Assembly: GCA_950295325.1 (NCBI GenBank)
Contig: OX485807.1
Location: 25,887,666-25,951,665, forward strand
Direction of reading: 5' to 3'
Length of the DNA stretch: 64,000 nt
From: Polytrichum commune
Lineage: Eukaryota > Streptophyta > Polytrichopsida > Polytrichales > Polytrichaceae
Positions 1-64,000 of the stretch are shown piece after piece. The notes beneath the pieces were generated by a model. That model was not told where the DNA came from, searched no databases, and worked only from the letters and a program-made list of their open reading frames with translations. The stretch's first letter is position 1. Every line of letters begins with the position of its first letter. A program made the position numbers and the translations under genes.

Positions 1-909
1 TTGGCTTCACAGTAGGGGTATAGGTCCCTTTGAGTTCGCCATTTGTTATATGTGTTGTTATTTGTTGTAGTCCATTGACATAAGTACGACGTGACTGTTC
101 TTTTTATTCCGTTATGGTCATTGGATTGTTTTTGTTTATGATCGATTATTTTGTATATGGGGAATTGTCGGGGGTCTTTAAGCATGTTATTGGGAGGAGG
201 GGGGTGTACGGGGGCGGTTGGTGGGTGTGGTAGGATATTGTGGTGTCTTATTATATATTTATTTTTTAGGGATCTTGGTGGATGGTGTTGTTGGCATGGT
301 AGGGGGAATTGATTACAAGGGGGGTGGCAAAATAATTGATTAGCTATGTTAAGTGCGCTTTTTATAAGTTTAGAAGGAGTGGAGTGGTAGATTTTGAATT
401 CGTCCGGGTTCATTAGAGTGGTACCATTAGGCATGGTAATTTGGTCTAGTGTGATTATATTATGTACAAGTAGTTTGTGTAGTAATTTAAGTGAGGTGTT
501 GGAATTTAGGCCATGAAGCATTTGTGTTTCCTGCATCCATGCAGTTTCAAGTGGGGATGGGGTTAGTAGGAAATTGTTTATTGTATTTTTTAGGTGGACT
601 CCGGCTTTATGTTTGAGCAAGAATAATGTTCTAGTGATGGGTGATCTAACACAGTGGTGGTATTTAATGTGGGTGATTTCCTTAGAGCCCCCATATTTGG
701 CGAGTATGAATTGAAGTAGACCAACATATATTTTTCCAATTCTACCTTTATCATTGAGGGCGTTTTGTAGTTGTTCTCCAATGCATCTTAAATAGGCATT
801 TTGTAGTGAGAATGCTTCGATTCCGAATAGATTGTGTGGGAGTTGTGTAGCAATGTTAGATGTGCATTTGGATATTCTGCATATCGTTTTGTAAAGTGCT
901 ATGATTTTT

Positions 910-2056
910 TTATCGAGTTTTTTTGATAGCTGGTATGGAGTATGGCACTGCGTAGAAGCTGTATGCTATTCCAGCACGTATGACTGTATCTGTCATGTTT
1001 ATTTTTTGTTTCATAGTAGCTGGGCATGTTACAAGGGCTTGACACTGTTTTATTACTTTAGCTGTAGTGGTATGTATTTGTGTTTTCCATTTGAGTGATG
1101 GTGCAAGATTTATTCCTAGATACATGTATGGTTCATGTTGGTTTAAGACTGGTATAGGTTGGTTTCTGTAGTTGATATTGGTAGATTGGATTAGGGCTTT
1201 AAAGGTTGTGGGGTGAAGTTTGGATTTGTTTAGGCATCCAGTTATTGCGCACTTGGGTATTCCAAGATCCATTCCTGGCCATTCGCAGAATTTGTCTAGT
1301 TTGTTGAGTTGTGTTTGTAGTGTCTTTAGTTTATTGGCGACTGCTGCTAGGTCATCTGCATATGCTGTTGATGAGATTTTAATTTTAGATGTACCAAAAA
1401 TGTATCCATTATTCCCTTGTTGTAGCCATCTGAGGAGGGGTTCTAGGAATATGATAAATAGATATGGGCTAAGGGTATCATCTTGTATTGTATCTCTTTG
1501 AATGGGGATTGGTAAGGTTTTACCGAAGTGTTCACCAGTGAATATTGTTGAGGATTGTAAATATATGTTTCCTATGAAATTTATGGAGTCAGTGGGATAT
1601 CCCAGATCTTTCATTATGGCTAAAAGTCTGGCGTGATCAATGGAGCCGAAGGCGTTTTTGAAGTCAATATAAAAGATATATATATATCTTGGTTCGTGAG
1701 TCTTGCGTCTTCAAGCGCTGCGATTAATAATTGGATTTGTCTAGAAATGCTTCTCTCTGCTCTAAACCCTTCTTGACTATCGTGTAATATTTGGTATTTT
1801 TCTCCATACGCTGATAGGATAGAAGTTAATGTATTCGTGTAGAATTTATATATGGTGTTAGCTAGTGCAATAGGTCTATGATTTGTTAGTTGTGATGGGT
1901 TACCTTTTTTGTATAGTAAAACTGTTAGACTGGTTTTCCATGATGCAGGGATTTGTTTTTGTTTATAACAATGTTTAAAAAATAAGAAGAATAATTTATG
2001 GAAACGTGGGGGCATGTTTTTTAGAATTGAATTGGATATTTTGTTTGGGCCTGGGG
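910..2056 (-). pseudogene. LINE reverse transcriptase domain, frameshifted
   Basis: Reverse transcriptase that would copy element RNA at a nicked target. Visible motifs in order: APGPNKIS (about 2055-2030), SWKTSLTVLLYKKG, NHRPIAL, QEGFRAERS (about 1775), then motif A as YIDFKNAFGSIDH in a shifted frame near 1670-1640, QDDTLSPYLF (about 1485) and the catalytic box AYADDLAAVANK (about 1350). The first part is open to 1620 in one frame and the second from 1614 in another. The switch falls at a TA-dinucleotide run near 1676-1690, so the domain is broken exactly where motif A should be read. Weaker open pieces continue to about 590. RT identity is secure. Confidence 0.88.
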
Positions 2057-2278
2057 CTTTGTTATTATTTAGGTTTTTAAGACAAAAGTCGTATGTTTCT
2101 TGGTCAAAATACGTGTGTATGGGGGTTTGGGGTTCTCATCGTTTGTCAATGATGTATCCGTCTAAGTCATGCCATGGATATTGCCGGACTCCACATGTGC
2201 AGTGTAGTGGGTGTGTATTTTGATATTGGCATGTGGGAACTGTAGGACGGTTACTGATGGATTGTTGCGTGTATATTT

Positions 2279-2687
2279 CACGGGGGGTGCACTTCATTGT
2301 CAAGTTGAACACCACGTGCGATAAAACAAAATCTATTTTTTACATAAAGCATCACCAAAATTGTTCAAAAGTTTATGATTTTTTTTTCATGAGTAGATAT
2401 ACATAGTATCTATTACATAGCAAAAATTGGTAACCAAATTTGATGATTTGTTTTTTTATAAAACATACCGTTTCTAACTAGAATGACGCAACATTGAACT
2501 AAACAAATTACTACAAAAAATGAAGATGACTAAAAATTTCAAAAAAATATACAAAAGATATTATCAATGGTTATGTGTATGTAGAAAAAATATCATAATT
2601 TTAAAAATTATCTATGGCATGTAAGATAGGGTAGCAAATTTTTATCGCACGTGGTTATGAAATGTAAGGGGGTGTGATCCCCCCGTG
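2279..2687. mobile_element. 409-bp TIR element (hAT-like MITE), copy 1, with 8-bp TSD
   Basis: The element begins CACGGGGGG and ends CCCCCCGTG, and is flanked by GTATATTT at 2271-2278 and again at 2688-2695. Inside the ends both copies share a long terminal inverted repeat containing TTGTCAAGTTGA and CACCACGTGCG. It has no coding capacity. A second 408-bp copy with its own 8-bp duplication lies at 53900-54307. The 8-bp duplication and CA...TG ends fit hAT; long TIRs would also allow a Mutator-like origin. It sits between the LINE linker and RT, so it arrived after the LINE. Confidence 0.88.
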
Positions 2688-2695
2688 GTATATTT

Positions 2696-3089
2696 CTGCT
2701 GCAATGTCTTCTGGGTTAGTTAATATATTGTTTTGTCTATCAATAATGGAGTCCAGGGGTGAGGTTTCAGTGTTCTTAAAAACTTTTCGATTTATCTTTT
2801 TGGGGTTTTTTTCATACATTTGACGGTATTTTGATACGGCCTTTAGAATGCAGTCTTTGGTGTATTTTGTGGTGATTTTCCTTGCTTCTTTATTTGTATT
2901 TTTTGCGATGGTTGCTATGGCATCAATCCATTCAGTAGGAGGTGCCGTTGTAACAGGTGGGTGTGGGATGTTTGTGTGTTGGTGGTTTCGTATATCGTTT
3001 AGGATGGGGTGTGCTTTCCAGGGTGGATCGTGTGTGCAATGTATATGGTTTTCCTGATGAGGTGATATGTGTTGAGGTGTCTTTTCCAT
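2696..3089 (-). pseudogene. LINE endonuclease-to-RT linker fragment
   Basis: Open segment between endonuclease and RT, including WIDAIATIAKNTNKEARK and NRQ-rich stretches typical of LINE linkers. Its natural frame runs up to the duplicated GTATATTT. Beyond the inserted element, at 2270 and leftwards, the minus strand again stays open for about 40 codons, which suggests that the insertion alone broke the ORF here. No separate function is assigned. Confidence 0.6.
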
Positions 3090-3184
3090 TTTCTCGCAAG
3101 TTTGCGTGGCAAAAACCCACCTTGTTGTGATGTTCTGTTCGTAAGGTTGGGTAGTGGGTCTGCTTTACAGGTTTCTTCAATTGT

Positions 3185-4303
3185 TTATGAGATTTTGTAT
3201 ACAATGTGGTCGAATGTTGTACAGGCTTCCGCCCATTGATCCGGGCTTAAGTGTTGGTGGTTTTCGAGTAGGGTGGTAAGGGTTTTTATTTGTGCACAGT
3301 TTTCTTCGAAGAATGTTATGTTGAATTTTTCGATGTTTTCTGGTGGTATTGGGTTTAGTATTCTAGTTGGTGACGTGTTTGTGGGGGGTGGGGATCTGGC
3401 TATAAGGGTGTTGTGGGGGATATCTAGTACAACTGGATAATGGTATGAGTTTAGATTCATGTTTGTGTTTGTGGTAGAAATGAATTTGTTGTTGTCTGGT
3501 GAGTGAATGTAGAATCTATCTATTAGACTTGTTGATGTGTAATTATAGCCTCCTTGTCTGGAGATGCTAGTGTTAGTTGGGATATATTCTAGGTTGAGTG
3601 ATGCGGTGAAAATTTTCCATTGGTAATCTTCTTCTTGTGGAGGGGTATTAAAGTTGTTATTTTGTCTGCCTCTAAGTGCGATATCTCGGTTAAAGTCCCC
3701 ACATAATGTATACATGTGATTGGGGTGTATAGTGATTTTGTTAGTGATTTCGTTCTTAAGGTGTGGAATGAGACATGTGTCTTCTAAGTGTGTAGGCATG
3801 TACATGTGTATGATTAGCCAAGGTATTAGTGGATGGTTGTTTATTTTAATTATTTGTAGGTATGGGGATATATTTACTGGCGTGGGAATTTTGGTAATAT
3901 TCCTAGGGAATGCATATTTCTTGTGGATAAGTGTGAGTAAGCCTCCTCTTCCGGGGGTATAAGACATTATTTGTTGTATGCATCTTGTGAGTGCATGTGT
4001 GTTGTTGAAAATGAGTTTAAATTCCGGAAATAGGTTTTGTATGTATTTTGTAGATTTATTTGCAGTTAGTTTGGTTTCTTGGATATGTATGATTGCTGTG
4101 TTGTTTAGCGAGTTGTTTATTAGGCTTTGTAGGTTTGGTAATGATGTGTTGAGTGATGACGCATTCCATGTTATTATGTTTGTTTCGTGCTCGGTGTCGG
4201 TGTTAATTCTTGGTGTTGGTGTGGGAGTAGCTGGGGGTGGGGGTGGGGGTGGGTGTGAATATTCGTTGATGCTTTCTAGGCATCGGAGTGCTTCGGTGAT
4301 CAA
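3185..4303 (-). pseudogene. LINE AP-endonuclease domain
   Basis: Exonuclease-endonuclease-phosphatase fold that nicks target DNA to prime reverse transcription. Landmarks in order: NIITWNASSL (about 4190), IIHIQETKL (metal-binding Glu, about 4070), GRGGLLTLIHKKY, the catalytic-site motif GDFNRD (about 3690), LIDRFYIHS, and the C-terminal motif near 3440, which reads SYH where the family normally has SDH. The first in-frame codon used here is TTG, so the domain was originally continuous with upstream sequence; the preceding 2A ORF stops at 4377 in another frame. The Tyr substitution suggests decay, although the rest of the domain is open for about 370 codons. Confidence 0.85.
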
Positions 4304-4376
4304 TTGATTTGGGAGGAAGGGAAATTTATTTTGAAGGGTGATTGGTGTTGGTGTAGTATCTTGGTTGTGGATAAAT

Positions 4377-5552
4377 TCATATATCTCTGTGTGTATTGAA
4401 TTTTTTAGGTATATTATATCTTGATTGTTTTCTACAAAAGTTGTGTAGGGGTGAGGTGTTGATATATGCCTTTCGTGGGGGGTTGGTGAGGTTGGCCAGT
4501 CTGATAATCAATGTGTTCGTCCATATGTTATTAAAGTGGTAATTTTGGGGTTGGGCTAGTATGTTATTGCATGTGTCTATTGAGGGGTGGATGGTGATGA
4601 TTAGAGCGTATAGCATATGGGTTAGTGGTAATTGCCTTTGTGTTTGGATATATTGATGTAGATGCGGGTAGGTGGTTATTGCTTGAGGGTGTAGTGGGTG
4701 TGTGTTTTTTAGTATGGGGGCAATTGTGTTTGCTATGTGTTGGTATTCAGGTTGTAGTTTTATAGTGTTTGGAATGAAGTAGATGTTGGCTCTTTTTTTG
4801 TGTGTAGCAGGGTGTGTATGTAGGATGTTAGGCATTGGTCCGGCGTTGGGTTCTATGTCCCCGCATTTTAGTAGTTCTAGTTTGTTAATAAAGTAGTATC
4901 CGTGGGAATGGAGTGTTTTTGGATTTTTCATGTTTGTTTTTAGATATATTATGATTGTGAACTTGGTTGTAGTAAAGAGGTTAGGTATAGCGGGTATGAT
5001 GTTTTCTATTTGTTTGGGTGAGAAGTGTGAGTTTGTATTTTTTATAGATTTTTGGCTTGTTATTGAGTTAGGTCTCCAGTTATTTATGAAGTGGTATGTG
5101 TTATTATTTGTGTGGCGAGGCCGGTAGGCCGAGGCCATTGTATCTTTTGGGTGAGGTTGGTATTTTGAATGAGGGTTTAATAGGTGTTTGAAATAGGGTT
5201 TGTGATGGTGTTTGATGTTGAGGTGAGGTTTATTTAAGGTGAGTAGTTTATATTTACTTTTTGTGAATAGATTAGGTAAGGCAATTATTGTTTTTTGTGT
5301 AGTTTTTGGGAGGTAGTGTATAAGTTTAGTATGTTGGTGGGTAGGCTTTGTGATTGTATTAATGATGGGGTTGAGGGAGTGGTAGTGTATATATCTTGTT
5401 AGTTTTATTTTGTGGCGATGCCGGTAGGCCAAGGCCGTATTGTGTACTTTGTTGTATTGGATAGGATATTGTTGTATTGTGAGTAAATAGATTTGTTTTT
5501 GTGAGGTGTTGGGGGGGTTTTCTTTGTGAATTTTTGATGTTATAGTATTCAT
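4377..5552 (-). pseudogene. LINE N-terminal ORF with 2A-like motif
   Basis: A 391-codon ORF rich in Asn, His, Ile, Lys and Thr, upstream of the endonuclease. About 240 residues in, it contains LLKCGDIEPNAGP, which matches the 2A-like consensus (D-I/V-E-x-N-P-G-P) except for Ala in place of the first Pro. Two similar segments, AYRHRHKIK and AYRPRHTNN, occur near 5420 and 5115. I recognise no ORF1 nucleic-acid-binding domain. The ORF ends about 70 bp before the endonuclease opens in another frame. The first in-frame ATG is at 5552. Confidence 0.6.
4836..4880 (-). other. 2A-like ribosome-skipping motif, variant NAGP
   Basis: The codons read E-L-L-K-C-G-D-I-E-P-N-A-G-P. In working 2A peptides the last Gly-Pro bond is not formed and two proteins result. 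Here Pro to Ala in NPGP may weaken or abolish skipping. Comparable motifs precede the endonuclease in several animal and protist non-LTR elements. Confidence 0.65.
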
Positions 5553-5803
5553 GAATACTATAGGTAGGGTTTTATTTTTAGTATATATTAATAATTTAAT
5601 TATGTTTTTTTTAGTATATAAATATACTATAAGTAATTTATAATTGTACGCCGCCGGGATGTTTGTCGAAATTAGTTTGTCAAGTCCATATTGTTTTCAA
5701 TTTCCGATATGTCCGGATGAGCCGCTTCGATAGCATCCAAGGTAATCTTCATTTGCCTTTGAAGGAGTTGTATTTGGAGCTTGGAATTCTTGTTTGACTC
5801 CGC
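5553..5803. other. AT-rich spacer upstream of the LINE
   Basis: About 80 bp of very AT-rich sequence (TATATTAATAATT-like) follows the LINE 5' end, then sequence that was probably the 3' part of the next minus-strand ORF. No gene or RNA seen. Confidence 0.4.
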
Positions 5804-7294
5804 TTACACATGGTCGGCATAAACTTTTGCCTCTTGCACAATCTCACTTTTAAGGTTCACCATTTCCTTTCGTATTTCATCCGTCCCCTTTTTTACCGCT
5901 GCTTCTACCATCTTGTTGAGATCTTTGTTGGTGATGTTTTGGTGCGGTCCATTCTCCAAAGCTTGGATGGTGTTTGCAAGTGCGGTGTTCACGTCTGAAA
6001 ATCCAAGTCTAACTAGCTCTTCTTTACTAGGTGCATTTATCCCGTCTAGACTTTTTGGATGGGGGGTAAATTCAACATATTTACCAAATATTTTTTCATT
6101 TTTCTTAACAAATTTCTTGTAGACAAACGAGTTGAGGCATTGGACATTGCATGAGCCCGTATGCTTCCCGTTCTCAAGTCTAAAGTAAAAACCGAGAATA
6201 TTTAGTTCTCCCATGCATTTTCGGATTCCTTCTTCGATTTGCATGGTTGTTTTTACCTTATTGAGGTTACGGGCAATTAGAATGAGTGCATTCTTTCGGG
6301 CTTTATCATCTTCTGAGAGTTTTTCGTTACTTGCAAAGTTTACATCTACTATTTCATTGAAAAACGAAAGTTTGAGTGCTTTAATTCTTTTGGCTTCCTC
6401 TGGAGAGGGTGCTTTAATCCAAGCAAACTCTGCATCCGCCGATTTTTGCACATTCGTTATTTCAAAGTCAAGGCCTCGTCGAAATCCATCCCCAACTATT
6501 TCTACAAACAAATCATACCATTATTTATCCTTGATTGACGGGGTTGTGACTTTGACGGAGAGCATGGATGCAATTGCAATGGTATCAAAGGATTTACACA
6601 CTTTGCCTATAGCATGTGTAAATTGGCCAAGCTTGAGGATGAAAGGTCTCAGTCCACAGAGAAGGCCATATCCATCCATTTCAGGGTTTTTAAGGTGGAG
6701 TTTAATAATTCCACTCCATCTTTTGGTCCCATGAAAACAAAAGACAGCTATAGGCTCTCCTAAGACTTCCCCGACCTCTATCCTCATTGCTTTTAGTCTA
6801 TCCTTTGTTAAGTTGAGTATCACATCTCTATCCAATTCTATTCTTTCAATTTTAAAATGGATAGATATGTGATAGTCCAAAGCAAATCCATGGTCACCCA
6901 CTTCCACATCTGAAGGAATCTGGGTGAGATTGTAGTGCATTCCTTCCTTACCATCCGTTCGTATAGAAGGCCACTCTTCTTGGGCAACGAACGGAAAGGA
7001 GGGAGATGACTCCACCATTTCATGTGCTTCAGACTCACACATACATTTTTTGACTAACTCAGTGAAAGAAGGTGTTTGAATGAGAGGCATGTTGGCAAAT
7101 TTTGCAATTGTGTTCATAGCTTGAAAACCAAGCCAATAGGGGGGGGGGCGTGTTCTCTCAGTGGGTGTTGTTCCTTTAACCTTTTTTTGACTTGACAATA
7201 CCACAACAAGCACTGGACGTTTTCCACTTGTAGAATCTATATTTTCATTTTCAAACAACTTACGGGATGATGAGGTTGGAGTGATGGTTGCCAT
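5804..7294 (-). pseudogene. RRM-like plus coiled-coil ORF with a single in-frame stop; probably mobile-element ORF1-like
   Basis: From the ATG at 7294 (MATITPTSSSRK) the frame is open to TAA at 6523-6521 and then continues in the same frame to 5804, about 496 codons in all. The first part contains GTKRWSGIIKLHLKNPE and LLCGLRPF. The second holds a stretch with the beta-alpha-beta-beta-alpha-beta rhythm of an RRM-like fold (from ALILIARNLN, about 6290, to KYVEFTPHPKSL, about 6045), then a charged, probably coiled-coil tail ending in VYADHV. RRM-like plus coiled-coil architecture is common in LINE ORF1 proteins, hence the inference; I do not recognise the family. An ATG at 7855 would add 187 residues including a hydrophobic start (YLVIIMWLVLP), but that part looks less protein-like. 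No splice pair removes the stop. Confidence 0.5.
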
Positions 7295-8529
7295 TCTGAT
7301 ATAAGCAAAGCAAACAAACGTTTTGTACTTTAGTTTTGAATGAGGTATACTTCTTATTTTCTTTCCTCTAATTCCTTTCCACAAATTAAGTTGTGGGCCT
7401 CCTAGGAATTGAGAGTGAAAGAAGAAGTGATTTGCATGTTCTAACATCATATGAGTGCTAGTATGAGTACAACTTGCATTCATCCTATGATAACACCTTT
7501 TCCTATTCATATTAGTATTTACAAATTGGTTGTAAGTGCTCTTATGATTTGTCACAACTCTAACATTCCATACATCTCCTAAGCATTTGAGGCAAGTATA
7601 ACTAAAAGCACAAGCATCTACCGTTACTACCACGGATCCATTATTTCTAATGGAACCTTCATTTATGATCTGAACATTAAGGTTGTTATACCATACCTTT
7701 GGATTTATGACGTTCTTATATGTGTTTTTATAGCAAGAGTTTGTAAGGCATTCCCATGTGGTGTGAGAGTTGACACTATGAGAGTATATCCAATATGGTG
7801 TGGGTAGTACTAGCCACATAATGATAACAAGGTAGGTTGCATATGCAACCTTCATTTTGCTTACTATCCTAACAACCTATCAATGCTATGATGTGTCTAA
7901 GACTATGTGTGTGCCTATGTGCAAATAATGAGAAAACAAATTAACGTGTAAACTTACCAAGCGGATGAAGGGCAGCAAAACTTGAAGCTCCACAGCTCCA
8001 CAGCTCCTTAGCCTCTCGGCTGCAACAGCTCCACATCCTCAGCCTCACAACTGCACAGTTTCGCCGCTCCTTCTCTTTCGCAGTAGAGCCTCTGTTGGTG
8101 TCAAGTCCCTCCCGAGTTCTTGATCTTGTTGTGGCAGTTGCAATTCTTCGGGTCTGTAGTCCTCCTGGGTGGTCGGGCAGCAACAGTCTGTATCCTCCCC
8201 GCTCCGCAGACTCTCAGCTCTTCATCCACCCGCCTTTCGCAGCCTCCTGTTTCAGCTACTCTCCGGAATCGCCCTGGGAGCTCCTTTAATTCGGCTGCTA
8301 TAGATGAGCACCTGCTTGTGGCAGTGTGATTATTGAGACTGCTGGATCTTGGGTTTTGTTGTGGTTACGGCAGCTACTGATTGAGCAGCGGCACGAGTAG
8401 GCTAGGCAACAGCAGTTTCTTTTGGCGGATTTCAGCAGTCCAGCAGTTTCGACTGTCTGGATGTCTCCTACTGAATTTGTTGCAGCAACTCCTTTCCGAA
8501 GTTGGCAGCAACCCTTGAGCCTCCGAGAG
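7295..8529. other. Unassigned region upstream of the RRM-like ORF
   Basis: 7295-7860 is open on the minus strand in frame with the neighbouring ORF, but its His/Asn/Thr composition is unconvincing. From about 7960 the sequence becomes rich in CAGC, CTCC and TTC motifs and merges into the tandem repeats to the right. No credible gene seen on either strand. Confidence 0.4.
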
Positions 8530-8694
8530 TTTCCTGGTTCTTCTGGCAATTCCCCTCCCAACAGCCTCATGGTTGCTCCGGCAGTTTCTTGGTTCTTCTG
8601 GCAGCTCCTCTTTCAGCAACATCTCGGTTGCTCCGACAGCTTCTTGATTCTTCTATCGGCTCCCTTTCCAGCAACCTCTCGGTTGCTTCGGCCG
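8530..8694. repeat. 55-bp tandem repeat, three copies plus a partial fourth
   Basis: Units at 8530-8584, 8585-8639 and 8640-8694 each begin YTTCYTGRTTCTTCT and end in GGTTGCTYCGGCAG-like sequence, with no length change. A degenerate partial unit continues to about 8735. The unit is not a multiple of three, so reading-frame conservation is not expected and none is seen. Confidence 0.8.
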
Positions 8695-9004
8695 CTCCCG
8701 TTGCTCTAGTAGCCCCTTGGTTGCTTCGACCGTTTCCGATCGTTCCGGCAGTTTCGGTACTATCTCAGTCGTTTGTAGTAGCACCCCGTCCGTCGACAGC
8801 TCCCGTTGGTTCTGGTTTCTTCCTTGCCTCCAGCTCCTCTGGTATCCTGCCGCGGCTGCAGCTATCACGTTGATTTGCTAATGTTGACTTCTAATGTTAT
8901 CTTCGAGGGTGCCTTCTGAGGTTGTCACCAACTACAATTGGGGTGTGAGCGTCGGTGTTGTGTAACTAAGGACTGAATCTCTATCTATGTAGATCTGGTA
9001 GATA

Positions 9005-9250
9005 TGGGCAGTGTTTACAGTGGCGCAATAGATCTCAGCAGCGGCGTGTCAGCGACAGTGCAGCAGCGGCGTAGCAGTAGTGGTGCAGCAGCGGCGTATC
9101 AGCGGCGGTGTGGTTTGGGTGTAGCAGCAGTGTGGTAGTGGCGTAGCAGCAGCGGTGTAGCATTGGCGTAACAACAGCGATGTAGCAGTAGCAGTGTATC
9201 AGCGGCGTAACAGCAGCGGTGTGGCAGTAGCGGTGTAGCAGCGGTTCTCC
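9005..9250. repeat. Imperfect short-period GTAGCAGCGGC repeats
   Basis: A purine-rich tract of GTAGCAG, CAGCGGC and GTATCAG words with periods of about 9-15 bp. It probably arose by slippage. No ORF of note. Confidence 0.75.
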
Positions 9251-10248
9251 TTCGGTATGAGTTGTGGCAGATCACCTCGTGTGCGGCGCAGCAATGGATC
9301 TCCTTCGGTGTCGGGTTTCAAGGAAGCTCTGTGGACTGAGTGCAGGTGGTCGAGTTCAACTGTGTTTTATATACTGGATCTTGTGTTGAGGGCCAAGCAT
9401 TTCGGTGTCCTTTCGGAATCCGAAGAGGTGGGTGGCCGGGGGGAAAGAGTTTCGAGGAGCAACAGAGTTGCCGCTTCAACTCTTTGACCCTTTCCCCCTT
9501 ACCTCCAACGGCCTCACGGATTCTTCAGGGCTTCGCCGTTTGCTTTCCTATTCTCTTGCGCTCCGGCTCCTCCTCCCCCTTACCATTGGGGACGCAATCA
9601 TGAATGATTATAATGGCCATATACATCCTGGAGGGTATGTTCACTAATACACCTATTGGTTTGATGTACCTTTTGCAAACCCCATTCAACTTCTTCTTCA
9701 ACATATGTTTTGATGTTTGATTTCAATTGCTGACGTCAACCCTAATTTAATATGAAACCATTTCAAAACCTAGACTATAAGATCTTTGATAACAAATACA
9801 TTCTTCCACGCCTTTAGGTTCCGTTTGTTCCTCGACCTAGGTTGGGTTAATATCTCCACGGGATTGGGGTGCCTTTCCAACAAATTGAATTCAAACTATC
9901 TATAAATTCCACAGAAATAGGCATTGCTTGTCCTATTTTTACCCAACAAAGTCAAAATTTTCCCCTCTCCAATTTCCGCTCTCCGCTCTCTACTCTACAC
10001 TCACACTACTAAGTTTCCCGTGTCCTAAGATAAGATGTTTTGCACACTGAAAAGTTTTTTCCTTGTATATTAACCTGGAACTTACTTCTTAGTGTTTGTG
10101 TGCACATTCCGTTAGTTATCTGATTACTTATCATGATCAAATCTGCTACAAGGCTTCTGAATAATCTTGTAGCCTGTTTGGCCACTAACTACCTTCATTG
10201 AAATTCTCTTTCTCTGTTGGAATGATCGCACTCATAAGTTCTGACAAG
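9251..10248. other. Unassigned region before the NIPA exons
   Basis: No convincing exon or repeat structure. The missing upstream exons of the NIPA-like gene were looked for here and not found. Confidence 0.35.
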
Positions 10249-10673
10249 GAACAATTGTACTTGTTGCAAATGGCAAGACTTAATGATAGATTGGCCATGT
10301 TTGATGCCATTCTGATTGTGCCCATGCTTCAAATTGTGTGGACATTTTTGTCCATATTCACAGGATTCATTTACTTTGAAGAGTATAGAGTATGTACAGT
10401 GTCACTCACTGTGATTGACGTCAATGGAATTTTCATGATTTGCCCCCAAACAACTAGGTGTCACCATCATTCGGGATATGCGCTTCTGCTGCTGCTGATG
10501 CTTTTAGAACACGAATATGTATGAAAACAACCATTAAATAGTTGGCCTTGATTCAAATTCCATCTTTTTTGCAGTATGAGGGTGCTTGTATGTTTTGTCT
10601 CTGTTGTTCTGATTGGAACATATCTGAGGTCTTGTTAGAGATGAGCATTCCCCAAGGTGTCAATATAGCTTAA

Positions 10674-11594
10674 CCCCTAAAGGACCGGGGGTGTTTTAGC
10701 TTAGGTCATGTTTTCTTGATTAGCTCTTGTAGCAAGCTCAATTTCTTATTAGTGTGGGGTAATTCTCACGATCGGCACCGTTGAAACTAAAGAAGACTTA
10801 CATAGCTTGTTTATGAAAAAAAGATCGACAAGATCGCACAATTTTTGAGAAATCGCCACCGTTGAGAAGATTGATGGAAATTGTTCGGGCAGGGGGTACT
10901 TCGTACTTATGCCGGAATCAGATTGCTTAGAAGTGCACCAAAACATCTGAAATTTTTACCACATGTAAATAACATTATGACCCTCATGTGGAATTTTTTT
11001 CGTCAAATTCTAAGGTGTGGAAAAAAAGATATGGGACTCTGAAGTCTCCAAGCAATGAGATTGGGCCCAGAGACTGAAAACTCAAAGAATTCGCCAAAAA
11101 TCTAATCCTTCATCATTTTCTGATCGGAAAAGACCATTGGATTCATCTTGCAAAAACAGTTAGGGTCCTCTCCCTGCAAATTTGGGCTTCTTTGGAACAA
11201 TCTCATCCAATTTGCACTTTTCTACAATTAAAAGCCCCCTGGGGGCCTTACGGTCCTTAGAAGTGCTCCAAAACATCTAAATTTTTTACCACATGTAAAG
11301 AACATTATGACCTTCATGTGGAATTTTTTTCGTCAAATTTTGAGGTGTGGAAAAAAAGATATGGGACTCTGAAGTCTCCAAGCAATGAGATTGGGCCCAA
11401 AAACTGAAAACTCAAAGAATTCGCCAAAAATCCAATCCTTCATCATTTTCTAATCGGAAAAGACCATTGGATCCATCTCGCAAAAACAGCCAGGGTCCTC
11501 TCCCCGCAAATTTGGGCTTCTTTGGAACAATCTCATCCAATTTGCACTTTTCTACAATCAAAAGCCCCCTGGGGGCCTTACGGTCCTTTAGGGG
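10674..11594. mobile_element. 921-bp TIR element flanked by TTAA (family copy A)
   Basis: Left end CCCCTAAAGGACCG and right end CGGTCCTTTAGGGG are perfect inverted repeats. Each is flanked outside by TTAA (10670-10673 and 11595-11598). There is no ORF. The interior is mostly two 330-bp direct repeats. Two more elements with CCCCTAA ends next to TTAA lie at 39272-40096 and 52972-53204. TTAA duplication and CCC termini are piggyBac hallmarks, but assignment needs a transposase relative. It sits in the NIPA intron. Confidence 0.8.
10926..11586 (+). repeat. Two 330-bp direct repeats inside TTAA element A
   Basis: Each copy starts CTTAGAAGTGC and contains CCACATGTAAA, GATATGGGACTCTGAAG and a near-palindromic GCCCCCTGGGGGCC close to its end. 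The copies differ at only a few positions by eye, so the duplication is younger than most repeats here. Confidence 0.85.
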
Positions 11595-11948
11595 TTAAGC
11601 ATGTCAGAAATGCTTTTTTCTGAAATTGTTTTGTTAAAACAGGTGTTTGACAAATTTCGAGCGGCAATGTTTGGCATGGGAATTATGGCTATCTTTGTGG
11701 GCATGTCGCTTCTGGCTCCCCAGGGTTCTAAAGGTGACACTCAGCTCCTAGTCAATGGCCATAAGAGAAAGAAAATGAGGGCGCACATTGAAGCTAGCAA
11801 GACTTCCCCATGTGGGGTTAGGGCCTGGTCTCAAAAAACATGGAATTTTTTTAATAGCCACAACCAAGAAATCATGGGCCGTAACTCATTTCTTCCATTG
11901 TGGAATAGCCTAGGAGCTCCTACATTAGACAACAGAGCATTTGAATAA

Positions 11949-13254
11949 CCCATCTTTTAGTTGAGTGGATAAAGGTGTCTCTCATTTGGTGAATATGCAT
12001 CGTTATGCTCTGGACTGGAACCCCAAGGCTTCTGTCCCAGTTTCACCTAGATTTATGTTTTGGTTCTCCAAAAAATTTTGTGAGCTCATTCAGCTCGTGG
12101 TAGTGGATGGCAATTGTGGTAACCAAGAGGCTTACGGTCACCATCTCCCATTGTGGTCTAGACCCACAAATATGAGGCAAATCTGGTCACAACTAAAGAT
12201 TCTGCGTGTAAATCAAGGCAAATGTTGTTCCCTCCCACCCTAGGGTTTCGTATGGAACAATACTTCCTGTTTGTGCAGAAACCCGTTCATCTGGGAAAAT
12301 CGGGTTATGCTTGGGTAGCAGACACCCTGGGAGAGTACAAACCCATCAAAGGAAAAGAGATCGAGGAAATGACCAAAATAATAGTGCCCCGGGGGGCGCC
12401 AATGACACCCAACATGGGTGCCAAGCCACCCACATATGGTGGGCACCCTCGGCAGTGCATTAAGCAACCCATGAATGCCAACCCGCTTGCAACCGTATGC
12501 CCTAAACCCAAACCCGACACCCAAAAACGCCACCCAAAGGCTACCAAAACGGTTGTGGTCACCCGAACGGGTTGACATGGCAACCGTCACCCAAGTAAAC
12601 CAAGTTACACCCAACTTTTGTTGCCATATACCCAAACTGTAGTCGCGGCGGCAGTCAGACAACGGGTTACAGTCCGAATGGCAGTGCACACCGACCCTAC
12701 CATCACTGCAGAGGAGGGTTGATTTGGACACGATTCCTTCTAGTGAATTAGTATTGAGCAAGACAAATAGAATCGATGACACTACATACAATATTTAGTG
12801 TAGTTTCCACACTCATTGGTAGACATTCATTCAGGGACAGACTTATGGGCGAGAAGAAAATGAACAAGAGAATGTGACTTTGCCACGAGAGGCTCTACCC
12901 TAAAATGATATTTAGAAAATATTATATTAAACTACTAGCTCTTTTCATATTAGTCTAGAAATTTTATTGAGCTTCCACTGAACTTCACCAAACCTTATCC
13001 ACTAAGTTCTGACATGCATTATGCAGACCATGTTACCACTCAAAGACAATCTCCACAGTGTCTCTATCCCATGATATGGGACAAAGCCAATAAACCATAG
13101 CTTTGCTCTAAGGCACAGCCGATAAAATGGAACCACAACTCACCCAAAGTGTCCATAATAAGTGCACTCACCTTAACCCCTCCATGTACGTAGGGAACGC
13201 GTTCCCGTGTTTAAATAACAAGGAATGGGGGAGTCTGTGCCTGGTGAAGCCCTT
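11949..13254. other. Intergenic region between the NIPA fragment and RH17
   Basis: Short open stretches on both strands (for example 12222-12575 plus) show no recognisable domain, and their Pro/Lys/Thr composition follows repeated ACCC words in the DNA. No RNA gene or complete element seen. Confidence 0.4.
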
Positions 13255-13274
13255 AAACCCTAAACCCTAGCCCA
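13255..13274 (+). promoter_or_regulatory. Telo-box followed by a site II-like motif upstream of RH17
   Basis: AAACCCTAAACCCTAG (13255-13270) contains the plant telo-box AAACCCTAA. It runs into AGCCCA (13269-13274), the reverse complement of site II TGGGCT. The pair is typical of promoters of plant ribosomal-protein and ribosome-biogenesis genes and lies about 125 bp before the RH17 ATG. Confidence 0.6.
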
Positions 13275-13395
13275 AACCCAAACCCCGGCAGCTGGTCTTG
13301 GGCACAGGTGGGTCTAATCTGTATGCGCGATTCTTTTATCACTTGGTCACTTGCACAAAGAAAGCAAGCGTGGACAGAATCAAAATCTCTTACCA

Positions 13396-16300
13396 ATGTC
13401 GAAGCGCGCAAGGCCAGATGGCCATGCGGCCGGGAAGAATGCTCGAAGGCCGCGAATAGAATCCGGCCAAGAAGAGATTGAAGAACAGGCGCAGAAGAAA
13501 TCTGCAGGGGATGCAATCTTCGCAGCTGGCCGGTTCCATGATCTCGGTGTCGTGCCTGCGTTAGGTGACCACATACATGGTGAGAGAGTCATCCCAAATT
13601 GCCCGCGGCTGAGCTTTTATGGAGATCACGCAAAGAGCAGCTTTCTGTAAATTGAAATTTGGAGTGTATGTGATGACATAGCAATTCAACATTATCACCA
13701 TGTTCTCTTCGTGCATCTTATGTGTTTTTTGGAATTCTTTTGTGAAATGCATGTGTGTTTTTTTTTGTTGGTTCAGAGAATATGGGGTTTACAGCACCGA
13801 CATTGATTCAACAATCAGCTATTCCGCTGATTCTGAAAGGACGAGATGTGTATCCACCTGATAGTATACAAGTTTTTTTTTGCAATGGTGAAATGATGGA
13901 TTTGTCGAATCTTCTTTCTGTTCTTAAGTCTTTTAGTAGACGTCGTCTCATTAGTAGAACTAGAGGTCTTTTCTCTGAAGTTGGTGAATCCCTGCATTTA
14001 GAGCGTGTCAAACAATTAAGAGGGAGCTTGTCAAAGCCCTCTTAAAAAATGTAGGCTGTTTTCTTGATTAACCCAATCTTTTGGTTTCTGTTGTCGTTTT
14101 GAGTAGGGTTATGTCTTATCTCTCATCTTATGGTTTCCTTGTATCGAAATTGAGTTCTTAGTACACATGCTACACTACAATAATTTGCAAGAATTTGACA
14201 TGGCACAGTTTTGTCCGATATTGGTGTATTTGTCCGATGTTCACCTAAGTGTATCAATTGTGGAATCTGTCCTGACTTCTGTTTTTGAAGTGGTTGATCA
14301 CTGGGTTGGGGCCCTTGACATGCTGCAAGACAGACTGGTAAATGCAGGAACTGGAACAGGCAAGACGATGGTGTACCTTGCGCCTATAATTAATGCGCTT
14401 CAATCATATGATCCTCGATTGACTCGAAATGATGGAACCTTGGGTATGTGGATAATTTCCACTTTATCCCTTGTGATGAAGTTGAAACCTGTGAATCTGT
14501 CGTTTCTGAGGGACTATCACAAAATGTTTTGAGTCATTTGGATTCTATTCCTTTTTACCAGGGTGACTGTGCTCTTTGATGCCATAGTTGTGTTTACAAG
14601 ACTTCCTGGGAATGGCCAGGAGTTTAAGCCTATTCTCTTCTGCAAACTTTGAGGGAAGGTCTCATTGATGGAACCACAAATCACAAACTTTTGGCGGTAA
14701 AATTGTCAGATGGGAACAATAAAATGCTGAAATAGCATAATAAAATTCTGATTGATTCATCATAGTTGCATGCTTTTCTTATTTTCTTCTACTGTGTGCC
14801 ACACTCTGTTACTGCCAAGCAAATTGTTACATAAGATTATTACATATATCACAAAACAGTCACACTTTGGAAAATTGTGATGCAGCGCTGGTGCTTGTGC
14901 CTACTCGGGAGCTCTGTTTACAGGTCTGTGCTGTGGCAGAGCAAGTGTTGCACCGATTCCATTGGCTGGTCCCTGGCTGTGTAATGGGTGGTGAAAAGCG
15001 CGCAAAAGAGAAAGCTCGCCTTCGCAAAGGTCTGCAAGACTAACCAGTCTATAATGTAGTAAAGATTGTGTTTGGTTTTTGTTTTTCTTGTTGTGTCCAT
15101 CTTGTCCATATGATACTTGGTATTATAGATTGCGATGAAATTTATTTATTGAATGTGTTTGTTTCTGTAGGTATCACAATTCTAGTGGCTACTCCTGGAA
15201 GACTTCTCGACCATCTTAACAATACAGTATCATTTCGACACGATAGGCTGCGCTGGCTTGTTTTTGATGAGGCGGACAGGTATACTTCGTAATCTCGTAG
15301 TCCCCTTGCTTTACACTCTTATTGACTCTCATTTACAAGGAGATTTTGAGATGTGAATGAAATCACATGTGAAAAAGGACTCTGAAATAATATTTTGTGC
15401 ACAGTTTGACACTGTATGGTAAATTTACAGGTTACTTGACCTGGGATTTGAGAAAGACATAGAAAGCATCTTGAACGTCCTTGGGTCCAGGGATGATAAG
15501 GACAGAACTCGACAACATATTCTTCTGTCTGCAACATTGAATGAGCGTGTGGAACAGCTAGCAGCTCTAAGTCTGAACAATCCAGCAACTGTTGGCCTGG
15601 AAGAACAAACAGCACCAGCACAGATTATGAACTCTAAAGTAGGAACTTCAAAGACTACTGAGGCTCTGCGTGATATGAATGAGTTGGATAGACATACAGG
15701 GGAGGTGGGACCTTCAGATGGATACACAGAGTACAGAATTCCATCTCAGTTGGTCCAGAGTTTTCTTAAAGGTATATCTCTCTGATGTGATAGTTGTTAT
15801 TGATTCAATTCTCATCTTCCAAAACGTTGATATTTTCAAGCTTCCCATGTACTTACTTCCCAGGCAGTCTCGCTTAAAGCAATTTTAGGAACCTTGAAGC
15901 TGCTAGTGAACCATTTCTCTTATTTTATGTTATCTACAGAATTATTGCAACTTGTTTTTTATCTGTGTGCAGTGCCTTGCAAACTTCGCCTTGTTGCCCT
16001 ACTAGCGCTTCTTCAACAGAAGTCCCAAGGAAACAGTTCGTGTAAGGTGAATAAAAGTCTTTGAATTCGAATGGGATGGAAGAAAATCATAGTGGAGGTC
16101 TCATTCAGGATAATGCAGCATCATTGATTAATACCATATGTGCAACTAAGTCGCACTTAAGAAAGGACTATAGGAAACTACATTAAAAGCAAGGCCATAA
16201 TAAGTCATCCTGATGTGTCTATTGCTACATTTATCATCACAGGTGTTCAGTATTTGTGATGTACCTTAACCATGGAGGTGGTGTTTCTTTATAAGGTGCT

Positions 16301-19300
16301 GATGCCATTTGAGCTTGGTACTCAACTTTTTGAATAGTCTACAGGAGGCACTTTCCCACATTGGAAACATATGTACATGTGTGCACCTTGTATTATGTCT
16401 ATTGATAAGAAGATGGCTTAAACCTAAGTTTTTAACCTGGATCCAATGGTAACTCCAAGTCTAGGACGCCCAAGGCTGTATTAGTGCTCGGATGGGTGAC
16501 CTTACTAGCACTTGATTTCTAGTGCACCCTTACCACCTATAGTCCACCCATTCATACATAGTGGGGGTATCTGGGTGAACTGGATATTTTCAACCAAGCA
16601 TGTGGGTATCCAAGGGCTTCCCTTGGGGGAGATAGGTTCAGGGAAGCTTGTACGTGCCTGTTCAAGGTGTTCACTATCAAAAGAGGCAGTAGTCTTTAAG
16701 GGACTCTCTAATTCTTGGGATGCCAATTCGGAATTACATATAGAGATAGACCAACCTCATGATGAAGGAACACCATAAGTCACATGAGTGGTAACATTGG
16801 GGTCATCTCTTGTTTCTTTTATTGAAAAGACCACATTTTTCTTAAGAGTGTCTTGTACATGTGTGGGCTTTTGTGATGCAGTTGGTTGTCTTCTTCTCAA
16901 CATGTGATGCTGTGGATTTCCACTATATGGTCGTGAGTGGATTCCGGTGGTCTCCCACACCATGGAAAGGAGGAGGCGGAGAGAAAGATGAGAGGAAGCT
17001 TTTGGGCTGTGATGTGTTTCGACTTCATGGTAGCATGGCACAAAAGGATAGAACGGAGGCGTTTCATCAGTTTGGAAAAGCGAGTTCAGCTATCCTCTTG
17101 TGCACAGATGTTGCAGCCAGAGGACTGGACTTTCAATGTGTTTCGGGCATTGTGCAGTATGAACCCCCTGGAGATGCTGCTGAATATGTTCACAGGTTGG
17201 CACATATTGTTCTGTTATTGGGCCAATGTAGGGTTAATGAAGTCAACCATCTGAAGTATTTGCAGTGAAACAAGAAGTATATTCAGTAAATAATCATGGA
17301 GGCTAATAGTAGACATGTCATGTTGTCCTACCAATTAGCCTTCAACTGGAGTATGCAAATTCAAATACTGGCAGAGGGGGGCTAGTATTTTTCTAGTGCA
17401 CATGGTTTTTCTAATTATGAATATTAGGGACTTATGTTGTAGCTACGAGAAGAAGTTTATGAGGGATTGTTAAATCCACCACATAGTTTGTTAAAACGAC
17501 CACAGTTCTCAGCAAAAAAGGTTCCTCTTGGAGGCCTCTCCGAAAAATCCAAAAGAATGGTTGACAGAATGACGCCAGTACATATGCTAAGAAAATGGTA
17601 AACGTTTGTAAAAATAACCACCATATTAAGTAACAAGTTCCAATAATTCAATTTGGTTAAAATTACTGAATGAAAACAAGCTGTAGCCAATACCTAAGGC
17701 ATAAAAGAAGCATTTTCTACAGGATCCCAAGACCACCAACAGAGGCGTGTTGCACGGTCATATGACCTGTCAAAATTTGATTTTTCATCGCACACATAAA
17801 GAGGACCAAGGTATCAACTCTCTGCTAGAATTGATAAACTTGGCCTATGCTTCTGTATGCGTCACTTTGGTTGTTCTAACCAGTGTGTGGTCAATTCATC
17901 CATCCCCTTTTAATATGTAAGTGGGTGTAATTTAGCTAGATATCTCAACCATACACTGATATTTGAGTGATGTGTGGTGTGCATCTAAACACAAACACCA
18001 AAAGGACATGTGTATGAAAGAGATTGGAGTAATATTCTAGGTTTAACAATCAACGTAATTGGGGGGGCCTATATGATGATTTAAGGTGTATTTTACTTTG
18101 ATAATGAATAAGATGATCATAAGAGCTCCAAATATTAGGAGGAAAATTGGCCACGGGCTTGATTTGGATTTGCTAATCATCTTATCCTAATCACATGCTA
18201 AGTATTCTGGGAGAAGTGGGCTCATTGAAAATAGTAACCATTTAAGACCTGTCTACCTTACCTAGAATGCCATGGCATCCTCAAGAACCTCTCTTCAAAT
18301 GTCAAGGAAGCAAGTGTGGGTCAAATGGCGAAGGCAAGTTGTCAGGTTCTGAAGGAAATTCTTTTAATGTGCAGGGTAGGAAGAACAGCAAGGCTTGGAC
18401 AGAAGGGAGAAGCAATCCTTTTTCTTCAACCTAGCGAGTCTGACTACATGCAGGAGCTGAAGAATCATGGTGTTTCACTGAAGGAACTTCCATTGCCTCA
18501 GCTTCTGGATGGTCTACAGGCAAGGCGGGGCAAGAAAGACGACTCATTTTCTGCTGTGGAGATGCATCCTTTAGCGACCTTGATGCAGAATGCCCTCGAG
18601 GCTTTTGTTGTGGGGAAGGTTTGTTTTCAACTGAGACACTTGTATGCTGTGGAATACATCCTTCATATGCAGAGTCTGGAGTTTGTTAAATAAATGAAAT
18701 GCCTAGACCCTCAAAGGTCCTGGGGTGTGTTTAGTATGACCCCCCAGCAAGTATTGAATAGTATTTTGTTTGCTCTATGTTATTGAGTTCACACTTGGCA
18801 CAACTTATCAAAAAGAGAAAGTGGAAATCAAATGATATGTGACATTGGTGATTATATAATTGTGGTATGTATTTGAGTATGGGTCCTTTCAGACGAGTTC
18901 AAACCTCTTTAGAACTGAATCTACATATATGTATGCTTTGATTGGAAACAATGTGATTGCTATACAGGCTAATTCTAGATAGGGTCACTTTTGACACTTT
19001 TAGCCAAATGCATGAAGATTTTAAACCCCTTTGGATGACATCTTGAGGCCCAGACTGAGCCTCTTAATATGCACAAAATCGTGCATTTGATTTTAAGCTA
19101 AAGGCCACTGTACACTATGACCAAGGGCCTTGACCATGACATTGTGAGCACCCTTAAACTTATCAGAAGGCTGTACTATGAAAATATGAGATCCAATATT
19201 GTTTGGTCAAGGGCCTTCAAGTGTAGTTCAAGACCGGGCGATCAACCAAATGCTATTTTATTACCATTCTATTCATGTGCAACCTTCCACACATTAAGTT

Positions 19301-19894
19301 TCAATAAATTAAGGGTTGTAATATTTTAAAGTGTCAGTCTCCAGGTTTGTTGGGTCAACCCATCTCTTTTGGGTGAGGTTGATGCAGAATTGGGTAGACC
19401 ATGAAATATTATCCATTTTATGACATTTAGGACCCACAGATAGGTTGTACCCTGAGCCTTTAGACCATGAAAGGTTAAAAGGTAGCACCTTTAAAAATAT
19501 GGGTGTTTCTTCCAAAGATGGATGCACTTGCATCACCTTTTTACAAGTCTGAATTATTGATGTCTGGTCATGATTCTTACTTATGTAATAGATTTGTGAA
19601 CTAATGTATTTCTCCTCCATTATGGTCTGGCAGACAGACGCCAGGTTGCTTGCAGTCGATGCATTCCGTTCCTACGTTCGAGCTTATGCTGCACATCGAG
19701 GAGAGCTAAAGTCAATATTTCAGGTTCGGAAACTCCATTTGGGACATGTAGCTAAAAGTTTCGGTTTACGAGATGCGCCTTCGTTGTTTGGCAAATCGCT
19801 CAACAAGCAGAGTGCAAAGCGAGAAAAGGAACGGGATGTCAAAAGACGCATCAAGAAGAAAAGACGCCTCGCACCTGCAACAATGGAGGACTAG
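13396..19894 (+). CDS. RH17: DEAD-box ATP-dependent RNA helicase, RH17 / DDX31 / Dbp7 type
   Basis: Nucleolar helicase family acting in 60S ribosome assembly. Ten exons join in phase: 13396-13579, 13777-13849, 14334-14443, 14886-15029, 15171-15279, 15431-15771, 15973-16046, 16882-17195, 18375-18618, 19634-19894, giving about 617 residues, close to the roughly 610 of plant RH17. Motifs in order: [14 protein letters not shown] (Q motif), AGTGTGKT (I), PTREL (Ia), TPGR (Ib), DEAD (II), SAT (III), [12 protein letters not shown] (IV), TDVAARGLD (V) and [11 protein letters not shown] (VI), then the family-specific tail with [20 protein letters not shown] and a Lys/Arg-rich end. The Cys in motif IV, where the recalled Arabidopsis form has Arg, is a minor oddity. 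Intron 7 holds a 5S-rRNA-like sequence, and introns 8 and 9 hold TIR-element relics. All core motifs are intact. Confidence 0.93.
16409..16533 (+). repeat. 5S rRNA-derived sequence in RH17 intron 7 (Cassandra-like or 5S-SINE relic)
   Basis: GGATCC...AACTCC, then after the usual spacing GGATGGGTGACC, and 21 bp later GTGCACCC: this is the order and spacing of plant 5S rRNA from about residue 33 to the 3' end, including the internal polymerase III control region. The first 30 bases are poorly conserved, so it is not a working 5S gene. Cassandra miniature LTR retrotransposons carry such 5S segments in their LTRs and occur in ferns and seed plants; no second LTR was found here. Confidence 0.65.
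17930..18262 (-). repeat. Relic of the GGTAGAY-ended TIR family, in RH17 intron 8
   Basis: The right end reads AGTAACCATTTAAGACC then TGTCTACC, the reverse complement of the family's terminus. The interior shares the dispersed block about a TTTGAGTG-type motif and AACACCAAAAGGACATG with copies at 25503-25880 and 56090-56250. The left terminus was not found. Confidence 0.5.
19103..19345. mobile_element. Old relic of the GGGCCACTTCACACA MITE family, in RH17 intron 9
   Basis: GGCCACTGTACACTATGACC and, further on, GTCAAGGGCCTTCAAGTGTAGT followed by CAACCAAATGCTATTT match the element at 57171-57831 in the same order. The second terminus is degraded. Confidence 0.55.
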
Positions 19895-21667
19895 ACTAAG
19901 AAATCAACAAGCCTGAAGCACAGCCTTGGGAAACCTTTATGTAGATTTACCCTGTGGGACAAGGCCCATGACGCACTCCATGTATTATTTATTTTTGGTG
20001 GTTTTGGGTTCTATTGGTGGAGATTGTGCATAGTCTCATACCTGAAGGTATGCAGCCCTATTGTGAGCACTTCCAACTCCACAGACACTATTGACCATTG
20101 AATTGGCTTGGGAATTGGATCAGGAATAACCTAATCTGGTTAGCAATTGTGAATCATGCAGATTGTCATTTCAAGTTCTAGGATTGGAGTTGAGATGCCA
20201 AGGGTAGAACAGGACAAATTGAACATGTCTATTGCTCTTCTCAGCGATGTTGACATTGGCCCTTCCCTCCCAAATTCCACTTGCTTCAACAATGGAACCT
20301 AGTATGGTGTCTGTATTTCGAGAAAAATAGTCCAATCTGATTGACACAGGTGTTTTGGGAGCCCGTTCTTATCTTAAAGAGTAGCAAAATAACATGTGGT
20401 GATGAATCTTATTCATTGTCAAACGGAGGATTCTCTTTTCAATCAGATGATAGTATAGGTCCCCCCAATTATGTTGACTATTGAACCTAGAATAATTAGC
20501 AAATGTTGAGCATGTAGTGCAGTCTCTTTCCATTGAGGGATTTAGATTGCACACTTAATCACACACCACTTAAACATTGGAGTCCGTTTAAGATGAGAAA
20601 CTGAATTAAGCCTGCTTATTTTAAGTGTCCAAGAGTCCACATGTGCCCATCCTGAACGGTAGATTATGGACGTGTCAAGGATCAAAAGTTGTAGCTGTCA
20701 GGAGTTGGACAAAGACATAACATGACTCAATGATGTGGGCCCTCAGAATATAAAGGTCGGATGTTGATAGATCAATCTGAATCTGAGTCTCCATGCGCGG
20801 CTTTTTGAGCATCTGATTACTATATTCTGAGGGCACACGGAACAAGAGCTGCATGCTGAATCATGCTATGCACGCTGAGTCATGTTCTTGGTATGTTCTG
20901 AAAAGTAGCAAATTTTTAGAGTTAAACACTTCAGCTACAGTGTAGAGAAGGTTGAGATTGAATAGAAAGAGTGTCATTTGGGAAGTGGCGCTTTCCAACA
21001 ACTCAGTAATTCCTGAGCTTGTTACGGTCTGGAATTTGGATCAATCAGTTTGTACACGTGGGGATTTGAAAATGTATAAAATCAAATTTGAGCTATGAAA
21101 TGTTCCTTATTTACACCTTAAATGAAGATGGTTGGCATAAGCCCTTGTCTGTCAAGGGCTCTATATGATATCAAAGAGGCAAACTATTACGATTGTATGG
21201 CATGTAAGATAAGTGGGTGTGTAAGTGGCTCGTTTTTTGCATTCTCCAACTTTTACCTATCAATTATACACAACAATGCTTGTCCTGGATTAGCTTATAT
21301 GTGATGAAGCATTAGCAAAAACGGATCGGAAACTAGATTTCCTTGGTTTAGTTATGATTATCTGAAGCCCATGTGTTACGATTCGTCTAAGTGAAAACTT
21401 ATGTTGCCCCAATTGTGTTGATTGTAGACTCTAGGATGGCCGATAAAGTTTGAGCACATATGAGCCACAATGTTTATTAACCACCTGTCTTGGTGGGTGT
21501 TGTTCTTCATTCTAACCTAACCACACACCACCAAACTATAAGTGTCTGATTAGGATACATAACCTAATAAGGCCTGCGTACCTTAGAGAAGTTTACAACA
21601 TGTGTATATTTATGGTTTGGGAAGCAATAAATTGTAGCAGGTGCACATATAACAACGACAACTCTAA
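19895..21667. other. Intergenic region with fragments of dispersed TIR repeats
   Basis: 20340-20650 and about 21350-21600 hold plus-oriented fragments related to the interior and right end of the 24558-24929 element (for example CTGAATTAAGCCTGCTTA and CCTAATAAGGCCTGCGTACC). No gene seen. Confidence 0.45.
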
Positions 21668-21895
21668 TGTCCGGGGAGACTTTTGAGCATAATTGATCGA
21701 GATGCTAGTGTTTCCAAGTCCAACCCATTAGATGTTGACATCTTTTGGTTTTTCTTTATTAATTTGAGGTATATTCTCTAAATTCCTCTAAAATGATGGG
21801 TAATTTTCCCAAAGTCTTTGAACCTCGACCGGTTAATCCTCAAACTCAACCAGTTCATCTGTAAAAAGCAGCCTGTTCTCTCCGTTCACTGTGCA
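21668..21895 (+). repeat. Dispersed 230-bp repeat, copy 1
   Basis: Starts TCCGGGGAGACTTTTGAGC and contains GATGTTGACATC, TCGACCGGTTAATCCTCAA and CAACCAGTTCATCTG. A second, diverged copy in the same orientation is at 42248-42470. Class unknown. Confidence 0.7.
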
Positions 21896-22721
21896 ACTAC
21901 AGGGTTAAGCATCTTCCAATGGGTGCAGTTCTTATTGTTAATTACCATGTGGCATCAGATTGATAAAGGCATGGTCTGAAGCTATTCTCATGTGATCCAT
22001 GGTCTCGAAGTGACAAGACGTCATAAAATTAAGGATAGAAAAATGGGCACAGAAGTGTGGTGATACCGCTGTGGATCTTAAAATGGACACCACAAAGAAA
22101 AGTTTTTAAAACAGATTGGACGGCATGCTGAAAATTAGGAGGATTCGGCTGTTTGTATGACCGAAAGCTGCACCCGGCTGGGCCTACGAAATCAAGAGAG
22201 CCTTAGTGAAGCTGTTTGGTTATTATACCGTGGGCCTTATTCGGTTCTTTATCTTAATCGGACAACTATAGTCGAGTAGTTTGTGGTTAGGTAAGATCTA
22301 AGAATGGAACCCAACAAGACATGTGTAAAAAAAAAAATTAATTCTAAAAAATAAAATGGACTATGTGTTCAATATATAAGAATTGTTCTCAAATCAATAG
22401 TCAACATTATTGGGGGAGTTTGGTATTCATTTCAAGAACCATTACACATGCACTTTCGATAATCATAACTAAATCGAGAGAGGTCCGATTTTCAATCCAA
22501 TTTTTGTTGATGCTTTGGCATAGATTTCCTAATGTAACACGAATTTCGTGGCCAAAATCTGACTGGGAGAAGTTCGAGAACATGAAAGAAAAACTAAGTG
22601 AATAACATCCATATACCCTTCATTCATTCATCCACTAATTTTTTAAAAAAATGCCAAGTTTTAGTTCGATTCATTCGCTATCAAAACAAAAGTAAAAGCC
22701 GGTGTTTCGAACCTCATTGGA

Positions 22722-22794
22722 TAGTCCCTGCGGGTTTCGAACCCGCGACCTTTCGCGTGTAAAGCGAACGTGATAACCACTACACTAAGGAACC
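22722..22794 (-). tRNA. tRNA-Val (anticodon UAC)
   Basis: The minus strand folds as a full cloverleaf. The acceptor pairs GGTTCCT with AGGGACT (two G-U pairs), the D arm contains TAGTGTAGTGGTTATCACG, the anticodon stem is TTCGC/GCGAA around loop TTTACAC with anticodon TAC, and the T arm is GCGGG TTCGAAA CCCGC. The discriminator is A. There is no intron and CCA is not encoded, as expected for a nuclear tRNA. The box A and box B promoters are intact. Confidence 0.95.
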
Positions 22795-24120
22795 CTGATG
22801 TATTCTTCGGTAAGAGAGTAATACAATTATTCTGTAAAATTTACCCACACTCAGCTACAAGTTTATTAAGATGTTGAGAAATGTTCTTGTTTAGAAAAGT
22901 GATAACATGTCATGCTCACAATCAAGAGCGTTTCTTATCTCACTATCATTGTGGGATAATCCAAAATACTTGGGATAATGCCTAAGTATGAGATCAAATT
23001 TGCGAAGGGCAAGAGTGCTCACCCACTTGAGAACCTGCCTGCCAAACATAGGGTTGGAAATGTGATATTGAATTTGTTGGTTTGATATTTGCAAGTGCTG
23101 AAAGGATGAAGCATGAGTCAATGAACTAGTGTTGAATGAACCATCAGCTACGTGTTGTTAAGGTAGCATTGAAAAGAAATTGGAGGTATGTACCTCAACA
23201 CTGACTCATGAACAACAATGAGCATCAAACGCTTGTCACTTGCACTTTGGAGATGATAGAGGGAGTCTTTGAAAGGGGTGAAGTCAAGATAGGGAGGGAG
23301 GTGTTGCAAGACAAATATTTACATCATGAGGTGCGAAAGTAAGTCAGGAACCTAGAGCTATGCGAAGAGTAACTCGGAAGTGCAAAAAAAATGTTCATTA
23401 TGTGTCCAGTTATAATGAAGTTCATTCTTTTCAAAGGCTTCTGAGGCCTTGAAAGCTTTACACTACTGAGGTTTGAGAGTGCATACCTCTTACTCATGGT
23501 TTTACATTCAAATCCACTTTCCATGTGGGCTTTCAAGTTTACAGCTTGAACTTTTACAACACTTAGATGGCGCCTTTGATGGATCCCATGTGAAACGACT
23601 ATGACAAGCTCTAGGTCAAAATCCTAAGCTTTCAAGCATCCTTTGGCATGTCACAAATGCTTCTTTGTTTACTATCATTCTCCCCCTTGATGGCTCACTT
23701 TATGCATGGCCACTTCCCATTTGCTTAAACTATGGAGAGCCTGAAGATTGATCAAGCTCTCAATAGTTTGAGGTTTAGATGAAAGCTTGTCAACTCCAAA
23801 TATTAAACTCCCCAAAAACATTGCAAGTCCGAGCTCTAGTCGAAATGACCTGTGCAGCAGTATCATAGAAAGAAAAAGCTCTGGAGCCTTTACAGGACAG
23901 TTTCATTTTACTCACTGGAACATGAAGCTCAAAACAGCATGCACTTGCAGATTTTTCAACCCCTACTTCACCTCTGGAATTACCTCTAAAAACCGATTTC
24001 ACGACAAGGAGAAGCTTTGCTCATGATGGGAAATATATGTACAGAAATTTTTTTAATCGGGAAGAATATTTGAAGGATGATTTTGGTACACTGAGGGAAA
24101 GGTGAAGCCAGCCTGCCTGC
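22795..24120. other. Intergenic region between tRNA-Val and the GNAT gene
   Basis: 23120-23260 contains a block (CATCAGCTACGTGTTGTTAA ... GTCACTTGCACTTTGGAGATG) repeated in SLP2 intron 1 at about 36870-37005. The rest shows no gene; 23300-24000 is unassigned. Confidence 0.4.
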
Positions 24121-27100
24121 CTACTGATCAGGTACCAGCTTTGATCGCGACAAGCGTTTGCGCATGAGGTGGCGCCGTCTCTGAAGGGTTAACACGGATA
24201 ATAAGCTATCAGTGCTCACAACCTGGTACCCTGCATTTTGGTACATATTCAAAGGTGCGGTATCAACCATCCGGCAATGCAAATACATGTCCTGGCAGCC
24301 CATGGTCATTGCAAGATCCTCTGCCGCCTTCAACATCTGCCGACCAAGTCCCCTCCTGCACATGTTTATTGAATGATATTAGCACACCTTCTGTTTTAGC
24401 CAGTACTGAAACTTCATACCAATCAAGTTCCAGGATGAGGTAGTGTGATCCGAGTAATAGGGGCAGGAGATGTGCTTAAGGTATGTGGGCCTATAATGGA
24501 CACTCCAAACTCCACATACTCTTTAGGACGGGATCTAAAATTGTCGCATCTGATTAAGGTAGATGGGTCTTACATGGTTACTTGTTTTCACTAGCCCACT
24601 TCTCGTAGCATATGAAACATGCAATTGGTATGAGATAGTTAGCAAATCCAAATCGGGGCCACAGCCATTTTCGTCAATGTTTTCACAGCTCATATGTGTG
24701 TATCTTATTCATTATCAATATGAAGATTCTCATGATCATGACAGTCAGATAGGTCCCTCCAACTATGCTGACTATTGAGTCTAGAATGGTTATCATATGT
24801 TGAGGACACAATCTAATCTCTTTAAAACACATGTCATTTGATATCCATTCTTGGAGCCACACCTAACCGCATACCATTCAAAGTATAGGTGTCCAATCAA
24901 GATAAGTAAGCGATTTAAGCATGTCTACCAATTGTGAGTAAAGAAGATTGTTGTTTCAAGTGTCAAAAACAGATTTGAGATGCAAACATATAAGAGGTCA
25001 AAGGGAAGATTCTTTCTCTTTAAGTTGTGACATAGATCCTCCCAATTGTGGTAACTATTGAACCTAGAATGGTGTCCTTATTTTGAGCACGTAGTCCAAT
25101 CTCATCATAACACGTGTTTTTTTTGTGTCTGCTCTTAACTACAAGCCTTGCAATATACCACTCAAATATAGGTGTTCTCTTAAGGCCAGTATACCTTATT
25201 GAAGGTTGAGTTGGGGGAGGAAGAATAGGACACAGTCCATGCCTGGAGCATTTGTGGCCAACTTATTCAAATGGCTTCAGAGAAGTAGATAAATGACATG
25301 CTAAAACTCTCACAGTGGAGATAGTTCATTGCCAGTTTCTGCAACAGTAGCAAACCATGACTAAATCTAACCCTGAACTTGACTTTCATATACATTTTTT
25401 TCTGATTAAGACAAACCCAGTACGCAAGGACCTCTAACACTCCATACCGATCAAGTTCCAATATGAGGTGATCCCAGCAATAGGGGCAGAAAGTGTGCTT
25501 AAAGTAAGCGGGCCTAATTCAGTTACTTATCTTAAATGGACACCTATATTTGAGTGGTGTGGGCTTAGGTGTGGATCTAAGGATGGACGCCAAAAAGACA
25601 TCATGCGTTTGGAAGAGATTGGATTACCTGTTCAACATTTGTTGACCATTCTAGACTGGATATTCAACATGATTAGGGGGCCTAAGTGACCAAGTTATGA
25701 CTCTCTCACTGTCAACTTCCGAAAGGTATATCAATTCAGGGCGGGCTCCAAATTTCTCTGCGAATGAACCTGGATTCTCCGTCCACATTTGCGGACCAGC
25801 AAGAATTTAGAGTTTGTGAATTGGAATTGCATTTCATAACGAGCAGGAAAAAGTAACCATTTAAGACCCGTCCATCTTATGGGCAGCTTCAGAGAAGTCT
25901 AACAATGTCGTGCTAAAATCCTCACATTAGAAATAAGCTTAGATCATCAGCAATTTCTGCAATGGTAGAAAACCACGACTCCATCCAATGCTAAATTTGA
26001 CTGCCACGTACATTTCACTGCTTAGACAAACCCCCACTCCAAGGATCTCCGACATGTGAGTTTGGTACTTAATATGCTTACCTTCGATAGTCTTTGGTGA
26101 CAGCCATGTTGCAGATATACGGTGCATTTGAAGGAGGCGCCGGACTAGGGAGGTAAGGATGTCCACTTACAGAGAATGAAAGTTCCACTGTTCCAGCCAC
26201 AACCCAATTCCCTGCCCACCCATTATTGTTCTCTGTCTCAATAGTGTCTGAATTTTCCTCGGCAGGTGCAAAGAGGCCAACAAGCGTCACCGAATACGGT
26301 AAGGTTGCGTATCGTTCCCGCACATACTGCTTCACTGTGAGGGCTAAAAGAGGACGGTATGTGAGTAAACCTCCCATAAGTTCTGCAAATGAGTCCACCA
26401 GAAGCTCCTCAGTCGCGTTCATGTGCTCCGGTCGCATTGCTTGAACTACAAATACACCTTTGTCACTCACATGCCTGCACATATCAATTGCCACGTTGAG
26501 AGTTAGATACTCCTGCAGAAATTTAGGTGTGGCAATTTCAAGAGACTTGAATGTGCGTGGTAGGCTCTTATTGTAAATTTTTATCTGATTGCACAGGTTG
26601 GCAGTATACCTAGTGGTTACTTCTGCTCTCGTAAGTTGGAGTCTACTTGGTGAAGATTGAAACTGACCACAAAACCCTAAAGATCATTCCCAACTCTGAA
26701 AAGAAAATTCTTGGCATGGCCATTGCAAGAGGCAGACCGCAAAGAATTCAAAGTGTGCAGGTGAGTTTTATCTGATCACACAGATTGGTAGAGCTTTACT
26801 TTTATTCGTAAGTTTTTACTTGGTGAAGCTTGAAACTGAAGGCAAAACCTAAAGAGCATTCTCAAGTCTGATATTAATTTTTTTACATGGCCATCAAGAG
26901 ACTTTCAAAGCGCATGTTCAACTTTTATGATAAGAAATAATCTGATCACAAAGGTTGGCAGAGTTTTACTTTTACTCATGAGTGTGCGTCTACATGGTGA
27001 AGCTTGAAACTGAATGCAAAACCCGAAAGAACATTCTCAAGTCTGAAATCAAATTCTTGGTATGGCAATTGCAAGAGACAGACAGCAAAGACTTCAAAGT

Positions 27101-28195
27101 GCACGATCGAATTGCTATCATAAAAATTCCGATCACACAGGTTGGCAGAGATTTACTTCCACTCATAAAATGAGTCTATATAGTGAAGATTGAAACTGAA
27201 CACAAAACCCTAAAGAGCATTCTCAACTCTAAAATCGAATTCTTAGTATGGCCATTCCAAGAGACAGACAGCAAAGACTTAAAAGTGCGTGGTTGACTTT
27301 TCTCATGAAAACATGTCTGATCACACAGGTTTGCAGAGATTTAATTCCACTCATAAGTCAGAGTGTGCATGCTGAATCATGAAATTGAACACAAAACCCT
27401 AAAGAGCATTCTCATTCTCAACTTCACTTACCTGTACTCATATTTATGCAAGAACTTGACCTTCTCCGCTTCGGCAGGAGTCCAATTTCCCGGTTTCCCA
27501 TCAGGCAGGGGCAATAGATCCTCCGCCTTTCGTCTCTTAACCCCCCCTTGGTTGAATCCATCCTCCACATCACTGTCTACGTCACTTCCTTGCTCAGAAT
27601 CCGAAGAATCTTGATCACTTTCTGTGGCTCCCGTCAATGGTCTTGCTCCTTCTTCAGCTGCAAACATTTGCCAATTCTCGGCAACAAATTCATCTTCAGA
27701 GCTTCTTCTTGACTGCCTAACCTCATCCTCCTCTCCATTGCTTTCACTGATGTCATCATCCGGGATAGGGCTCCCATTTGTACCTAGAGATTGTGATGTT
27801 GTTATTTTATTTGCAATGTCCGCTTCAACTTGCTCCGAGGTGCTCAGTTTTTCAGAGGTAAATCCAGCCTCACTGGCATCACCTTCTTCTTCCGAACAAT
27901 TCTCCTCGACGAGAGGCTCAAGACCTAAATTGTCAACTCCGGAGACATAAATCTTCCGTTGCCTTGGCTTCGCAGAGAAAAAACTCTTGCAAATCCTTGG
28001 TGGAGTCACCACAAATTGTTGACCTATATTACATCTAGAGAAGAATGATTTTTTTCTAAATTGAAGACAAGAGAAATGTGGACGATGATGATGAGACTGC
28101 ACTAAGGCGGCTCTGCAATGATTCTGAGCTCCTTCATGGCAACCATTAGGCGACGAAGTACACAGAGGCGGTCCTACACCTATGGAAATCCCCAT
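24121..28195 (-). CDS. GCN5-related N-acetyltransferase (GNAT), probably plastid-targeted
   Basis: Three exons join in phase: 28195-27432, 26474-26082, 24355-24121, about 463 residues. Exon 1 gives a basic, Ser/His-rich N-terminus, a long acidic region (SESNGEEDE, SDSEQGSDVDSDVED) and LPDGKPGNWTPAEAEKVKFL. Exon 2 carries VVQAMRPEHMNATEELLVDSF, AGTVELSFSVSG and APYICNMAVTKDYRR. Exon 3 completes RRGLGRQML, the acetyl-CoA-binding motif A (R/Q-x-x-G-x-G/A), then LHCRMVDTAPLNMYQNAGY and LQRRRHLMRKRLS. Plants have a GNAT family with this C-terminus; substrates are not evident from sequence. The acidic N-terminal segment looks unusually long. Exon 2 starts at GTGCAG|GCATG because the more upstream AG gives a stop. 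It is convergent with RH17 and divergent from the phosphatase-like gene. Confidence 0.88.
24558..24929 (+). mobile_element. 372-bp non-coding TIR element (GGTAGAY family), GNAT intron 2
   Basis: Left end GGTAGATGGGTCTTACATGG and right end the inverse of GGTAGACATGCTTAAATCG, so about 26 bp of imperfect terminal inverted repeat. The interior has TTATTCATTATCAATATG and ATAGGTCCCTCCAACTATG, shared with other fragments. Target duplication unclear. Confidence 0.7.
25503..25880 (-). mobile_element. TIR element of the GGTAGAY family, inverted copy, GNAT intron 2
   Basis: The left end AGTAAGCGGGCCTAATTCAG and right end (inverse of TAAGATGGACGGGTCTTAAA) both run into GTTACTT motifs. The interior shares ACACCTATATTTGAGTGG with the related copies in reverse orientation. 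A neighbouring fragment at about 25000-25200 is the opposite way round. Confidence 0.6.
26584..27430. repeat. Five tandem copies of a ~185-bp unit in GNAT intron 1
   Basis: Units start at about 26584, 26769, 26940, 27127 and 27318, each with GATCACACAGGTTGGCAGAG, then TTACTTTTACTC, TGAAGCTTGAAACTGA and AAAACCCTAAAGAGCATTCTC. Periods are 171-191 bp. The last unit reaches within about 25 bp of the exon-1 splice donor (27431-27430). Together they make up most of the 957-bp intron. Confidence 0.85.
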
Positions 28196-29123
28196 GACAA
28201 CAAATTGCTAAAGAATTCACCAAAGCAAAAAGAAAAGGGATGCTCTGATAAACCTCCTACAAGTTTCCTTGAACTTCAGAGACAAGGATTCTTGTGCAAC
28301 CAATACATGGTACACGATGTCTACGGCCTCCTCCACCTTCTCAAACACAAGCATATGTAAATCCTGTAAAAAGATAAACCTTTTAACAAATGAGCCCAAC
28401 TGAATAAGACCAGACTACCCTTCCTCCTCAGAATTGATGCATATTTTGGCTAAGGTTTATTGATGAGGCTATGTAACCCATTACATTTGACCAAGAAATC
28501 AACATTCGTGACATAACAAGAGCATCCAAGCTTTTATCTTCGAGATGCGTCCTCCCAGCCGAGGAGGTCACCGTTATTTTGGCATGCCCTTTGTTCAGCG
28601 AATTCTCATAGCAGGGATCTGGACTCTAAAATGATGAGAGGAGAAAAACAGGGGGCCCAAGGAGAACTAACGATAGGCGAGAGCAGTTTTCTCGTAAGTG
28701 CCGGAGCCACTGAGACTCTGCCACGTGACAAAGGCATACTTATCCTCTTTTTATGGCGATATTCTTGTCAGTTCTCGGTTGGGTTGCCACTTTATCACCA
28801 TCCTTGCCCACCTAATCCATTTGCCACCCTGAAATTGTGAAGAAAAAGCCATCATCAAGACCTGCTGTCATCACAATCTACAATGTACTCTCAAAAGGAT
28901 AGGCTCCGTTATCCACTTCCAAAAACTTCACCAAAATCATCCTCACGCAGTCCAGATTCTCACTCTCGAATGTGACTTGGGTTTGGAGGTTTTCATGACA
29001 ACAGGTTTAGCAAGATCGTGGCTCTGGAATTTTGTTTTCGAAGGTATGGGTCAACGGCAGTAAGGTTGCAGTAGCACTTACCCCTGTGGATAGTAATTGA
29101 AGGTATTGCTTCCGATTTCCGAG
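28196..29123. other. Divergent intergenic region shared by GNAT and the phosphatase-like gene
   Basis: 928 bp separate the two ATGs, which point away from each other, so this stretch must hold both 5' UTRs and promoters. No telo-box or clear TATA pair was identified. Confidence 0.5.
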
Positions 29124-32100
29124 ATGAATACATGCAAAGTCATAGTGAAGCATGGGGTTTCACTTGTAACGGGAGCTTCCACTTCGAATTCGAATTCGAG
29201 TAGTTCCTTCCATGGCAATATGGGTACCATGGCAAATGCCCATAGGTTAGTCCCTCTTTGTTCATCTTCTTCTTCATCGTCCTCTTCGCAAGCTGAGTTT
29301 TTCTCAGTGCGGGCACTTGCGCATTCGTTCCCTCATCTTTGTGCCAGGCAAGCTCCCTCGCAGCAGCTGCAGCAATGGCGGAGCTTCGGCCAATCGCAGG
29401 CTCTGCAGTACAACAGCCTCGGAGGCCCATTTTTGGTGAGCTTCAAGAGGTCCGTTCGCAATGGAGATGGCTCCACAACAATTGTTGCGTCTTCGCAGAA
29501 TGGTGGTGAGAAAGATGTAGCGGTGGTCGCACAGCAGCAGGAGGAGGATGGAGGTCCCAAGTTCGATGTGAGCAGCAATTGTGTGACTCCCGTGTTCCGA
29601 TTCTCGCCCTTCATCCAGCAACCTTCGGTATGTCTGTCTGTCTGTCTGTCCGTCCCATTACTCTTTTTCGTGCTTCTGCCCGAAAATTGGTTCCCAAGAC
29701 CTTTGGTTTCCGAATCACATGGTTAAGCTATGTGCAAGAACATATCAGCTTCACGTAGCCACAACCGAAAAGCTTACAGAGTAGCCATTTGAGGGATGAT
29801 GATGCATCGTCATCATCTCTTAAGCTGAAACAGAGGCGACATGAATGTGACATTTTCGTCGCCTTAAACCTGCAGGACTTGTAATGTGTTTCGCAATGGA
29901 TGGTTTCGCTCACCATCTTTTCTCACTTTGGTTCATCTTGTAGTGAAGTTGAGTTCTGTTTCTCCACTAACCTTCGGTATGTCTGTCTGTCTGTCCCATG
30001 TTTTCTTTCTTGAGCTTCCGCACAAGAAATTTGGTTTAGAAGACTTGCAATGGTTTCAAACCACACTATTGAAGAAAATTTGAATACTTAGTATTGAACT
30101 TTCGGTCTTCAGCAACCTTCAGTCTGTTTGTCTGTCTTTCTGTCTTGTCTGTCCCATTTTCTTTTCCTTGAGCTTCCGCACACAGAAATTTGGTTTCTAA
30201 GACTTGTGATGGTTTCAAAACCTCACAACGGAAAGGGCTTACGTAGTAGCCATTTGAGGGATGATTATCTCTTAAGGCTGGAACAGATGCGACATGAATG
30301 TGAAATTGTTGTTACCTAAAACCTGCAGGGCTTGCATTTCAGAGGGTTCCTGCAATGGATGATCCGTTTGCTTCCCTCATCATTTTTACTCGCTATGGTT
30401 CACCTTATAGTTCATTTCCTCTTCCTTGAGCTTCCGCAAAAAAAATCGGTTTACAAGACTTATGACGGTTTTAAAACCACACTATGGAGGTTATTTTGAA
30501 CACACAAGTATTAAACGTTCGCTCTCCATCTTTTTCAATTGAGTTCACCTTATAAGTTGGATTCTCCCAGTTTCTCCAGCAACCTTCGGTAGGTCCGTCT
30601 GTTCCATTTTCTGTTCCTTGAGCTTCCGCACACAAAAATTCGGTTTTCTATGACTAGTCATGGTTTTAAAACCTCTCTACGGAAAGGCTTACATAGTAGG
30701 CATTTAAGGGATGGTGATAAGGCTGAAACAGAGGTGGCATGAATGTGGAAACTGTTTTTTGCCTTAAACCTGCAGGACTTACATTTTATTGGGTTTCTGT
30801 AATGGATGATCCGTTTGCTTTTCTCTCCATCTCTCTCACTTGTGTCACGTTGTAGTGAAGTTGTATCCCTTAATTCCTTAGTTGCAAGAAAGGATTATTC
30901 AATGTGACAACGCACCCTCAATAACTGAAAACACTGGTGATTCTGTAAGAAGGTTGATGCTCAGAAAATAAGGGACGTTGAACTGTAACATGCTTTCCTT
31001 TTGCAGGACCTGGAGAATACGAACCTCCGAATCCTCTTCCTGAGTGAGGGTAATGTGTGTCGATCTGTCTATGCTGAAGCGATTTTTAATTCCCTTATTG
31101 AAGAGCATGGGATGCAAGAATTTGTTGAATGTTCTTCAAAGGTATGATGAATCTGTTTTTAACTCTTTTTCTTCTTTGTAACCTCGAAGTGTGGGGATGT
31201 AAGTATTTCTTGTAATAGGTGGTACTTGCTATATATTCAACTTGTAATACATTTGCAAGGTCTGATTACAAAATTATGCTTGTTACGACTGAAGAGGGAA
31301 TACTATTTTAAGGAAGCTCAAGGTCGGAGTCTCAAATTTCGAGTGAGTTAGCAGAGAACCTGACATATGCTTAGGTTTCAATGCATTGGTCCTAGACCAC
31401 ACAACATAATTGTATGAAAGATCAACTGAGTGTGGAATTGGTTGGACTTAACAATTTCTGGCCACCATCTGCAGGGTTCAAGGGATTACAACATTGGTGA
31501 ACGCCCTGATCCTCGAGCATTGCAAGTAGCTGAGGAATTGGGATTGAAGTTGCCAGATGGCGTAGCCCGTGTTTTTGATTGTCATTCTGACATTGTTTTA
31601 TCGGATCTACTGGTTGTTATGGATAAGGTGATGAATGTAGACAAATATTAGCGTCTTTTATAGCTCTTTTTGTTACTTCCATCAAATAAAACAATCTTTG
31701 AGCAATTAAATGAACTTTTCATTAAACTGCATCAAACGAAGTTTATGTCACATAAAGATCTGGGCATTTCCTCACAAGCAATCTTGCTTTGTTCACTGAA
31801 TCTCAAATGTTTGATTGGCTACATTTTGCAGTTCAATGCATCAGATGTTCTCAAGGAGGTCACTGTATATGAGGCAGTTGATAAGGAGGCTCAATATTGT
31901 TACAAAGTGCGACGCCTTTCTGAATTTTGCAGGACAAAAGTGGTGTGGTACCCTTACCCTACCCATTTCCGTCTTTAGAACCACATTTGAATCACCATTT
32001 TCGTGTGCCTATTCAAGAAGTAGACAGTGCAATATGCAAAAGTGAATGAGCTGGAGAGTCTCAATGCGAACTTGATCAAACAGCCTTGTAGTTGTAATAT

Positions 32101-32892
32101 GCACACATCAAATACTTTAAAAGAGCGTCCTGGGTATCAATGTTTCAGTATGTGCTTATACAAACTAAGAACTCTAAGGTCTCTTGGAATACGAAGATCG
32201 TAATATGTAATGGTTGCTACAGACCCGAACTTTGTGTGTGGGTGATAATTTTGGGAGAGGATGTGTGCTGACAGATAGAAGACATCGATGATCCACTTTA
32301 TGGCAACATGGGGGGCCCTGAGGAATTGGTACTTTTTCTCCTTAACAAGCATTTCTGCTCTTTAATAAAACACTTGAATCTGTCACTTGACCATGTCTGG
32401 TGGACGCATTTTAGTGTAACAAATAACTTACATTTGTGTTTCAAAGATCACATATCTTCAATTTCAACTGCAATTTTATGACCCTGGACTTTGATTTTTC
32501 CAGGACCTCCTGCGTGAGGCATATGAAGACATACGAGATTCTTGTGTAGGCCTCATGCAGACTATACTGGACATCAAGGCCAATCTCCAAGGTATCAAAA
32601 TGTGCATAGTTTGATAAATATTCAGTTTCTCGCAGTCAAATCATGAACACCTTTGTTGCATATATACCAATCAAATTGGTCAGGTTAATTTCTTGTGGAG
32701 CACAGCAGTTTTATTTTTTGCATTAATTTTTCTGTTTCGTTTGGAACTATTTTCTGTGACGTAGGTTCAGAGACCATAAAGCAGGGAATAGCGAAATCGC
32801 TGGGTGAAATGGAGTCACTGGACTGGCTCGTACCTCCGATGCTGCAGAAAGCAGACTCTATTTTAACTGAGCGAAATCTGGAGCAATTTTAA
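29124..32892 (+). CDS. Low-molecular-weight protein tyrosine phosphatase-like protein lacking the nucleophilic Cys
   Basis: Seven exons: 29124-29627, 31007-31141, 31475-31627, 31832-31942 (or -31939), 32275-32328, 32504-32591, 32765-32892, about 390 residues. The first ~160 residues are Ser-rich with few acidic residues near the start, like a plastid transit peptide. The LMW-PTP domain begins LRILFLSEGNVCRSVYAEAI; the family signature is C-L-G-N-x-C-R-S, so the first Cys (nucleophile) is Ser and the next residue is Glu. GSRDYNIGERPDPRALQVAEELG and the general-acid loop DIDDPLYGNMGGPEEL follow, then a ~70-residue helical tail ending in ERNLEQF. The P-loop Arg and acid Asp remain. The expected chemistry (phosphotyrosine hydrolysis through a Cys-phosphate) should fail, so a binding or redirected role is likelier. 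Intron 1 carries tandem duplications. Confidence 0.9.
29617..30800 (+). repeat. ~450-bp tandem duplications in intron 1 copying the exon-1 tail and splice donor
   Basis: The real junction CAACCTTCG|GTATGTCTG (29627/29628) is echoed at 29976/29977 (CCTTCG|GTATGTCTG), about 30120 (CCTTCAGTCTG, donor lost) and 30588/30589 (CCTTCG|GTAGGTCCG). A second landmark, GTAGCCATTTGAGGGATGAT, recurs near 29780, 30248 and 30696. Before the copy at 30588, about 30 bases resemble the exon tail. Confidence 0.8.
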
Positions 32893-34952
32893 CTCCAATT
32901 AAGCCGTTTCCTTCCATCAACCACAGTTTCATTTAGCTTCTATGGCGTCCAGAGAACATAGCCAATTATTATCATTGTTGTAGGGTCCAACAGACCTGAT
33001 ATTACTTGACGAGAAGCAGAAGAATAACTCTGATCTTCAAGGACCACCGGCATGAAACTTATAGGTGTTCATTCATTGGATAGAATTCATCACAGAAAAG
33101 AAAATTAGGAATGTCAGTGTTTTTGGCACTGACATGCGATGTCCGTTCTCCAATCCCTACCCATGACCGCATGGCCATGGGGGGCATGGGATTGGATAGC
33201 ATTTACAAGCAGGAAGCAAGTAGTGAGACAGTCCCACTTAGCTAATTTTGTTTCAAGGTATGTAGTAGTTAGGTATTCACCTTCTCAATTGATTAGAGCG
33301 GTATTTCTACAGGTTTTGTAAAGGTTCAATTAGAAATGTTGATACGGTTAGAAAGCACATGACAGTGGTGGATTGTGATGGGAGTCCTGTTATCTATCCT
33401 GTTACCGAGAACTCAATTCATGGTTGAGGTTTGCAGAGGAAAAGTGTTGAGGTTATTGGTTATTCACCTCTACTTATTTCATTTCTAGTTATTTCAAAAA
33501 TTTGATCTCTCATTTTATGTCTACTTATGTCATTTACACATTATTTCGAAATTCCTTCTTTTCACTCTTAAAATAAAAAGGTTCAAATGAAGGTCTTGCC
33601 AAGAAAATTGGCAAAACTTCTGGAAATTAATTTTCACAGCTGAACTTGTGATACCTTTTCTTTTTTGCTCCTCACTGCATCTGCACAGCTTTGCAGCCAA
33701 TAAGACAGAGGGAAGCTATGACAGGAATTTCATAATGAACCAAAATTAAGTGGCATATTAGGCACCAAATTATTGTTGGTATCTTTCATACTACACAATT
33801 TTCCCTTTGCAAACACACTACCTTACTCTTCAAGCCTTTGCTTGCATAGGCAGTGGTCAGTATAATCCATCACCTTACCTTGCCCTGAGGCTGAGCTGTT
33901 AAATTTTAAGTGTGCTACGAAACAGAATGGTTCTAAAATCTCTCACTATCTCCATGTGCAGCATAGATGTCATTTTATCTTGATACTACAAAAAATACAA
34001 AACAAAAGGTAGACAACAAAGTGAAAGGAGATGCACGCAAAATATGTAACCTGTTATGAAAAATAAATGAAAGCATCCTGTTCCAATGCAGTGCACTGGA
34101 AGGATGTGCAGTTTTAGATGCTCCATTTTCAAGTCCTTGAACACTACATAGTCACAAAACTGGGGCATGGCATCCTTTTAAATTCATGACTACAACATAA
34201 CATTCTTGATTACTTGGCAGACTCCTCATATTAGACTCCTAATATCATATCCCTAGATATGCCAGAAAAATATTCCTTTCTACCCATCACTTAAGTTGAA
34301 TCCAGAGAATATTGGTTTCATGTCTAAAAATAACTAACAAAGAGGCAAGGACCATATAAGAAGAGTTTGCCACCAGCCTCTGCTCTTCTTCCATTCCTAG
34401 AAATGAACGCCCTTATTCTTAGAGATTCTTTCCTGCTAATTTCGAGATGAAAAGGGCACAAGCTCACAAACACTTAACTACTGTCTTGCAGTGCATTTAC
34501 ACACAACCACTGTTATGGTGGTTGTATTTTACTCTCTTTGGCTTTATTTTTGAGGGATGAGGATAGGGTGCATTCATGACAAGCACAACACAAGCACAAC
34601 TACTCTACCTTGCCCAACTCAGATACAAGTTGTAGTTGGGAGTAGTTGTGAGGGCTGTAGTTTCAAACTTTCTTTGGTTCTACTCTGTTTGTAGTTACTA
34701 TGTGGCACCAGGAGTGAACTTCCAAGGCCAAAGCATGGGAGAAAAGGATTTGTTAGGCGGACATTACCCTTGTAAGAACTTTGCACTAGAATCCATAAAA
34801 TGTTTGTCTCCAATCCACGAATTTCAGCAATAGGAGGGGCTATCATTGAGGTCAAATCCACTCTTCAACTATAAGAGTAGTTGTGTGTGAACACACCTTC
34901 GGATCCATTTTCTTACAAAGGCTCTGCAGCCCAAGGCTTTGGAACATCTATT
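32893..34952. other. Convergent intergenic region between the phosphatase-like gene and SLP2
   Basis: Both neighbours end here, so it contains their 3' UTRs. No third gene, RNA or complete transposon was seen in about 2 kb. Confidence 0.5.
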
Positions 34953-37900
34953 TCAAGCAAATCTCTTGGGTATTTGCCCTAACAAAGATGCAAGCCCTCG
35001 CGTATTCTCCTCCTTTTTCACCATACTAACAGTATTCTCCATAGCACCACCACTTGGATTGATGAGAGTTGGAGGTGACCGTGACGACAGCACACGGAGT
35101 TGTTTGTCACCACAAATCTCTAAAACTTGAGGCTCACCATCCCCACAGCCTTTGGATAAACCAACGTCGACGCGGATTACCTTGTTATCACAAGCTGCAT
35201 TTAACCCCACAGGTTGTTGGATGGTGTGTCCAACAACCATCCTCTTCACTCCGGTAATTGAATCAAGGCATCGTGTGAGTAGCTCACAATCACATTTACT
35301 CTCTTTGACATCCGAGAATTTTCGCAGCCACACGAGTGCGTTTGACCCGTGCAAGTAACCAGGTCCCCTCCATCCCTTCATCCCCCGCATCCACTCACTC
35401 ACCTGCAACAATCATGGAAATACAGTCAAGAAATAGTTTGCAACTACTAGAGTAATTGTTTAACTCAATGGGACTTGCCTGCGTGAGGAGTTGGTCCCAT
35501 ATGTTTTCCCATTGGATATTTTACATACAGAATCAATAATCTCTTTCCATTTGTGGTGCATGCTTGGAGGTAGTGTTTTGAGTTTCAATGAAGAGCAACC
35601 TGCCAGACTCACTTTAGCAACCTCTTGGCATGCCAAAATGACTGACCCCTCAATGGTTCAAACCTCCACAACGCACCGGAAACTAACCAAACATGGAAAG
35701 TGTTTCCAACCAAAAGTGCTGAGTCGAAGGATAACTGCTATTGTAATAATGTTCCATATTAGGAAAATGGCTACAGCCTTGATTTGTGTCTACTAATCAT
35801 CTTGTAATAATTGTGTGTCTAATATCCTAGGAGAAGTGGATGCAGAGCAAAAAGCATCCATTTTAGGCCCAGTTAGGTTATTTTGTAGCCACTGAAACAA
35901 CATGACAAGTATACCAATTCAAGACGGAATTATGAAGCATTAATATAATAAAATTGCAAGAAGCAGCGTGAGACTCACCTCCTCATTTATACGATCCAGC
36001 CCATGTTCTACATGGACTGGCAAGAGTCCACCATGGACGAAAACCGAACTCCCCACTACAAGGACAGTTGGATGGTTTGACAGGAACCGCGATGAGATTG
36101 GACCCCCAGGCCTCAAGGCTGCGATTCGGGCTCTCAAACCCACAGGAAAGGAGTCTGGGATGTCATGAAATATGTTTGGTTGCTTTCCTAGCCCGACACA
36201 TTTCTCCTTCAGGATGTTTCCGAGGTTGAACCAGTGTGCCCAGCTATAAAACTCATCCAACCCAGCACTCGTCACATACCGGAAATCACCCTCGATGTTC
36301 ATGATCTCGTGGTTCCCATTCATGATGTGGACATTGCCTCCTGCTCGTTGCGCCTGCCCTCTTAGCTTTTCCAGCAGATAGAGAACTCTGATCTCCTCAC
36401 CACCCCTGTCTAACAGGTCTCCTACCTGCAAAAACATAAATATCATTCATCAGAGCATTGTAATGTGAAAAGAAGAGACGATCTTTGACATGTACATCTC
36501 TTAAATTCAGACAATGGCCAAAAAATCCAGAGCAGTGCACGAGGAACCACCAATCCCACCAATGCCCATGTCCATCCTCACAGAACGTAACATTACCTAG
36601 ATGTAGTAATGCAATCAATCTTATCACAACAACCTGTCACTGAAGCCTTAAACATACGAGCATACAATATTATCAGAGAGGATATGACTGCTTCACACTT
36701 CATACTAACAGTAAAAAAGTCCGCAAAACGTCATCACAAACCTCTAAAATCATATATCAACACTGACTTCACATTGACACAACCACATCAACCTACAACA
36801 TTGAATCCATGCCTACCAAACACAGAGTTGCAATATTGACCTTTTGTTTCACTACATTATAGAAACAAAAGTTGAATCATGAGATGTTGACTGGATCATT
36901 AGCTAAATGTTGTTAAAATAGCACTGAAAATATATAAAACCCTGAAGTGTATGTATCGACACGAACTCAACATTAAACACTGGTCACTTGCATTTGGAGA
37001 TGTTCAAACCAACAATCTGGACCCTCCAGTTTCTTGAGGAGAATACATCAACAATTGACAGGACTCACCATCAATTGTCTCCTATGTGTTCTCAGATTTA
37101 CCAGTTACTTGGTGTCAAATTCAGCAGACACCTTCTTCAGCCTTGCATTACATTGCAGATACTTTCACTTTATCCCTCCGTTGCTATGTGATTAACTAAC
37201 ACACGAGTCCTAAAACCATACCAGATTGCAGTTACACCTCATTGCATGCTCACCTTAAATGGCATACAAGCGGTCTTCCGACTTCCTCAAGTAGATGCGC
37301 AGAAAAGGATGGGTCAAGAAATTTGCTCTCGGACCTGGACAACAATGCATGGCACTGCATTGCAGGTACTTCCAATTCATTCCTCCTTTGCTGTGTGAAT
37401 GAATGACAAACCAACGAGTCCTAAACCAAGACCAGCTTGCAGTTAGGCTTGCTCACCTTCATTATCCACACAGATGGACTTCCAACTTTCTCAAGCACAT
37501 GCACACAAGATAAAAAGGATAGGTCAAGAATAAATGTTACTCACATACCTGGACAACCACAGTTTCGCCACCAACCCATTCGTCATTTTCATCGATTACA
37601 TTCGCAATTCGCAAGGCAGCTCGAGCTTTGGCTATGTCGCCATGGATGTCCCCTATGGCAATCAACCGCTCCGGGGCCGGCAACCATGTCCTTAACCCCC
37701 CGCCTCCAACATCTACCCAGTCCGAGGCCATGATGTCCGCATCAAGTCCCACTTTCGCGCCACTTTTGGGTTGTAAGGAAGACAAAAACATTGCCTCCTC
37801 CTCCTCCGGGCTGGAAGGGGAAGGGGAAGGGGAAGGGGTAGCTCCTTCCCCTGCATTATTTCCACCAAGGAACTGACCTCCGACCGCATAATCCACAAAT

Positions 37901-38034
37901 GCATCCACAAAGGAGGAGAATAGAGACGGCACTTCCTTCTTGCAGAATGTGGTAGAGTCATGGGATTTCCCCACATTCTTCACATCATCAACATCATATA
38001 GCCGAGGTAGCGCTTCCGCTACCGCAGTAGGCAT
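34953..38034 (-). CDS. SLP2: Shewanella-like protein phosphatase 2 (SLP2)
   Basis: PPP-family metallophosphatase of bacterial-like type; in Arabidopsis SLP2 is a mitochondrial intermembrane-space Tyr phosphatase partnered by the oxidoreductase Mia40. Three exons in phase: 38034-37549, 36425-35979, 35402-34953, about 460 residues. The start resembles SLP2 (PSLFSSFVDAFVDYAVGG). Metal and catalytic motifs are complete: GDIHGD, GDLLDRGGE, GNHE (MNGNHEIMN), FVHGGLLP and VVGHTIQ. IEGDFRYVTSAGLDEF, NALVWLRKF and RVDVGLSKGC are family signatures. It is about 70 residues longer than recalled Arabidopsis SLP2: an acidic/PSPSPS insert near residues 65-90, encoded by a GGGGAA microsatellite (37811-37838), and a C-terminal extension after QLRVLSSRSP. 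Most divalent-metal ligands are intact. Confidence 0.94.
37147..37557. repeat. ~205-bp tandem duplication in SLP2 intron 1 including the splice donor
   Basis: Copy 1 (37147-37343) and copy 2 (about 37354-37557) share CATTGCAG, CGAGTCCTAAA, TTGCAGTTA and GGTCAAGAA in order. Copy 2 ends in the real exon-1/donor junction, and copy 1 ends in the same ACCTGGACAAC, so on the coding strand GTTGTCCAG|GT is present twice. Confidence 0.8.
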
Positions 38035-38571
38035 TGCTAACGTTTGAATTCAATTCAATTCAATCCCCTTCTCCTCTTCCCTTGCCCCTCCGCACCATCA
38101 ATGGCGATTGCAATAATAAACCCCTAATTCAAGACCTAGCACTTCATCCCCTGCATGCAAAAAATCAAATCTCACTGACTACATATTCTAAGCCTCCAAA
38201 TCTGAAAGGTGGAATCAAAGGCCCCAACTGGGCATTCTGGAAACTCGTGCAGGGAAAACAACGAAACGGATTGTCACCCTAAATGTTGTAATCAGCGAAA
38301 AGAGAAAGACAGAGAGGTGAAGTCAATTCTGTGAAGGTAGTTGACAAACCATCGGCTTCCCACGCACAAGTTACCTAGTCACAACTGCGGTTGGTTGGCG
38401 CTCAGCGTGAATTTGCGCACAAATTTTCTCGCAAAAATGAAGGCAAACTTTGATGAATCTGTCATCCTGTAAGCAAAAAAAAGTGGGTAAGTCTACGGCT
38501 TCCGGTGTCGCATGCATGCTGGAAGCATCATGAATTTAATAATATTTTGTTTCCTCTCACTAACATGTTCC

Positions 38572-38614
38572 GACGGTTTGGCCGAGTGGTCTAAGGCGCT
38601 GGATTTAGGCTCCA

Positions 38615-38646
<32 letters not shown>

Positions 38647-38651
38647 CGTCA
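38572..38651 (+). tRNA. tRNA-Leu (anticodon UAG)
   Basis: Complete cloverleaf with the long variable arm of Leu tRNAs. The acceptor pairs GACGGTT with AGCCGTC, the D arm has TGGCCGAGTGGTCTAAGGC, the anticodon stem CTGGA/TCCAG encloses TTTAGGC (anticodon TAG), and the T loop is GGGTTCAAATCCC. The discriminator is A. No intron; CCA is not encoded. Confidence 0.96.
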
Positions 38652-39267
38652 GAGAAGGTGGGCTCCTCTTCGTATATGAGCTCTTCGCACTTTTTATTTT
38701 CTTTTTCTTTATCTTATGACACAAATGGATTTCCTTTACAAGATCGTACCAATATGACGAGGACAACAAAACCTTATAAGGTGAGTTTCCATGTAGGATA
38801 GTGGGAATAAGGATAACCTCGTCCAAATGTAGATGGAATATGATGGGGTAGGGTTTATATGTGCCAAGTAGTTATACCCTAACCTCCACAACGTCACCCT
38901 TTGTGATGTTACTCCCTCTCTTATATCTTGAAAACTTTTTAGGGAATAGATATGTTCAATTTAGATCTCCTTCCTTGTTGTCACATTTTCCTCTCATATA
39001 TCATAGGTATTGACATTATAATAATCCATTAAAGAATTTAGACCACATGCTCGTACTCATCTTGTTGTCGTTATAGCAATGTTGACTTTGTGTTATTTCA
39101 TAATATCACATGTTACACTAATTCTCTATTATCACGCATCCATGTTAACACTATAGACCTCCTTAATATCAAGTGCACTTTGGTTGTCACAAGTGTGATA
39201 CTAGAGAAGTTAGAGTGTACTCTCATCTTTGCAAATGCAAGCCCGCTTACTAACCTCCTCCTCCACA
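38652..39267. other. Intergenic, no gene seen
   Basis: AT-rich sequence between tRNA-Leu and a TTAA-flanked element. No ORF or repeat of note. Confidence 0.4.
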
Positions 39268-39271
39268 TTAA

Positions 39272-40096
39272 CCCCTAAGTGCCCAAGCCTTTCGGAATGC
39301 ACTTTTCCTAAGAAATATGTGCATGGCTTTAATACAATCCCCAATGGAGGAATTTGTCTTTTATCCAAAATCTAACCGTATAGATGTTTAAAGAACTTGT
39401 TTATTAGTATGCATACCAATTTTGAGACCGAGATTGCATAAGAGTTGTGAGATTCAAACAAGAGAAATGTATACATTCTTTTTTTTGTATGCCGCCCCTC
39501 CCCACAATGTTGGTATGATTTGCTCATAAGTGTTTTTAGGAGTTTGAGGTGACACGAACAACTCCAACATGTGAAAGAATACGAAAATGTGATTCCAAAG
39601 ACCCTATGTATGCATATAGAGCTATCCCAATCATTTCGCAATCCTCCTTGCAATTCTTGAAATGCATTTTCTTTATTTTAACACTTGACGATTTGATATT
39701 GCAAATTACTTCACATTGGTAATTGTGAATACTAATATTCGACGGTCAAAAATACGGAATTTTTTTACTCTTTCCACTACGACACTTTTCAAAAGAAATG
39801 AATAATGAGAACTCTTTGGATGTCAAAAACAAGTACAATAGTCCAATTAGCTGAAACATTGAGGAAATAGTAAAGCACTTTCTCCACCCATTCCCTACAT
39901 CACGGACATATATGCCTTTGCGACCCTCTCTAAAATCGAATATTTACTCTTTTTGGTCAAAAATGCCTCAATCCAAAAGCTGCCCTTCCATACTGCCCGC
40001 CAAAAACATTTACGCGGTCAAAGGAATTTACCTGCCCACACACAAACGAGCCGAAATTTTTGGTCAACCATATATGGTTGCTCGGGCACTTAGGGG
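39272..40096. mobile_element. 825-bp TIR element flanked by TTAA (family copy B)
   Basis: Left end CCCCTAAGTGCCCAAGC and right end, inverted, CCCCTAAGTGCCCGAGC (16 of 17 identical), with TTAA at 39268-39271 and 40097-40100. No coding capacity. The interior is unlike copy A, so only the termini and target define the family. Confidence 0.78.
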
Positions 40097-40189
40097 TTAA
40101 AACCTCCTTCTAAAATCCAGTCTTTAATTCTTCGGTGACCAACACTTGTAAGTTAAAAAGTGCTTCAATAGACTCATAAAAATCTAGAG

Positions 40190-40331
40190 ACCCACGTCCA
40201 CGGCCCTCCAGATTCTAGTAGACCACGAGAATGTGGTTGGTTGATGACTTGTGCTTATCTACTTGAAAACACCTCCAACCCACTATTAATTAGAATCGAA
40301 TGGACAAGTGACCTTCGTGGAAACTCACCCT
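40190..40331 (+). mobile_element. Right-end fragment of the GGGTGAGTTTC TIR family
   Basis: CCACGGCCCTCCAGATTCTAG, then GACAAGTGACC and GTGGAAACTCACCC correspond in order to the interior and right end of the element at 59804-60198. The left end is missing. Confidence 0.5.
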
Positions 40332-41871
40332 AAGAATTTGTTCTCCTAGGGACCAAGTTGGTGTATAGATCAAGACACAAAAGAGAACTAAGGACGAGTG
40401 GTCAAGAAGCCAAGTGGCGTGTAATCCAAGGTGGGAGCAAGGCCACCAAGGGGAAAGCACCTATTGCACACCTCCATTGAGGTTGGAAAAACCAAGGGTG
40501 AGCGGCACCACTAAATTATAAATTAAACCTAGTGCACTCCTTCAAAAGGAGGTCGAGAAACCTATCATTGGACACCCTTTTCCGTACACTTGCAAATTAT
40601 CTCATGAAGACCCCCAAGACTTGGAGTTGTTTAGCTTTGCAGAAATGACGAGGAGGATTTCAACCTCGAAATTCGGTGCCCTTGAGATTAGTGTGAAATA
40701 TCCTCCTTTGGGTTGGAGGGAAAACCTAAGATGTGTGGATCTTATGAATGGCATGTGCTAAGGCTTGTACTTATAAATGGGCATCAAAAAAGACAAGTGT
40801 TGTGATAACATTAGACTATGTGCTCAAAAATAGGTGTGTGAATTGGTGGAGGTTCGGTAATATCGCATGATTGGGGAGGGCTTATGTGATCTTTTAAAGA
40901 GAGAGAGAGAGAGAGAATCTTCACTTTGTCTTTTTATAACTTTGAACATCTCAACTCCAATCGTGAAACTTGAAATGACAATACGCATGTGCTAATTGCA
41001 TAAGACAACTCCCAACCCGGTCCAACATGAGAATTGGCATGTGGAGTTGATAAGTGCCCACAATTGGGCCACATACCTTAAGCAAAAGGGAGAGAAACAT
41101 ACTTGGAGGCAATTTGGTGGTGCCGCAAAATGTCACTTGAGGCGAATCAAGCTATTGTAGGCTAATAACAAGTTGGGCGGAAAATAACCAAGCCTATTCT
41201 TTTTGGAAAATACTAAGTCAAATGGCCTAAATGAAAGGAAAAATAATCATCGAAATGTCTAAATATTAGGAAATTTGGTGCCATCTCTCTCAACTTGGGT
41301 ATTCAAAACTTCAATATCACTTCCAAAACTAAATAATCTCTTATCATTATCAATGGGATGGAACATATGATTGATTTGCCTTTGCCTCTTATCCATGCTT
41401 GCAAATTCTCAAACAGTCTCTAGCAAGGATGAGCACAAAGTGATAGAAAGCATTGTTCACAACCCTAATTAGCAGCTTAAGACAACTTAACCTAAACCCT
41501 AGAGGTTAACATCGTGTCCTTAGCCGCCATGAATGAAGGAAAAATAAGTTGCAATACATGGATTTGTATGTAGGATATGTTATGTGCCTAAAATAAATAA
41601 ACATGCATATACTTATTTGAATAATTTGTCATAAATGTTTTTACAAACCACCTAAGCCCTTTTTTTTAATTAAATAATTACGGGATATTGTATGTACAAC
41701 CTGCTATCAACCTACAGAAATAGCATGTCATGAAGGAGCTTATAAGAACCATGAGGGACCACATCATTAGAATAGCCTTAGGAACCTAGGAGCTCCAAAT
41801 ATTGGAACAAATTGGCATTAAGTCTAATACACAAGCTTTGCATGAAACACTCTGTGTATCAATTTGAGGCA
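40332..41871. other. Intergenic, no gene seen
   Basis: Contains a short GA microsatellite near 40898-40917 and an AT-rich stretch at 41570-41700. No supported gene. Confidence 0.4.
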
Positions 41872-42235
41872 CCATGGGCCTTGGCTTGGTGGTTAGGGCC
41901 CATGGTCTCCAATGAGGAGGTTGTGGGTTTTATTCCCCATGCCGGCGTGGTGCTCACCACCTTAGACCAGCCAACTATGGTGGGGGGTCCTTGGACCTTG
42001 TTGTATGGGTACCTCAAAGCCCTTTGGGGGGATACCATGTCCAGTATCTTCAAGGCACTAGTGGCTAGCTAGGAACTGGTATAGTGTGTCACTATAGTGC
42101 CCATCCTCGAAAGGGGAGAGTAGTATTGCCCCAATGTCCCCTTGTCCGGTGGGCATCGGGTCATTGACATTACGAATGGACACTTTATTCACGTCGGCCC
42201 CTTGCTAAAAAGGGACCGGAGTTTTTATCTATTTG
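41872..42235 (+). mobile_element. tRNA-derived SINE
   Basis: The head has polymerase III promoter boxes at tRNA spacing: box A TGGCTTGGTGG (41882-41892) and box B GGGTTTTATTCCC (41935-41947), about 50 bp apart, within a tRNA-like context. A tRNA-unrelated body of about 280 bp with TTAGACCAGCC and AAAAAGGGACCGGAG follows, ending near TTTTTATCTATTTGTATC. Box B has T where CG is usual, so it is probably inactive. Confidence 0.7.
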
Positions 42236-42247
42236 TATCAGTTCCAA

Positions 42248-42470
42248 TGATCGGGGAGATTTTTGGGCATAATCGGTTGAGATCCTAGTGTTTGCAAGTC
42301 CAACCAGTTACATGTTGACATCCTTCGGTTTTTCTATATAAAATTTAGGTATATTCCTTAAATTCATCTAAAGTCATCAGTAATTCTCCTGAAGTCTGGA
42401 ACTTCAACCGGTTATTCCTCAAACTCAACTGGTTCATTTGCAACTAACTGCCAGTTCTCCCTGATCATAG
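42248..42470 (+). repeat. Dispersed 230-bp repeat, copy 2
   Basis: TCGGGGAGATTTTTGGGCAT ... CATGTTGACATCC ... CAACCGGTTATTCCTCAAAC ... CAACTGGTTCATTTG parallels 21668-21895 with roughly one difference in five bases. It directly follows the SINE. Confidence 0.7.
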
Positions 42471-43789
42471 ATCAGCTCCCAAATATGACAAGATGTCGAG
42501 AATTAGGCAATTAGAATTAAATTGTTGACCTCCGAGCTTCAGCTTTAAGTCCTTAAAAGTGTGTTTTGTGACAAATATATCCATGTTGCATACAATTTGT
42601 GATTATCTTCACTGTTTGGGTAGTATATACAATGCTCTCCACAAAGTAGCACTAACTGGTAAGTTACTGTTGTGCGAAGTTCATTTAAGCACCATTAATG
42701 TGAGTTATCCACACACAAGCAATCTTCTCATCAACATTTATTGTTCTGATAGTAATTTAAGACGTGCGCCAAACCATTCACCATTCATTGCATAGCCCTT
42801 CATGAAATTTTCCACTACCTATGTACCTTACAATTTTGCGTACCCTATACTTACTTTACCAGCAGGTCCACACCCAATGTGATAGGCTTTGCTTCTACAA
42901 CCCACAACAAGCACCCCCCATATCATTATGGAGCTTCCCTCAAAAGCCCCAAAAACATGTTTTCACCTCAATATGGCAATTCATGGGCATGCTGTAATGT
43001 TGGCCACTCAAGAGAACCCCTAACCTTTTAAGAAAGGTCCTACAAACAAATCCAGGTCAGCTAACTCATCATCTGCGAACCATCTGCTTATAATTGAAGT
43101 TGTCATAATTTCTGTGGTTGTGTCACGTAGTGATGATCCTGGCGATCAAAAGTGTAGAAGGATAATGGTCAACTACATTGTGTCATTAGAGAAATGTAGG
43201 ACTTTGGGTTTTAAAACTGTTCAATCTACACCTTATGTAACATATACCCCATTTGATTGATACAAAACCCACGAACTTTCAGAAATCAACCAACCCCGTG
43301 ATCAATTTTCCATCCAACATGGAAACAGGTCAAGTAAGGAAGAAAAGGGAAATTGGTTGGCAATCAACCCACTATGAATTTATGCAATTCATGTGCCAAT
43401 TTATGTCAAAATCGCAATGCCCAACTTTGCTACGCCCTGTTTAGAACATGTCTGTACACTTTAAGTCAAACATCTCCTACTCAGAAAAACTCATCGGTGA
43501 GGGATCCTAGTCTAACCTAGCCATTGCACATGATAACACATTGGGATCAACCACATCTCGTAACAATGCACAGTATACCACAAAGGAAGTGACAGTCGAT
43601 CCCTAACAGTTCACCTTTCACCCCGAGACTTCCACCGTACATTGAAAAGGTGGAGTCTTATGCAGAAGTTCTGTTGACATGGATACACAATTGATCACAC
43701 CATGCTCATGGAGCTCATCAACTGGCAAGCTGCCTTGACATCTTAAGGCTAGATGTTTTAACAGGGCTGAGATTTTGAAGCTGCATGTC
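42471..43789. other. Intergenic, no gene seen
   Basis: No supported ORF or repeat; the right end is probably the ABT1 3' UTR. Confidence 0.4.
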
Positions 43790-46700
43790 TCACTTCTTTC
43801 CAAAGACCTGCATGATATATACACAATGTGAGACTTGAACCTTCCATAGCACAAGAGTTTATTTTGCCACAATTGAATCATGTCAGCCCGAGTCCAATCA
43901 AAGCATATCTGACAAATCATCCATTTAGCTTAAAATCAAAATCAAGTAGAACCAAACAGATTCTAGAATGGATAACTCTGTATTTTTTGAAAGTTCCAAG
44001 GGAATCGCTTCCTTACCCCTGCCAGCACATCATGAGAAATTGTAGCACTTCTGTCTGTAACACCACCAGCAAAAGGCCTCCGTTGAGAGAAGTTCCGCAC
44101 TGGCTTGGGCCTTGAGGTCTTTTGAACATCATCCACCGCAGTGCTAGGTTTCTCAGGTTGTTGTCCCTCCAGCTCCTTCTTCTGCCAAAATATCAGAAAA
44201 TTAGTGAACATAGAAGTCTCCCAAAATAACGCTGATCGTAGTAAATACTGCAGGCCACTCTATTGAGATTATTTCCACACTAGAAATGTTGGAAAGAATT
44301 TTGTGGGTGCACACTATTTACCAAGCCACAGTATCTAACATTGGAGGTCCACAGTGCAGGTTTCAATATTTTTTTTGAATTGAAACAAACTGTGAATTTG
44401 AACTACCTTCAACCTAAAGGAAGGAGGTGGGTAATATCACTGGGACATGACAAGCGCAACTAGGGTTGCACATTATTTGCACATGTGAGGGTGTATACTG
44501 TGGGCCACACTACAGGGCTGCCCAGGGAAAGTCACACTATACATCTACCTACACTACTTAATATAATCAGTGTGGAAATAATACAGATAAATGCTTTAAT
44601 ACAAGTGGAGTCCAACTCTGGTGCATATATCTTGCATGTTTGTGATTTCCTTACACTTTATGTCATGCAGTAGGTCAGCTGCACAACATCAAATAAAAAA
44701 AGACGTACCTTTTTCTTCCTCTCTTCCATGGAATTGATCGCACGAGACTGATCAACTTTAGATAAATAGAAGTCTCGCTCTTTCTTGGCAGCTGAAATTT
44801 CAGCAGCCAATCTTTGTTCCCTAACAGCATTCTTATAAGCTGCAGAATACACACAATTACCAATTTGTCACTTTGGGCATGACCAATCTTAACCACTGGA
44901 CCAAGTCCTTTCCCAAATCCTAGACAGTACTAATTAAGTATTGTGGAAGAAAACCAAGGACCACATGACCAACCTGGATGAAGGTGGTCTCAACAGTTTC
45001 CCAACAGTCTACAAAGGTAAAAGATATCAATACGTCTCAAAGGCCTATCAACTCTACGTTGCAGACCTTAAACATGCACAAACTTTACATCTCACATTGA
45101 AATTATTCTCAAAAAAGAACTTTGCGAAGATGAAAAAGGAGGAGGTGCACATACCAATTTCCTCAGTTAGATTATCCCATTTAAACTTATGCAGGTATTT
45201 GATATTCCATAGGTCATAATGATACGCAGAGCGCTTTGAAGAATCTGGTTCAACAATTGCAGGCAAAATTTGTTGATCAGCCTCCACTTGTCAAGTTTTC
45301 ATGAATAAGCTCCAATACATAAACTTGCATAAACTTGTACAATGAACAGAAAAACCAACTGCTATAGATTACAGATGTTAGTGATATCCTTTGCCTGTGA
45401 CTTATTGGGTAAGTTCTTTCATGAGTAACACTCCAAGGACAAAAATTTCAAAGACTGCTCAGACTCACAAAATTTTATGAAGTAATGCATACATTTCAAT
45501 TCATAATTCCATTTCAATGGACGGAAAGTGGAAAAGAGAGTTGCAGTGCACATACCCATGGATTCCCCATTAAGCATTGCAGCTATTTTTTTTGCGTCAC
45601 TTTTATGAGCGAACTCGACCCATCTGCAATATTACATGAGTTGCAAAGAATGAGAAACAATCCTAGAGAAAAAAATCTTAACATATCCTTGAAGACTTGA
45701 GAAATCCATACTTACATGGTAGCTTAAACAGTAAGATGATCTTATTTAAGGTTACCACAATTCTTCAGAGGTAAGAAATTAAATAAAAACCTTGTAATCA
45801 AGAGATAGTTTTTAGGAGTAATACGCACAAAAACATTTGACCAACGTGGTGGCCACTGAAGTGACTGCAAGACGGAATCGTTTTCTAAACGTAGCTAAGA
45901 GACCCTAAACCCATCCCGAATCAAAGACAAGCACTTGACAAGTTCATTAAATTTTCTCTAACACCCTATAACAATGCCATACCCTTCAGTGAAATTTTTT
46001 CCACTATTCCCTCCTGATCGTTTCCGGCGCAGTCTTGCAGCCGCATCTGGCAAAACCGTAAGCCCAATATGCATATTATTAAAAACTACAAACATGTATG
46101 AAGGTTCTTCACAATTACAAGGATTTCGAAATTCCTGGAAAATAAGTTCTTCTCTACATCTTTCCAGCCGTCTTTCTCTGCTGCTTCCTCATCACATTGT
46201 CATGCAGCCCATAAAAATTGTACTTAGCAAACACAATTTGCAAACTCGAATGCAGTGTCTACATAAGAGACCTAACTTTGATGATCTCCTCCTCGCATTC
46301 AACCCCCAATGCGATAAATCCCTCCAATTGACCTTTCTCAAGAGTAACAAATTTTTAAAATCCTATGTCATCAAACCCTAAACCCTAACATTCAGCTCTC
46401 TAAATTGCACTTGATGCACATAGCGAACACAAATCGCGAACTCAAATGCAAGATGTCAAAGTCGCAAAATGATGACCTCCTCCTCACTTCACTCCCCCAG
46501 CAAGCTGAATATTACCAATTAACCACTCTCAAAGTACTAATCAAAAACCAAGTAGGTCATCAGCCCCTAAACTCCAACCCTAACATTCGGGTTTGATAAG
46601 GCAATTTCGGCACCTTCGGGAGCGAGGTATATCCGCAGCACTTCACCGAATTGTGAAAGAAGATGCCGCAATTTTAAGGGCTTCAAATGCGGCGGAATGC

Positions 46701-47010
46701 GACTCAAATAGCAAACCCCTCTCTTGCCAGGCACTGCGGCCCGCCCCTCCTGCAACGACTTATCTCTCTTCCTCTTCCTCTTCTTCTCTTTTTCCTTATC
46801 CTTCTCCTTTTGTCTCTGTTCTTCTTCGCCTCCCTCTTCTGCTCCCCCTCCTTCTGATTCCGTCCCCATCACTCTGTGATTTTCCCTCCTCTTCCGGCTC
46901 CTTGCCTGCTTCTTAGTCTCCTCTACCTCCTCCTCTTCTTCCGACTCTTCCTCTCCGCTGCTACTGACCCCCATATCCTCACTCTCCACGTCCTCCTCCA
47001 TCGCTGGCAT
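43790..47010 (-). CDS. ABT1: ABT1/ESF2-like pre-rRNA-processing RNA-binding protein
   Basis: ESF2 (yeast) / ABT1 (human) is an RRM protein of the small-subunit processome in the nucleolus. Seven exons in phase: 47010-46614, 46046-45983, 45623-45556, 45244-45155, 44839-44709, 44181-44017, 43807-43790, about 310 residues. Exon 1 gives a long acidic then Lys/Arg-rich tail and RGVCYLSRIPPHLKPLKLR (RRM beta-1 and helix). Exons 2-4 supply LRRKRSGG, TEGWVEFAHKSDAKKIAAMLN and YHYDLWNIKYLHKFKWDNL, all family signatures. Exon 5 gives the helix AVREQRLAAEISAAKKERDF, and the last 5-codon exon completes VLAGVFGKK. The ATG is at 47010; nothing upstream in frame begins with ATG. A telo-box lies 160 bp upstream. 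Intron 1 has a tandem duplication. Confidence 0.92.
46217..46590. repeat. ~187-bp tandem duplication in ABT1 intron 1
   Basis: Copy 1 (about 46217-46392) and copy 2 (about 46404-46590) share AAATTG(T/C)ACTT, GCAAACTCGAATGCA versus GCGAACTCAAATGCA, GATGATCTCCTCCTC versus GATGACCTCCTCCTC, and CCTAACATTC. Copy 2 ends about 20 bp from the exon-1 donor at 46613-46612. Confidence 0.75.
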
Positions 47011-47170
47011 CCTCAAAATTCTCAAATCAATTCACCAGCTTGGCAATGAGGTTCTTGGCAACCACGGCTCAATCAATCAATTCATATCTCAATCTCTCCC
47101 CTCTCTCTCTCTCTCTCTCTCAAAACAGGCGCGCCTAAACATGAAAACGAACTCCTGATTCTTAAACCCA

Positions 47171-47179
47171 AAACCCTAA
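47171..47179. promoter_or_regulatory. Telo-box upstream of ABT1
   Basis: AAACCCTAA, about 160 bp upstream of the ABT1 ATG, the same motif as upstream of RH17. No adjacent site II motif was found. Confidence 0.5.
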
Positions 47180-47236
47180 AGTCATATTCTCACCCGCTTT
47201 GCTGCCCTCCAGGCTTGAAGTTCTCTACACTTTGAA

Positions 47237-47725
47237 GGCCACTTTGCAGACAGACCAAGAGCCGTGACCATTAAAATCTAAGGGCCCTTGAAAATCATCC
47301 AAAGGCCGTACCCTGAAAAAGAGGGGTTCAATCTTGCAATTGATAGGCCCTCAAGGTTAGTGTAAATTAAAGTGGATCATGTTGAGACACCACAACATAT
47401 GTCTGTGTTTAGATCCCCATAATGATTATAAATATATATATGAGAGAGAGAGATGGATGATAATTTAATTGATTGCCATGGTCTCTAGTTTTGTGTTAGG
47501 TGCACGATGTTTTTGATGGGCCTAATGCAATATCCAATGATTCATGAAACATTGTCGTGTTGCCATGTAGGAAGCCGTGTAGTTTTTTTTATTTAAATTT
47601 CTTTGATCCCTCAAGCCTTCAAGGTCTAGTGTAAAGTGAACTTGGACTGTGTATTACCTCTCAACCAATCACAAAACTTGTCTATCACTAGGAAAGGGCC
47701 CTCAAACTCTAATGTAAAGTGGCCC
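47237..47725. mobile_element. Degraded copy of the GGGCCACTTCACACA MITE family
   Basis: GGCCACTTTGCAGACAGACC at the left and TAATGTAAAGTGGCCC at the right are inverted termini. The interior repeats ATCCAAAGGCCGTACC and GTGTAAAGTGAACTTGGAC in the order found at 54682-55269. It is clearly older than the 54.7-55.9 kb pair. Confidence 0.65.
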
Positions 47726-48145
47726 TAGTAAAGTTAGCCCTAAAATGTCCAGCTCCATGGCCTCCCTTTAACCTTGTACCTTGAGTTTAGTTGGATTAAC
47801 ATAAAACAACAGGGTCCTTTAACCCATTGTTTGTGAGGCTAATACTAGCCATGTCTTGCCAACCATACACTAGCATGCCAGCCTATGTCACCGCCACCTC
47901 ACTAGCCAGGCAATAGAGCCCATCCCAAATACCAAGATAGTGCATGTACATGGCCTTATTCATTCCCACATGTGTTCCCAAACATGTTCCCTATTATATA
48001 TGTGCTCCATTGCATACTCCATTAGACCAACGCACTTTTGGAGCTTGTTAAGCTCACCAATTGAGAATTTTCTTCAAGGTTTAGAGTTTTGCGTATTGGG
48101 GGGTGATCTCGTAGCAAACTTCTTAATCATTTCCGCATCTTTATA

Positions 48146-48952
48146 ATGGACTACATACCTCATGTGGACTCTAACAATAGTTATGGAACAGACACAAACA
48201 GTGAAATCTTGCAAGAGTTAGAGGAAGACATTTTGATGGTTGTTTGTAACACTCAACAACTTGTCCAATCCGAACGAGTTAGAGGAAGGTGCCCAAACAA
48301 CCGTCAACCACGATGTGGGAGTTATGGACATTCTCAACTGAATGCGCAAGGCGCCTAAATTGTTCAAGGTATTGACTAATTTTGATGTTCACGAACTTTA
48401 TGGGTTTGCTTCTCTTGTGTGTTCTATAATTCGCAACAATGCACGTAGCACATGCGTTGAGAGGGTTATTAGTGGCAGGCCATGAAGTTGACACCCGAGC
48501 AATGTTTGCTCAGTTTTATCACGTATCTAAAACATGATAATATACATAAGTACGAGTTTTTCGAGTGGAATGTCACACATTCGCCTTTGTGCAGCAATGT
48601 GATTTTCATTGCTTCATGCATTACTAATACTCTTGCTCATGAGATAGTTTGGCTTGATGAGGTAAAGCAGTGGCATTTGTCTTGTTTAAATCTTCATTTC
48701 TCAAGTTGTATCAAAATTATTGATGGTACAATCGTCAAGATTCAAAAGCCATGGAATAATCCCAATCACGCGAGGTGGTTTAATGGCCAAAAGAAGTTGT
48801 ATTGTATGAAAAATATGGTTGTGGTGTCCCAAGACTTAGGTTTTTCGATTTCATTCCATGATCTTACGATCTTCAATACATTTGGTTTTGATTTCATTAG
48901 TCTAAAGCTTTACGTGGAGCTTGGTACACCAAAATTGATTGGTCATGCCTAA
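48146..48952 (+). pseudogene. Decayed PIF/Harbinger-type transposase
   Basis: The ORF from 48482 shows the order typical of plant Harbinger nuclease domains: TPEQCLLSFITYLKHDN, SNVIFIASCI, then CIKIIDGTIVKIQKP (first catalytic Asp in IDGT), HARWFNGQKKLYCMKN, VVVSQDLGFSISFHDLTIF (second-Asp region; the usual V-D-x-x-G reads V-S-Q-D-L-G). After ILTIF-like sequence the frame is lost and the last catalytic residue is missing. 48146-48358 (MDYIPHVDSNNSYG) may be a separate upstream remnant. Harbinger enzymes cut at TTA/TAA, the same duplication as the MITE family in this window. Confidence 0.72.
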
Positions 48953-50975
48953 CCACATAGCTCTAGCCTATTCCTAATTGTCCTAAACCCAACACCTTGC
49001 TAAAGTATTGACAAAGCTTCGAGAAAAACATTGATTTTGCCGACTCCACTATTTGTAGAACGTCAATCAAATATGTCAAATAGAGATGAATTGAGCATCC
49101 AAATTTCTTATCGAATGTTCTTTTGACATGAACAATGTTGGAGCATTCAAGCTTGTTACCTAAAGCCAAGATCCTTAGTGAAGTTGGTTTAATATATAGC
49201 CCTTAAAGCTTGCTAGTTGGCTAATCCAAATGGGATTGCCTTTGAGGTGGCCAAGCCAAATTATGAAGAATTGGCTAGCCCTTCACATCTAATATCCAAA
49301 CCCACATGTTGAAGTCGAATGTGCCTTGGAGAAGTGGCAATGGTGAATCGGAATTGGAACTAAAACCATAACCGGAAAGGTTCATGATAAGGCGATGGAT
49401 GTACCTAGCAAAGTAATAGAACTTTGCCTTGATACTCACCTTGATTTGCACACAAAGACACTCCCTCTCAAGCCAACTAGCTCCCTCCCCACAACGTGAT
49501 AACCCTATCGGGCCGATCTACTCCTTCCTCACAATGCCACTCCCTTTCAAGTCGATCAGCTCCCTCCCCACAACATGATAACCCTCTCAAGATGATCCGC
49601 CTCCTCCTCACAGCACCACTCGCAACCTCAAACTCAACCTCAAACTCCAACCTCAACCTCAACGCAAACGATAATGGACATGGAATTTATGAGGGGGTAG
49701 GTGCCCCAATAGATTGAGGATCGAGAGCAAAAGCTCATGAGGGTTCGGAAGCCATGCTTCCCAAAGATGAACCCCCGATTTAATTCTAACCCTCTAACAC
49801 AACATCAACTGGCCGGTGAATATAGGAAGAAGCCATCAACTCAAGCCTCCACCATGACTTTGACTTGGTATCCAAACATTTAAGGGATGGCTTTAATAGT
49901 GTGCAAGTGAGTTGCCCCACACTAATCTATCAACATTCCGCATTATTTTGAATGTTTATTACCACAATAACAATACACAAGTATCAATTTTATATTGCAG
50001 TGCCTATATGGACGCTTGAACATAGTTACGAAGTTTGTGATTTCATTTTAACCACGTATACTTTGCATAAATAGAGAAGCGACCTATTCACAACAACAAC
50101 CTAATTGCACATATCAACGTAGATTCTATCTAGAGTTTAGCGGTAAAGTCAACTATGCATGTGTGTAAGCGTCAAAATAAACAAATCAATTGAAGGAAAT
50201 AATAGGTAAATATCACTCGACGTTGAAATGAATAAACCCACAAGAGATCAATATCCATGTCGAGAGAGAACTATATGTTATGTCCACACAAAAAAACTAT
50301 TATTAGTATGGTTTGTCAAATATGCAAATACTTCAAATGTACCAAAGCACTACAAAAATTTAAGAATATATATATATATAACACCATAAAAATAATTTTA
50401 TTTCAATAATTTTATAATGAAATTCATTTTTATTTAATAAAAGTCTGGAGTTATAACTAGTGTAATGAGTTGTGATTAACACAGAGTTAGGTACATTGAG
50501 CACGACCACACTTATCTCTAAGAAAATAAATTCATATAATATTTATTAATTAAGAATACATTAATTTGTTATATTTCAAAATTGAACGTATTATTATTTT
50601 AATAATTTAAACTATTTTTTATTTCATCTAAGGTAATTTGGTAATGTATAGAATTTGCTTGTTATCTTCTTAACTTTTTTATTATTTGTTTTATTTAAAA
50701 TGTTATCTCTTTAATTTTTGATGTATGGATACATACATAGTTGGCTTAGATAAAATCTAGACAATTTTTCCTCTTTTTTAAAGTAATAGTAAGGTTCAGT
50801 ATCCCAATTCATTACATGGCATAAAGGGTCATTGAGTTTGATAAGAGTATGCACATTTAAAATAAGTTAAGTATACTACTTTTTGTCACTAAGAGTGCCA
50901 TGCAAGAAGAGAGTGTAAACAAGCTGAATTTTTTGTCAACAAGCTAAGAATCGTAGACAAAGCATATTAAGGTAA
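48953..50975. other. Intergenic, AT-rich, no gene seen
   Basis: 49480-49670 has Ser/Pro-coding repeats of CTCCCTCCCCACAACRTGATAAC. 50300-50760 is very AT-rich with a TATATATATAT run at 50366-50376. No supported gene. Confidence 0.4.
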
Positions 50976-51287
50976 GGGTGGGTTTATATTAAAGTCCGAG
51001 TCCAAGAAACTTTGGGTCCAAAAAACACTCCTTAATGGGCCTTGCTTTCATACTCAAGATTGGACTTAAACTTAGAGATTGGTTTCTCATACTAAGAGGA
51101 GTATTTTCTTGAGCTAGGATGGTGAAGATTTGACAATAAATTTATGTCATTTCAACATCACTTCTTCTTTTCATACCTTGGACTTGGATCCTAATGTAAA
51201 TTTCTCGCGTCCAAAATTATGCCCCTGATCAATAAAATTGTACAATTTTGAAGTTTCTTTAGTCTTGGACTGTACTGTAAACTCGCC
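50976..51287. mobile_element. Foldback/TIR element, copy 1 (GGGTTTAYACTA ends)
   Basis: The left end GGGTTTATATTAAAGTCC and the right end TTGGACTGTACTGTAAAC are inverted imperfect repeats. The interior includes GAGATTGGTTTC and CTTGAGCTAGGATGG, both found in copies 2 and 3. Confidence 0.6.
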
Positions 51288-52423
51288 ATGAGCTACCATG
51301 TCAATTTCATCACGGTGGGATCATGATTCATAAAGAGATCATCATCAATCACCATTGTGAACAAACATGTAGAAGCAAATCCACATGAACCTTAATAGCT
51401 CGATGTTGAATGACAACATAGATTGAGGTATGGCTACTTGCCCATCCCAACTCCAACGGTTTCAATTCTAGTCAAGGTTGATTCACACGGGGTCTCAAGT
51501 CCCAACGTGGAGGCGAGGTCCCGACTTTTGAACCTCAAGAGCCCAATAAGGTATGGTTTTTAAGAGATATTGATTATTGCAGGCAACAAAAGCCTCGTGA
51601 CTTGTGTTGCGACTCTCAACACAAGTCCCAAGCCTCACCTCCAAAAAAATGTTGCCATGTAGGCTTCCATGTCATACTTGAGACTTGAGATCCCGTGTGT
51701 GAGTGGTCATTCCCAACTTCCATGCTCTCAACGGCTGAGATTGCATGGATTGACGTCAACTTACTTAGGACCTAGGACTTGGGACGTTAGTTACGTATGT
51801 ATAAAATAAGTGTAAGGAAAACTACAAGCCTCCAAAAGGACGAGTTGAAGTTGTAAGTCTCATTTAATACACAAATGTTGCAGGCCTCGGTTGGTGGAGA
51901 TAATTGATTCTAGCACCTTGGATAAAGAGCCGCACAAAGAGACAAATGCCTATAGGATGGGGGCCAATTGGGAGGTCGATCCACGATACCAATCTAAAGG
52001 ATGTTAATTAAGTAGGTAGGCTTGTATTACATGTACTTGGGATTGGTTTAGACTATGGTCAAGAATTTTAGGGGAATGGACCAATATGATTGGTTATGAA
52101 ATGGGTTCTTTGTCAGTCAAGGTTTACACTATGGTCCATATCTCTCCAGTAGAGAGTTTCGAACATGGATGAAAGTATGACATGGATGTCAACATGGCAA
52201 CACTTTTTGTTATGGGAATTCTTTGGATATTAAGTTTCTTGAGCAACCTCAAGCCCTTGGACAAGAAACTTGACCTATGGGGACCTCCAACTTTAAACAT
52301 TTTTTAATTGTTTATGTTTTTCATCTTTGGCCGCCATATCAATCGTTGCCTCAAATACCCTTGGGCATTAAATTTTTAACCGACCAATGCACTTTCAATG
52401 CATTTCTTTGATGTAGTCTAAAA
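51288..52423. other. Intergenic, no gene seen
   Basis: Between two foldback copies; no supported ORF or RNA. Confidence 0.35.
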
Positions 52424-52733
52424 CCATTCTTAGTGTCCAAGTCCAATAAACTTGGGGTTCAAAACACCCCTCGAATGGGCTTTACTTTTAGTTTCAAGAT
52501 TGGACCCACACTCGAAGATTGGTTTCACGAACCAAGGGGAGTAGTTTCTTGAGTGTGGAGTGTCAATATTTGATGGGCATTGGGCAAGCAATGCCACATT
52601 AGAGGCATTTTATCCTTGTGAACTTTGGACTGACCTCTATTATAGATTCATGGGGTCCAAGTTTATGCTTTTGACCAATAAGATCGCTATATTTATGAAT
52701 TTTATTTGGTCTTGGACCCTAGAGTAAACCCAC
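52424..52733. mobile_element. Foldback/TIR element, copy 2
   Basis: GTGTCCAAGTCCAATAAACTTG at the left and TTGGTCTTGGACCCTAGAG then TAAACCCAC at the right. Shares AAGATTGGTTTCACGAACC with copies 1 and 3. The outer left end is degraded. Confidence 0.55.
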
Positions 52734-52971
52734 ACTTGCATGTGTAGACAATTTTATTTTGTTCATGCATAAGGTGTAGCAGGCTAGGTCACCACCACTC
52801 CATCAGACAAAACATGTGCTCACATGCGTTTTCATGTTTGCCATGTTCGAGAATACATTTGTGCATCAAAGCTTAGCAAGAAACATTTGTTTGTCAAATA
52901 TAAGCAAACGTAAGACCAAACAAGACATTACACCCATGGACCTTTGTAGGACCTTCAAATGTTTGCTTTAA

Positions 52972-53204
52972 CCCCTAAAGACCAAGAAGGAGATTTTTGT
53001 CCAAGCAATCACCTCCGCTCATCCATACCATTGTACACATTTAGAACACAATATTTCTAAATTAAAATGCACAGACGGTTGAAGTTCTATGTGACAATCA
53101 TAATTGCTCGACATGCCAATAGAGATACCTATGCTCTTCATGAAGTTATACACATGGCGATTTTTTAACAAGTTTGGGGAGATTTGGGCTTGGACTTTTA
53201 GGGG
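52972..53204. mobile_element. 233-bp TIR element flanked by TTAA (family copy C)
   Basis: Left end CCCCTAAAGACCAAG; right end, inverted, CCCCTAAAAGTCCAAG; TTAA at 52968-52971 and 53205-53208. The smallest of the three; no ORF. Confidence 0.75.
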
Positions 53205-53285
53205 TTAAGGTTCCTACAAAGAATGTTAAAAGAATGATGAAATTATGTATAATTTAGACAAAGTGAACTTTGCGTGGAATCGAGT

Positions 53286-53852
53286 GGTTGTTTAAACCAT
53301 GGACCATGAAGTCATCCCAAGGCCTTGTAATATCCGTAATTAGGTGTGGAACTCGTCCCGGGACCACTTCGGTTTACACCAAGGAAAAATGTCAGAGTAA
53401 CCAAGGAGTTAGAGGTGCCCAAAAGACATATTTTAAGGCCTACATTATCCACCGGCATTGTCCAACAAGTTTAAGGTGCTCTAGCATTAAAAAAATAAAC
53501 ACACACACACACACACACAAGGGCCCATGGTAGAGAAACAAGGTTAAAATTTTAATATTTTAGGTAATTTTTTGTTTGGGGAGGAGAAGATAAAGCCAAG
53601 AGGAGACAAGAGAATGATCACATTGTTGTTGTTGTTTTTTTTCAAGACTGTCATTTTTGGGCATATATTAAAAAAAATCAACACGTTCGTTATTGGTGTA
53701 TGGTCATTCCTCTTGGTCCATGTTTGGTTTACACCTGGTGAGGGGCCCAAAAGCTTTGTAACTCATTTTTTTAAGAAATCAGACCATGAAGTCGCACCAT
53801 GGAAAAAAACCATCTTCCGCGGTCTGTCTTCGTGGTCCATGGTGTAAACCGG
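53286..53852. mobile_element. TIR element with TTTAAACCATGGACCATGAAG-type ends
   Basis: TTAAACCATGGACCATGAAG at the left is mirrored at the right by CTTCGTGGTCCATGGTGTAA. The same word occurs in degenerate form inside. It contains a CA microsatellite (53500-53518). No coding capacity. Confidence 0.6.
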
Positions 53853-53899
53853 ACCTGTGTTCATAAGTTGAAATTTTTGACATAAGAATGTGACAAATG

Positions 53900-54307
53900 C
53901 ACGGGTAGATCCCTCCATTGTCAAGTTGAACACCACGTGCGGCCAAAAAAAACTTCTTTTGGTAAGTTGCACCTTCAAAATGGGTCAAAATTTTATCAAA
54001 TTTTTTTCATGAGTAGATATGCACAGTACCTATGACACAGTTAAAAGTGGTAACTAAATTTGATGATTTGTTTTTTTCATAAAACATACCATTTCTAACT
54101 AGAATGACACGGAATTGAACCTAAAAAATTACTAAAAAAATAAAGATGACTAAAAATTTCAAAAAAGTATACAAAAGATACTATCAATGGTTATGTATAT
54201 GTAGAAAAAATATCATAAATTTTAAAATTATATATGGCATGTAATATAGGGGTAGCAAACTTTGTCCGCACGTGGTGTCAACTTGACAATGAAGTGACCT
54301 CCCCGTG
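53900..54307. mobile_element. 408-bp TIR element (hAT-like MITE), copy 2, with 8-bp TSD
   Basis: Starts CACGGG, ends CCCCGTG, flanked by GACAAATG at 53892-53899 and 54308-54315. It lines up with the copy at 2279-2687 along its whole length and is the better-preserved one in its termini (TTGTCAAGTTGA ... TCAACTTGACAA). Confidence 0.9.
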
Positions 54308-54681
54308 GACAAATGTTTTCAAACGCATTATGCATTTGTGTATCCAACCACCGGGTTGAAAAAAACTCACAACAACCATTGAATGAACTTTGTGAACAAC
54401 TTGTTGGACCACGTGACATCTTTCAAAACGAGGTGAATGTATTTGCATGCATGGTTTATTGTAAGAAATTTCAAATGGAGGCCACAATATTCTCCCCATG
54501 GAATTTACGTGGATTCTAGTCGAACTTTGACCATTTCCGGGCACATTCATGTGCACCCAAAAACTTACTAGGCCGAATAGAGAAAATTAATATAGTCCAC
54601 ACATGTGATGACAATTCCTGCAGTTTTGCTTGTTGTTGACTTTGGGTTCGCCACCAAAAAAGAATGTGTTCTTAGTACTTA

Positions 54682-55269
54682 GGGCCACTTCACACATGAG
54701 CCAAGAGCCGTGACCTTGTAATGGTGAGGATCCTTGACTCTCATCCAAAGGCCGTACCATGGGTGTTGGGAAAGCCATTTTATGTAGCCTTGGGCCCTCA
54801 AGCATAGTGTGAAGTGAGAATGAACCATGTTGCGGGACCATTGCATATTTTGTTGGCGGAAAAAGAGGGGAGGATTTGGTTTAATATAATATGTCTCCAA
54901 GTTTATCAACTTAAGATAATTATTTGGTGGTGTTTGTCTGTCTTGGAATTTGTTTTGGAATTTGCCATGTAGTATGTCCTAAATATGTCATGTTGGAAAA
55001 AATATTAAAAAATCATGGTCTCCCGAAATTTGCGTCAAGCCCACCTCTTGGAGGTGGGTCTGACGCAAATTCCGGTAGACCATGCACCCTTATCCACAAC
55101 CAACCATGTAGGACTCCATGTAGACTCTTCATCCATGAACTTTTTTTTGGGCCTTTAGGCCTTCACCTCCTAGTGTGAAGTGAACTTGGATTGTCTCCGC
55201 CTTTTCGACCAATGAGAGCTCTTACATTGCCATGGTCAAGGGCCTTCAGCCTTGTGTGTGAAGTGGCCC
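54682..55269. mobile_element. 588-bp Tourist-like (PIF/Harbinger) MITE, first of a head-to-tail pair
   Basis: GGGCCACTTCACACA at the left and its inverse TGTGTGAAGTGGCCC at the right, flanked by TTA (54679-54681 and 55270-55272). A 3-bp TTA/TAA duplication with GGGCC ends is typical of Tourist-type MITEs. The interior has a palindrome around CCACCTCTTGGAGGTGGGT. Confidence 0.9.
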
Positions 55270-55272
55270 TTA

Positions 55273-55850
55273 GGGCCACTTCACACATGAGCCAAGAGCC
55301 GTGACCTTGTAATGGTGAGGACCCTTGACTCTCATCCAAAGGCCGTACCATGGGTGTTGGGAAAGCCATTTTATGTAGTCTTTGGCCCTCAAGCATAGTG
55401 TGAAGTGAGAATGAACCATGTTGCGGGACCATTGCATATTTTGTTGGCGGAAAAAGAGGGGAGGATTTGGTTTAATATAATATGTCTCCAAGTTTATTAA
55501 TTTAAGATAACTACTTGGTGGTGTTTGTCTGTCCTGGAATCTGCCATGCAGTCTGTCCTGAAATCTGTCCTGCTGGAAAAAATATTAAAAAAGTCATGGT
55601 CTCCCATAATTTGCGTCAAGCCCACCTCTTGGAGGTGGGTCTGACACAAATTCCGGTAGACCATGCACCCTTATCCACAACTAGCCATGTAGGACTCCAT
55701 GTAGACTTTTCATCCACGAACTTTTCTTTGGGCCTTTAGGCCTTCACCTCCTAGTGTGAAGTGAACTTGGACGGTCTCCACCTTTTCGACCAATGAGAGC
55801 TCTTACATTGCCATGGTCAAGGGCCTTCAGCCTTGTGTGTGAAGTGGCCC
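55273..55850. mobile_element. 578-bp Tourist-like MITE, second of a head-to-tail pair
   Basis: Same termini and orientation as its neighbour, begins right after the shared TTA (55270-55272) and ends before TTA at 55851-55853. It differs from copy 1 by a handful of substitutions and one short deletion near 55540. Confidence 0.9.
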
Positions 55851-55853
55851 TTA

Positions 55854-57167
55854 GATCTCGGGATGTTGCCGATTATGATGTCGATTATATTATTTCCACA
55901 ATCATATCGTAAGACAAATGTCACTTTTTAGTGGAAGTTGTGGTCAAATGTGGGACCTCCACATGGCACACACTAATTTGTTCCCCCTTGAACTGATTTG
56001 GCAATAATGATCACCACTTGGGCCGTGGGACCTCCACATGGCGCCACCTCATAGGTCGGCTTATGTTTTGACATTAAGGTAGGTGTGTGTTAATCCAACA
56101 TAGCAATAATTTGGACACCTATATTTGCGTAGGATGTTTTAGGTGTGGATCTAAAAACAAACATCAAAAAGACATGTGTTAAAGTTCGATTGGATTGCTA
56201 ATTCAAACATGCTAACTATTCCAGGCACAAGTGTTATAACATGAACATCCAAAGGGTTTTTCATGCCCGTTTTCACCTTGAAAATAGTTCATCTTCCATG
56301 TTATGAGTTCCTTACATGTATATCCCACTTTAACATCAAAATTTGTTTATGAATTTTTCACGAGCAAGATTGAGTAAAATGGATTGAAGACTATTATGTC
56401 ATGAGTTTGGGAAGTAAGAGGTGAAAAAGAGTGGACCGTGTCTTCAAATTAGATGAACTACTCCACACCTAATAGTGAAGATGGTTGGAAGGACTTGTCT
56501 ATTTAGTTATGGAATCAACAAACATGCACTTATGATAACCATACTTAAATCAAAGGAGGCTTGATTTGTGTTGAAGCTTTTGTCGATTTTGTTGTGTAAT
56601 CAAATTGGTAGAAGTTGGAGAACATGAATAACAAACTGTATAACACCCACATGCCTTAACACAAATGCCATGTTGAAGGTTGTTTTGACATCCGCGATGG
56701 GACCATCGGGACAACTTACTTCATAAATCATAGTTTTCCATTATAAGGTATCAAATGGTGGGATTGTGAAGGAATGTAAGAAAATGTGCAACAACTTTAC
56801 CAAACATTGTATATAGTGTCGCTTACTATTTGGAATTACACAATGCTATCACTATTTATTATACGTCTTATTTTTTGCCGACAAAGGTCAAAATTGGTTA
56901 TTCAAACAACATAGAACATCAACATATTTACTTGGCAAAAGATCACATCAATGATAAAAGTATATAGCATTGTGTAACTCCATATAGTAAGTGACATTAG
57001 ACATCATATTTAGTGTAGTGTTGGCATGGTAGCACTTTTTTTTATACCATTTGGGTATCTATAGTAAGGATTCCATAAATTTTCAATCTAGCAATATATG
57101 AATATTTGAGAATAGATTTGTCTTGAATATCATTTGGGTCTATATACCATGCAAGATCTTTCATATC
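55854..57167. other. Intergenic with dispersed TIR-repeat fragments
   Basis: 56090-56250 contains ACACCTATATTTGCGTAGG and ACATCAAAAAGACATGTG, a fragment of the GGTAGAY family. 56510-56640 resembles 22430-22610. No gene. Confidence 0.4.
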
Positions 57168-57170
57168 TAA

Positions 57171-57831
57171 GGGTCACTTCACACATGAGCCAAGAGCTAT
57201 GACCATGAGATTGTGAGAGCCCAAAAGAAAGTGTCCAAAGGCCGTCCCAACACACCTCCAAAATCACATAGTGTGGTCACGGACCCTCAAGTGTAGTGTG
57301 AAGTCACATGTGACCGGGCCCTCAACCAAATGCTATTTCAATGAATTTCTATTCATGCGGGTCCTCACACATGATAAAATAGAATAAATCAACGGTTGTG
57401 AGCGTTCAAAGTGCCACGGTCTTCCGGTTTTGTGTTAGGCCTACCTCCAAGGGGTGGTGTTTGCAAATGACCATAAAACATGATCCATTCGATGCCATGT
57501 AGGAGTCCATGTAGACTTCACATCCATCTTACATTCACATACTTTGTTGGTCCCTCAAGCGTAGTGTGAAGCGAACTTGGACCGGCTCCGCCTTTTCCTC
57601 TTTTTTTTTTCTTGCACAAATTGAAAAATCAATTGCAAGAAAGAACCCAAAATACAACCAACTTGAGTGAGCCATCACAACCCAAGTGGAATCAAGAAAT
57701 AATGCCCATCTGCAATTTATCCATCCAAGTGGCAACTAAATTACTCCGGGTCCCAACTCCACCTTTTCCACCAATGAGAGTGCTTGAAGTGTACTAGTCA
57801 AGGGCTCTCAGTCTTGTGTGTGAAGTGGCCC
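57171..57831. mobile_element. 661-bp Tourist-like MITE with TAA target duplication
   Basis: Left end GGGTCACTTCACACA, right end TGTGTGAAGTGGCCC, flanked by TAA at 57168-57170 and 57832-57834. Compared with the 54.7-kb copies it carries an extra stretch at about 57590-57755 starting with a T-run, probably a later insertion. Confidence 0.85.
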
Positions 57832-57834
57832 TAA

Positions 57835-59180
57835 GCAACAACCCCCTAATATCAATAAGGGCTAGAACGGTATTGACCCATATAAAGAGTCAAATTTACA
57901 AAGATTCTCATTACTTGAGATATCCACAAAATATCAATATTTGATTGGTGTCACAATTTTGATACCTCCGTACACAAATTTTTAATGCCAATATATATGT
58001 TGCTTGATGATACCACACGTTGACCTATATACCGGCCCAACCTCTATATAAAAAATTGTATATCCATACTTAAAGTTAGGAGAATGTGCACATCCCGACA
58101 ACCTTGGTCAAGCATCAATAAGCACGAATCCTTAGGCTCATACAACACGATTCTCGTGCTTAATAGTGTATGACATGTCATGAGGCAAGTTGTCGGGTGA
58201 TAACTTCAATATCTCCTTCGTATAAAGGGCAAGGGAGGGAGGGCCAAATCTAACCGTGTAAAACACCATGTCCACGGTAATTACATCAATTTCTATCATG
58301 TTCCCACTAACTTGCCGATTGTGGGTCACTCAAATTATGTGTATATTCGTGTGTGTGTGTTTTATTCAACTGTGACATGGTTGGGGAGATTTCATGAAAA
58401 ATGTTCAAGTTTTGAAGATATTAGAACAAGTTTTCCTGATACAAAATTTGGACTTGGGGTTCACGGCGTCTATGTGAATTCATTCGTTCTGGATGAAGAG
58501 GCTCTAGTGAAAACATGTCCCCTGCAAGGTCGAGGACCGATTCGTGCTAATCATAGTTCATTAGACTAATGCATGGTCTCTGATACCATCTTCAGGATCA
58601 AATGGTTTGAATTAGTTGTTTTTTAAATATAAAATATTACGTGCTACATTTTCACCTTGTTAATATATGATTTTACATAGACGCCACAAATGCCTAGCCC
58701 AAAATTTGTGGGGTGTTTAAAAAAGAAACATCCATTACGTGTATGAAAAACATGTAACCAACAAGACTTCGCATCCAAGTACATGCTGAACATTAGCTTG
58801 CATTCATGGCTTGCCTTCAAACAACTCACACACAATCAATGCACATTGCGAAGGTATGTCCAAGATTTCAACATCTTCGAAAATTCTCTAAAGTCTTGGA
58901 ACTACATTAAAATTTCCAAGTCCACATGCTCTAACGTTGAGAATTTTCTAAACAAGGTGCCTAAATCAAGTAGTCTTAAGCATTTAATTCTTTGACCAAA
59001 ATGTGTCCAACCCTACCTACAAACATGGTAGCCTACCTCAGAAGGCTCTTCATTCCCACCCAAAAGAAAACTCTCATTTTTCCTCGTAATTTGCCACATG
59101 TCAATCTTACGTTGGTTAAGAAACACTTGAATCACAATTGGAAACTAAATTCCGGTAACAATGAAGATGAATTAGCCCTT
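57835..59180. other. Intergenic, possible LTR-retrotransposon remnant
   Basis: 58440-58500 and 58665-58725 are an inverted pair sharing AAATTTGG(A/G)CT(T/A)GG and GGCGTCTATGT. Together with the primer-binding-site-like motif between them this may be an old retrotransposon end. No coding region found. Confidence 0.35.
58572..58588 (-). other. Primer-binding-site-like sequence (initiator tRNA-Met)
   Basis: The minus strand reads TGGTATCAGAGACCATG. TGGTATCAGAGC is the standard plant LTR-retrotransposon primer-binding site. The match is 11 of 12 and no LTR pair or gag-pol was found around it. Confidence 0.35.
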
Positions 59181-59803
59181 GGGTTTACACTAGGATCCAA
59201 GACCAAAGAAATTCCAATATCCAACAATCCTACTGGTCGGGAGCATTTACACTAGGGTTTGGGTCCAAGGTATGAGAAATTGAGGTGGTACTGGTAGCTA
59301 ACGTGACATCACATCCCCATCAAATCTTAGCAGTCTCCACTCAAGAATCTACTCCTCCTAGTTTGTGAAACCAACCTTCGAGCTTGGGGCCAATCTTGAA
59401 GACAAGGTTGTTAAATTACCATGAGCGTGTTTCTTGAGCGAGGACCTATCAAATTTGGCGGGAAAGAGATGCCACATAAGCGCCACTTCATTGTTCCATA
59501 CCTCGGACCTAGACCCTAGTTTAAACTCCCGAGTTCAAAAAATTTACCCTCAACTAATAAGATTGCTCGATCTTGGAATTTCTTCATAACATTAGTTAGT
59601 TTGTTGCCCTAGTTCAGTGGGCCATGGAATCCCATATGTATTGTTATGGCATCCCCATTTTTTACAACGATGCAACAACATTTATTTCTTATTTTTTATC
59701 TAATGACTGCAACGGGCTAGTTTGTTATGTCTTGTTAATATTGGGTATGGTTGTCTTCTCCTATGTTGACCAATGTTATGTTTGGTCTTAGACACTAATG
59801 TAA
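59181..59803. mobile_element. Foldback/TIR element, copy 3, probably interrupted
   Basis: GGGTTTACACTAGGATCC and CAAGACCAAAG at the left; TTGGTCTTAGACACTAATG at the far right. The inner part holds GTTTGTGAAACCAACCTTCG in the orientation opposite to copies 1 and 2. The stretch 59590-59760 is not found in the others. Confidence 0.45.
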
Positions 59804-60198
59804 GGGTGAGTTTCTATTTAAGCCACTCGTCCACTAGATTCTAGATAATAGTGGGCCGAAGGTGTTCGCACATAGTTAAGCACATTCCGGTGGTCCGCTA
59901 GAATGTGGAGGGCCATGGACACGGCCCGCTAGATTGACATGCTACCACTAAAGAATCTTTACCTTACAAGTGCCAGTCACCAAAGGATTTAGACCCGTTG
60001 GAAGACTCAAGAGAACCAATACTCCATCCTTGGTATCTGGGAGGAGGAGGTTAGTAGGTGGGCCTGGGTTTGAAAAGATGTGAGCTACGAGTTGGCACAT
60101 ACAAACCTTACCCCACCAAATTCTCGCTACATTTGGGCAAGTTTGTTCGTATTCACACTAGAACCTGATGGGCGAGTGGCCTGCATGGAAACTCACCC
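59804..60198. mobile_element. 395-bp TIR element with ~41-bp inverted repeats
   Basis: Left GGGTGAGTTTCTATTTAAG then CCACTCGTCC and ATTCTAG; right end, inverted, GGGTGAGTTTCCATGCAG then CCACTCGCCC and GTTCTAG. It abuts the foldback element exactly at 59803/59804. A related fragment is at 40190-40331. No clear target duplication. Confidence 0.7.
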
Positions 60199-61964
60199 AC
60201 GTCACTGAGGCGATGTGAATGGAGGGTGTGTGGTCGTGGACAAACCACATCCAAGCCATCCATTCACAAAGCCCCATCCTACGGTATACGAAACTGCTCG
60301 TGTAGCCCGACAAAAAACTTCCGATAGATGCAAAAATTAATGTTTGCAAGATGAAGGGGTTGATTATTCATCCCATCATACGACTCAAAGCATTTGTGTG
60401 GGATTTTTGAAAGTTCCCAAAGGGTTCCCTAAGTTCCCAATGGAGTACCATGGAGGACTTAGGTTGAAATGGAGGACCCATGTTCCCAATGAAAGACCCT
60501 AAATCCACAAACAACAACAAAAAGGTCTTGCAGTCTCTGACACTGCCATCACGACATACAAGCATCTTTCACAAACTCCCAAATAAGGCACGGGACAAGG
60601 CCACTTGGAACTCAAGACCCCAAAATGAACTCTCGTGACCGATGTTGAATTGAATTGCCAATGTGTGGCTTGGTTTACGGGCACTTACAAGTTGGAGTTG
60701 TTTCCTTTCTTTTCTTTTCCTTTTCAAGGGAAGAAAGTGTTGTGGTATCTTATTAGCTAGACACTTGATTTTAATGGATTTGGGAACACCATAACATCAC
60801 TCAACGAAGTGCTTCCGTTACGTGGGCCTTGGGAATCTAACCGTGGAATGACTCCGATTCAAATGGAGTTCTCAACATCACATGGTGATATTCCCATGGC
60901 ACACAAAACGAATACAAGAAGGTTGAGTAACGATGGTGTTGATTTTGGTAGTTGGATTAATCTAGACATGTGTTCAGTAATAAATTACACACTAAAATAA
61001 CATAATCCTTTCCTCGGAATTTCTGGCTTTGTCTTGTGGGAAGAGACCTAGGGGTGGTCTTTGAAATGAGTAAAGTTTGGCAACTAACCATAATCATCCG
61101 CATATGGTATTGGTAACTTGCTCTTCGAGTGGTGTCTAGTTGCAAGTGACTCATAATGTAAAGTGGTCTCTAGAACGAGCCAAAGTTTGGTCTTGATCGG
61201 ATAGCGAACTGAAAGTGGCCACGTGTACAAGATAATCTAGGGCATATCAATCTTGCGACTAGCCACTTGCATGGAATGAAAGGAATATGTTTGGCATTTC
61301 ATTCAAATATATTGCCAACAATGCTCAATAACCCACCATGAGGGTCCGATGTAAAAGTTTTTTTTTAATTTCTTAATCTTTTTCTCTTGGAATACGAGGG
61401 CAATAACAACATAGAGTAGAAATCAATTGGGCTATCGTGTCATTTAACCGCATGAACCACCATGAGGACGCCCCCACAATGACTATGGATAATGACTTCC
61501 AAGTAGGTTAGTTGCTAGAACATTTAAATGTTGAAAGAGCGGAAGGAGTCTATTAAGTAGGTTAGTCAACACAACTCTTAGATCCTTGAGAAATGGAAGG
61601 TGATCATCAAATGGCTCAGTCACTACAACACTTACATGCTCGAAAAATTAGAAGGTGGGTTGTGTGTGCACATGTAGAATGGCAACCTACTTCAAGATGT
61701 CTTCATCTATGTGTTTATGTAATCATAAGTTTGCACTTGATCTACGATGTTGGAGAATACTATACTTCTCTTTTTGTGGTAACATATCCCCCTTGAAATC
61801 CTTCCTTTTGTTGAGTTTTTTTTTGGCAGGTCCAAGAAGGATAACGGTGTTAATAAATAGAAGTATCAATTAGGGGACCCAACATAGGGTAAACCAACAT
61901 GAATTTCGGAACACGTAAAACGGACCATGACAAAACCTGTATGGGCTACCTTAATTCAAATCAA
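60199..61964. other. Intergenic, no gene seen
   Basis: No supported ORF, RNA or full repeat in about 1.8 kb. Confidence 0.35.
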
Positions 61965-62810
61965 GGTAGATGGGCTTGATTTTTAATTTATTTTTAATTT
62001 ATATATGTTTTTTCTTCTTCTTATTATTATTATTATGAATAACTTATTTCTCATAGGACACGGAACACACTACCATAGCTCTCTAGTAACTTGGGCACCT
62101 TTTGCTTTATAATTGATTAAAGTGTGAAAGTAAGTTAGGCATCCCATAAAATAATATTCTAAAATTGGGAAAATTTAAGTAGTAATTTAAATAAAGTTAG
62201 ACATTCATCCAAGTCATTTCTATAAATCATGGATTTTTTTTAAAAAAAATTTCTCTAATTTGATCCATGACATCTACAATTAACCTAACACTTTCCTTAA
62301 CCAACATTCCTTACCCTAAAGCTTGTCTTTTATTTGTATGGCTTGGCAACATATTTTGCTTTGATTTGATGCTACTTTGTTGGATTCTACTGAATGTCAC
62401 CTGCATAATTGTGATTTTAGGCACTCTTTGAATGATATTTCTTTTTTTTTGGACACTCAACAAAATTACTTATTTTTTGCCCGAGTTGCTAGAGAGCTTT
62501 GGTATTAGTAGGAGATGATTAACAAATCAAAATCAAGGTTGTGGCTACTTTCTTTATAACTTGGAGCTCACATGAACGTCTTATTCATTATCAAAGTGAA
62601 TAGTCTTGTGCTCGTTAAATGGTCATATAGATCCCCTTAATCATTGTAACTACTAAACCACTAACGATCAACATACATTTTGAGCATGTGGTCCAATCTC
62701 TTTGGAACACATGTTTTTTTCGTGTCCATTTCTTGGAAACACAACTAACTACATACCACTCAAATATAGGTGTTTGATCAAGATAAGCAACTGAATTAGG
62801 CGCATCTACC
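61965..62810 (+). mobile_element. 846-bp non-coding TIR element of the GGTAGAY family
   Basis: Left end GGTAGATGGGCTTGATTT; right end CTGAATTAGGCGCATCTACC (inverse GGTAGATGCGCCTAATTCAG). The right half shares TTATTCATTATCAAAGTG and ACCACTCAAATATAGGTGT with the 24558-24929 copy. The left half is AT-rich and unrelated, so it may hold an insertion. Confidence 0.65.
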
Positions 62811-64000
62811 TTAAAAATCCACCAACTCTCACACATGAAGGACATGAAAGGAATGTGACCCTAATAGCTTAAAGAAGGTGACCATCAAGAAAACCCTCGA
62901 CACGGGTTTCGTTGAGTTTGCAACTTGACCCGAGGCAAAGACGAGCAATTCCCGCTTCTCCACTTCTCCGGCACTTGCGCAATTATAACTTAAAAAGTGG
63001 AGAAAGGAGGATTCCGGATCAACTTTTAGTTTGGCTACCTTGACTTATAGGGGACTCTACCGCCCCTTCCCGAGTGGGCCACATGCACGGTTCTACACGC
63101 GGTTTTGAGTGAGAATTGTTGTTAGTACCCTTGAGGGAGGGAACGATGGGAACGATGGGAACTTTACAAGCGGAACCATATGTAAATGAGCTACTACCGT
63201 GCGATTCTTCCTACACCAATGCATTTTAAAGCACAATTTGAAGTGTGGCTAATTCTTAACCTCGTAAGAGGCCATATATTGGGATTACGAATGACTTTTG
63301 AAGGCGAATTCATCCAAAGGGAAGATGTTAGGAAGATCACAATAGGTATCATCGTGTTCCTCGTGATATTTTGTTGTCAATGGCAACGATCCCATTCCAA
63401 TATGAAAAGATGGTTGTTCACAAGAGAGTTAAAAAGTCAAGAATGAACTAACTTTTCCCTTTGTTGATGTATTACTATATATATAGAAGTTTATTATAAT
63501 TTTGATTGAAAATTGTCAATTTTCAATGAAGCATTTTTCTTACCTCAAAGCGTATATCCATTCTTGATATAATATTGAAATTTATGAGTCTAATTTTTAT
63601 TGCGTCTATTTGTCACGATTTCTTTAAGTTCAACGATTCTAAATCGATTATAAACAAATCATGAATATAACTAAATATTCATGGCATATTGATGTGATCA
63701 TAGAATCATTAGCAACAACTTTTCTTCTAGGTACAATAACATTCTTTTCATATTAGAAAGCTTAGTTTTTAGATTATCTAATGAGATCCCAATATGCTCC
63801 AGGTTGTTTAGGGTTGAAGGTGCTTGTAAACTTTCTAAGGCATACGTGATTGTTTGCACGAGCCCTGGATAATTGTGAAAGTCTAACTTTACTTGGTATA
63901 TATAAGAGGGGGACTGTATTCAACGCAATGGTCACAACCTGCTACAAAAGAAGGAATGAAAATATGGTCATATGTAAACAAAAACATCTATGAATGTTGT
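62811..64000. other. Intergenic to window end, no gene seen
   Basis: A short open stretch at 63186-63446 has no recognised domain. No supported feature. Confidence 0.35.

Follow-up and report, generated by a model that had tools for sequence, protein, structure and literature searches.

The window analysed here, a 64-kb stretch of DNA, comes from a plant assembly of 408 Mb whose contigs C1–C7 together make up 406 Mb, fitting seven chromosomes. For a light-harvesting protein encoded in this assembly, the best PDB matches along the full length are chains 8htu_U and 7xqp_a of the moss Physcomitrium, listed after a longer chain that matches in two stretches; the plant is thus most likely a moss, and seven chromosomes would suit Polytrichaceae. 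Five of its genes, in which Pfam domains were found for GNAT (PF00583), LMWPc phosphatase (PF01451), Metallophos (PF00149), RRM and DEAD, are considered below. We refer to them as GNAT, PHOS (low-molecular-weight phosphatase-like), SLP2 (metallophosphatase), ABT1 (ABT1/ESF2-like) and RH17 (DEAD helicase), where the finer names SLP2, ABT1 and RH17 are those of an earlier note on this DNA and go beyond the Pfam level. Gene models combine a simple in-house predictor, open frames and reading by eye. The introns that follow the eye-read first exons of GNAT (26475–27431, minus strand, with the donor G at 27431, exon 1 ending at 27432 and exon 2 starting at 26474) and PHOS (29628–31006, plus strand) have predictor boundaries and an open frame, intron 1 of SLP2 (36426–37548, minus strand) has predictor boundaries, and intron 1 of ABT1 (46047–46613, minus strand) was read by eye, with CCCGAAG/GTGCCG at its donor and a joined protein that reads ..LAPEDAAARL... 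Among these four genes, predictor and eye agree fully for SLP2 only; for GNAT and PHOS the predictor adds a further intron upstream, for ABT1 it chooses a different donor, and in these three the unbroken frame was preferred. The four are probably first introns, as judged from frames unbroken from ATG to donor, although an intron in the 5′ UTR may precede them.

Tandem arrays beside exon-1 donors in the window

Self-BLASTN of the window recovered all four of the arrays that the earlier note had placed beside exon-1 donors, in GNAT, PHOS, SLP2 and ABT1. The GNAT array (26538–27414, minus strand) has a period of ~187 bp, ~4.7 copies and 75% identity (E 4e-113), and occupies almost the entire intron. 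That of PHOS (29599–30863, plus strand; 67%, E 4e-63) is a mosaic with a ~464-bp higher-order unit, in which the exon-1 tail (at most 29 bp) and the GT donor are copied three more times, at 29963, 30110 and 30560. The SLP2 array (37145–37557, minus strand) consists of two copies of 207 bp that are 70.6% identical (E 3e-20), and its unit takes in the last 9 bp of exon 1 together with the GT, so that the exon tail and GT described for two genes are confirmed in PHOS and SLP2. The weakest of the four, in ABT1 (46219–46588, minus strand), comprises two copies of 196 bp with 67.6% identity (E 5e-4). Relative to the donor, the 5′ edges of the arrays lie at −29 bp (PHOS), −9 bp (SLP2), +17 bp (GNAT) and +25 bp (ABT1), with the PHOS and ABT1 distances adjusted by 1 and 4 bp, respectively, to the true GT. 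Run alone, TRF found only the GNAT array and missed the other three. RH17, the negative case, behaved as described: the first-intron region at its 5′ end (13396–14443, plus strand; self-BLASTN, predictor) gave no self-match in the window.

With main alignments that are 67–75% identical, the four window arrays are old. Away from first introns, the window also contains young duplications in head-to-tail order, at 10926–11588 (95%) and 54678–55854 (93%), and tandem duplication as such is therefore not confined to first introns.

One explanation for arrays of this kind would be a transposon, a satellite or an artefact of the gene models. Dispersed repeats do lie inside the arrays of L026 and of L031 intron 2, two loci from the wider sample described below, where the L031 array may represent two insertions rather than one duplication, and for three of the four window genes the in-house models differ from the eye reading upstream of the array. 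Against this, the four window introns gave no match when compared with each other, and their only other match within the window and 90 loci was one of 134 bp (69%) in the non-array part of the SLP2 intron. Neither the rest of the window nor the 90 loci contained related copies of the PHOS, SLP2 and ABT1 arrays, and a genome-wide search with the GNAT unit returned its own array only. Moreover, some units include exon tails, that is, coding sequence. We therefore consider a transposon, satellite or artefact very unlikely, in line with the conclusion of the earlier note that no single transposon is at work, since the units differ between genes and the exon tail is itself copied. A common repeat family was likewise rejected for most arrays, which gave no cross-match, the exceptions being L026 and L031 intron 2.

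Arrays in first and later introns of 81 further loci

We sampled 81 further loci from the same genome in two sets. Set 1 (n=32) was chosen by Pfam hits to PF00118, PF00227, PF00171 and PF00083 and cut before arrays were looked for; set 2 (n=49) was chosen by PF00179, PF00071 and PF00160, picked after the hypothesis had been formed and before the sequences were seen. The sets exclude matches that run full length in a single frame, the majority of genes in which one exon matched, such near-duplicates as were recognised, and a few further genes. An array was counted where BLASTN at fixed settings gave a self-alignment of at least 60 bp, a length that none of 243 block-shuffled loci reached under the same settings. 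Shorter matches (L018, L019, L037 and L059) went uncounted, and the array of L045 (148-bp offset, 71%) enters no count, being neither wholly upstream nor within a counted intron.

In the pooled sample, arrays were found in 12/78 first introns vs 4/255 later introns (p=1.1e-5), a count for which five gene models (L015, L016, L023, L024 and L026) had been corrected by eye; all five are array loci, so the correction can favour the hypothesis. With automatic models only, the pooled figures are 10/78 first vs 6/258 later introns (p=6.5e-4). Set 1 gave 9/31 vs 2/143 (p=2.6e-6; automatic models 7/31 vs 3/146, p=2e-4). Set 2 was cut with less upstream DNA, which makes its first exons less certain, and by itself it does not reach significance (3/47 vs 2/112, p=0.15; automatic models 3/47 vs 3/112, p=0.36). 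The rate of first-intron arrays differs between the two sets (p=0.01). The tandem-repeat excess of first over later introns expected from the window is thus significant in the pooled sample and not in the second set by itself. The window rate of four genes in five overstates the frequency of the pattern, as the outcome in set 2 indicates, and is not representative of the 12/78 in the sample; its recurrence in unrelated genes of the same genome nevertheless supports the idea of a recurrent local process.

Measured by density, the first introns (44.3 kb in total) include 12 with arrays and the later introns (92.9 kb) include 4. Upstream DNA, with arrays at 3 loci in 68.6 kb, is poorer in them than first introns, which places the bias on the transcribed side. 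An ungapped shuffle test covering 222 introns of 200–2500 bp gave a similar picture: 17/60 first vs 18/162 later introns beat all 19 of their shuffles (p=0.003), and 14/60 vs 7/162 did so by at least 3, a margin set afterwards (p=7e-5). Limited to introns of at least 700 bp, the same comparisons gave p=0.09 and 0.07. The first-intron bias is a measurement on the pooled sample, for which we infer a cause.

Length is central to the main rival explanation, according to which duplications arise evenly along genes and survive mainly in first introns, where length is tolerated and splicing passes over extra donors that follow the cap-proximal exon. First introns of eukaryotes are long in general (PMC2518113, available part), as they are here, where a length of at least 500 bp is about twice as common among first introns without arrays as among later ones (23/66 vs 44/251). 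Tolerance alone would nevertheless predict a similar frequency of arrays per kb in long introns of either kind, and among introns of at least 500 bp we found arrays in 11/34 first introns vs only 4 of the 48 later ones (from the total of 255; p=0.008). We regard tolerance alone as possible, if well short of probable, and it gains further points from the exon tails to which we now turn.

Exon tails copied with the first donor

To look for copies of exon ends systematically, we compared exon ends with the introns of their own genes, using the eye-corrected models and the eye-read window exons. At a score of at least 16, a value that the best of 12 shuffles reached in 1/591 cases, copies of the exon tail and donor were found for 4/54 first-exon donors vs 0/210 later donors (p=0.0016), or 5/59 vs 0/227 with the window genes added; SLP2, with its 9-bp tail, falls under the threshold. 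On the acceptor side the same screen gave 1/68 and 1/215. The first of these is L034, whose modelled second exon falls within the array and is probably not a true exon; the second is L019, with 33 bp of exon sequence recurring in intron 5. By eye, exon-tail copies are visible in L014, L015, L026, L031, PHOS and SLP2. In the proteasome subunit gene L015 the last 20 bp of exon 1 and the donor are present five times, and L014 (proteasome subunit), L026 (aldehyde dehydrogenase) and L031 (sugar transporter) have comparable copies, three each, the original being included in all of these counts. In arrays that cross the donor the exon part measures 9–67 bp, in units of about 200–460 bp.

Several of these observations fit tolerance as well, since donor-crossing arrays occur only in first introns, the only acceptor-side copies are the doubtful exon of L034 and the 33 bp of L019, and the exon tails within units are short. 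As to proximity, the array edges in the window lie between −29 and +25 bp from the donor. Among the purely intronic arrays measured, only 6/10 lie closer to the donor than to the acceptor, so that proximity is partly due to short introns. The excess in first introns and the exon tails on the donor side are the stronger facts.

By our count by eye, 12/14 exon-tail copies retain the GT. This would be expected if first introns were selected to become longer or richer, the units carrying elements that enhance expression (intron-mediated enhancement, telobox or U1 donor copies). In keeping with such selection, the sense telobox TAGGGTTT occurs at 0.40–0.42 per kb in first introns vs 0.17 in later ones, and TTAGGGTT is repeated in GNAT, ABT1 and L015. 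However, TTAGGGTT or its complement is missing from 10/12 sampled array introns and 2/4 window ones, the enhancement motif TTNGATYTG is present in 1/12 sampled array introns, and the units decay in a star-like manner with no visible conservation beyond these motifs. Selection thus appears unlikely as the source of the arrays, and the idea that a telobox or enhancement motif forms the shared unit was rejected as not general across array introns.

The star-like pattern itself is seen in the near-equal identities between units of three arrays: 68–81% in GNAT, 74–79% in L015 and 71–78% in L023. None of the three shows an identity gradient, which led us to reject homogenisation from neighbour to neighbour; near-equal distances fit copies that arose in a burst and have since decayed, rather than continuing homogenisation.

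A unit that holds an exon tail and a GT also brings to mind the gain of introns by tandem duplication, for which there is a one-gene case in potato (PMC4974935, available part), and in L024 intron 1 and the eye-read exon 2 both begin with GTAAGT. The paralogues L013 and L014 speak for a different history. They share an intron at the same exon junction, which in L013 measures 396 bp and is array-free and in L014 measures 1044 bp and contains the array; as L013 carries the unexpanded intron at the L014 junction, the L014 array expanded an existing intron, a conclusion drawn from this one pair. In addition, SLP2, L015, L026 and L031 each have ~680–900 bp of intron beyond the array and outside it. 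Intron gain is on this evidence the least probable of the explanations, and hardly credible as a general one.

A possible duplication process at gene 5′ ends

We favour, with a probability of about 0.5, a burst-like local tandem duplication at the exon-1/intron-1 junction, biased to the 5′ ends of genes and resembling the stuttering described in birds. A stretch of ~145–465 bp, with an edge that falls between ~70 bp upstream of the first donor and a few hundred bp downstream of it, would have been multiplied in a burst, and the copies would then have decayed without homogenisation, as the three arrays above suggest. Copies of the exon tail and donor would remain intronic, leaving the protein unchanged provided that the cap-proximal donor is still used. 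Use of this donor, with exon 1 defined by the cap, may also be why the arrays are tolerated; extra donors would be tolerated only after the cap-proximal exon, in combination with a duplication process at 5′ ends. The most likely cause, we infer, is duplication linked to the transcribed 5′ end, through a co-transcriptional R-loop, Pol II pausing or break repair. The earlier suggestion of R-loop-linked or replication slippage found no clear support in base composition: GC skew varies and is raised only to a modest degree, and the 16 array introns examined, whose GC content is 0.38–0.46, contained no G4 motif. GC skew and G4 were accordingly set aside as causes, the former as not decisive and the latter as absent. 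More tentatively still, and doubtful at present, a process acting at the time of transcription specifically at the exon-1/intron-1 boundary might have lengthened first introns repeatedly by adding copies of exon tail and donor, and so contributed to the widespread rule that first introns are long.

The closest parallel is the sequence or exon stuttering of chicken dot chromosomes, which its authors call novel and, in the available part of their report, did not find in other vertebrates except gerbils (PMC12954441). In both systems introns contain imperfect tandem blocks, tens to hundreds of bp long and of local origin, the exceptions here being a few upstream arrays and the dispersed repeats in L026 and L031 intron 2; in both, a subset of cases has the exon edge and splice site copied through the intron while the coding sequence stays intact. 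The exon part is 9–67 bp here and 20–187 bp (median 36) in chicken (PMC12954441, available part). They differ in setting, since the chicken cases lie on GC-rich dot chromosomes, with G4 and recombination as suspects, whereas ours lie on large plant chromosomes with the lower GC content and lack of G4 given above. They also differ in position and age: in the available part of the chicken report copies are of the donor or the acceptor side, length polymorphism is seen and a first-intron bias is not reported, whereas here we find the donor side, a first-intron bias and old, star-like copies (PMC12954441). In the potato gene, as here, a tandem duplication across an exon–intron boundary supplies splice signals in a plant, but there it spans the first intron and second exon of one gene and creates a new intron, whereas here an existing intron was expanded on the donor side (PMC4974935, available part).

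Among the matches listed from the open-licence literature there was no plant report of recurrent first-intron tandem duplications, and the stuttering term combined with 'intron' returned PMC12954441 only. Exon stuttering, reported in 2026 as a novel instability of birds and known so far mainly from their chromosomes, may occur in plants as well, here in DNA that is not GC-rich and with a marked bias to first introns and to the donor side. For long first introns, the available part of PMC2518113 names functional motifs and filler DNA as causes and does not name tandem duplication; the arrays offer a testable source of such introns and a natural record of duplication sites along transcription units.

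A third set of eight light-harvesting genes, kept outside all statistics, contained one gene (L086, with an unsure model) with tandem copies near its 5′ end.

Telobox density in introns, and tandem copies

Across the sampled loci, the telobox TAGGGTTT was found on the sense strand at 0.40-0.42 per kb in first introns vs 0.17 per kb in later introns, a first-to-later density ratio of ~2.4. Self-BLASTN of the window also identified two young head-to-tail duplications outside the first introns studied, one consisting of two 330-bp copies with 95% identity (window 10926-11588) and the other of two 591-bp copies with 93% identity (window 54678-55854). Among the sampled loci, a cyclophilin gene (L074) carries a 78-bp tandem array, ~93% identical, that lies 5' of the predicted start codon (oriented 387-747). 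In intron 5 of another locus, L019, a 33-bp exon piece is copied at 97% identity (oriented 3578-3610 and 3808-3840), which may be an exon-stutter of recent date, here in a later intron and at its acceptor side.

Probable mobile element and tRNA genes in the window

Open frames on the minus strand at 910-5696 include a stretch that resembles a reverse transcriptase (FYIDFKNAFGSIDH .. YADDL) and probably represent a non-LTR retrotransposon. The window also contains genes for tRNA-Val (tac; 22722-22794, minus strand) and tRNA-Leu (tag; 38572-38651, plus strand).

Gene-family copies across the assembly

Three gene pairs in the whole assembly (G000) lie in inverted orientation (G000:C5:85805-87783 and 136636-138615; G000:C4:20178525-20179770 and 20181569-20182814; G000:C1:4132030-4133499 and 4152197-4153666), with match scores that are identical or near-identical within each pair, a pattern that suggests recent inverted duplications. 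The light-harvesting family has 14 equal-score matches within ~95 kb, on both strands (G000:C5:1751760-1846160). In G000, the chaperonin, proteasome, aldehyde dehydrogenase and sugar transporter families have, in addition to multi-exon relatives, matches that cover the full length within one open frame; these uninterrupted matches are possibly retrocopies.
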